Source: a virus. Taken from it: a DNA stretch of 40,882 bases. The stretch lies in the IMG/VR virus record IMGVR_UViG_3300017709_000005, positions 1 through 40,882 of that record; one strand, 5' to 3'. The position numbers and the translations under genes are program-made. Positions 1-40,882 of the stretch are shown in pieces. The notes under the pieces are model-generated. The model worked only from the letters and a program-made list of their open reading frames with translations. It made no database searches and had not been told where the DNA came from. The first letter of the stretch is position 1, and the number at the start of each line of letters is the position of its first letter.

Positions 1-1
1 A

Positions 2-1093
2 TGGAACTATGAAGGATTTATTGACGAATTTGGACAACCAGTATTTAATAACCCAGATCATGATGTATACGGACCCGACGGTGAATTAATTGAGTACGGA
101 ATAATTGATCACTGGAATAACGAAGCTGACGGATTAAAATCAGATCAAGATGGTTTAAATGAATTTTACCGACAGTTTCCAAGAACAGAAGAACACGCTT
201 TCAGAGATGAAGCTAAAAACAGTATATTTAATTTAGTTAAAATATACGAACAAATAGATTATAATGAAGGAATTAGAAATAGCTCTGTAGTTAACACAGG
301 TAATTTTCAATGGGAAAATGGTGTAAAAGATTCTAAAGTAGTTTTTTATCCTGACCCAAAAGGTAGGTTTAATATTAGTTGGACTCCACCGCATAACCTT
401 CAAAACAGAATAATAACTAAGAACGGAGTTAAATATCCTGGAAACGAGCACATGGGTGCTTTTGGATGTGATAGCTATGATATTAGTGGAACAGTAGATG
501 GTAAAGGATCTAAAGGGGCTTTGCACGGATTAACAAAGTTTTCTATGGAAGACGCGCCGCCTAACCATATGTTTCTAGAGTATATTGCAAGACCACAAAC
601 CGCTGAAATATTTTTTGAAGACGTATTGATGGCCTTAGTTTTTTATGGTATGCCAATACTAGCAGAAAACAATAAACCAAGATTACTTTATTATCTAAAG
701 CGAAGAGGCTATAGAGGGTTTAGTATGAATAGACCTGATAAAGTTTGGAATAAGCTTTCTGTGGCAGAAAAAGAAGTAGGTGGTATACCTAACTCTAGCG
801 AAGACATTAAGCAAGCTCATGCTGCTGCGATAGAAATGTATATACAAAGCCATGTTGGTCACTTGGGTGATGGTACTTATGGTAACGTATACTTTAACCA
901 AACGTTAAACGAATGGAGTAGGTTTGATATAAATAAACGTACGAAGTTTGATGCCGCTATAAGTTCTGGTTTAGCTATAATGGCTTGCAATAGACACTTA
1001 TATAGACCTCACGCTGAAATAAAAAAGCCAGCGTTAAATTTAAACATTGCAAAGTATACTAACAATGGTAATACATCTAAATTAATAAAATAA
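2..1093 (+). CDS. terL: Terminase large subunit, C-terminal part (cut by window edge)
   Basis: Packaging ATPase/nuclease that translocates and cuts phage DNA at the portal. The reading frame is open from base 2, so the window holds only the C-terminal part; the first ATG in this frame (452) is internal and not the start. The segment has a typical end-of-ATPase stretch (FYRQFPRTEEHAF), then an RNase H-like nuclease region. Candidate acidic metal ligands are the Asp residues in FGCDSYD, the Glu in PILAENN and the Asp in FDAAISSGLA near the end. The following portal gene starts 3 bases after the stop, the usual terminase-portal order. The nuclease assignment rests on motif spacing and context. 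The ATPase Walker motifs lie outside the window. Confidence 0.88.
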   Translation, partial: WNYEGFIDEFGQPVFNNPDHDVYGPDGELIEYGIIDHWNNEADGLKSDQDGLNEFYRQFPRTEEHAFRDEAKNSIFNLVKIYEQIDYNEGIRNSSVVNTGNFQWENGVKDSKVVFYPDPKGRFNISWTPPHNLQNRIITKNGVKYPGNEHMGAFGCDSYDISGTVDGKGSKGALHGLTKFSMEDAPPNHMFLEYIARPQTAEIFFEDVLMALVFYGMPILAENNKPRLLYYLKRRGYRGFSMNRPDKVWNKLSVAEKEVGGIPNSSEDIKQAHAAAIEMYIQSHVGHLGDGTYGNVYFNQTLNEWSRFDINKRTKFDAAISSGLAIMACNRHLYRPHAEIKKPALNLNIAKYTNNGNTSKLIK

Positions 1094-1095
1094 GT

Positions 1096-3513
1096 ATGGC
1101 AGAGTCTGTTATAAAGAATTATTTTCCAAGTCAAACCGTAAGTGATGCTGAAAAGCTTAGTTATGATTACGGTTTAAAAGTTGCAAAAGCTATAGAACAA
1201 GAGTGGTTTAATGGCGATAAAATAACTAGCAAGTATAGAAATAGTCTAAATGATTTTCACAGGCTAAGGCTTTATGCTAGAGGAGAGCAATCAATACAAA
1301 AGTATAAAGATGAGTTATCTATAAATGGAGACTTGTCTTACTTGAATTTAGACTGGAGCCCAGTTCCTATTATACCTAAGTTTGTTGATATTGTAGTAAA
1401 TGGTATAGCTGAAAGAACTTACGATATAAAAGCTTACTCACAAGATCCTAATGGAGTTGCAAAAAGAACTAGATACATGGAGTCAATTATGGACGATATG
1501 GAGTTTAAAGATTTAAACGATTTAGTTTCAACTCAATTTAACTTAGACTTAAGAGAAAGTGAAGAGCCTGTTTTACCTCAAACAATTGAAGAGCTACAGC
1601 TTCACATGCAGCTTAGCTACAAGCAAGCAGTAGAGTTGGCTGAAGAACAAGCTCTAAATGTTTTACTAGATGGTAACAAATACGAATTAACTAAAAAAAG
1701 ATTTTTCTACGATTTAACTGTTTTAGGTATTGGTGCTGTAAAAAATAACTTTTCAACATCTGAAGGAATAACAATAGATTACGTAGATCCAGCTGATCTT
1801 GTATACTCATATACAGATTCGCCTTATTTTGATGATATATATTATGTTGGAGAAGTTAAGTCAATACCAATAAACGAACTTGTAAAACAGTTTCCACATC
1901 TAGACCAGGAAGAAATAGAAGATATAGCTAAAAATTCTAGTTATTACAGAAGCAATAATCAAGGAAGATATAGCACAGACAAGGACGATAATAATAAGGT
2001 TCAAGTTTTGTATTTTAACTTTAAAACTTTCATGAACGAAGTATATAAAGTTAAGCAGGTTGGATCTGGAGCTGAAAAAGCTATAGAGCGAGACGACACG
2101 TTTAATCCTCCTAATGAAGCTGAAGACTACTACAAGCTGCAGAGAGCTGTTGAAGTGTTATACGAAGGAGTTTTAATACTAGGGACTAATAAGCTCGTTA
2201 AGTGGGAAATGGCTAGAAACATGATGAGGCCAAAAAGCGACTTTACTAAAGTTAAAATGAATTATTCTATTGTAGCGCCTAGAATGTACAATGGTAAAAT
2301 AGAATCACTAGTTAAGCGTATTACAGGTTTTGCTGATATGATTCAGCTTACTCATTTAAAATTACAACAAGTAATGTCAAGACTTGTTCCGGATGGCGTT
2401 TACTTAGATGCGGACGGTTTAGCTGAAATAGATTTAGGTAACGGTACAAATTATAATCCACAGGAAGCTTTAAATATGTTTTTCCAAACAGGTTCTGTTA
2501 TTGGTAGATCATTTACTTCTGAAGGAGACGTGAATCCTGGCAAAGTGCCTATTCAAGAAATACAGTCAAGCTCTGGCGGGCAAAAAATGCAAAGTCTTAT
2601 ACAGACTTACAATTACTATTTGCAGATGATACGCGATGTCACCGGTCTAAATGAAGCTAGAGATGGTAGCATGCCAGATAAAAACGCTTTAGTCGGTGTT
2701 CAAAAGCTTGCTGCAGCAAATAGCAACACCGCAACAAGACATATATTACAAGCTGGTTTATTTTTAACAGCTGACACCTGCGAGTGTTTATCGCTTAGAA
2801 TATCTGATGTATTAGAGTACTCTCCAACAAAAGATGCTTTCGTGCAAGCTATTGGAGCACATAATGTAGCTACGTTAGAAGAACTTGAAGAACTGCATAT
2901 GTATGATTTTGGTATATTTTTAGAGTTAATGCCAGATGAAGAAGAGAAAGCAAAGCTGGAAAACAATATTCAAATGGCGTTACAGCAACAGAATATAGAA
3001 CTAGAGGACGCTATTGATCTTAGAGAAATAAGAAACATAAAACTTGCTAATCAACTTCTTAAAATACGTAGAAAGAAAAAGCAAGAAAGAGATAGAGCTT
3101 TGCAATTAGAAAACATACAGGCTCAAACTGAATCTAATGCTCAAGCGGCTCAACAAGCAGCTCAAGTAGAAGTGCAAAAAGAACAAGCACTTACTCAAAG
3201 CAAGATGCAACTAGAAAGTCACAAAGCACAACTTGAGGCTCAAAAAATGCAACAAGAAATAGAAGCTAAAAAACAATTAATGGAAGTTGAGTTTTCCTAC
3301 AACATGCAGCTAAGAAAAGCTGACTCTGACAATTTGACTCAAAAGGAAAGAACAAAAGAAGATCGTAAGGACGAAAGAACTAAAATACAAGCTTCACAGC
3401 AGTCAGAGCTTATAGATCAAAGAAATAAAGGTAAAGCACCTAAAAACTTTGAGTCTGCAGGTAATGATAGTACTGGAAGTGGATTTGACTTAGAAGCGTT
3501 TACGCCTAGGTAG
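1096..3513 (+). CDS. Portal (head-tail connector) protein
   Basis: Dodecameric ring at the capsid vertex through which DNA is packaged and ejected. The 805-residue length fits large podovirus portals. Sequence support: a mixed alpha/beta N-terminal half, a central region around residues 430-550 rich in Asn/Gln, and a long charged, Gln/Glu/Lys-rich C-terminal helix (about residues 630-770) that would form the coiled-coil barrel or crown. It lies directly after the terminase (3-base gap) and before a scaffold-like acidic protein and the capsid protein. The C-terminus carries FESAGNDS at residues 785-792, a peptide that recurs near the N-terminus of the next protein. I assigned it from position, length and the helical barrel-like tail, not from catalytic residues. 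Confidence 0.85.
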   Translation: MAESVIKNYFPSQTVSDAEKLSYDYGLKVAKAIEQEWFNGDKITSKYRNSLNDFHRLRLYARGEQSIQKYKDELSINGDLSYLNLDWSPVPIIPKFVDIVVNGIAERTYDIKAYSQDPNGVAKRTRYMESIMDDMEFKDLNDLVSTQFNLDLRESEEPVLPQTIEELQLHMQLSYKQAVELAEEQALNVLLDGNKYELTKKRFFYDLTVLGIGAVKNNFSTSEGITIDYVDPADLVYSYTDSPYFDDIYYVGEVKSIPINELVKQFPHLDQEEIEDIAKNSSYYRSNNQGRYSTDKDDNNKVQVLYFNFKTFMNEVYKVKQVGSGAEKAIERDDTFNPPNEAEDYYKLQRAVEVLYEGVLILGTNKLVKWEMARNMMRPKSDFTKVKMNYSIVAPRMYNGKIESLVKRITGFADMIQLTHLKLQQVMSRLVPDGVYLDADGLAEIDLGNGTNYNPQEALNMFFQTGSVIGRSFTSEGDVNPGKVPIQEIQSSSGGQKMQSLIQTYNYYLQMIRDVTGLNEARDGSMPDKNALVGVQKLAAANSNTATRHILQAGLFLTADTCECLSLRISDVLEYSPTKDAFVQAIGAHNVATLEELEELHMYDFGIFLELMPDEEEKAKLENNIQMALQQQNIELEDAIDLREIRNIKLANQLLKIRRKKKQERDRALQLENIQAQTESNAQAAQQAAQVEVQKEQALTQSKMQLESHKAQLEAQKMQQEIEAKKQLMEVEFSYNMQLRKADSDNLTQKERTKEDRKDERTKIQASQQSELIDQRNKGKAPKNFESAGNDSTGSGFDLEAFTPR

Positions 3514-3539
3514 ATTTATTAATTATTTTATATTATATT

Positions 3540-4700
3540 ATGGAAGAAAATGAAAACGTAGTTGAAGAAACTACACAAGAAACAAACAAGGTTGATGAAA
3601 GTAAATTTGAAAGCGCTGGAGATGACAGCGTTGCTAAAGTTGACTTAAGTACACCTGTAGAAACTGAAACCGATGAAAAAGACCAAGCTGAAGATGATGG
3701 AGTTGACAACACAGGAGTGGTTGGAAGCGATGAAGCTACCGAGCCCGCACAGGAACAAAAAGAAGTACAGGAGGAAAACGAAACACAAGAACCTCCAGTA
3801 TTAGAAGAAGTTGTTGACGAAGAGATTGAAGAAGTTGTTGAGCAGGTTGAAGAAGCTATAGCTCAATCAGAAGCCACTGGAAAACCATTACCAGAAAACG
3901 TCCAAAAGTTAGTTGACTTTATGGAGGAAACTGGTGGTGATATAAACGACTATGTTAGACTCAATAAAGATTACAGCCAAGCAGATGGCGATGAAGTTTT
4001 AAGAGAATACTATAGATTAACTAAACCTCATCTTGACGTAGAAGAAAGATCGTTTTTATTAAATGAAAACTTTTCTTTTGATGAAGACGTAGATGATGAA
4101 GTAGACATAAGAAAAAAGAAAATCGCTTACAAAGAGCAAGTTGCCGAAGCGAAAGCCTATTTAGACGGGCAAAAGTCTAAGTATTACGATGAGATTAAAG
4201 CTGGTTCAAAGCTAACTGTAGAACAACAGAAAGCCGTGGATTTCTTTAATCGATATAACAAGGAATCAGAAGCTAGTGAAGCACTGCAATCTAAGTTTCT
4301 TAAAAAGACTGATTCAGTCTTTACCAATAAGTTCAAAGGTTTTGAATATAATGTTGGTGACAAGAAATATAGATTTAATGTAAAAGATGCTACAAAGGTT
4401 AAAGAGACCCAAAGCGACATTAACAACTTTGTCAAAAAGTTTTTGAACGAAGACGGAACAATGTCAGATGCTAAAGGTTATCATAAGGCTTTGTACTCGG
4501 CAATGAACTCTGATGCTATAGCTCAACATTTCTACGAGCAAGGTAAGGCTGACGCTTTAAAGAAAAGTGTTGCTAAGTCTAAAAACGTAGATATGACGCC
4601 ACGTCAAAATCACAATGAGTTTGAGGCTGGTGGAATAAAAGTTAAGGTGTTAGGAAACGACTCTTCTGATTTTAAGTTTAAAATTAAAAACAGAAAATAA
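3540..4700 (+). CDS. Probable capsid scaffolding protein
   Basis: 386 residues lying between portal and major capsid genes, where podoviruses keep the scaffold. The first 130 residues are extremely acidic (long Glu/Asp/Val/Gln-rich low-complexity stretch), the middle is charged and helical, and the C-terminal 40 residues are Lys-rich with the pattern FKFKIKNRK. An acidic, disordered N-terminus with a basic C-terminal helix that binds the capsid shell is typical of phage scaffolds. Residues 23-30 read FESAGDDS, nearly the same as the portal C-terminus, which may be a shared docking or processing signal. The leader upstream of the start is almost pure A/T with no Shine-Dalgarno. The function is inferred from composition and place. 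Confidence 0.72.
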   Translation: MEENENVVEETTQETNKVDESKFESAGDDSVAKVDLSTPVETETDEKDQAEDDGVDNTGVVGSDEATEPAQEQKEVQEENETQEPPVLEEVVDEEIEEVVEQVEEAIAQSEATGKPLPENVQKLVDFMEETGGDINDYVRLNKDYSQADGDEVLREYYRLTKPHLDVEERSFLLNENFSFDEDVDDEVDIRKKKIAYKEQVAEAKAYLDGQKSKYYDEIKAGSKLTVEQQKAVDFFNRYNKESEASEALQSKFLKKTDSVFTNKFKGFEYNVGDKKYRFNVKDATKVKETQSDINNFVKKFLNEDGTMSDAKGYHKALYSAMNSDAIAQHFYEQGKADALKKSVAKSKNVDMTPRQNHNEFEAGGIKVKVLGNDSSDFKFKIKNRK

Positions 4701-4728
4701 TTTATTAACCCATTTAAAACTATAAAAA

Positions 4729-6228
4729 ATGGCAATTTCAAATCCAGGCGCTGGTCACTCCGGCGTCACAGGTAGCTTGAATAGTGTAGCAGCTTCACAA
4801 AAAGCGCTATTATCTTCAAACTACATTGACTTTACTGCATCAGGCACAGAAGGCTGGGCTCAGCAGTATTTACCAGACCTAATGGAAAAAGAGGCTGAAG
4901 TATTCGGTAACAGAACTATTTCAGGATTCTTATCTCAAGTAGGTGCTGAAGAAGCGATGACTTCTGACCAAGTTATTTGGTCTGAGCAAGGTCGTTTACA
5001 CTTATCTTACACAGGTACTATCAATAACACGACAGGTGTGTTTGCTTGTCTAAAAGATATTGACGGCAACGATTTAACTACTACTCACGGTGTTCGTATT
5101 AACGACATAGTTGTTGTAGCTACAGCTGAGGGTGTTATCAAATGTCTATGTACAGCTGTTTCAGGTGCTGATATTACATTGTTACCTTACGAGCAAGCTA
5201 ACATCGATGATGCTAGTGCTTTCGGTACAGGTACTTCTAATGCTGCTACTATCTTAGTTATCGGTTCTGAATTTGGTAAAGGTAAGCAAGGGCAAGGCGC
5301 TACAACTGCAACTGTAAATAACGGTTTCGGAGCTGTAGAACCTACTCACAAGTCTTTTACAAACAAGCCGATTATCTTAAAAGATTACTACGAAATCAAC
5401 GGATCTGATGTATCTCAAATTGGTTGGGTAGAAATCTCTGGAGAAGATGGACAGAACGGTTACTTATGGTATCTAAAAGCTGAAGGCGAAACTCGCTCTC
5501 GTTTTTCTGATTACCTAGAAATGAGCATGCTAGAAGCTGTTAAAGGTATTCCTGGAAACTCAACTGCAGAAGGTACTATCCGTACTGCTGGTGACACTTT
5601 CGGTACTGAAGGTTTATTCGCTGCTATTGAAGATAGAGGTAACATTACAACTGGTATTACTGGTGTTAACGCTGCTACTGATTTAGCTGAGTTTGACGCT
5701 ATCTTAGCAGAGTTTGACAAGCAAGGTGCTATTGAAGAAAACATGATGTTCGTTAACCGTGCTTCTAGCTTGGCTATCGACGATATGTTAGCTTCTATGA
5801 ACTCTTACGGTGCTGGTGGTACTTCTTACGGAGTATTTAACAACTCTGAAGATATGGCTTTAAACTTAGGTTTCTCTGGATTCCGTAGAGGTTCTTATGA
5901 TTTCTACAAATCAGATATGAGATACTTAAATGACAAATCTACTCGTGGATCTATCAACGATAGAGCTGCAGGCTTTGGTATCCGTGGGGTTATTATCCCA
6001 GCTGGTGTGTCTACTGTATACGACCAAACATTAGGAAAAAATCTTAAACGTCCGTTCTTACACGTACGTTATAGAGCTTCTCAAATGGACGATAGAAGAA
6101 TGAAAACTTGGATTACTGGATCTATTGGCGGAAACGTTACTTCTGATCTTGATGCAATGCAAGTTAACTATTTATCTGAAAGATGTTTAGTTGTACAAGG
6201 TGCTAACAACTTCATGTTAATGAAGTAA
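4729..6228 (+). CDS. Major capsid protein
   Basis: 499 residues, the expected size for an HK97-fold shell protein. The N-terminal region (TEGWAQQYLPDLMEKEAEVF, then an SQVGAEEA stretch) and the C-terminal beta-rich part with HVRYRASQMDDRR fit marine phage capsid proteins as I know them, though there is no single diagnostic motif. Strong support comes from context: it follows a portal and a scaffold and is followed at once by a UUCG-loop intrinsic terminator. Its codon use differs from the neighbours: many Arg codons are CGT or CGC and many Asn, Phe, Ile and Tyr codons end in C, whereas the rest of the window uses AGA and T/A endings. That is the usual mark of a very highly expressed gene. Confidence 0.87.
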   Translation: MAISNPGAGHSGVTGSLNSVAASQKALLSSNYIDFTASGTEGWAQQYLPDLMEKEAEVFGNRTISGFLSQVGAEEAMTSDQVIWSEQGRLHLSYTGTINNTTGVFACLKDIDGNDLTTTHGVRINDIVVVATAEGVIKCLCTAVSGADITLLPYEQANIDDASAFGTGTSNAATILVIGSEFGKGKQGQGATTATVNNGFGAVEPTHKSFTNKPIILKDYYEINGSDVSQIGWVEISGEDGQNGYLWYLKAEGETRSRFSDYLEMSMLEAVKGIPGNSTAEGTIRTAGDTFGTEGLFAAIEDRGNITTGITGVNAATDLAEFDAILAEFDKQGAIEENMMFVNRASSLAIDDMLASMNSYGAGGTSYGVFNNSEDMALNLGFSGFRRGSYDFYKSDMRYLNDKSTRGSINDRAAGFGIRGVIIPAGVSTVYDQTLGKNLKRPFLHVRYRASQMDDRRMKTWITGSIGGNVTSDLDAMQVNYLSERCLVVQGANNFMLMK

Positions 6229-6241
6229 GCATATTATTAGG

Positions 6242-6270
6242 TCGGGGCTTCGGCCCCGATCTTTTTTTTT
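6242..6270 (+). terminator. Intrinsic terminator after the capsid gene
   Basis: A perfect 7-bp stem, TCGGGGC (6242-6248) with GCCCCGA (6253-6259), is closed by a TTCG loop in the extra-stable C-UUCG-G context and followed by TC and nine T residues (6262-6270). It starts 14 bases after the capsid stop and is strikingly GC-rich in an AT-rich genome. It should end or reduce transcripts past the capsid gene. Confidence 0.9.
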
Positions 6271-6291
6271 AATTTTTTATTATATTATATC

Positions 6292-7119
6292 ATGGCAAAA
6301 AAACAAACAAACAAGGCTAGTGTAGCGCCTGAAGTAAAAGCTACCAATGAAATGCAAGAGGTTGTTATTGAAAAACCTAAAAAGCAAGTTAAACCAAGTT
6401 GGGAAGTAAAAGATAGAGTTTATTATTTGAAAAACAATAAAACTGCTTTGTCTTATTCTATGAAGTCTTCTGGAATATATTATTTTGACGAAGAAAAAGG
6501 TTACGAAAGAGAGCTTAAGTACTGTGAAAATCAAAGAACGACTTTTGTTGACGAAATGCAAGGTGATCAAAGATTATCACATATTATTTTTAGAAACGGA
6601 GCTCTTTATGTTCCAAGAGAAAAAGTAACTTTGCAAAAATTACTTTCGTTATACCACCCGATGAGAGACAAGCTTTTTTACGAGCACAAACCTCAAGAGG
6701 TTGCTGCTAGTGAGCTTGACTATCTAGAAATGGAAGCTGACGCTTTAGTACTAGCAAGAACGCTAGATATTGATAAGATGGAAGCTATTATGAGAGTAGA
6801 AGTAGGTTCTAAAGTATCAGAGATGAGTTCTAAAGAGCTTAAACGTGACTGCTTGCTATTTGCAAGAAAAAATCCTGAGTTATTCTTAGAGCTAGTCGAA
6901 GACGACAACGTAGAGCTTAGAAACTTTGGTATAAAAGCTACAGAGCTTGGTATTATTAAACTTTCATCAGATCAAAGAACTTTTACATGGGGTTCTAACG
7001 ATAGAAAGCTAATGACAATTCCGTTTGATGAGCACCCATATTCTGCTTTAGCCGCATGGTTTAAAACAGACGAAGGTATGGAGATATATTCAAACATAGA
7101 AAAACAACTAAGCATGTAA
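6292..7119 (+). CDS. Unknown virion-region protein, 275 residues
   Basis: No function is recognised with certainty. The first 30 residues are Lys/Thr/Ala-rich and probably disordered. The rest is a compact alpha/beta protein with KDRVYYLKNNKTALSYS, then a segment around residues 80-125 (DEMQGDQRLSHIIFRNGALYV, HP) and an acidic helical middle containing ELKRDCLLFARKNPELFLEL. This last pattern resembles uncharacterised proteins that I associate with marine phage structural modules. The gene sits alone between two UUCG-loop hairpins, directly after the capsid gene, so it may be a head-completion, decoration or assembly protein made in a controlled ratio to the capsid protein. The start follows an A/T-only leader very like the one before the scaffold gene. 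Confidence 0.6.
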   Translation: MAKKQTNKASVAPEVKATNEMQEVVIEKPKKQVKPSWEVKDRVYYLKNNKTALSYSMKSSGIYYFDEEKGYERELKYCENQRTTFVDEMQGDQRLSHIIFRNGALYVPREKVTLQKLLSLYHPMRDKLFYEHKPQEVAASELDYLEMEADALVLARTLDIDKMEAIMRVEVGSKVSEMSSKELKRDCLLFARKNPELFLELVEDDNVELRNFGIKATELGIIKLSSDQRTFTWGSNDRKLMTIPFDEHPYSALAAWFKTDEGMEIYSNIEKQLSM

Positions 7120-7133
7120 TTACCCTATAGTAG

Positions 7134-7159
7134 AGCAGCCACTCTTCGGGGTGGTTGCT
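7134..7159 (+). promoter_or_regulatory. Strong UUCG-loop hairpin between genes
   Basis: AGCAGCCACTC (7134-7144) pairs with GGGTGGTTGCT (7149-7159) around a TTCG loop, an 11-bp stem with two G-T wobbles. Unlike the hairpin after the capsid gene it has no T run (TAACTATAAAA follows). It is therefore more likely an RNA 3'-end stabiliser, a processing site or a weak terminator than a full intrinsic terminator. The next gene starts 21 bases downstream. Confidence 0.7.
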
Positions 7160-7180
7160 TAACTATAAAAATAAAACATA

Positions 7181-7897
7181 ATGGCAGTAAGTGTAGACAC
7201 AGTATATCAAACAGTATTGGCGCTAGCCAACAAAGAGCAAGGAGGATACATAACTCCTCAAGAATTTAACTTATTTGCTAATCATGCTCAATCAGAAATA
7301 TTTGAGCAATACTTTTACGATCTTAATCAATTTAAAAGAGGTAGAGGCAGTGACGATAATGAGTCTGATATGGTTTCTTTGCTAGAAGATAAAATAGCTA
7401 TATTTAGCTCAATATCAACGCTTTCAAATCAAGATCCAAACGCAAGCAACTCAAAGTTTACATTACCTAGTAGTTTTTATAGACTAATAGACGTCAGAAC
7501 TGGATCTAGCCATAGCAACGTTCAAGTAAATAAACTTTCAAGAAAAGACTTTTGGGAATACAATCAAGGCCCACTTACTAAAGGAACCTTAAGTAGACCT
7601 AACTGCTACCTTCATCAAGATGGAGTAATTTGGGTAAATCCTGATGGAATAGAAAAAATACACGCAAACTACATTAGAAAGCCAAAAACTCCTAAGTGGA
7701 CATATGTTGTTGTAAATGAAAAAGCTTTATGGAACCCTATGGCTTCAGACAAGCAAGACTTTGAGCTTCACTCCTCAGAGCAGCATAACTTGGTTGTTAA
7801 GATACTAAAGCTTGCGGGTGTTTCTATAAAAGACTACAACTTAGCTCAAGCTGCAGGTCAAAACGACGTTCAAAATATTCAACAACAAAAATCTTAA
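7181..7897 (+). CDS. Probable head-tail connector / ring (adaptor) protein
   Basis: 238 residues. The helical N-terminus (QGGYITPQEFNLFANHAQ and following) is the kind of opening seen in adaptor or ring proteins that dock under the portal in short-tailed phages, including T7 gp11-type and crAss-like ring proteins. The middle is beta-rich with LPSSFYRLIDV, then a YIRKPKTPKW stretch and a closing helix with DFELHSSEQHNLVVKILKLAG. It sits between capsid and nozzle-like genes with a 4-base gap to the next gene, as expected for a connector. The assignment rests on context plus remembered family patterns and could be tested by structure prediction. Confidence 0.6.
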   Translation: MAVSVDTVYQTVLALANKEQGGYITPQEFNLFANHAQSEIFEQYFYDLNQFKRGRGSDDNESDMVSLLEDKIAIFSSISTLSNQDPNASNSKFTLPSSFYRLIDVRTGSSHSNVQVNKLSRKDFWEYNQGPLTKGTLSRPNCYLHQDGVIWVNPDGIEKIHANYIRKPKTPKWTYVVVNEKALWNPMASDKQDFELHSSEQHNLVVKILKLAGVSIKDYNLAQAAGQNDVQNIQQQKS

Positions 7898-7901
7898 GTA
7901 A

Positions 7902-9488
7902 ATGGGTTTAATAAATAAAACTGACAAACAATATTACGAAGGTAATAATTTAGGAGGCTATCAGTTCGTATCGCTAGACGATGTTATATCTCAATTTATG
8001 GCTGTTTATGTTGGCGATGAGAAAATAATAAACAAAGTGAGTAGATCTGATGTAAGTTTCTGGGCTCAACGAGCTTTAGCTGAACTTTCATTTGATACTT
8101 TAAAATCTATTAAGTCTCAGCAAATAGACTTACCGCCTAGCTTAACAATGAGGCTTCCTAAAGATTATGTTAACTATACTCACTTAAGCTACGTAGACGC
8201 TTCTGGTGTTAAGCACCCGTTGTATCCAACTAAAGATACGAATAATCCTTTTCAAGTAACTCAAGATGCGGATAAAGAATATATTTTTAATGAGCTAATA
8301 AGTTCTGGCATTAATTTAAACACTCGAGGAGGGTGGGACTTTACCGCAGAAGGAATGAAAGGTGTTAAGAAAGCGGGTGAACTTACTTGGGGCACATCGC
8401 TTGGAATTAATAACACCTTAAAAATAGGTCAAGCTCCTAGAAGAAGATTTTCACCTATAGAAGGATTTGTTGTATCTGGTTATCACGAGGTTGACGTGTC
8501 AATATTTAAAAAAGCTTTTTTTTCAGCTTCAGCAACAACAGTAGCACCAAGCACGCAGGTTATCACTCAAGCGGAAGTAGACGATCTAGCTGTAAATGGA
8601 ACTAAAGTAGATGGAGAAGTACCTTACGCTAGTACCGCCGCAACATACAACACTCCTGGTACAACTATAAGGGTTGGTTTAAGTACTAGTATTCCTTCAA
8701 ACAACGTTAGACAAAACGGATGGGGATCTCCAGACGCAAGTGACTATGATCCACCTAGTCCAAACTTAGATCCTGCTTATTTTGATATTGGATACCTTGA
8801 GTGGAGCAATGGCGAAACAGGTGAAAAGCAGTTAGAAACCAGCGTAGACTTTACGAATATGCAAGGCTCTATTTACGTTACTATTATAGCTATAGCGCCT
8901 TGGACAGAGACAGACGTACCAACTTCAGCGAGTACAATAAGCCAAATACTTCAAGTAGAATCTACGGTATCTAACATATCTTTAGAGTCTGATATATCAG
9001 TAGGCTTGTTAGATCAAACTGGAGCTGAAGAATCATCTACGTTTACTAACTATAAAAATTCAAACCCAAGCGAAAACGCTAGAGCTGACGATTATATAGA
9101 TGATATATATTGGCCTAACGAAGGTGAAAGATACGGATTAGATCCAGTAAGAGCACAAGTAAACGGATCTTTTTACATTGACGAAAGATTAGGTAAAATA
9201 AACTTTAGCTCTAACATTTCTGGAAAAACTGTGATCTTAGACTACATAAGTGATAGTCTTGGAACTGACAGCGAAATGCAAGTGCATAAGTTTGCAGAAG
9301 AAGCTTTATATAAGTGGATAACATACGGTGTTTTATCTACTAAATCTAATGTTCCTGAAATGATAGTAAGGCGCGCAAAAAAAGAAAAGTTTGCTGCTAC
9401 TAGACAGGCTAAACTAAGATTATCAAACGTTAAGTTAGGTGAGATAACCCAAGTATTAAGAGGGAAGTCTAAACAAATAAAACACTAG
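7902..9488 (+). CDS. Probable tail-adaptor / structural protein
   Basis: 528 residues without a catalytic motif. A helical N-terminal domain (about 1-110; SDVSFWAQRALAELSFDTLKS, then LPKDYVNYTHLSYVDASG) resembles gp11-type connector openings. The middle (about 180-400) is Thr/Ser/Pro-rich, beta-like and variable in appearance. The end is conserved-looking: KINFSSNISGKTVILDYISD, then a helical domain with VHKFAEEALYKW and a basic tail ending RGKSKQIKH. A conserved start and end around a variable centre suggests an exposed inserted domain on a tail-ring protein. It is 4 bases downstream of the previous connector candidate and 3 bases upstream of the giant tail gene, probably one translational unit. 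The exact role is unknown. Confidence 0.55.
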   Translation: MGLINKTDKQYYEGNNLGGYQFVSLDDVISQFMAVYVGDEKIINKVSRSDVSFWAQRALAELSFDTLKSIKSQQIDLPPSLTMRLPKDYVNYTHLSYVDASGVKHPLYPTKDTNNPFQVTQDADKEYIFNELISSGINLNTRGGWDFTAEGMKGVKKAGELTWGTSLGINNTLKIGQAPRRRFSPIEGFVVSGYHEVDVSIFKKAFFSASATTVAPSTQVITQAEVDDLAVNGTKVDGEVPYASTAATYNTPGTTIRVGLSTSIPSNNVRQNGWGSPDASDYDPPSPNLDPAYFDIGYLEWSNGETGEKQLETSVDFTNMQGSIYVTIIAIAPWTETDVPTSASTISQILQVESTVSNISLESDISVGLLDQTGAEESSTFTNYKNSNPSENARADDYIDDIYWPNEGERYGLDPVRAQVNGSFYIDERLGKINFSSNISGKTVILDYISDSLGTDSEMQVHKFAEEALYKWITYGVLSTKSNVPEMIVRRAKKEKFAATRQAKLRLSNVKLGEITQVLRGKSKQIKH

Positions 9489-9491
9489 TAA

Positions 9492-12400
9492 ATGGCGGAA
9501 ATCAAAAACACTTTTAGTCAAGGTAAAATGAACAAAGACCTTGACGAAAGACTTATACCTAATGGACAATATAGAGACGCTTTAAACGTTGAAATAACTT
9601 CTGATGGTGAGTCTGCAGAGACAGGTAGCGCTGGTACAATATCTAATATAAAAGGTAATATACCTTTAGAAAACGTTGTACCAAGTGATAAATGTGTTTG
9701 CGTAGGAAGTGTTGCAGATGAAAAAAATAATAAGCTATATTGGTTTGTTAAGTGTGAAGGATTTCCGCAGTCTGGAGACACAGCGTTTCCTAATAGAGAT
9801 GCTATAATAGAGTACGATACCGTATCAAAAGAATCTACTTTCCTTATTACTGATCTCCGTAGTAAGTTTACTAACTCTGCTGGAAGCACAGTAAAGCCTA
9901 TATTAAATTTTTCTGGCAAGAAAATAACTTCAATAAATATAATAGATCAGTATTTAATATGGTCTGATGGAGAGACAGAGCCTAAAAAAATAAATATTGA
10001 AAAAGCTAAAGAAGCTACAATAAAACAAAACAACGGCACAAATGGAAGAGGATCTTTAAACCATCACTCTTATCTATATGTTAATGGTGTTAACACTGTT
10101 CAGTACTTACAAGAAGAAAATATAACTGTAATAAAGAAAAAGCCTTTAATGGCTCCTAGATATAGTGTTGTTAGTGCTAAGAATTCTGAATTTGATCCTA
10201 AATTAAATCCTACGCCTCTTAAAAAAGCTATATTTGAAAAAATATTCCCTAGATTTTGTTTGAGATATAAATACCAAGATGGTGAGTATTCTGCTTTTGG
10301 ACCTTTTACTAATGTTATATTTAACCCTGAGTTTGTAGGTGAATATTCTGTACTAAACGCTTTTACAGCAAAAGAGCCTTATAACAAGGCTATGGTTAAC
10401 GCTATAAGAACAATAAATTTTTATGGTTTAGTTACTCCAGATATGCCTAAAGACGTTGTGCAGATAGACATTTTGTATAAGCAAGAAAACTCTACTGTAA
10501 TTCACAATGTAGGTAGCATTAAAAATACAGATCCAGAATGGTTTGAAGATGGTAACTGGTTTAAACAACAAGGATTAGCAGACTACGATAGTTATAACCC
10601 TACTACTAAAGGCGTTTTTATTGTAGACACAGAAAACATACACGCCGCTTTACCTGAAAATCAATTTTTAAGAGTATGGGATGCTGTGCCAAGAAAAGCA
10701 CAAGCTCAAGAAGTAACTGGAAATAGATTAGTTTTTGCCAACTATACTGAGGGTTACGATATGGTTGTGGACAACTCTGACTTTAAACCTAAAGTTTTAG
10801 GAGACTTTGAGCCAAGGCAAATTGATGTTGATAGTATTTTTAGAGGTGAAGGCGCCTTTGGATACTCGCTAAACATGTCGCAGAACTTAACCGGTAGATT
10901 TGAAAACGCTACATCAATATCTTCAACTAGGGATAGAGGTAATATTTATTCGTACGTAGCCGCTCCAGTAGCAGATCCATCTCGACCATTAGCATATGCT
11001 TATACTGGCTACAGAGGAGCAGGATTGCCTACTATAAAATCTCAACGAGACTACCAATTAGGTGTTGTCTTTGGAGATGAATACGGTAGAGAAACACCTG
11101 TATTTACTTCCGATCTAGCTACAGTAAAAATTCCTTGGGAAGGAGCTTACGGACTATCTGCTAGCACGTCATTATCTATAGCTGCATCACTAGGCAACAC
11201 CCCGCCTAGTTGGGCTAAGTATTACAAGTTTTACATAAAACAATCTGCTGGAGAGTATTATAATATAGCGATGGATAAAGTGTATAGACCAGCAACTTCT
11301 TCTCCAGAGTTTGATAACGACTTAAATCACGTTTGGGTTTCTTTTGCTTCTTCTGATAGAGATAAAATAGATACGGGTGAATATATAACAATTAAAAAGA
11401 TTATAAACGATTATGCTACTCAAATACAAAAAGAAAATAAATATAAAGTACTAGACATTTCAAACGAAATGCCAGACTCTATAGCTTTTGAGTATTATAA
11501 TTTAGGAACTAGAAGTAATATAAATAGTGCTTTAACTGATGAAAATATAACAGATGCAATTCCTATATTTACACAAGATCCTACGTCAAATGAAGAAAAT
11601 AGAATAGACAGAATAACTAACACTATTGAGATTTCAAAAACAAACTGGCTAGCTGGAAGTGGAGCTGCTTTAACTAAAGAAGATATTGACGGTTACACAG
11701 AAAGAGATGGTGGATTATATATTTCTTGGAGAAGATCTACACAGTCTAGTAGAGTTTTTTCCAAAAGATATAAGGTAACTTCTGTAACTTTTCAAAGTAA
11801 TAAATACATATTAAAACTTGCTGAATTTATACAAGAGCAAGATGCTAAGTTAGCTGCTAATAGTTCTGATTTATCTACTACTTCAGTAGGTTTAGGTGGT
11901 ACTGTAACGGCTGACACTTTAACTTTTCAAATAGAAAGAAAAGAAAAGAAAACTAAAGAGGCTTTTGATGGCAGGTTTTTTGTTAAGATAGCCGCAGATT
12001 ATATATTAGAAGAATACTTGCTTAGCGAGTTTAAAGAAGAGTTTACTGATTTTTATGTTAACGGAGTGCAAAAGTTGTTTTATTTAGCAGATGGCATAAC
12101 TACAGGTTTTGACGCCTCGTCTGCTATAGTTAACTCTGAAAACTCAGCTGAAATACAGTCTTATCAAGATGACAGTGATGTTACTTCTCCTAGCGATATT
12201 CATTCTGGAGGTTCTTTAACAGATCTTCAATCAGAGTGGCAAGCTTTAATGGACGATGATAACTTTGGTGTAAGAACAAGTCCTACAAGCAATAGCTCTG
12301 CTGGTAACGGTGGGTTTTTTATAGATGCAATGTATTTTGCCGCAATAAACAGTGATTCTGCAAATTCGTATGCTAAGTACGCTGGCCAAGGTTGGACTGG

Positions 12401-15400
12401 TAACTTATCTGTTGAATATCCTGAAATTGAGTGGGGTAGAATAATAGACTACAGAACAAGAGATAATGATCTTCCAGGCTCAGATTGGTTAACAACTCTT
12501 GCAACAAGCAGTTATGGTAGAGATTATAATGTAGCAGCTAGAAGAGCTAGGTACGGCTGGAGACAAGCTGGTGTTAATGAAAACCAGGAAACTAATGCCG
12601 ATGCTTGGATAGAATCAAGTAGCGCGTCAAACTTTGGTGGTGGTGCATATAGAAGCCAGTGGAGAAACTGGAATCACGGAAATTTCTCAACATGGCAAGT
12701 TTTAGAAGGCACGTCAGAAACGGTAGAAACAGATAGAGAGTCTGAAGTAAATGGGTTTGAAGGCATTTTACAGCAAGCTTCTCCAGTTCATTATTCTTTA
12801 CCTTCCGATGGTGGTTATAGAAATTTTCTCACTAACATATATGGTAAAATACCTAATGGAAGAACAACATCTAAAAATGTTTACAAGTCTAATATAAACG
12901 GTGTTACACCATCTTATTTACATTTGTCTTATTTAGGACCAGGGTATTCGGCTAATCTTTTTAATAGAAACTCAGTGCCTTCAGACGTAGGCTTGCATGG
13001 CGAAAAAGCTTTAGGTCGTTATTTAGGTGGAATATGGGGAGGCGGAGCATTTACAAACCAAAATGGAACTAACTTTGGTTCATCTAATATAAGGTTTGTT
13101 GAAATGGAAGGAACAAATTGGGAGGATAGAATAGCTTATTCTGACAATGGAAATATACAGCCTGCAGCTTCTAGCCGTGACACCACGCAGGAAGAAAATA
13201 TGCCTTCAGATATAACAAGATCTAAGCCACCTAGACCTGGAGATGACACAAAGTACTTTGGGTACGACAGCAGCAAAGGAACACTTCATTCAAAGCAATG
13301 GGTTCCTGGTGGTGATGCTGGAACTATAGAGCACGTTTATAATTTTGCTACTCAAGATCTGCAGCAAGGTGCTCAATTTAGATTTAAAAACGATACAAGC
13401 GAAGATATATATACTGTGCTTGAAAAATCTGAGCTTCATATATATAATCACACTCCTTGGAAAGCTAGAAAAATATGGGATGGTACTGAGTACGTTTGGG
13501 GTAATGATAGTGTAGAAGAAGCTGTTGCCGCTTGGGCAGACACAGCCGATGTTAACGGTCAACCTGTTAACAATTTAGATGCTGAGTTTGGTGTTATGCT
13601 AAATAGATTAGAAGCGTTTGGTGATAGATCTAATAGAAGAACTACTTATGTATTGGCCTTAGATAAACCTGTACAAACATCTTCGTATAATCCTGTGCTA
13701 GGAGCAGACACGCAAGGCACGCAGGTGCTACCTGATGCCACTGCTTTTACTGATATAGAGTTTATAAGAAACAATCCTATGGTATTGACCGGTGAGGTTA
13801 ATAAAGATCCAGCTATATGGGAAACTGAGCCTACAAGCAACAACGAGCTTGATGTTTATTATGAGGCTTCTAACGCTATACCTACCAAGCTTAATAAATA
13901 TAATCTTGATTTGTTTGCGCCTCAAGGAACCAGAATAGAGTTTCCTAACATGGACAATAGTATTATAAAGCACGACTATGCTGTTTACTTGCGTAGATGG
14001 AATGGTCCAATGTCAAGCTATAACGATGAAGTAATAAGGCTTGAAGTTAGAGGTTTAAATGGTGGGGACACAGGTTTTAAATGGTTTTCTGGAGATACTA
14101 ATATAGACTACAAAGGTCAAGATGTTAGGTTTTATAGACAAGACGGCAGTTACACTACAGCTACTACAGCTAACATTGATATAGAGCAGTTTTACATAGA
14201 CACGGACAATATGACTGACGGGTCTGGCGATTACTGGAAAGGCAAAAACACAGCTGCGTATATATTTATTAAAAATACTATAGACCCTACGAAGCAAGTA
14301 GGATTAAGCTGGTTTAACGCGTTTACGTTTACCGACGGAGTTGAGTCTAACAGAATTAGAGACGACTTCAACGAAATGACAATATCTAACGGCGCTAGAG
14401 TTTCTACAACACTAGACGAGCCTTACAAAGAAGAAGTCAAATCTAATAGTTTAATATATTCTGGTATATATAACTCTAACTCTAAGTTAAACAGCTTAAA
14501 CGAATTTATTACAGCTGAAAAAATAACAAAAGACTTAAACCCTACATACGGTAGTATACAAAAGCTTTTTTCAAGAAACTCAGATTTAATAGCTTTTTGC
14601 GAAGATAGGGTTGTTAAAATATTAGCTAATAAAGATGCTGTATTCAATGCTGATGGTAATCCTCAACTAATAGCGTCAAATAGAGTTCTTGGTCAAGCAA
14701 CACCTTTTGCTGGCGACTTTGGTATATCTAAAAACCCAGAGTCTTTTGCTAAAGATTCTTATAGAGCTTATTTTGCTGATAAACAAAGAGGTGCTGTATT
14801 AAGACTTTCTATGGACGGATTAACACCTATATCTGAAGCGGGCATGGGTGATTGGTTTAGAGATGAATTAACCTCTACAGGTATAAGCATAATAGGTACG
14901 TTTGACGATCACGCTAGAGAGTACAATGTTACTATTAAAGAAGTTGTAGACTCTAATAGAATTCAAAACAATACTTTTGACTACGGGTCTGAAGTTAGCA
15001 TTGTAAACATAGTTAATCCAGAGTTATGCACAAACCCTGATCTATCTGGTGGAGCAGAGTATACGCCTGTAGACCTTGTTAATGATATATATTATGCTGG
15101 ACCAACTGCTGATTCTAGTTTAGGTATAAGTCTTGGTTTTGATGTGTATAGCAAAGTTCCTATAAGAAACAGATCTTTAGGTTATAAGTCTACAGTTAGA
15201 AACTGGCCAGCAATAGCTGAGGGATCTATAAGATCTTACGTTGCCGCAGTACCTGCTGTCTTAGCGGCTAACGCGGAATACGATGTTTACAATTTGCAAA
15301 ACTCTAGTATGTCAGGTATTGATACAGTTTATAAGCTGTTTCATCACACGTTTAGAAACACTAATACTAATCCTTTTAACAACCCTACGCCTAACGGGTC

Positions 15401-18400
15401 AAGATCTACTCTTTCAACTGGCTCAACGTCTACAACAGAGGTAACTTCAGGGTATCTTTTAGCAAACAGTAGTGGAGATAGATACATAGGATCTAACGAC
15501 TCTACTGAACCAGGATATGATAACGACGGCAATGGCGATACTGGCTCTTACACAAACTTACGTTCATACGGCAATGGCACTCAACAGGATTGGAATCTTA
15601 GAAGTATATTCTACGACTCAACAGATGCTACTAGTACGGCAACTGATAGTACCGACATAATATACACTCAAGAAGGAAACAACTCTGGTATTATATTTGG
15701 CAACTGTTACTTTGGCCACGAACCTGTTAATGGCGGTGGTTTAGCGGCAGATAGCAAAGAGATGTATATAGAAATTCCTGGATACTACGATGGAGATTAC
15801 GGTGATAGAGTTGCAAGTGATGTAAAGAACTGGGGCGCTGATCCAGACAATCATTTAGAAGAAAATTTTGGCACAATGTACAACAACTCAGCGTTTAATA
15901 ACGAAGAGTTTCATCTAAGTTATAGCATATCTAACTCACACGGCGGCGCAACTTATGATCATAAATGGTTTGTTGAAATATGGGCTGACGGTCAGCTTAT
16001 AGACAACTCGTATTTAGTTGACACTGACACTGAAACAAACACTTTAGCTACAGGAAGTTATAATCCAGGCTTTGTTACTAGTAATACTACTATAACTCCT
16101 TCCGCGACAGTCGCTGGCACGCAAGCTTCGCCTTCGAGTTACACAGCTCAACTGCAGTTTAAGATACAAGATCCTAACACGTCTGCGGACTCTAGTCATA
16201 AAGTGTTTAGTCAAATTAAAGTTAGAATTGGTGTTACAAACTCAGATCAAACAGCAAACTATCCTGCAGATCCAGTTTACGCTATATTGCACCTTGCTAA
16301 GCTTACTAAAACAAAGAGACTAACACATCCTAAAATAACGGATTATGCAGGTGAGCCAGAAGTTTTAGCTATTCCAATTTCAGACACACCAGCTTGGTCA
16401 GAAGTTATTCACGAGCTTCACTATGAAAATGTATGGAATATTACTGCTGGAAATGGAAATAGATTTTACAAAGCTGAACAAACTTTAGGTGTAGCAAATC
16501 CAGGTGAGTGGATAACTAGCACTGACAACAATGGAAACACAGTACAGTGGTATAATTTTGTTGAAGGTAACAATGTTACAGTAAGCCCAGGTTACGACAA
16601 TGCTATTGAGGGCGAAAACTCTTACACAGGTGCTGCGCCAGCAGAATATATAACTACCCCTAACGGTAGTGACTTACCGTTGTTTAATCAATACACTGAA
16701 GCTACTAGTTTAAGTAGTGATCCTAACGAAATACCAACAGACTGCAGAGGAATACTTATTCAAAATGATGGATCTAACGAAGGTAGCTTTTATTTCGCGC
16801 AACCTTTAAATAACGAGTCTAAGTACGTTGTTGGAAATTGGTATTGTGTTGATGTTTTTCTCGACTCTAGTTATCCTAATGTGGCTTTAAATAATCTTTT
16901 AATACCTAACGTACTAGGTGCAGGTAGCGGTTTAGACAACGCTTATGGAACAGACCACACTCAAGACATAGCTGGCTATCCATCGTATCACTTTGGTAAA
17001 GTTGGAGGATCAAGTACAGCTGGTTATAGCAAGTCTATAATTTTAATGCCTGTTACAAATAACGAATGGCCTTTAGGTAATGGAAACGAAGTCTATAGAG
17101 CTATATTCCAATACAATGCTACTGAATATGCTCAAGAAGCTCAAGGTCAAAACTTTGTGTTACAAGGCTGGAATGCCGACTGTTTGATTAGAACTATATC
17201 TTTATATGATATAACAGAGCAAGCCACCATGGGTAAGCCTAATGGTTGGAACGTTCCTCAAGACGCTTGGGTTAGTGAGCATTCTATGCATGAGTTTATA
17301 ACAGAGCAAACTAATGATAATCTTGAGCCTGAATGCTATTTTAGACATAACATGCTTTGTTGGAACACGGAAAGATCTAGTCACGTTTATTGGAATAATT
17401 ATCACTACAATGGCAACGGACCTTTAGATGAAACAGAAGAATCTTATAGTGGATACTTGCTTAACTTTACAATAGAAAACAATCCAGACTTTGAAACCTT
17501 TGAAGGCAAGTTAAGAATTAGAGTTACAAACAGATGGAATGAGCAAACAAATTCTTTAGATGGAGCTTACATTAGAGATATAGATACGCCCGGTGACTAC
17601 TCTATATTAATGAACTTTAACTCTATAGATCCAACTATAATTTCTGCGCCAGAAGGCTCTGAAGTAAGTGGTGTGTCGTTTGCTAATCAAAGTGATTATG
17701 CTCAGATTGAAAATCATAGAAGTAAAATAGTAGTATTCCCAGAAACCGGTGGCTGCACAGGCGCTTTAAGCAGTTTGTCGTTAGTTGACGCTACACAGTA
17801 CTACGAGGGTGGCGGTATAGATTCTTGGGTTATAACAGGTTATGATAGGTCAGCGGCAAACCACATTTCTTGGAATCAAGAAGACTTAAACATTGTGTTT
17901 AATAATGCTCCTGTTATAGATGACTTAACAGAACAACCGGTTCAAACAGAGCAAAGAGTTGGTCATATTGAATCTAACTCTAATGTAACTTTTGGCTTAA
18001 CGGCAAGTGAATTTACAGGAAGCATAAAAGCATATTACTACAATAGTTCTAACAAAGGGTTTAGTGTTGTTTACAATTCTGATGATAGCTATTCAAGCGT
18101 ATTTAATTTAGACGAAGTTAGACCTAGCGACGCTTTAATAAATACTTTAGTCATTAAAACTAATGAAGACAACACTAGCTGCGTTATAGACGACATATTT
18201 TTATTTAAAAGTGCTGACGCTGGCTTTGAGCCAACAACTATAAGTTACAGTGAAGAAGTTAAAGGCTGGACTAGTTTAAAATCTTTTCACCCAGAATCTG
18301 GTGTGAGTGTTGCTAGACAATATTACACAATGCTGAACGGTGAGCTATGGCACCACCACGCTAACGATGTTAGAAATAACTTTTATGGGCAACAGTATGA

Positions 18401-18788
18401 TAGTGATATAACTTTAATTATGAACGCTGATCCTTCTACAGTTAAAAACTTTAGAGCTGTTAGCTACGAAGGAACTCAAGCTAAGGTTCATGAGTCTAAG
18501 CAAGTATTTTTAGGTGTAAATGATTTAGGAGATAATTTGTACGCTAGCTCAGCAGATAATTATAATTTTTCTTCAAAACACGGTTGGTTTGCTGAAGATA
18601 TACACACTGATACTCAACATGGGTCTATAAAAGAGTTTATTAAAAAAGAAGGCAAGTGGTTTAATAACATAAAAGGAAAAAATACAGGCGACTCTGTGAC
18701 TATGGAAGAAGTAGGACAATTAAGCTTTCAGGGCTTGGGGTTTGCTGAATCTATAACGCTTACTGTTGATAGCGCGCCTGCAGAATAA
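9492..18788 (+). CDS. Giant nozzle-like tail protein, 3098 residues
   Basis: Likely tail tube/nozzle protein with very large extra domains. The N-terminus (FSQGKMNKDLDERLIPNG, then QYRDALNVE) matches the opening of beta-propeller nozzle proteins (T7 gp12, P22 gp10 and crAss-like stabilisation type). Further core-like blocks follow: SQRDYQLGVVFGDEYGRETPVF around residue 520, a FDGRFFVKIA block around 830, and a propeller-like stretch at about 1654-1800 (LIYSGIYN, GSIQKLFSRNSDLIAFCED, YFADKQRGAVLRLSMDGL). Between and after these blocks lie Asn/Ser/Thr/Gly/Trp-rich, beta-sheet-type regions that could be carbohydrate-binding modules. The last 250 residues form another distinct block (EVKGWTSLKSFHPESG, LWHHHANDVRNNFYG). 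Ordinary nozzle proteins are about 800 residues, so this one is roughly four times normal. The frame is intact throughout. Confidence 0.68.
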   Translation: MAEIKNTFSQGKMNKDLDERLIPNGQYRDALNVEITSDGESAETGSAGTISNIKGNIPLENVVPSDKCVCVGSVADEKNNKLYWFVKCEGFPQSGDTAFPNRDAIIEYDTVSKESTFLITDLRSKFTNSAGSTVKPILNFSGKKITSINIIDQYLIWSDGETEPKKINIEKAKEATIKQNNGTNGRGSLNHHSYLYVNGVNTVQYLQEENITVIKKKPLMAPRYSVVSAKNSEFDPKLNPTPLKKAIFEKIFPRFCLRYKYQDGEYSAFGPFTNVIFNPEFVGEYSVLNAFTAKEPYNKAMVNAIRTINFYGLVTPDMPKDVVQIDILYKQENSTVIHNVGSIKNTDPEWFEDGNWFKQQGLADYDSYNPTTKGVFIVDTENIHAALPENQFLRVWDAVPRKAQAQEVTGNRLVFANYTEGYDMVVDNSDFKPKVLGDFEPRQIDVDSIFRGEGAFGYSLNMSQNLTGRFENATSISSTRDRGNIYSYVAAPVADPSRPLAYAYTGYRGAGLPTIKSQRDYQLGVVFGDEYGRETPVFTSDLATVKIPWEGAYGLSASTSLSIAASLGNTPPSWAKYYKFYIKQSAGEYYNIAMDKVYRPATSSPEFDNDLNHVWVSFASSDRDKIDTGEYITIKKIINDYATQIQKENKYKVLDISNEMPDSIAFEYYNLGTRSNINSALTDENITDAIPIFTQDPTSNEENRIDRITNTIEISKTNWLAGSGAALTKEDIDGYTERDGGLYISWRRSTQSSRVFSKRYKVTSVTFQSNKYILKLAEFIQEQDAKLAANSSDLSTTSVGLGGTVTADTLTFQIERKEKKTKEAFDGRFFVKIAADYILEEYLLSEFKEEFTDFYVNGVQKLFYLADGITTGFDASSAIVNSENSAEIQSYQDDSDVTSPSDIHSGGSLTDLQSEWQALMDDDNFGVRTSPTSNSSAGNGGFFIDAMYFAAINSDSANSYAKYAGQGWTGNLSVEYPEIEWGRIIDYRTRDNDLPGSDWLTTLATSSYGRDYNVAARRARYGWRQAGVNENQETNADAWIESSSASNFGGGAYRSQWRNWNHGNFSTWQVLEGTSETVETDRESEVNGFEGILQQASPVHYSLPSDGGYRNFLTNIYGKIPNGRTTSKNVYKSNINGVTPSYLHLSYLGPGYSANLFNRNSVPSDVGLHGEKALGRYLGGIWGGGAFTNQNGTNFGSSNIRFVEMEGTNWEDRIAYSDNGNIQPAASSRDTTQEENMPSDITRSKPPRPGDDTKYFGYDSSKGTLHSKQWVPGGDAGTIEHVYNFATQDLQQGAQFRFKNDTSEDIYTVLEKSELHIYNHTPWKARKIWDGTEYVWGNDSVEEAVAAWADTADVNGQPVNNLDAEFGVMLNRLEAFGDRSNRRTTYVLALDKPVQTSSYNPVLGADTQGTQVLPDATAFTDIEFIRNNPMVLTGEVNKDPAIWETEPTSNNELDVYYEASNAIPTKLNKYNLDLFAPQGTRIEFPNMDNSIIKHDYAVYLRRWNGPMSSYNDEVIRLEVRGLNGGDTGFKWFSGDTNIDYKGQDVRFYRQDGSYTTATTANIDIEQFYIDTDNMTDGSGDYWKGKNTAAYIFIKNTIDPTKQVGLSWFNAFTFTDGVESNRIRDDFNEMTISNGARVSTTLDEPYKEEVKSNSLIYSGIYNSNSKLNSLNEFITAEKITKDLNPTYGSIQKLFSRNSDLIAFCEDRVVKILANKDAVFNADGNPQLIASNRVLGQATPFAGDFGISKNPESFAKDSYRAYFADKQRGAVLRLSMDGLTPISEAGMGDWFRDELTSTGISIIGTFDDHAREYNVTIKEVVDSNRIQNNTFDYGSEVSIVNIVNPELCTNPDLSGGAEYTPVDLVNDIYYAGPTADSSLGISLGFDVYSKVPIRNRSLGYKSTVRNWPAIAEGSIRSYVAAVPAVLAANAEYDVYNLQNSSMSGIDTVYKLFHHTFRNTNTNPFNNPTPNGSRSTLSTGSTSTTEVTSGYLLANSSGDRYIGSNDSTEPGYDNDGNGDTGSYTNLRSYGNGTQQDWNLRSIFYDSTDATSTATDSTDIIYTQEGNNSGIIFGNCYFGHEPVNGGGLAADSKEMYIEIPGYYDGDYGDRVASDVKNWGADPDNHLEENFGTMYNNSAFNNEEFHLSYSISNSHGGATYDHKWFVEIWADGQLIDNSYLVDTDTETNTLATGSYNPGFVTSNTTITPSATVAGTQASPSSYTAQLQFKIQDPNTSADSSHKVFSQIKVRIGVTNSDQTANYPADPVYAILHLAKLTKTKRLTHPKITDYAGEPEVLAIPISDTPAWSEVIHELHYENVWNITAGNGNRFYKAEQTLGVANPGEWITSTDNNGNTVQWYNFVEGNNVTVSPGYDNAIEGENSYTGAAPAEYITTPNGSDLPLFNQYTEATSLSSDPNEIPTDCRGILIQNDGSNEGSFYFAQPLNNESKYVVGNWYCVDVFLDSSYPNVALNNLLIPNVLGAGSGLDNAYGTDHTQDIAGYPSYHFGKVGGSSTAGYSKSIILMPVTNNEWPLGNGNEVYRAIFQYNATEYAQEAQGQNFVLQGWNADCLIRTISLYDITEQATMGKPNGWNVPQDAWVSEHSMHEFITEQTNDNLEPECYFRHNMLCWNTERSSHVYWNNYHYNGNGPLDETEESYSGYLLNFTIENNPDFETFEGKLRIRVTNRWNEQTNSLDGAYIRDIDTPGDYSILMNFNSIDPTIISAPEGSEVSGVSFANQSDYAQIENHRSKIVVFPETGGCTGALSSLSLVDATQYYEGGGIDSWVITGYDRSAANHISWNQEDLNIVFNNAPVIDDLTEQPVQTEQRVGHIESNSNVTFGLTASEFTGSIKAYYYNSSNKGFSVVYNSDDSYSSVFNLDEVRPSDALINTLVIKTNEDNTSCVIDDIFLFKSADAGFEPTTISYSEEVKGWTSLKSFHPESGVSVARQYYTMLNGELWHHHANDVRNNFYGQQYDSDITLIMNADPSTVKNFRAVSYEGTQAKVHESKQVFLGVNDLGDNLYASSADNYNFSSKHGWFAEDIHTDTQHGSIKEFIKKEGKWFNNIKGKNTGDSVTMEEVGQLSFQGLGFAESITLTVDSAPAE

Positions 18789-18804
18789 CTTTAACAATAA
18801 TCAA

Positions 18805-20034
18805 ATGGCTATAATAAACGAAATGCAAATAAATACTGAGGCTGTACCATCTACTGGTGGTACTAAGTATTTTAGCATAACAGGTGATGATGATGCTCAG
18901 TTTATGATTCAAGCCGTTACTTCTGAAGGTGTTTTTTATAATTTTACTACAAAACAATTCACAGCTGGAGAAGGTTTTAACTCTAATCACAATAAGTTAG
19001 TTAAATTGAGTGGTCAATATAACTCTTCAATACACTTTCCAAGTGGAGCTACTACAACGTACAGTATTATTTTAATAACAAATGGATTTGACACAACTAT
19101 CAACAACGATACTAGAAAAGTAAGTGTTAAGAAAGTTACGCAAAGTAGTGAAACAACGCTTACGTTTGCTTTTGCTACAGACAATCCAAACAAGTACAGT
19201 TCTAGTCCAGCAGCGGCGAACGTTACATCTAGTGGGACGCCAGGAGTAGCTACAAGTGTAGGTGTAAACAATACTAGCACGGTAACAAACGCTGACAACG
19301 ACACTCACGGCAGTGGATTTGCTACTTTAAAATGGGATAGAGATATAGTACAATATAACGGCGATAACATGTGGTACTGTCAAAAAACAGCCACGGTAAA
19401 CGGCGCTAGCTCTAGTACTGTGTTAACACTAGATAGTGTAGATGAAATTGCGATAGGATCTCAAATAACTTATATCACAGGTACAACTGCTCCTGGTGCA
19501 ACAACAATAGTAAAAGGTATAGATGCTGACGCAAAAACAGTAGTACTATCTAGATCTCAAGCTTTTAGCGACGGCGCTACGGTAACTATAAGATCTTACG
19601 GTGCGTCTTTAATAAATAGTGTTGCTGGCACTAGCGTTAGCTTTTCCGCAGTTGTAGCTATTAAAACTAGCGGTACAAACAAAACCTATACTACTAACGG
19701 AGCTACTAACACAAGCAACACTATAAACTTGAACGGATCGCGAGGATTAGGTAAAAGCGCTATAATTTCAGGTACAGGGATAAATAGATCAAACTCTGGC
19801 GATGTTATACACTCTGTTAGTCTTAGCGCTAGCGGTGGAAGTATAGTTGTAGGAGATAATGACGCTGGTACATCTGGAGATCTTCAAACTTTACCGGACA
19901 ACCTCACAATTAATACAGACTCTATTAGTACTATAGATGTTCATTTTAGAACGGAAATAAATAGTTATCCATCAACCAACAAGACGATAAACTTAGATTT
20001 AGATAGAATATTAACTCCATTAGCAACATCATGA
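18805..20034 (+). CDS. Beta-rich virion protein, 409 residues
   Basis: No family recognised. I chose the ATG at 18805 (MAIINEMQINTEAVPSTGG) over an in-frame ATG at 18766 because the latter lies inside the preceding gene, while 18805 follows an A-rich leader and begins with the Met-Ala seen at most starts here. The protein is Thr/Ser/Asn/Gly-rich with alternating hydrophobic residues, few charged helices and almost no Cys, typical of exposed beta-sandwich tail or fibre-associated proteins. Possible repeats of a short beta unit occur at about residues 185-260 and 280-340. The stop overlaps the next start (ATGATAA), so the two are probably translationally coupled. It could be a tail appendage or a decoration protein on the nozzle. 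Confidence 0.55.
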   Translation: MAIINEMQINTEAVPSTGGTKYFSITGDDDAQFMIQAVTSEGVFYNFTTKQFTAGEGFNSNHNKLVKLSGQYNSSIHFPSGATTTYSIILITNGFDTTINNDTRKVSVKKVTQSSETTLTFAFATDNPNKYSSSPAAANVTSSGTPGVATSVGVNNTSTVTNADNDTHGSGFATLKWDRDIVQYNGDNMWYCQKTATVNGASSSTVLTLDSVDEIAIGSQITYITGTTAPGATTIVKGIDADAKTVVLSRSQAFSDGATVTIRSYGASLINSVAGTSVSFSAVVAIKTSGTNKTYTTNGATNTSNTINLNGSRGLGKSAIISGTGINRSNSGDVIHSVSLSASGGSIVVGDNDAGTSGDLQTLPDNLTINTDSISTIDVHFRTEINSYPSTNKTINLDLDRILTPLATS

Positions 20035-20378
20035 TAATAAATTTTTCTTCAGCAATCGATAACAGCTCCGTGGCCGTTGGTGATATAGCCTACGCGTCTT
20101 CTGTTAGCTCCATAAAAAACGGACTGCAATACTTTGGTGAAGGCGGTGCAACACCTAATAGAGTTGGAAGAATAATATCTGTAGGTTCTAACTTTATCGA
20201 AGTAGAGTCTGATTCATTAAGCCCAGTTGAAGGAGATTTTATAATGTTTTCAAAAGATAACTCTGTTAACGAAGCTAGTTTGAAAGGTTATTATGCTAGT
20301 ATTACAATGAAAAATGAATCTACAGACAGAGCAGAGCTTTTCGCCGTTAACGCTGTAGTTCATGAAAGTAGTAAATAG
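20031..20378 (+). CDS. Small beta-rich structural protein, 115 residues
   Basis: Starts inside the stop of the preceding gene (4-base overlap, ATGA), so coupled translation is likely. The sequence has NFSSAIDNSSVAVGDIAYA at the start, a central GRIISVGSNFIEVESDS segment that looks like a small beta-barrel turn, and a FIMFSKDNSVNEASLKGYYA stretch near the end, finishing EStDRAELFAVNAVVHE-like. There are no membrane segments or catalytic motifs. Placement between tail proteins and the GNAT-like gene suggests a minor virion component. I do not recognise a named family with confidence, although a closing pattern of 'KGYYASI.MKN.S.D.AELFAV' resembles minor proteins of marine phage tail modules. 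Confidence 0.55.
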   Translation: MIINFSSAIDNSSVAVGDIAYASSVSSIKNGLQYFGEGGATPNRVGRIISVGSNFIEVESDSLSPVEGDFIMFSKDNSVNEASLKGYYASITMKNESTDRAELFAVNAVVHESSK

Positions 20379-20426
20379 TATGCTTAAAATGTGACTATAT
20401 ACACTATAATAGAATTAAATTAAATA

Positions 20427-20846
20427 ATGAGTGAACAAGTTGCATTTAGAACCTTTAAAGAAGGTGACTACGAAATGTGTTGTGATTGGTGGAGATGGTG
20501 GTGGAAAGAAATACCGGTAAAAAGAAAAGTTTTACCAAACGATGAAAGATGTTTCGTAATAGAAAATAATAACATACCTGTAGCTGCGGTTTTTTTATAC
20601 GCGGCTGTAAATCCAGAGGTAGGTTATCAAACATGGTTAGTGTCTAATCCAGAGTACAAACAAAAAGATAGAAGAAAAATGCTAGAGTTGCTAGTAGCAA
20701 ACGTGGCAAAGGAAGCGAAAGAAACCTGGGGTATGTCAATGTTATTTACAGTATGTGTAAACAAACACATGGAAAACATTCACGAAAACCAAGGTTGGTT
20801 TATAGAACGATCAGCGCCTTGTTACGAGGCGTTCAAATACTTATAA
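20427..20846 (+). CDS. GNAT-like protein (T7 gp13-like position)
   Basis: 139 residues with an N-acetyltransferase-like pattern: an opening FRTFKEGDYEMCCDWWRWWW, a beta strand pair around residues 40-60 (CFVIENNNIPVAAVFLYA), a loop and helix KQKDRRKMLELLVANVAKEA at the place of the acetyl-CoA-binding loop, and a final strand/helix with GWFIERSAPCYEAF. The classic Q/R-x-x-G-x-G/A loop is not obvious (KQKDRRKM instead), so catalysis is uncertain. T7 gp13 is a protein of almost the same length with a GNAT-like fold, encoded directly before the internal virion genes 14-16; the neighbours here fit that order. The Trp-rich WWRWWW run is unusual. It could acetylate a virion or host protein, or act only as an assembly factor. 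Confidence 0.7.
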   Translation: MSEQVAFRTFKEGDYEMCCDWWRWWWKEIPVKRKVLPNDERCFVIENNNIPVAAVFLYAAVNPEVGYQTWLVSNPEYKQKDRRKMLELLVANVAKEAKETWGMSMLFTVCVNKHMENIHENQGWFIERSAPCYEAFKYL

Positions 20847-20847
20847 T

Positions 20848-21504
20848 ATGGGTAGAGCAGCACAAAGAAGAACAGAGCAGCAAATTACAGGCGCTACAGA
20901 AACTCAACTACAAGAGCAACGCGCATTTCAAGACAGACAAAGACAAGCTTTAGACGCTCAAAGAGCAAGTTATGAAAACTTTGAGTTTACAAATCCTTTT
21001 GCTGGTATGGAGAATACCATGGAGGATTTACAGGTTAATACAGTTGCGGCTGACTTTCAAGCAGAGCAAGGTAGACAGCAAAGAGCAAATTTATTAAGTG
21101 GGTTAAGAGGAGCGGCCGGAGGTTCTGGTATCGCTGGTTTAGCTCAAGCATTAGCTAATCAAGGAACCTTACAATCAAGAAAAATATCTGTAGACATAGC
21201 AAAACAACAGTCAATGAATGAAAAGCTTGCCGCTCAGCAAGGTATGCAGATACAACAACTAGAACAGCAAGGAGAAGCCGCCGTTCAGCAAGCGTTGGCC
21301 AGCAGAGAGTCTACGCTACTTGGCATGGAAATGGGTGAAATGGCTGGTGCTAGAGCTGGCGTACAAGCTGCTTACGGAAATCAAATGGCAGGGCTCGGCG
21401 CTATATCAGGCATGCAAAACGCTCGTATGGGTATGTATGGACAAATAATAGGTGGTGTTGCTCAAGGAGTTAGCACTGCTGTTACAGGAAACATTATAGG
21501 ATAA
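20848..21504 (+). CDS. Small internal virion protein (T7 gp14-like)
   Basis: 218 residues, 1 base after the GNAT-like gene. The N-terminal half is Gln/Arg/Ala-rich and helical, followed by a Gly/Ala-rich segment at about residues 82-115 (GLRGAAGGSGIAGLAQALAN), a second Gln-rich helix, and a small-residue, amphipathic or membrane-active C-terminus (MGQ-like run then GGVAQGVSTAVTGNIIG). Small, Gln- and Gly/Ala-rich proteins of about 200 residues at this place form the outer-membrane part of the DNA-ejection channel in T7 (gp14, 196 residues). The function is therefore inferred from order, size and composition; no strict sequence motif defines the family. Confidence 0.65.
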   Translation: MGRAAQRRTEQQITGATETQLQEQRAFQDRQRQALDAQRASYENFEFTNPFAGMENTMEDLQVNTVAADFQAEQGRQQRANLLSGLRGAAGGSGIAGLAQALANQGTLQSRKISVDIAKQQSMNEKLAAQQGMQIQQLEQQGEAAVQQALASRESTLLGMEMGEMAGARAGVQAAYGNQMAGLGAISGMQNARMGMYGQIIGGVAQGVSTAVTGNIIG

Positions 21505-21508
21505 AACG

Positions 21509-23422
21509 ATGGCAAAAGGAGGAATAAATTTAACACCAAGAGCAGACGCTACTTTAGTTAACCAAGCCGCTCGTATGGGTATGGCTGGAGTGCCAAAAGA
21601 TCTTAGCAAGACGTTCAAAGGAATGTCTGATAGTTATGCTTCAGCAATGAGCACTATAGGTGAGGTTGGCAACGCAATAGGTCAAACGTTAGGAAAACTA
21701 GCAGGTGAAGGTATTAAAATAGCTACTGAAAACTTAAAAAACAGGCAAGCTGGAACTTATGATGATTTTACAGACGGAGGGCTTGACGAAACAGCTAGAA
21801 CTCTTTTGGAAGATTTAAAAGAAAAAGGTAGATTTTTAAAAGACACAGACGGCGACGGTAAAAAAGAAATTACTGATAGATTTAAGTTTGGTAAAGAAGG
21901 CAAACAAGCTAGACAAGAGTTTAGAAAAGAGAAAAAACAAACCTTAGCGCTTTTAGAAGATATAAGAAATAAACAATATGGAAATTTAGAAGCCGCAAGT
22001 AGAGGTGAGATTATTGAAGGAGCTTCTTCTGCGACTCAATTAACCATGAATAATGCTATAGCCGCTGGCGCCGAAGGTCTTGGCACAAACACTTCTTTTC
22101 CAGGAGTAAAAGCGGTTTCTTACATTACTGAGGTTGATGGTAAAAAATCTATAGCATACAGGCTTCAAGATAAAGACGGAAATTTAATAAAAAGCATTAA
22201 CGAAGTAACTAATCAAATAGAATTAGCTGCCGGAGAAGACGATGCTTATTCTGTTGCTGCTAACAAGATAGACAAGTTAATAACTAAAAAAGATGCTTTA
22301 GTTGTAGAAAATTTTTCTAAAATAGGGGCAAACTCTTATAACAGTGGCTTAAAAAATCAAGAGTTTCAAGTTAATAAAACAAAATCTGACATATTAACTT
22401 CAGTTAAGACAGATGATGCTTTTTCTACAGCTGTCCATAGTAACGAGCTAGGATTAGATCAATCTTATGCTGACATGCTTTCTTCTTCTAATAGTATAAC
22501 AGAGGAAATGTATACGTCTCTTTTTGACTTAAACAAAGACGGAACTATAGATGCTAGCGAACAGGCTAAAGCCGATTCTAACGTTAGAAGACTTGGCTTT
22601 GACAACAAAGAAGAGTTTATGAGCGTTGATAATATGCTAGCCTTAAAAAAAGCGATGTTAGATCCTACTAACATAGCGGCTAGAAATATATTTGCTAATT
22701 GGGCTACAGGCGAAATGGCAGACCAACATATACTCGGAGGACAAGATTACACTAAAACTTTAAATGTAGAAACAGCTGCAGAAAAAAGACAAAGATTAAA
22801 AGACGAAAAAAGATCTAGCACAATTGACGCTTTAAAAATTGGACAAAAAATTATAGAATATGATAATACTAGAGTTTTGTTTAGTGAAAATGGAGTTGAT
22901 TATGCTCTTTTAACTAAAAATGAACTTAGCGACGTAGATAAAAATGGTCTTTCTGCTATTGACAATGCTCAGTTCTTTAATAGAGGAAACTTTATAGTTA
23001 GTTTAGGTGGCGAGGTTTTACCTGGAGAGTTTGATGATGATAATAGTGTCAATGAAAAGGAAGAAGAAGAGTTTAACGCTAAGCTTGGAGCTTTAGGAAA
23101 TAAAGTTAATGCAGATGGAAACGGTGAAATATACGTAAACCAAAAATTTGATGGCGGCTTCCGTAGTCAAGCGGGCTACGAAGGGTATTTATTTGAGTCT
23201 AATAGCGAAAAATTCATTGCAGGTACTTTAAACAGAGAGTATAAGTCTCTAGGCTTTAGATTTGAAATGAAAGGTGCAAACAGAATAACAGCGTTTGGTG
23301 AAGATAAAGATGGAAAAGAGATATTTGAAACTTTTAAAACAAATCAAGGCGACGCTCTAAATAAAAACGAAGAACTTAGATTAAAGCAGTGGATGCAAGA
23401 CAATAAGCCTGCTTTAAAATAA
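21509..23422 (+). CDS. Internal virion protein (T7 gp15-like) with EF-hand-like loops
   Basis: 637 residues, largely helical and charged, in the slot and size range of T7 gp15 (747 residues), which forms the periplasmic tube of the ejection apparatus. Residues 340-351 (DLNKDGTIDASE) match a canonical 12-residue EF-hand calcium loop at positions 1, 3, 5, 6, 9 and 12. Residues 112-123 (DTDGDGKKEITD) give a second loop with Asp at the last position, and a weaker Asp/Glu-rich candidate lies at 509-520. The N-terminus is Gly/Ala-rich. No signal peptide was seen. The next gene starts 13 bases downstream. The ejection role is inferred from context. Calcium binding is predicted from the loops alone. 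Confidence 0.6.
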   Translation: MAKGGINLTPRADATLVNQAARMGMAGVPKDLSKTFKGMSDSYASAMSTIGEVGNAIGQTLGKLAGEGIKIATENLKNRQAGTYDDFTDGGLDETARTLLEDLKEKGRFLKDTDGDGKKEITDRFKFGKEGKQARQEFRKEKKQTLALLEDIRNKQYGNLEAASRGEIIEGASSATQLTMNNAIAAGAEGLGTNTSFPGVKAVSYITEVDGKKSIAYRLQDKDGNLIKSINEVTNQIELAAGEDDAYSVAANKIDKLITKKDALVVENFSKIGANSYNSGLKNQEFQVNKTKSDILTSVKTDDAFSTAVHSNELGLDQSYADMLSSSNSITEEMYTSLFDLNKDGTIDASEQAKADSNVRRLGFDNKEEFMSVDNMLALKKAMLDPTNIAARNIFANWATGEMADQHILGGQDYTKTLNVETAAEKRQRLKDEKRSSTIDALKIGQKIIEYDNTRVLFSENGVDYALLTKNELSDVDKNGLSAIDNAQFFNRGNFIVSLGGEVLPGEFDDDNSVNEKEEEEFNAKLGALGNKVNADGNGEIYVNQKFDGGFRSQAGYEGYLFESNSEKFIAGTLNREYKSLGFRFEMKGANRITAFGEDKDGKEIFETFKTNQGDALNKNEELRLKQWMQDNKPALK

Positions 23423-23435
23423 AAATAAATATCAT

Positions 23436-26400
23436 ATGCCAGATTATATTTCCGCAAACGGTTTTTCATATAGCGAAGAAGAGATAAACGATACCGCCAA
23501 ACAAAAAGGTATTACCTTTGAAGAGGTCGTAGCTAAAAACGGTTTAACTCTACCCGATAATACTATGAATGTAGATCAGTCTAAAGCTGAACCTATTGAA
23601 AGTGAGTATAAGTCTATAGAAATGCCTAGCGTTGATCAGCTAAAAGAAGGTATATCTTGGCTTCAAGCAGAGGGTGATATGAAATCAAAACTTAACGCTT
23701 GGTATAAAAATTCTGAGTACGAGTTTGATGATGTTTCTTTTGGTAAAGACAAAATTAAGGTTTACGATAAAAGCACAGGTGAATACTCTGACGAGTTTGA
23801 TGTTCCTAACCTTTTTGAAGGTACTGTGTTTTCTGGTTTTCAAGAAATTACTAAATTTGAAGATCTTCACAACAACTTATCAACTTTTTTTAATCGTAAT
23901 AAGAAGAAAAACGAAAACCAACTTGCTTTTGACAAACAGTATAAAGATCAAAGAAAAAAAGCTGAAGGAAAAGTAGGTGATCTTTTGGAAGACACTAAAT
24001 TTATGACTGAGGTGCTAGGTGAAGAGTGGACTGTAGATTATATTACAGACGTTAAAGAAGGTGGTAAAAGTGGAGTTGGTAACGACCAAGACTATGAGTT
24101 AATACTTAAGGCTATAAAAGAAAAAGTAGGTAGTTTTGAAGGTGGTGCTTTAGGTTTGTTTGAAAGCTATGTTCCTGGAGAAGATTTGTCAAGAATAAGA
24201 GAAGAAGATCTTGAGTCTGTTGTAAGAGACGGTATAAGAAAAAAGTTTAAAAAAAATGAAGCTAAAGCTTACGAGAAGTTAAACACAGAATTTAACGAAG
24301 GCATAGACATTGAAAACATGAGCGCTAGTGATGTTGAAAAAGCACACACAAGCTACATGAAAAACGTTGTTTTAAACGATGAAGAACAACTTGTTGCTGA
24401 CTCTTACAATAGATTACAAAAGCTAGAACCCGGATCACAAGAATACCAAAAAGAAGAAAAAGTTTATAATAAATTATTAAAAGACTCTGAGTCGTTTTGG
24501 CAGTACGGTTCTAAGGCTCTTATAGATCCGATAACGAGACAGTCAATTGACCCTGAAGCTCCAGGAGCTAGTACGGCTGTTGAAGTAACAAAAGAAGATG
24601 CTGACTATGTAAAAGCAACTTATGGAGATAATGTTGACGCTGCTTTTTCTGCTAATGGAAGAAAAGCATTTGTGTTAAGCAGAAGAGGAGAACAAGTGTT
24701 TGACGTTACTATAAACGATCCTCAAGCGTTAAGTATATTCAAAAGCTTAAATTATGAGGTTAAAGGCGAAAACAAACTTGGGTATGAAATGGAGATAAAG
24801 CTAAAGGATTTAGCTCCTTATTACGATCAAACAGTTAAATCTGACGGTTTTACTTTTGGCAACTTGTTGTCTGGTAGAGCAGATATAGGATCTTCTATAG
24901 CGGGCGCTTTAGGTATTTCAGACAAAGCTACATTTGAATCTCCAATGGGTTATTTTGGCTTAACTGAAAAAACAGACTTGCAAAAGTTTGGCTTGTTAGA
25001 GCAAAGGTTTTTTGACCAAAATGAATATGCTGACGAAGATCAATCTAAAGCTTTTAAAAGACTAGTAAAAGATCACAGAGACGACTTATATAACAACGTA
25101 AAACAGGGTAAAGTTTTAGCTCAAATGAAGCTTATGAACCTTGACGTTTCTTCAACAAAATCTTTTTTACCAGAAAGAGGCGTTGAATTAGTAGTAGAAG
25201 GCGCTTTAGGTATAGAAGGAGCTGATAGTCCAATGTCTACGGACTTGTTTGACACTGGTAGAGGCAAGAGAGACGTTATGGAGACCATAATAAACACTAC
25301 AGATGTAAAAGCTACTAAGAATCAGTTAGAGCGCTTTAAAAGAAGTGGATTTTATAGAACATACGAAGGTGTTGCTGGATTTGTTCCTGCTATAGCTGAA
25401 TTTGCTTTGATAGACGTAGCGCTAAAGAAGACCGGTGCTATAACTGGTGCTACTAAGCTAATGAGCAAACTTAGCAAAGGTACAGCTGGACAGAAAATGA
25501 TGTATCATACCTACATGGGTATTCGCGAAGAGTTTAAGATGGCCCAAGCATTTGATGAGCATTATCATCTAGGTGGTGGTGCTGGCTTTTACGCTATTGG
25601 TGCGGGCTTACCTAGATTTACTACTGGATTTCAACAGCTTAACTCTTTAATGAAACTAAATAGAAGTGGTGTTGCTGGTGCTTTATCTACTCAAGGAGCA
25701 GCTCAATTAGAGGCTTTAATTAGAGATGTAAGAGGTAAAGAAACATATCAAACTTATTTAAAAGAAAACTATAGCGATTTAGACTTAAAGTTTAGCGATG
25801 CTATTATTGACTACTTTGTTTTTGCCGCTGTAGGCGCTAAAGGTTTTGCTAATAAAAACTTTAGGAACTATATTAACACTACAAGCAGGCTTGAAAGGTT
25901 AGAAAAAGAATTGGTAGACAAAATAAACGTATACAGTAGTACAATAGAAAATAGAAAAGCCACAGGTAATCGTACGTCTACTACTAGCACTGAAACAGGA
26001 AAAGAGTTAATGAGCGGCGAAGGTGTGCTAGAAAAGAAGCTTAAAAAAAGTCAAGAGCTACTTGAGGGCGTGCATAACACGTTAAACACTATATATAGAA
26101 CGGCTGATTTTCAAGATCCTGCTAAGGTTCAAAAAATACTTGAAAGACAAGGTAAAAACTTAAAAGCAATATATGGTAAAGATATAGCTTTTGAAGTTGT
26201 GTCTGAAAGAGTTGACAAAGATGGTAGAAAGTTATTTGAGTTTGATGATTCTGCAGCTGAGTTTAAAAGCGATAAAAAAACAATTATAGTTGATATTAAT
26301 AGGGTTACTGAAGGTAAAACACCTCATGAGGTTTTTCACTTTGTAATGGAAAAATCTTTTAGTTCAAATCCAGAAGTAGTTCAAAAATTTAAAAAATCTA

Positions 26401-29400
26401 TTGTAGATGCTTTTCCAGGTAAAGTGTTTGATGCTGAAATAAAAGATAAAGATGGCAAGACAACTGGTCAAAGAAGAAAAATGACTATAGAAGAGTTTAT
26501 TGAAAACGAACATGGTAAGTCAACTGAAAACTTAAAGGCTAACGAGTTTATGGCATATGTAGCCGAAGTATTATCTAATCCAAGATTTTACGCTCAGCAT
26601 AGTCAAAAAGGCACTTGGGGAAAAATAAAAAACAATATAAATAAGTTTACCAACGAAAGATACGGCTCAAACGTTTTTGAGCAAGGCACAAAACAAGACA
26701 TGATTGACTTCATGTATAACTTCTCAAGGTCTACTAAGGCTGGTACTTTAACTCTTAAGCAAATAGAAATGTTTAAGAAAATAAAAGAAGATGGTACTTT
26801 TGGCGAACCTATAGAAGCTGACAATAGAACAGAACAAAAGAAAAGAGAGCAAGCTAGTGAAGACTATACTATGCCTTCAGCAAGCGTTGAAATGTCAGCG
26901 GGTACGCAGAAAGTTTACGATGCTATGGTTAAGGGTAAGAAAGGTAGAGACTTAGACAGAGGCATAGAGCAATTAGTAATGCCTGACTTTGACAACAAGA
27001 CTTCTGTTGCTGGGAAAAATTTCGACAGTCTTATCTATGATGTTATTCAACAGCTATACCCTAGAATAGGAGGAAGTAAAACAAAAAGCTATGACTTAGC
27101 TGTTGATCTAGTGTACGATACTAAAAGACCTAATCCTGAAACTACTAAAAATAGAGGTTTACTAGGTATTATAAAAGAATACGAGGCTAGAAAAGAGTAT
27201 ATTACCACTCAGAGAAAACAAGAAGATGGTAGTACAAAAGATGTTAAAGAAATATACGATTCTGAAGGAAACAAAAGAATAACCGAAAAGAAAGTTCAAG
27301 AGTTAGAAAGAAAGTACAATGCTAAGTTTGGAACTAAAGAGTTTATAGATCAAGCTAACGCAGAAGGTTACAAAGGAAAGCAAAACCTAACTAAAAAAGT
27401 TGGTCAAACTTTGAAAGAACGTATACATGAAATAGTAGATAGATCTGGTCTTACTGAAAGCGAACTTCAAGGCATGGACTTTGGTAAAAGCTTAGATGAT
27501 ATATCTGAGGCGAAGCTAGCAGATTTAGGTGGCGGTGTTGTTGAGACTAAGATGCCTAAACAGAAAACTAAACAAGAAAAAATTGAAGAATATAAGCTAG
27601 AAAACAAATTAGATTTAAGAGAGCACAAGCTGTTTAAAGATAATGTAGAGCTAAAAGTAGAAACTCAAGTGGCTGCTTTAAAGTTTTTAACAGAATCTAG
27701 AATTGAAGATATAAGAAGAGAAACTTACAAAGACGCTTTTAAAAAATATCCTAAAGCATTTGCTGAGTTTAAAAAACAGTTTGGAGAAACTAAAGAAGAC
27801 ATAAAAGAAACTTTTGAAAAGCAAGGTAAAGATTTATTTAAAGGTATATTATTAGACAAAGATTATTTTACTGGTGAAAAAGTTAGTGGTATAAAGAAAA
27901 CTTTTGACACGTTATTTAAAGGCACTGGCGTTAGAATGGCTATGTCTGAGTTTGGCCCTTTAGCTAAAGCTGTAAGAACAGAAAAAGAGCTAGCTATTGG
28001 TCCTGAAAAATTTGAAAAAATAGATCCTAAAGGTGAAAATGTTTTATACAACAAGATATACGGAACAGGAAGATCTAGTCAACACAAGACAAGAGCTGAT
28101 AAAGCTATGCAGTTTTTGTTTGAGTCATATTTTAATCAAACAGTTAGGCTAGATAGACTTAACAATCCTGGTATAATTGAAATGCTAAAAAAGAAAAATC
28201 CTGGTATATACGAAGGACTTGGATTTGAAAGAGTGCTTAAACAAATTGCGACAAACTTAAAAGGTAGCGTTCCAGAGTCTATGGCTAGTAATTCTAGGAT
28301 AGAGTTAATATCTAATCAACTTGGCAGTAAAATTAAAAGAGGCGCTAGTGCTAGATCTGCAGTTCTTGAAATTATAGCTAAATATGAAGATTTAAAACCT
28401 TATAAGCAGGAAATACTAGACAAGATGGGCGTTGCTTTAGAAGGCATAAAAACTACAGGTGAAGCGCTTGTTAAAGTAGGTGAAGCTTCAAGAAAACTTG
28501 GCTTGCTAGAAGGAAAAGCTTTTGCACCTATCGTGTTTGGTGGTGGCTATAAAGGTAAAAAGGGTTTAGTAAGTGTACACGACTTAATAAGAAAGTTTGC
28601 TGAAGACAATAATATTCCTAAAGAATTATTAAACATTGACAAAAACTTTTCTGATAGAGTTGCTGACCCAGATTTTTCTAGAAAATACTCTGAAGAATTT
28701 TTACCAGACTTTTATAACACGTTTGATTCTAGGCTAATAAATGCTTTTAGCAAGATAATAAGACCTACAATGGGCGAAGGTCTTCTTAGATTTGGCTATA
28801 GACCAATAGTTGACTATATTAGCAAAGGAGTATTTAAAGGACAAAGACCTTTAATATTTAATACTGAAATGGGTAAGGGTATTATAGAAGGCTTAGATGG
28901 TATTATTGAAATAAATTCAAAAACTAAAAAGCCTTATACAGCTAAAGAGTTTACGAAAAAGTTTGGCATTGACCTTAAGTTTGTAAAGGTTAACGATAAC
29001 GTTAAGGTAAAAAACTTAATAGAAAAAACGTTACAGTCAGAAACTTTTTCAGACATATCTACGGATAAAGGAAAGAAAAAGATAGCTAAATACATAATGG
29101 AAAAGCTATCACCCGATGCAACCGTAAAAGGCTACAACAAAATGGTTGAGTCAAACGAAGGTATGTTAAAGTATACGGCTGGAAAAATATTTGACTACCT
29201 AAGCAACGCTAAAACAATTGAGCAGAAAGCAGAAGCTATAAACAATGTATCTTTTATGCTTCAATCTCAAACCAGTAGCGGTGGAGGTATTTTTAGAGGA
29301 TTAGCTACTCATACAGCTATAACATTAAAAAGCGTGCTGCCTACAGCGAAAAAGAAATATCACAGCGAACACGAGTTTCAATTAGCTAATTATACTGGAA

Positions 29401-32400
29401 ACGTTCTTATATCTGCTCTTAGAAACACTGGAAATAAATCTAAGTTTACTAGCGAAGTAGATGCTTTGACTAGAATATACAAGCAAAGTATAATAGAAAA
29501 GACTCTACAGGAAAGAATAGATAAAACAGGTAACACTACAAGCGTTTATTCTGAAAAAAATATTGACACTGATGTCACCGCTAAATACGAGTTCTTAAAA
29601 GAAAGGCAGATAATGGAGTCTACGCTAGACTTGAAAACTGGTAAAACCTTTGATCAGTTAGCTGACAACTTTATAGAAGGTGGAGCGGCTGCTAAAGCTT
29701 TAGAGTCTGCTTTAATTCAAAATCAAAAAGCGTCTAAAAGTCAAGGCATGCCTTCTAAGAACGTAACGCTAACGGAAATGGTTAGAAACTCTGTTATTAG
29801 AGACAAAGCTGTATTGTTAGGTAGAAAAAAGAATAAAAACCCTAGGGGTATGTCAACGTTTGACTTTGATGAAACGTTGGTTATTGGTGGAAAAAACTCT
29901 GTTACTGCTACAAAAGGAAAAGAGTCTATAAAAATAACATCTGAAGAGTTTCCGTTAAAAGGACCTGAGCTAGCAAAACAAGGATATAAGTTTGACTTTT
30001 CTGACTTTGTTAATGTTAAAGGAGGTAAAGAAGGTCCTTTAATGCAGAAGCTTAGAAATCAAATAGAAAAATACGGTACAGACAACGTGTTTGTATTAAC
30101 AGCTCGTATGCAAGAAGCTGCGCCCGCAATACATGCTTGGTTGAAATCAAAAGGCGTTGAGTTAAAGCTAGAGAATATAACTGGTTTAGGTAATAGCACT
30201 GGTGAGGCTAAAGCTATGTGGATGCTTGAAAAGTTTAGCGAAGGGTATAACGATATGTATTTTGTAGACGATGCTTTGCCAAATGTTAAGGCTGTTAAAA
30301 ACGTATTAGATCAGTTAGATATAAAATCTAATGTTCAACAAGCATTAGCTTCTAAAAACTTAGATTTAGAAATTAACAAAATAGTAGAGCAAGCTTTAGA
30401 TATAAAAGCAGAAAAAGTTTTTTCAAAAGCAGAAGGTAAAACTAGAGGAAAAGATATAAAAAGAAGAAGACTATTTATGCCGGACACAGCTTCTGATCTT
30501 GAACTTTTATTAGAGCCTTTGTTTGGTAAGGGTAAGCAAGGTATTGAAAATAAAAAATGGTTTACCGAAAACTTTACTAGCGTTTGGGAGAGAAACATAA
30601 ATGATTTTAATACAGCACGTCAAGCAATAACAAGCGACTACATGGCTTTACGTAAGCTTAATAAAGACGTCGTTAAAGCCCTGCCAAAAGCTGTTGAAGG
30701 AACTAACTTTACAGCGGATCAAGCTATAAGAGTCTACTTATGGAATAAATCTGGTTTTACAATACCAGACTTAACACCTACATCTCAAGCTAAGCTTGTC
30801 AAATTTGTTGTTGATAATCCAAAAATAAGATCTTATGCTGAAAGTGTTGCTAGACTTACTAGGCTAGAATCAGGTTTAAAAGAACCTTCTGCTGAATGGT
30901 GGGCGGAAACTCTAGCGACTGAAATACAAGACTTAGGAAAAGGTGTTGGTAGAACAAAATACATACAAGAGTTTATCGATACTAAAAACGAAATATTTTC
31001 TGAGAAAAACTTAAACAAAATGGAGTCTAAGCTAGGTACAAGATGGCGTGAGACTATTGAAGATATGTTTGAGCGAATGGAGACCGGTAGAACTAGAAGT
31101 ATGAATCTAGGTAAACAAGGAAACGCATTGATGAATTACTTTAATGGATCTGTTGGTACAATAATGAACTTTAATACTAGGTCTGCTGCTCTTCAGTTAA
31201 TATCTACTGTAAACTTTGTAAACCACTCTTTTAACAATCCAGTTGAAGCTGCTAAAGCTTTAGCTAACACTAAGCAGTACGCTAAAGACTTTATGTTTAT
31301 TATGAATTCTGATATGTTAAAGCAAAGAAGAGCTGGTCTTGAAATTAACGTAACAGAAGCTGAGCTTGCTGCTGCGGCTGCGCAAACCAAAAACCCAGCC
31401 AGAGCAATGCTAGCTAAAATACTTAAAGCTGGTTATATACCAACTAAAATTGCGGATAGTTTTGCTATATCTGCGGGTGGAGCTACGTATTATAGAAACG
31501 CTATAAAAATGTATGAAAAGAAAGGCTTGAGCACTAAAGAAGCAGAACGTAGAGCATTTATAGATTTTCAGGCTATAGCAGAAAGAACGCAGCAGTCATC
31601 AAGAGCTGACCTTTTATCTAAAGAACAAACTTCTTTTGCTGGTAAATTAATATTACCTTTTGCTAACACTGCTATGCAGATGAATAGAATAATGACCAAA
31701 GAAGCTTTAGACATATCTAAAAAAAGGTACAAAGGGTTTGTTGGAGAAAACTCGCTAACAAATAAGCTTAGTAAAATAGGCTATTACGGTTTTGTTCAAA
31801 CATCAATATTTGCCGCGCTTCAATCTGGAGCATTTGCTTTATTTTTAAACTCTGATGATGATAAATTAAAAACAAACGGGTATACAACCGCTGGAAACAC
31901 TGTTATAGACTCTTTTTTAAGAGGTATGGGTATTAACGGCGCAATACTAAATGGAGTTAGACTTTCTATTCAAGAGTTTATAAAGCAAGACGGTAAGAAA
32001 TACGGCGTAGACTACAGTGAAGTTGCAGAAAAGCTATTAAATATATCGCCTTCTATTGGATCTAAATTTAGCAAGCTTGACGCGGCTGGTAATACTTACA
32101 AAAAACATAAGAAAGTAATTAAAGATGAAGGCTTAACTCTCAACGGCCCTTTAATGGAGGCTTCTACTCAAGCTATTGAGGCTGTAACAAACATACCTGT
32201 AAACAGGTATTATAGAAAAGCAAACAACATAAATAATGCTCTTGATACAGAATATGAAAACTGGCAAAGAGGTTTAATGGCAGCTGGTTGGAGCAACTGG
32301 GGCTTAGGAGTAGGTGATGAGGTAATTATCAATAAAGGTAAAGAAAATGAGTACGTTAAATACTACACTAAGGAAGAGGCTAGAAGAAGAGATTATCTAA

Positions 32401-32477
32401 AGCTTTTAAACAAAATTAACGCTAAAAATAAAAATATAAACACAGCAGCACCAAGACGTGGTCCCGTGAGCTTTTAA
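23436..32477 (+). CDS. Giant ejected virion protein with metallopeptidase and HAD domains, 3013 residues
   Basis: Largest of three likely ejection proteins, in the T7 gp16 slot but more than twice gp16's 1318 residues. Visible parts: a charged N-terminus; a hydrophobic, possibly membrane-active stretch near residues 649-663; a zinc metallopeptidase-like HEVFH at 964-968 with a candidate third ligand in NEFMAYVAE (1036-1044); long Lys/Glu-rich helical linkers; a HAD hydrolase with FDFDET (Asp2143, Asp2145), VLTAR (Thr2222), EAKAM (Lys2259) and FVDDA (Asp2278/2279); then helical blocks like those in phage 'polyvalent' proteins, with a hydrophobic helix near 2781-2806. No lytic transglycosylase or RNA polymerase motif was found. 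It probably enters the cell with the DNA and acts on envelope or early host targets. Enzyme substrates are unknown. Confidence 0.75.
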   Translation: MPDYISANGFSYSEEEINDTAKQKGITFEEVVAKNGLTLPDNTMNVDQSKAEPIESEYKSIEMPSVDQLKEGISWLQAEGDMKSKLNAWYKNSEYEFDDVSFGKDKIKVYDKSTGEYSDEFDVPNLFEGTVFSGFQEITKFEDLHNNLSTFFNRNKKKNENQLAFDKQYKDQRKKAEGKVGDLLEDTKFMTEVLGEEWTVDYITDVKEGGKSGVGNDQDYELILKAIKEKVGSFEGGALGLFESYVPGEDLSRIREEDLESVVRDGIRKKFKKNEAKAYEKLNTEFNEGIDIENMSASDVEKAHTSYMKNVVLNDEEQLVADSYNRLQKLEPGSQEYQKEEKVYNKLLKDSESFWQYGSKALIDPITRQSIDPEAPGASTAVEVTKEDADYVKATYGDNVDAAFSANGRKAFVLSRRGEQVFDVTINDPQALSIFKSLNYEVKGENKLGYEMEIKLKDLAPYYDQTVKSDGFTFGNLLSGRADIGSSIAGALGISDKATFESPMGYFGLTEKTDLQKFGLLEQRFFDQNEYADEDQSKAFKRLVKDHRDDLYNNVKQGKVLAQMKLMNLDVSSTKSFLPERGVELVVEGALGIEGADSPMSTDLFDTGRGKRDVMETIINTTDVKATKNQLERFKRSGFYRTYEGVAGFVPAIAEFALIDVALKKTGAITGATKLMSKLSKGTAGQKMMYHTYMGIREEFKMAQAFDEHYHLGGGAGFYAIGAGLPRFTTGFQQLNSLMKLNRSGVAGALSTQGAAQLEALIRDVRGKETYQTYLKENYSDLDLKFSDAIIDYFVFAAVGAKGFANKNFRNYINTTSRLERLEKELVDKINVYSSTIENRKATGNRTSTTSTETGKELMSGEGVLEKKLKKSQELLEGVHNTLNTIYRTADFQDPAKVQKILERQGKNLKAIYGKDIAFEVVSERVDKDGRKLFEFDDSAAEFKSDKKTIIVDINRVTEGKTPHEVFHFVMEKSFSSNPEVVQKFKKSIVDAFPGKVFDAEIKDKDGKTTGQRRKMTIEEFIENEHGKSTENLKANEFMAYVAEVLSNPRFYAQHSQKGTWGKIKNNINKFTNERYGSNVFEQGTKQDMIDFMYNFSRSTKAGTLTLKQIEMFKKIKEDGTFGEPIEADNRTEQKKREQASEDYTMPSASVEMSAGTQKVYDAMVKGKKGRDLDRGIEQLVMPDFDNKTSVAGKNFDSLIYDVIQQLYPRIGGSKTKSYDLAVDLVYDTKRPNPETTKNRGLLGIIKEYEARKEYITTQRKQEDGSTKDVKEIYDSEGNKRITEKKVQELERKYNAKFGTKEFIDQANAEGYKGKQNLTKKVGQTLKERIHEIVDRSGLTESELQGMDFGKSLDDISEAKLADLGGGVVETKMPKQKTKQEKIEEYKLENKLDLREHKLFKDNVELKVETQVAALKFLTESRIEDIRRETYKDAFKKYPKAFAEFKKQFGETKEDIKETFEKQGKDLFKGILLDKDYFTGEKVSGIKKTFDTLFKGTGVRMAMSEFGPLAKAVRTEKELAIGPEKFEKIDPKGENVLYNKIYGTGRSSQHKTRADKAMQFLFESYFNQTVRLDRLNNPGIIEMLKKKNPGIYEGLGFERVLKQIATNLKGSVPESMASNSRIELISNQLGSKIKRGASARSAVLEIIAKYEDLKPYKQEILDKMGVALEGIKTTGEALVKVGEASRKLGLLEGKAFAPIVFGGGYKGKKGLVSVHDLIRKFAEDNNIPKELLNIDKNFSDRVADPDFSRKYSEEFLPDFYNTFDSRLINAFSKIIRPTMGEGLLRFGYRPIVDYISKGVFKGQRPLIFNTEMGKGIIEGLDGIIEINSKTKKPYTAKEFTKKFGIDLKFVKVNDNVKVKNLIEKTLQSETFSDISTDKGKKKIAKYIMEKLSPDATVKGYNKMVESNEGMLKYTAGKIFDYLSNAKTIEQKAEAINNVSFMLQSQTSSGGGIFRGLATHTAITLKSVLPTAKKKYHSEHEFQLANYTGNVLISALRNTGNKSKFTSEVDALTRIYKQSIIEKTLQERIDKTGNTTSVYSEKNIDTDVTAKYEFLKERQIMESTLDLKTGKTFDQLADNFIEGGAAAKALESALIQNQKASKSQGMPSKNVTLTEMVRNSVIRDKAVLLGRKKNKNPRGMSTFDFDETLVIGGKNSVTATKGKESIKITSEEFPLKGPELAKQGYKFDFSDFVNVKGGKEGPLMQKLRNQIEKYGTDNVFVLTARMQEAAPAIHAWLKSKGVELKLENITGLGNSTGEAKAMWMLEKFSEGYNDMYFVDDALPNVKAVKNVLDQLDIKSNVQQALASKNLDLEINKIVEQALDIKAEKVFSKAEGKTRGKDIKRRRLFMPDTASDLELLLEPLFGKGKQGIENKKWFTENFTSVWERNINDFNTARQAITSDYMALRKLNKDVVKALPKAVEGTNFTADQAIRVYLWNKSGFTIPDLTPTSQAKLVKFVVDNPKIRSYAESVARLTRLESGLKEPSAEWWAETLATEIQDLGKGVGRTKYIQEFIDTKNEIFSEKNLNKMESKLGTRWRETIEDMFERMETGRTRSMNLGKQGNALMNYFNGSVGTIMNFNTRSAALQLISTVNFVNHSFNNPVEAAKALANTKQYAKDFMFIMNSDMLKQRRAGLEINVTEAELAAAAAQTKNPARAMLAKILKAGYIPTKIADSFAISAGGATYYRNAIKMYEKKGLSTKEAERRAFIDFQAIAERTQQSSRADLLSKEQTSFAGKLILPFANTAMQMNRIMTKEALDISKKRYKGFVGENSLTNKLSKIGYYGFVQTSIFAALQSGAFALFLNSDDDKLKTNGYTTAGNTVIDSFLRGMGINGAILNGVRLSIQEFIKQDGKKYGVDYSEVAEKLLNISPSIGSKFSKLDAAGNTYKKHKKVIKDEGLTLNGPLMEASTQAIEAVTNIPVNRYYRKANNINNALDTEYENWQRGLMAAGWSNWGLGVGDEVIINKGKENEYVKYYTKEEARRRDYLKLLNKINAKNKNINTAAPRRGPVSF

Positions 32478-32524
32478 TTAACAAGAAAAACAAGTAATAT
32501 TTTAAGTTATAACCTCGATCAAAA

Positions 32525-32800
32525 ATGGCTAAAGAATTAAACGAAAATACTAGTTTTAAAATTAGTATACAGACTCTAATAGGTATAGGGTTTGGTATGG
32601 CAACTATTATAAGCATGTGGTTTGTTTTACAAGCTGACATTGCTGAAGCTAAAGAACTTCCAAAACCTGATATAACACGCATGGAGTTTCAAATGAAAGA
32701 CGAAAACATTCGTAACACTATTATAGAAACTAGAGACGATGTTAAGAAGTTAGAAGAGCGTATGATACGTATGGAAGATAAAATTGACGCGTTAAAATAA
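32525..32800 (+). CDS. Single-helix membrane protein with coiled-coil tail (holin/spanin candidate)
   Basis: 91 residues: a short polar N-terminus, one hydrophobic segment at about residues 13-35 (IGIGFGMATIISMWFVL within it), and a charged coiled coil from about residue 55 with heptad-like Leu/Met/Ile (DDVKKLEERMIRMEDKIDAL). Such a one-helix protein with a coiled-coil tail fits a small holin, an inner-membrane spanin or a membrane anchor, and its place after the ejection proteins resembles that of lysis genes in T7-like phages. No lipobox was seen. The next gene starts inside its stop (TAATG). The lysis role is a guess from topology and place. Confidence 0.55.
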   Translation: MAKELNENTSFKISIQTLIGIGFGMATIISMWFVLQADIAEAKELPKPDITRMEFQMKDENIRNTIIETRDDVKKLEERMIRMEDKIDALK

Positions 32801-33123
32801 TGAAAGCGCTACTAACCACGACACTGCTTTTAATTTACGCTACGGCCTATTGCCAAATTGAGGCGGTTCACTTTAACGCTGGCTGGAACGACGCCAACGA
32901 CGTTGAGTGGTTTTCTAAAATAAAAGACTGCGACACTAAAAGCTTGTTGATAGAAGACAACAACAATCAAAGCAAGTATGAGATCGCAATAGTACCAACA
33001 ATAGTAATATTTGATGATGGAGAAGAAGTTAAAAGATTTCAAGCAGACCTTAGTTTCAAAATGGTCGCAACTAAAGAAGAAGTTAAAGAATATATTGAAG
33101 AACTTATAATTAGTAAATTCTAA
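32800..33123 (+). CDS. Exported thioredoxin-like protein lacking the CxxC
   Basis: 107 residues. The N-terminus MKALLTTTLLLIYATAYC is a signal-peptide-like hydrophobic stretch, so the protein is probably periplasmic. The body is thioredoxin-like: a first strand ending HFNAGWNDAN (residues 24-33) where the WCxxC motif should be, and a cis-proline block VPTIVIFDDGEEVKRFQA from residue 65, then a C-terminal helix. The two active-site cysteines are absent (GWNDAN), so it is not a thiol oxidoreductase and more likely binds a partner. It overlaps the previous gene by 1 base and the next gene by 1 base (TAATG), tying it to the exported protein downstream. Fold assignment moderate; partner unknown. 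Confidence 0.62.
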   Translation: MKALLTTTLLLIYATAYCQIEAVHFNAGWNDANDVEWFSKIKDCDTKSLLIEDNNNQSKYEIAIVPTIVIFDDGEEVKRFQADLSFKMVATKEEVKEYIEELIISKF

Positions 33124-34949
33124 TGAAAAATATAGCACGATTATATATATTTTTATTTTTTGCGATGCTTGTTTCATGCCTTGCAAACGCTCAGTGTCCT
33201 AACGGTACATATCTAGATATTATAATAAATCCAGATCAATATCCAGAAGAAACTTCTTGGGCTATACTAGATGATAACTTAGATACTATAGTTACTGGTG
33301 GACCTTACAATGATATAGTTGATTATTCACCTCAAGTGACTCAGCTTTGTATACCTAACGGTGATTACGAATTTGTAATAAGTGATGGATATGGTGATGG
33401 TATACAAGGTAGTCTGTGGGGAGGACAAGATGGCTCGTATTATTTAGTAAGATGTAATGATACAATAGTTGAAATAGATTCAGCTAGCTTTGGTTTTTCT
33501 GCTTACCATGGATTTACAGTAGATGATTGCGCGCCGCCACCGCCAATATACGGCTGCATGGACGACACTTATGTAGAGTTCTTGCCACAAGCTACGCTAG
33601 ACACGGGTATGTGTTACACTCCAAAGTTATACGGGTGTACAGACGCAGAAGCGTTTAACTACGATAGCATAGCTAACACAGATATACTAACAGATAGTTG
33701 TACTCACACGTTAGAATTAACAGATTTAGCTGGTAATGGTTGGGCTGGAGCATACTTACAAGTATTTCAAGGTAATAACTTTTTAGGTATATTTACTTTA
33801 GATAACGGTTTTGACACTACATTTACTTTTGAGTTAAGCATACTAGAGCCTATTAGTGTTAAGTTTAACATAACACAGCAATCACAGTTTACATCAGTAC
33901 AATGTGGTTATAGCTTGTATTCTGATGAGCATGTAGCTATTGATGCGCCAGGAGGTTTTGCTAGTCCTTTAATTCCTTTTGTAATAGTTAATGGTATGCC
34001 TTACTGTGGCGATAACTGTATAGAAAAAACTTACGGCTGTATAGATGAAACAGCTTTAAATTACAATGATAGTGTTAACACAGACGACGGAAGTTGCTAC
34101 TACATTGCCGGTTGTACGAATCCAAATTACATCGAGTACAATGCAGACGCTGACTTTGAAGACGGCTCTTGTTTAACACCAATCGTTTTAGGTTGTATGG
34201 ATTCTACAGCCTTTAACTATAATCCTGAAGCTAACGTTGAGCTTGATGGATCTTGTATAGAGGTTGTGTTAGGTTGTATGGACGACGATGCTTTTAACTA
34301 CAATCCTAACGCAAATGTAGAAGATGGTAGCTGCTTGCCTATAGTGTTTGGATGTATTGACCCTACAGCTTTCAACTACTGTGATACGTGTAACACTGAT
34401 AATGGAGGTTGTATACCAACTATTAACGGTTGTACTGATAGTACGGCATTAAACTATAACGAAGTTGCAAACACTGATAATGGCTCTTGTATTTATCCAC
34501 TGCCTGGTTGTACTGATCCGACCGCTGTTAATTATAACGCAGAGGCTAACGTGCCAGACTCTAGCTGCTATTATTCTGCTGATTGCTACGTTGGTGATAT
34601 ATACTATATTCCTAATGCTTGCTTTGAGTGGGTGATAGAAGTAGATCCGTATTGCTGTGATGATCAATGGGATTATGCTTGCAATGATTTATATGCTTAT
34701 TGCCAAGACGGTTGGACTGGACCGACAAGCGTAGAGTCTTTTAGTAGACTAGGAGTTTTACCTTATCCTAATCCTTCTACAGGTTTAGTAAGCTTTAACG
34801 CTGAGGTTGACGTGCGAGTGTATAGCATAGAAGGTAAACTTGTTTGCGAAGCTGAAAGCATTACACGATTAGAGTTAGATAAAGGATTTTACTTAGTTAA
34901 AATATCTAAAGACAACTTAAACATAACAACAAAGCTTATTGTACAATGA
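33123..34949 (+). CDS. Exported Cys-rich repeat protein with T9SS-type C-terminal sorting domain
   Basis: 608 residues, apparently a host-type cell-surface or secreted protein. Order: signal peptide (about 1-24, ending LVSCLANAQ; the LVSC could also be a lipobox); a beta-sandwich domain to about 140 with SDGYGDG; a first pair of GC.D repeats; a second beta domain (LTDLAGNGWAG and on); seven more repeats of the form GCxDxxAxNYNxxANxxDGSC up to residue 482 (nine in all); a CC/WD/C/C module (about 485-530); and residues 543-608 with PYPNPSTG at 547-554, then VRVYSIEGK and a Leu/Lys/Ile-rich end, the pattern of type IX secretion (Por) C-terminal domains. These modules are hallmarks of Bacteroidetes secreted proteins. 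Start and stop overlap neighbouring genes, so it belongs to the phage operon. Confidence 0.82.
   Translation: MKNIARLYIFLFFAMLVSCLANAQCPNGTYLDIIINPDQYPEETSWAILDDNLDTIVTGGPYNDIVDYSPQVTQLCIPNGDYEFVISDGYGDGIQGSLWGGQDGSYYLVRCNDTIVEIDSASFGFSAYHGFTVDDCAPPPPIYGCMDDTYVEFLPQATLDTGMCYTPKLYGCTDAEAFNYDSIANTDILTDSCTHTLELTDLAGNGWAGAYLQVFQGNNFLGIFTLDNGFDTTFTFELSILEPISVKFNITQQSQFTSVQCGYSLYSDEHVAIDAPGGFASPLIPFVIVNGMPYCGDNCIEKTYGCIDETALNYNDSVNTDDGSCYYIAGCTNPNYIEYNADADFEDGSCLTPIVLGCMDSTAFNYNPEANVELDGSCIEVVLGCMDDDAFNYNPNANVEDGSCLPIVFGCIDPTAFNYCDTCNTDNGGCIPTINGCTDSTALNYNEVANTDNGSCIYPLPGCTDPTAVNYNAEANVPDSSCYYSADCYVGDIYYIPNACFEWVIEVDPYCCDDQWDYACNDLYAYCQDGWTGPTSVESFSRLGVLPYPNPSTGLVSFNAEVDVRVYSIEGKLVCEAESITRLELDKGFYLVKISKDNLNITTKLIVQ
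34035..34568 (+). repeat. Seven tandem Cys-framed repeats (protein-level)
   Basis: Within the exported protein, residues 305-482 hold seven back-to-back units of about 22-27 residues that begin Gly-Cys and end in Cys, with a central A-x-N-Y and an Asp/Asn-Gly-Ser before the final Cys. Two more units occur earlier (from residue 144). DNA copies have diverged, so the repeat is visible mainly in the protein. One unit, near 34350, has two extra Cys. Confidence 0.85.
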
Positions 34950-35986
34950 GATATATAGCAATATTAATATTATTATTAGCTTCTTGTGCAGCACCTAAAA
35001 AGTGTTGTTCACAAATTAAAAAAGCGTTTAAGTTTTCTACATTTTACGTAGCTGCAAATGGCGGTACTTCTTTATCAGATGAAGATATATATTCTGTAGA
35101 CGGTAGTACGCTTGTATACGACACTATATTTACTCCGTACGATTACTCATTAACTATGGGTATACGTAGAATAAAAAGATTTGGCTACGAAGGATCAACG
35201 CCATTTAAAGATGGTACAGAAACATCGTTCTCAGACGCGGCTAGTGTTGGTAGATCACCGTTTGAATACTTATTTGAAGTAGATTACAAAAGACAAGAAG
35301 GTATAGAGTACTTTGACCAAACGCATTTTTTGCGTTATGTAAAAGATAATTGGCTAGCTAAAGCCGAATACATTAAAGATGGTTTTGCAGACATTGAATA
35401 CTTTGAGTCTTCACAGAGAGTTAGAGTAGGTAAAGGTAAATTATCGTTTAACCTTGGAGCCGTACAAAGGCTTGCTGAGCCTTATGGTTATGATCCACTT
35501 GAAGAGTGGTCGTTTGATAACAATAGAATACATTACACATGTTTAGCTATTGAAGAAGGTTACAGCGTAGATGTTTACGAATCTGAGTATAAAAATCCTA
35601 ACGGAGACGTCGTGGCTACTAGCTCAGAAGTATGGAATCAAGTAGTCATGCCTGGCATACTAAAAGACTTTGTAGAAGAGAAACGTAAAGAATTAGATAA
35701 CCAATGGCAGCATTCTGTTGTTGTAGGTTTTGACTTCTATCATTACAAGAAAAACTTTTGGCTACATAGCTGGGGTAATCTTATGCCTTACCACTATGAC
35801 AATGGTAATGAGTTTTCGTATCACAACTTTAATGACGGTGAGCAATGGTACGATTATTCTGGCGGTTTGATATTCGGATATAAGCTAAATAAAAACCTAG
35901 GATGCTTTGTTGAAGGTAAGTATAACAAGTACTGGAACAAAGAGTGGTATGACTTTAAGTGTGGTATTAACTATGTAATCTTCTAG
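34946..35986 (+). CDS. Outer-membrane lipoprotein / beta-barrel candidate
   Basis: 346 residues. The N-terminus MRYIAILILLLASCAAPKK is a lipoprotein signal with lipobox LASC (Cys14). The rest alternates charged/aromatic and hydrophobic residues in strand-like runs. The C-terminus (GGLIFGYKLNKNLGCFVEGK onward) is a strand-rich end finishing in Phe, as in outer-membrane barrels; a lipobox and a barrel end are an unusual pair. Aromatic-rich parts such as FDFYHYKKNFWLHSWGNLMPYHY are striking. It overlaps the stop of the T9SS-type gene by 4 bases (ATGAG). It probably inserts in or attaches to the host outer membrane; function unknown, with receptor blocking or superinfection exclusion as possibilities. 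I recall similar proteins from marine phages, but cannot name a family. Confidence 0.6.
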   Translation: MRYIAILILLLASCAAPKKCCSQIKKAFKFSTFYVAANGGTSLSDEDIYSVDGSTLVYDTIFTPYDYSLTMGIRRIKRFGYEGSTPFKDGTETSFSDAASVGRSPFEYLFEVDYKRQEGIEYFDQTHFLRYVKDNWLAKAEYIKDGFADIEYFESSQRVRVGKGKLSFNLGAVQRLAEPYGYDPLEEWSFDNNRIHYTCLAIEEGYSVDVYESEYKNPNGDVVATSSEVWNQVVMPGILKDFVEEKRKELDNQWQHSVVVGFDFYHYKKNFWLHSWGNLMPYHYDNGNEFSYHNFNDGEQWYDYSGGLIFGYKLNKNLGCFVEGKYNKYWNKEWYDFKCGINYVIF

Positions 35987-35990
35987 TAGT

Positions 35991-36359
35991 ATGGCTTATG
36001 TTCAAAAAAATCACCCGTTTCCAGTTACTTCTTGCGGCAGACGCAGAGCTGGAGGTGTAGGCTCTGGCTTTAAAATGTTGGAAGAAGACTCTCCAATGCA
36101 AAAGAAAGGAAATGAACCTAGAAAGACTACTAAAGGCAAAGGAAGAAACTTTAGAACAGTCAAGGAAGGCGCTGGCATGACTTCTAAGGGAGTTAAAGAG
36201 TATAGACGTAAAAACCCAGGTAGTAAGCTAAAAACAGCTGTTACAGGCAAAGTTAAACCTGGCAGCAAAGCAGCTAAACGTAGAAAATCTTTTTGTGCAA
36301 GATCAAAAAGTTGGACAGGCGAAAGAGGTAAAGCTGCTAGACGTAGATGGAAATGTTAA
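35991..36359 (+). CDS. Small basic protein with C-terminal FCAR...RWKC motif
   Basis: 122 residues, very rich in Lys/Arg/Gly. The C-terminal 30 residues carry KRRKSFCARSKSWTG and end RRWKC, a two-Cys pattern that I associate with short basic proteins in marine phages. It starts 5 bases after the outer-membrane candidate and opens a group of five small basic genes. Such composition suits nucleic-acid binding or a virion component packed with DNA; no enzyme motif and no membrane segment were seen. Cys near the end could form disulfides or bind metal. Function not known. Confidence 0.6.
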   Translation: MAYVQKNHPFPVTSCGRRRAGGVGSGFKMLEEDSPMQKKGNEPRKTTKGKGRNFRTVKEGAGMTSKGVKEYRRKNPGSKLKTAVTGKVKPGSKAAKRRKSFCARSKSWTGERGKAARRRWKC

Positions 36360-36369
36360 AAATATAGAT

Positions 36370-36564
36370 ATGGCATACGTAAATGCAGCACAAAAAAAAA
36401 TGTTAGGTAGAAAAACAATTGGAGAGAAAAGCCCTATGCTAGGTAAAATTAGCGCTAGTTGTAAAGCTAGAGCTAAAAAGAAATTTAAAGTTTGGCCTAG
36501 CGCTTACGCTTCTGGTTGGGGTGTTAGATGTACGCAAGGTAAATTAGGTAAAAAGAAAAAATAA
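36370..36564 (+). CDS. Small basic protein with CKARAKKKF..WPSAYASGWGVRC motif
   Basis: 64 residues. I chose the ATG at 36370 (MAYVNAAQKKMLGRK) because the longer in-frame start at 36295 lies inside the preceding gene, and this ATG follows that gene's stop by 10 bases. The core runs from Cys (SCKARAKKKFKVWPSAYAS) to a second Cys (RCTQGK). This Cys-framed 'KF.V.PSAYASG...C' pattern recurs in small phage and giant-virus proteins as I know them; its role is not established. Lys-rich ends suggest nucleic-acid contact. The stop overlaps the next start by 1 base. Confidence 0.65.
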   Translation: MAYVNAAQKKMLGRKTIGEKSPMLGKISASCKARAKKKFKVWPSAYASGWGVRCTQGKLGKKKK

Positions 36565-36686
36565 TGGCGTTTAAAATGAAGCTAAAATCGCCTATAAAAG
36601 CGTGCTGGAAGTCTTACGTACAGAAAGGCATGAAAAAAAAAGGCAATAGAATGGTGCCAAACTGTGTGCCTAGAAAAAAGAAATAA
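36564..36686 (+). CDS. 40-residue basic Cys protein
   Basis: Very short gene: start overlaps the previous stop (TAATG) and its own stop overlaps the next start (TAATG at 36684-36688). The protein is MAFKMKLKSPIKACWKSYV, then a Lys/Gly stretch and a closing NCVPRKKK: two Cys about 20 residues apart in a Lys-rich chain, with the pattern ACWK..V.KGMKKKGNRMVPNCVP. I recall the same pattern from small marine-phage proteins. The exact 1-base couplings on both sides support it as a real gene. Possible small zinc- or disulfide-stabilised DNA-binding or virion peptide; function unknown. Confidence 0.62.
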   Translation: MAFKMKLKSPIKACWKSYVQKGMKKKGNRMVPNCVPRKKK

Positions 36687-37228
36687 TGTTCAAGGACTTT
36701 GACATATCTTCGTTTAAAAAGATGAAGCCTCCTGGTGATAACACTTTTGACACGATGCAAGAAATTAAAGAGCTTGAAAGTATACCGTTAAACAAAAAGT
36801 TTGTAAAAGACAACGATAACATTGAAGCTGCTTTTAAAAAAACAGCAAAAGATAACGGCATTAAAGATTATGATTCTAAGGTTGCAGCAAAGCTTATAAC
36901 TGATTCTGCGCCTATAATAATAAAATTAAAAAACCACTTTGACAGACCAAGACCTAAAACTGTAGCTAAAAAAATGAATATCAATATGAAAGATATTGAA
37001 ATGGATTCAATGAAAACACCGTCATACCCATCAGGTCACTCAGTGCAAGGCGTATTAATAGCTAAAGTGTTAGGTGATAAATACCCAAAAGCTAAATCGG
37101 CTTTTAATAAGACCGGTGAAAATATATCTTATAGTAGACGAGTTGCTCATGCGCACTATAAGTCAGATAGTAAAATGGGCGAACAATTAGGTAACTCAAT
37201 GTATCAACACATTAAAAAAAATATTTAA
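36686..37228 (+). CDS. Soluble PAP2-family acid phosphatase
   Basis: 180 residues with all three PAP2 (type-2 phosphatidic acid phosphatase / vanadium haloperoxidase) active-site motifs: K-x6-RP (Lys80/82 to Arg87-Pro88 or Arg89-Pro90 in KNHFDRPRP), PSGH (115-118; His118) and SR-x5-H-x3-D (Ser150-Arg151, His157, Asp161). The family dephosphorylates phospholipids, undecaprenyl-PP and other phosphate esters, or serves as a bacterial acid phosphatase. Unlike most members it has no signal peptide or membrane helices, so it would act in the cytoplasm or inside virions. It starts inside the stop of the 40-residue gene and ends 1 base before a Lys/Met-rich gene. The substrate cannot be read from the sequence. 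Confidence 0.85.
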   Translation: MFKDFDISSFKKMKPPGDNTFDTMQEIKELESIPLNKKFVKDNDNIEAAFKKTAKDNGIKDYDSKVAAKLITDSAPIIIKLKNHFDRPRPKTVAKKMNINMKDIEMDSMKTPSYPSGHSVQGVLIAKVLGDKYPKAKSAFNKTGENISYSRRVAHAHYKSDSKMGEQLGNSMYQHIKKNI

Positions 37229-37229
37229 A

Positions 37230-37478
37230 ATGAAAAAAGCACCTGCAAAAATGAAAAAAGGTCCAATGAAAATGGTTAAAAAAAGCGCAGCTAAATTTAA
37301 CAAAGGTTTTGAGGCTCTTCCAAAAAACGTTCAAGCTAAAATCAAAAAAGAGTCAGACTCTGTGGCTAAGATGAAAAAGTCTGCGATGAAGATGAAGAAA
37401 GATTCTGCTGCTATGATGAAAAAAGCTGCGATGAAGATGAAGAAGGTTTCAGCTATGAAGCTTAAACACAAAAAGTAA
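37230..37478 (+). CDS. Lys/Met-rich repetitive protein (nucleoid-type candidate)
   Basis: 82 residues with about 29 Lys and 12 Met. The C-terminal half repeats a unit near KMKKxAMKMKK three times (SVAKMKKSAMKMKK, SAAMMKKAAMKMKK, KVSAMKLKHKK). A short less basic segment sits at about residues 22-40 (KFNKGFEALPKNVQAKIKK). The composition resembles histone H1-like or DNA-condensing tails. The gene sits among other basic mini-proteins, so a role in binding phage DNA or its own compaction in the head is plausible but unproven. It follows the PAP2 gene by 1 base. Confidence 0.58.
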   Translation: MKKAPAKMKKGPMKMVKKSAAKFNKGFEALPKNVQAKIKKESDSVAKMKKSAMKMKKDSAAMMKKAAMKMKKVSAMKLKHKK

Positions 37479-37757
37479 ATGTACGTTCAGAAGAACAATC
37501 CTTTAAAGAAAAAGCAAAAAGGCGGAGGCACGCGTAAAACTTGCTTGCCTGCCGCTAAAATTGCTAGTATGAGCAAGAAGGAAAGATCTCGTTTAGTTAG
37601 TGCTAAACAAAAATCTGGAAAAGCTGGCAAATACAAACGTTCTTCAAAAACAAATGTAAAAGGCGCTCGTAAAAAAGGTGCTACATTAAGAGATTGGTTT
37701 CAGAAAGAAGACTGGAGACAGGTTAATAACCCAAGTAAAAAGTGTGGAGAAAAATAA
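37479..37757 (+). CDS. Small basic protein, DUF5872-like
   Basis: 92 residues starting directly after the preceding stop. Key features: TCLPAAKIASMSKKERSRLV with an early Cys, RSSKTNVKGARKKGATLRDW with following F, then WRQVNNPSKKCGEK with a late Cys. The 'K.GATLRDWF..E.W..V....K.CG' pattern resembles small proteins of unknown function (DUF5872-like) in phages and large DNA viruses; the match is from memory. It is highly basic. With the three other small Cys/Lys proteins and the Lys/Met-rich one it makes a cluster of likely virion- or DNA-associated peptides. Confidence 0.6.
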   Translation: MYVQKNNPLKKKQKGGGTRKTCLPAAKIASMSKKERSRLVSAKQKSGKAGKYKRSSKTNVKGARKKGATLRDWFQKEDWRQVNNPSKKCGEK

Positions 37758-38189
37758 ATGACTTTAATAACGCTAATAGACAACATACCATTATATTCTT
37801 CTATTGAAGAAGCTGAAACTTGGGGTAGTCAGTATGGCTTACAAGGTTATCATACACACAATTACGTTGCTATTACAGGCTACATGGGTGGAGAAACTCA
37901 CGTAGAAATAATGAACGCTATGCAAGGCGGTATAGTTAATTTTTTAACACCTGATCAACTTGCGCAAGGTAATTTTGTAGTAACACCAGCTGAAATAAGC
38001 GCTTACAATAGTATATTACCAGAGCTTCAAGGGCCAACGCAAAACCAAACTGTACCTCAACCAACTATACCGCAAGAGCAACTTGTATTGCAAACAACAA
38101 CCACAACTCCAATAGCGATAGAACCAAAACCACAAACACAATCAAGAACACAGCAAGCAAGTAGAACTGCTCCTGCAACGAGATATTAA
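37758..38189 (+). CDS. Unknown protein with YHTHNY..TGYMGG domain
   Basis: 143 residues. The N-terminal 60 residues form a short domain: PLYSSIEEAETWGSQYGLQG, then YHTHNYVAITGYMGGETHVE with three histidines. The rest after residue 85 is Gln/Pro/Thr-rich and apparently disordered (QNQTVPQPTIPQEQ and on). I recall similar short N-terminal domains from marine phage fibre- or head-associated proteins, but the function is not known. Its neighbours are the basic mini-protein cluster upstream and the DUF5675-like gene 6 bases downstream. The His pattern could bind metal. Confidence 0.5.
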   Translation: MTLITLIDNIPLYSSIEEAETWGSQYGLQGYHTHNYVAITGYMGGETHVEIMNAMQGGIVNFLTPDQLAQGNFVVTPAEISAYNSILPELQGPTQNQTVPQPTIPQEQLVLQTTTTTPIAIEPKPQTQSRTQQASRTAPATRY

Positions 38190-38195
38190 ATTTGT

Positions 38196-38663
38196 ATGAA
38201 ATTAAAAGTATTAAGATTTAGCTCACAAAAGGACTCGACCCATGGTTTGTTATTTGAAGAAAACGATTTAGGAAATCAGTTTCTTTGTTACACACTTGAA
38301 GACGAGCAGAGAGCTTTAAAAGTTAAAGGTGAGACTAGAGTGCCTGCTGGTATTTATAAAATAGAATTAAGAAAAGAAGGTGGATTTCATGACAAGTATA
38401 GTAGAAAATATCCTGGTTTACATCGTGGTATGCTTCATGTCATTGACGTTCCTAACTTTGAGTATATTCTTATACACACTGGAAACACTGACGAGCACAC
38501 TGCTGGTTGCCTGCTTGTGGGCGACAGCCAAGAAAACAACCAATTGTTACCTGACGGTTTCATTGGAAAAAGCGTTAACGCGTATAAAAGAATTTATCCT
38601 TCTATTGCAAAAGCGATAGAGCAAGGACAAGAAGTAACAATTGAATATATAGACTTTGATTAA
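38196..38663 (+). CDS. DUF5675-like protein (endolysin candidate)
   Basis: 155 residues with the pattern of DUF5675 family proteins: an N-terminal LLFEENDLGNQFLCYTLED-like strand region, a central GETRVPAGIYKIELR, and IHTGN (His94-Asn97) followed by HTAGCLLVG with Cys105. A His and Cys about 10 residues apart around a 'HTGNT..HTAGC' turn recall L,D-transpeptidase-type folds, so cell-wall activity is possible. DUF5675 genes are commonly seen in phage lysis or tail modules. No signal peptide was seen. The gene is followed 7 bases later by the tandem paralogues. The endolysin role is a hypothesis; the window shows no other cell-wall hydrolase. Confidence 0.62.
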   Translation: MKLKVLRFSSQKDSTHGLLFEENDLGNQFLCYTLEDEQRALKVKGETRVPAGIYKIELRKEGGFHDKYSRKYPGLHRGMLHVIDVPNFEYILIHTGNTDEHTAGCLLVGDSQENNQLLPDGFIGKSVNAYKRIYPSIAKAIEQGQEVTIEYIDFD

Positions 38664-38670
38664 ATAAGAT

Positions 38671-39075
38671 ATGGCAACTACAACAGCAACAATAACAGTA
38701 TCTAGCACAGATTTATTATCTGATGAACTAGCTTTAACTACTACAGCTACGTTAACTACACACGAAACATCGACAGGCTTAACTCAAGCTGGAGGTTTAG
38801 GTAGAAAAAAATTAGCTTCAGGTCATGCTGAGTACGTTTTGTTTGACGGCTCAGACTACACGGCTACGAAAGCTCACAAAATTTATTTAAAAAATACATC
38901 AACAACTGCAGCTGAATCTTTTAAGATTACAGTGAACGCAGAAGAACTCGGGTTGTTATATGCTGGTGACTGGGCGTTTTTCCCATGGTCAGCGCATGAT
39001 AATGACTGCGATATAAAAATAGATCCTAGCGCTAATGATATGGTGTTAGAATATATGATATTTATAGACGAATAA
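38671..39075 (+). CDS. Tandem paralogue 1 of 3, minor virion protein
   Basis: 134 residues, Thr/Ser/Ala-rich, with an opening ATTTATITVSSTDLLSDELA and a later ELGLLYAGDWAFFPWSAHDN then a closing acidic strand (LEYMIFIDE). The LYAGDW..FPW..HD segment is shared with the next two genes, showing triplication. The strand-rich, charge-poor make-up fits head-decoration or fibre-base proteins. There are no catalytic motifs. It sits 7 bases after the DUF5675-like gene and is the first of three; the order leads to fibre genes, suggesting minor tail components. Confidence 0.58.
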   Translation: MATTTATITVSSTDLLSDELALTTTATLTTHETSTGLTQAGGLGRKKLASGHAEYVLFDGSDYTATKAHKIYLKNTSTTAAESFKITVNAEELGLLYAGDWAFFPWSAHDNDCDIKIDPSANDMVLEYMIFIDE

Positions 39076-39096
39076 TAACAATAATAATAACTAATT

Positions 39097-39519
39097 ATGC
39101 CAACTACGACAGCAGCGGTAACGCTAACAAGTGATTTACTCTCGGATGCAATGTCAGTATCTACAAGCACAACGTGCATGAAGGCTGGAACCACTGCAGA
39201 CGGTTTAGATCAGTTAAGAATGGGGTACAACGAAATCCCAACAGGAACAAGTTTTGATTTATTAGACGCTACAGCAGCAGCTATAGACAAAGCTAACAAA
39301 GTATTAATTGCAAATGAATCTACTGATGAAACGTATTACGTTATCATTACTATTGATGCAAAAGTTATAGGTAGACTATACGCAGGTGACTGGATGTTTA
39401 TTCCTTGGAACTGCGACGATGCTACTCACGACTTAGAAATTCAAGCATATACTGGTACAAACAATATATCTTGGGTTTGCTTGCACGAAGGTGAAACACT
39501 AGGAACATCAGGAGACTAA
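39097..39519 (+). CDS. Tandem paralogue 2 of 3, minor virion protein
   Basis: 140 residues and clearly related to both neighbours: same Thr-rich opening (PTTTAAVTLTSDLLSDAMSV) and IGRLYAGDWMFIPWNCDD in the same place. Unlike paralogue 1 it has an inserted polar segment after residue 25 (TTCMKAGTTADGLDQLRMGY) and ends in an acidic, Gly-rich tail (HEGETLGTSGD). A 21-base A/T-rich gap with AATAATAA repeats separates it from paralogue 1. Function is not known beyond the paralogy. Confidence 0.57.
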   Translation: MPTTTAAVTLTSDLLSDAMSVSTSTTCMKAGTTADGLDQLRMGYNEIPTGTSFDLLDATAAAIDKANKVLIANESTDETYYVIITIDAKVIGRLYAGDWMFIPWNCDDATHDLEIQAYTGTNNISWVCLHEGETLGTSGD

Positions 39520-39542
39520 TAACATATAACAACTAAAAAAAA

Positions 39543-39968
39543 ATGGCAACAACAGCAACAATAACATTAAACAGCGACATTAGTCAGGCTTTTGGTGGTT
39601 ATACTAAAACTATGACTTTAACAAAGGCTGGAACTAACGTAGACATAGCTGATACAACAGGTTTTTCTAGACGAAAGCTTGCATCTGCTAGTAAAGTAGA
39701 TTTAATAACTATGGCTAACGAACTTGTAGAGCCAAGTGATAACACTGCGGCTAAAGTTTACATTAAGAACATTGGCAACAATGCTGGCGACATAGATAAG
39801 TCTATAGGCGTTAAAGTTCTTATAAACTCTGTAGAAATAGGTGTTCTATTCGGCGGTGATTGGCTAATGATGCCAGTTACTGTAGTAGATGCTGAAGACA
39901 TAGAGGTTCAGCCAGCTACAGACGACGTTGTAATCTTGGAGTATACAATGTTCTACGAAGAGGCTTAA
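39543..39968 (+). CDS. Tandem paralogue 3 of 3, minor virion protein
   Basis: 141 residues. Shared features with the two upstream copies: Thr-rich opening (ATTATITLNSDISQAFGG), a RRKLAS segment also in copy 1, and VEIGVLFGGDWLMMPVTVVD, in which the YAGDW motif has become FGGDW and the Pro-Trp pair Pro-Val. It ends with ILEYTMFYEEA, close to copy 1's end. This copy is the most diverged at the GDW motif. Copies diverge more than recent duplicates would, so they are probably old, with distinct positions in the virion. Confidence 0.57.
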   Translation: MATTATITLNSDISQAFGGYTKTMTLTKAGTNVDIADTTGFSRRKLASASKVDLITMANELVEPSDNTAAKVYIKNIGNNAGDIDKSIGVKVLINSVEIGVLFGGDWLMMPVTVVDAEDIEVQPATDDVVILEYTMFYEEA

Positions 39969-39971
39969 TAA

Positions 39972-40301
39972 ATGGCTTTAACTAGGTATCACAATATAAT
40001 AGGGTCAACTCAAGCTACTGTATCTTTAATAGATATTGGTAGTAGGGTTGACAATATTAATTCTATTATGATAACCAATGTGCACGCTAGTGACGAGGCT
40101 ACAGTAAGTTTGTTTTTACAAAATTCGCCCGCAGACTCTACGCCTAGCTCTTTTCACATACTACACGACGTAGCTATACCAGCAAAAACCTCTTTACTGC
40201 TAGATGACAAAAGTTTATTGAGCTTTAACAATACCGCTAATGGATTTGGACTTCAAATAACTGTAGGGTCAAGTGACACTGTAGATATTTTAATTAACTA
40301 A
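39972..40301 (+). CDS. Small tail/fibre accessory protein, 109 residues
   Basis: Beta-rich with no charged helices: ALTRYHNIIGSTQATVSLID, then NSIMITNVHASDEATVSLFL, SFHILHDVAIPAKTSLLLDD and a closing FGLQITVGSSDTVDILIN. The strand pattern 'ITNVHASD..TVSLFL...FHIL.DV.IPAKTSLLLDD' resembles small accessory proteins that I associate with marine phage tail-fibre loci. It starts 4 bases after paralogue 3 and ends 1 base before the next gene. Function unknown; a fibre-attached or assembly protein is most likely. Confidence 0.55.
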   Translation: MALTRYHNIIGSTQATVSLIDIGSRVDNINSIMITNVHASDEATVSLFLQNSPADSTPSSFHILHDVAIPAKTSLLLDDKSLLSFNNTANGFGLQITVGSSDTVDILIN

Positions 40302-40302
40302 T

Positions 40303-40557
40303 ATGAAATACATAGGTAAAGAAGTAATGACGTCACCAATAATAGGTGATATTACGTACTCTCACAACCAGAGTTCAACTTCTGATACTTGGGTAATAAC
40401 TCATAACCTAAATAGATTTCCGTCTGTTACAGTTATAGACTCTGGAGGTACTATAGTTCAAGGTACTGTTGTTTATAACTCTAACAAGCAGCTAACAATA
40501 ACATTTTTTGCTGGCACTAACGCTTTAGCGTTTCAAGGAAAAGCATATCTTAATTAA
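40303..40557 (+). CDS. Small fibre-associated protein, 84 residues
   Basis: 84 residues with a pattern found widely in phage fibre proteins: [19 protein letters not shown], then [20 protein letters not shown] and a terminal [17 protein letters not shown]. This is the small beta domain with 'W.I.HNLN..PSVTV.D' that usually sits in or next to tail-fibre proteins. Here it is a separate gene, 1 base after its neighbour and 11 bases before the fibre gene. It is likely a fibre tip or cap component. The domain type is well supported; its position in the virion is inferred. Confidence 0.65.
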
Positions 40558-40568
40558 AAAAATATAAA

Positions 40569-40882
40569 ATGGCTATCAATTTTTACAGTAGTATAAACTT
40601 AAATCAAAACGAACTACAGAACGCCCGAGTACAAAACGCAGGATCTGACCCTAGTAGCCCTACTCCAGTAGCTGGTCAAATATACTACAACTCAGGCGAC
40701 AATACATTAAGATTTCACAATGGAACTAGTTTTCAAACGTTGTCAACAACAACTGGTGATATTACAGGCGTTACTGCTGGTACAGGTTTAACTGGCGGCG
40801 GAACATCTGGTGGTGTTACGTTGAACGTTATTGGTGGAACTGGTATTACAGCTAATGCTGATGATATAGCTGTTACAAATGA
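40569..40882 (+). CDS. Tail fibre protein, N-terminal part (cut by window edge)
   Basis: The frame is open from an ATG at 40569 to the end of the window (104 codons shown). The N-terminus [20 protein letters not shown] is the type of opening seen in virion-attached fibre proteins, followed by [20 protein letters not shown] and then a Gly/Thr-rich stretch ([20 protein letters not shown]) typical of fibre shafts. It should extend into receptor-binding domains beyond the window. The gene lies directly after small fibre-associated genes. It is not visible as an ORF of usual length only because the window cuts it. Confidence 0.75.

Follow-up and report, generated by a model that had tools for sequence, protein, structure and literature searches.

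Phage T7 gp16 (1318 aa) combines an N-terminal transglycosylase with two putative membrane-crossing regions, between which a cytoplasmic part is located (PMC8954989). In phage N4, the virion RNA polymerase gp50 (3500 aa) is a giant protein ejected as the third of its set. It contains a zincin domain with HExxH, and its large C-terminal part, which is helical, regulates the polymerase (PMC12633501). The term polyvalent proteins has been given to very large phage proteins that comprise several domains and whose entry into the cell with the DNA is predicted; one of their hub domains is a zincin-type metallopeptidase (MPTase), the core of which consists of strands, an HExxH helix and a helix carrying a Glu, and for which an HExxxH variant has been reported (Iyer et al. 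2017, PMC5512222).

The protein investigated here is encoded in a 40,882-base virus record, which was analysed at its full length and is referred to as the window. It shares with T7 gp16 the slot after a gp14-like and a gp15-like gene, the rank of largest predicted internal protein and a conserved hydrophobic segment near the C-terminus; an N-terminal peptidoglycan hydrolase, as in gp16, is found in some of its homologues (L051, L104). It differs from gp16 in its size (3013 aa, 2.3 times that of gp16, in line with the approximately twofold excess given in an earlier note on this DNA), in the lack of a transglycosylase and in the additional zincin-like and haloacid dehalogenase (HAD) domains. 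Direct kinship to T7 gp16 was rejected, as neither sequence similarity nor a Pfam or PHROG gp16 match was found. Among giant ejected proteins studied in detail, N4 gp50 comes closest by analogy, having both an HExxH domain and a helical C-terminus. Unlike gp50, the giant of the window has no RNA polymerase domain that could be found, but a HAD domain instead. The comparison to crAss001 is based on the muzzle-type tail (crAss_MUZ_C) encoded in the window and on large capsid cargo that partially unfolds on ejection (PMC10172136); the large cargo proteins of crAss001 are, in contrast to the giant, RNA polymerase-associated.

Results

Gene order around the giant

The following genes of the virion cassette were assigned in the window:

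2..1093, plus strand: large subunit of the terminase, truncated at its 5' end by the window border (phrog_6681, E 6.5e-79)
1096..3513, plus strand: portal protein (phrog_6547, E 1.8e-154; 43–53% identity to flavophage portals)
4729..6228, plus strand: virion structural protein in the capsid slot (phrog_13704, E 8.8e-101)
9492..18788, plus strand: muzzle-type tail protein, 3098 aa (crAss_MUZ_C, E 2.7e-8, over the Pfam cut-off; phrog_14478, E 5e-124)
20427..20846, plus strand: GNAT-like gene (equivalent position in L105, L107, L108 and relatives)
20848..21504, plus strand: gp14-like gene, 218 aa (homologues 1.2–2.3 kb before the giant in relatives)
21509..23422, plus strand: gp15-like gene, 637 aa, directly upstream of the giant (homologues adjoin the giant in relatives)
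23436..32477, plus strand: giant ejection-slot protein, 3013 aa (open reading frame and translation; homologous giants)

The identity range of the portal refers to the proteins of the elemo phages, Maribacter phage Panino and MW202828. The start of the muzzle protein resembles structural proteins of phi38:1 and the elemo phages, and its C-terminal end corresponds to the crassvirus muzzle domain. Judged by coordinates, it is about twice as large as its flavophage counterparts in L105 (1551 aa) and L107 (1470 aa). The gene order in phi38:1, elemoA and MW202828 is terminase, portal, capsid, small structural genes, muzzle, gp14-like, gp15-like and giant, usually with the GNAT-like gene ahead of the gp14-like one. 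Panino harbors the cassette with extra genes, while in Gundel the order is partly rearranged, with terminase and portal located after the giant. The last cassette gene is labelled "structural protein" in phi38:1, elemoA and Gundel, the labels being database annotation. The earlier note had described the giant as the last gene of a T7-like internal virion series. Its place as third gene after the gp14-like and gp15-like genes was confirmed, but the T7-like lineage is wrong, since the cassette is that of flavophages (phi38:1, elemo, Gundel). Only the gene order at the end of the cassette resembles T7 14-15-16. No virion proteomics covering the giant family or the slot gene was found in the literature, and the phi38:1 paper does not mention gp101.

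Gundel_1 gp074, elemoA gp21 and Cellulophaga phi38:1 gp101 occupy the identical slot of the flavophage cassette. The proteins of Gundel (a Tenacibaculum phage; HExxH at residue 1337) and Flavobacterium phage elemoA contain one HExxH each, as does the giant, whereas those of phi38:1 and Panino have none. In contrast to the giant, the slot proteins of phi38:1, elemoA, Panino and Gundel are all devoid of a HAD domain, and a HAD common to the slot proteins of all cultured flavophages was rejected, as it is present in none of those compared. Apart from Gundel gp074, none of the compared slot proteins was significantly matched with hhalign. The slot protein of MW202828 (L105:29334-40913, 3859 aa, annotated as "reticulocyte binding/rhoptry protein") contains two HExxH motifs (1615 and 2500) and no HAD. 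A separate 117-aa "HAD family hydrolase" is encoded in elemoA (L107:36-389); it did not match the HAD profile of the giant significantly.

Several genes are located downstream of the giant. The gene product of 33123-34949 (608 aa) has repeated Cys-containing GC.D..A.NYN motifs and a C-terminal Por_Secre_tail (E 9.9e-8). This type IX secretion sorting domain suggests a host belonging to the Bacteroidota and export via the secretion system of the host. A small PAP2-superfamily phosphatase (36686-37228, E 1.9e-7) and a DUF5675 protein (38196-38663, E 3.3e-27) are also encoded.

Anatomy of the giant and its family

The gene starts with ATG and is uninterrupted to the stop codon. The coordinates and motifs reported earlier were recovered by translation and regular expressions, with a single HEVFH at aa 964–968 and a full HAD set at aa 2143–2279; likewise, no transglycosylase was recognised in Pfam and PHROG searches at E < 1e-3, as had been stated. 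At this threshold the whole protein was not assigned to any Pfam or PHROG family, only insignificant matches being obtained, and none of the LPD or MPTase models of Pfam matched it. No meaningful match was found by tblastn against 50,697 phage records with the pre-zincin/zincin, HAD, and HAD plus C-terminal parts as queries. The following parts were distinguished:

25362..25418, plus strand: hydrophobic segment ahead of the zincin, aa 643–661 (hydropathy)
26037..26777, plus strand: zincin-like metallopeptidase domain, aa 868–1114 (profile, alignment, AlphaFold secondary structure)
26325..26339, plus strand: HEVFH motif, aa 964–968 (sequence, alignments)
26544..26546, plus strand: E1037, putative third ligand of the zinc (unchanged in all 31 aligned sequences)
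29832..30344, plus strand: HAD phosphatase-type domain, aa 2133–2303 (alignment, model residues 11–179, VIA-align)
29862..29876, plus strand: HAD motif I, DFDET, aa 2143–2147, with predicted nucleophile D2143 and acid/base D2145 (alignment, regular expression)
30096..30107, plus strand: HAD motif II, LTAR, aa 2221–2224 (alignment, regular expression)
30210..30212, plus strand: HAD motif III, K2259 (alignment, regular expression)
30267..30272, plus strand: HAD motif IV, D2278-D2279 (alignment, regular expression)
30423..32321, plus strand: conserved helical C-terminal module, aa 2330–2962 (segment profiles, BFVD, hhalign)
31788..31844, plus strand: hydrophobic segment at a fixed offset past the HAD, aa 2785–2803 (hydropathy)

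A first scan of IMG/VR with the whole protein yielded 24 loci with homologous giant open reading frames. With the HAD alignment, at least 228 contigs encoding HAD relatives were found in a second scan, of which the best 80 were retained; deduplication left 91 different giants or fragments for analysis. Among contigs of bacterial genomes, a HAD relative was found at four loci only, all of them in metagenome bins and three in Bacteroidota. Segment profiles showed that the N-terminus and middle of the window giant are variable parts among the giants, while HAD and C-terminal module (approximately 840 aa) form one unit in nearly all giants extending that far. Since long MAFFT alignments misplace the zincin of L007 and L008, motifs were located by regular expressions on the raw sequences. 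The sequence preceding the HAD is 1100 aa or longer in 88 giants, and 83 of these have an HExxH located 785 to 1260 aa before the HAD (mean 1061, SD 118); the remaining five have HExxH at 1303 and 1381 aa (two), HExxxH (two) or are truncated (one). Exactly one HExxH was found in 85 of the 88, compared to 1.7% per shuffled protein, and composition shuffles of the window giant contain the motif in 1% of cases. By these motif counts, the co-occurrence of zincin and HAD motifs in the giant is beyond chance. As judged from sequence comparison, the homologous giants are a large, previously unannotated family encoded where phages keep injected proteins, with a probable zinc peptidase and a phosphatase-type domain in each member.

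Zincin-like domain

The zincin profile matched 15 of the first 25 giants, and most others have HExxH at a comparable position. In an alignment of 31 zincin regions (16–57% identical to that of the window giant), only H964, E965, H968, E1037, E698 and one Gly are invariant, E698 and the Gly being positioned farther upstream of HEVFH. HExxH is also invariant in additional alignments of giants, one of which (A10) keeps the downstream Glu as well. L009 and L017 have HEVLGH, an HExxxH variant as in polyvalent proteins.

The AlphaFold model of this region has a mean pLDDT of 63.5, with about 70–87 around the site. Its elements follow the order strand-strand-strand-helix: the strands precede the HEVFH helix, and E1037 is located in a later helix (model residues 401–414 and 475–486 for the helices). 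The earlier note had considered that HEVFH might lie in a helix without a second zinc-binding site; instead, strands ahead of the motif and an invariant candidate third-ligand Glu in the following helix were found, as indicated by conservation in the 31 sequences and by predicted secondary structure. The predicted element order and the HExxH/Glu pattern fit the published MPTase core (PMC5512222). When the model, which is of middling confidence, was compared to the PDB with Foldseek and VIA, only helical proteins were obtained, so that the zincin fold was not confirmed by structure comparison; the lack of zincins among these matches was not counted against it. A PDB profile search with the zincin alignment returned nothing relevant.

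HAD domain and a nested kinase

All four HAD motifs (DxDxT, TAR, K and DD) are kept in 91 of 91 giants, one of which falls outside the strict regular expression solely through an exchange of W for Y. Conservation along the protein peaks in the HAD, where the mean column value is 0.77 compared to 0.57–0.62 in the rest of the C-terminal unit and 0.24–0.43 in windows of the zincin region. In the AlphaFold model of HAD and C-terminus (mean pLDDT 77.0), aa 2133–2303 are predicted to adopt a Rossmann-like HAD fold. Nearly all of the top 50 VIA-align matches in the PDB belong to the HAD superfamily and cover residues 2133–2301. The LNS2 domain of Nir2 ranked first (Z 9.6, 3.0 Å over 116 residues), and further chains of Nir2 as well as PH1952, which is likewise a HAD protein, were within Z 1 of it. 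Two Legionella effectors, Lem4 (Z 7.6) and Ceg4 (Z 6.7), followed at lower ranks, as did acid phosphatases of class C and phosphatases of the NagD type. These neighbours of the model do not reveal the substrate of the HAD. A PDB profile search with the HAD alignment returned nothing relevant and no Pnkp.

In seven giants (L008, L010, L014, L020 and L022-L024), HAD motifs I and II are separated by an insert of approximately 200 residues, which contains a P-loop (GG.GSGK); the HAD residues are intact in all seven. The insert is assigned by Pfam to Zeta_toxin (best E 1.4e-11) or AAA_33 (1.2e-10), and in the HAD tree its carriers form a single group with 100/100 support. The window giant does not contain the insert. 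Searched against PDB profiles, the nested segment gave no match at E 0.01 and no Pnkp. In Pnkp, a kinase and a HAD phosphatase are combined in one protein, while Zeta toxin phosphorylates UDP-sugars. Four giants (L013, L014, L020 and L024) have about 430–490 extra residues between HAD and the next module.

C-terminal module and hydrophobic segments

Comparison of the model of HAD and C-terminus with BFVD yielded three uncultured-virus proteins and one of Virus NIOZ-UU157 at E 1e-75 to 1e-43. Many large phage proteins followed at E 1e-11 to 1e-3, including those annotated as ART-PolyVal, LPD38 or large polyvalent protein and a structural protein of Gundel_1. The LPD38-annotated protein is a fold-level match (E 4.8e-4); PF18857 (LPD38) itself did not match the window giant, the controls being equally silent. 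The C-terminal module of Gundel gp074 is homologous (hhalign probability 93.6, E 2e-7 for the single comparison). Among the homologues, the L084 and L102 giants carry LPD14 over the Pfam cut-off. An N-terminal glucosaminidase was found in L051 (aa 51–216, E 1.2e-12) and an N-terminal SLT domain in L104 (aa 23–73, E 4.3e-7), both likewise over the cut-off. Several disparate domains are thus present per polypeptide, zincin-like and HAD in the window giant and SLT, glucosaminidase, LPD14 or kinase in homologues. In some giants, among them L008 and members of alignment A9, the C-terminus has Cys/His motifs (C-x-A...G-x-RC...C..H) corresponding to DUF5763 in Pfam, which was counted in five members of A9 and A10 and one of A1; these motifs are missing in the window giant.

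A hydrophobic segment 525 ± 23 aa after the HAD was detected in 65 of 73 giants, but in only 21 of 91 shuffled proteins. Such segments are rare between HExxH and HAD (14 of 73 giants compared to 83 of 91 shuffled proteins), while a segment before the zincin (51 of 73) did not clearly exceed the frequency in shuffled proteins (48 of 91). This pattern fits, but does not prove, a topology as in gp16, in which the same side of the membrane would harbor both zincin and HAD.

Discussion

On comparative grounds, the giant is rather likely to be an ejection protein of the gp16/N4 gp50 type with polyvalent architecture, for which delivery would be expected by analogy. This reading is derived from the gene position, the gp14-like and gp15-like neighbours and the kinship to polyvalent-type domains; it is from the gene position only that we infer entry together with the DNA. 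The proposal of the earlier note, a multi-enzyme protein in the gp16 slot resembling polyvalent ejected proteins, gained strong comparative support from position, neighbours, the C-terminal module and the homologues with SLT, glucosaminidase or LPD14 domains, with the exception of the T7-like lineage attached to it. Besides the size, the presence of a probable zincin hub domain including HExxxH variants and the LPD14 of two homologues, the giant has in common with polyvalent proteins a C-terminal structure shared by LPD38- and ART-PolyVal-annotated proteins. It differs from them in that HAD is the invariant domain of the giants and in that the window giant matches no LPD model. The main text of PMC5512222 contains no mention of HAD, phosphatase or zeta toxin, and no paper was found in a literature text search combining polyvalent protein, haloacid dehalogenase and phage. 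The class to which the giant belongs is known; what appears to be new is a HAD that is always part of the ejected protein, and the kinase nested therein.

In this short-tailed marine flavobacterial phage, the giant would be the largest of a set of three ejected proteins (gp14-like, gp15-like and giant). As with T7 gp16, N4 gp50 and the cargo of crAss001, it is probably packed in the capsid and enters the cell before the DNA; its passage through the muzzle tail would involve partial unfolding, as in crAss001 (PMC10172136). The zincin (HEVFH plus E1037) would most likely cut the giant itself during or after entry, or alternatively a host protein. HAD, with its catalytic residues intact, would most likely act on a phosphorylated substrate (phosphate esters) in the host cytoplasm, and the helical C-terminal module and the hydrophobic segment probably anchor the giant at the inner membrane. 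The virus may in this way deliver two enzymes in one molecule.

Other roles of the two domains have to be weighed. They might be effectors against host proteins, e.g. a protease and a protein phosphatase acting on signalling or defence, instead of serving self-processing or repair. Zincins also serve as effectors in conflict systems (PMC5512222), and Lem4 and Ceg4 are among the structural neighbours of the HAD; these two, however, rank below or level with many metabolic HAD phosphatases, and a HAD as strongly conserved as this one suggests that its target is constant and does not evolve fast. This possibility is regarded as rather doubtful. Healing of nucleic acid ends, regarded as unlikely, would make the HAD a 3'-phosphatase that, together with the nested kinase, repairs tRNA or DNA ends nicked by host defence at entry in a Pnkp-like manner. 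The kinase related to Zeta_toxin/AAA_33 inside an intact HAD in one well-supported group, the Pnkp arrangement of both activities and the top conservation of the HAD are in favour of such a role, but neither domain gave a profile match to solved Pnkp, the best Pfam name of the kinase is that of the UDP-sugar-phosphorylating Zeta toxin, by structure the HAD is nearest to LNS2, NagD, class C acid phosphatases and HAD effectors of Legionella, and the window giant lacks the kinase. Both the effector and the end-healing reading are refinements of the ejection class which differ in the targets of the enzymes, and the confidence placed in them therefore overlaps with that in the ejection protein.

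It is improbable that the two domains are mere structural remnants, i.e. folds without catalysis during infection that persist because they help in packing, in ordered unfolding or in the assembly of a channel. The N4 virion RNA polymerase has an HExxH domain and is nevertheless packaged unprocessed (PMC5512222), and the regulatory role of its C-terminal part (PMC12633501) points in the same direction. Both domains of the giants, however, keep their catalytic residues while other positions of the zincin drift to less than 20% identity, and a purely structural role leaves unexplained why ligands and general base are the sole invariant ones.

A more far-reaching proposal, speculative and unlikely to hold in full, is that flavobacterial phages of an oceanic family inject, together with their DNA, an enzyme for end-healing or phosphate clearing. 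This would be the HAD phosphatase, present in every member and in one clade carrying a nested zeta/PNK-type kinase, and it would be freed from the giant by the built-in zincin. If true, and as far as the literature searched goes, a kinase-phosphatase delivered with the virion would be described for the first time, as would a HAD that is constantly present in an ejection protein. The unannotated giant gene, with relatives on at least 228 IMG/VR contigs, becomes a testable object with a candidate zinc site (H964, E965, H968 and E1037), named HAD residues (D2143, D2145, T2222, K2259, D2278 and D2279) and a conserved domain order, and related slot proteins are supplied by the cultured flavophages Gundel, elemo and phi38:1. 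If delivery is confirmed, HAD phosphatases and the nested kinase would join the activities brought into the cell before viral gene expression, which would have a bearing on how phages survive early host defence.
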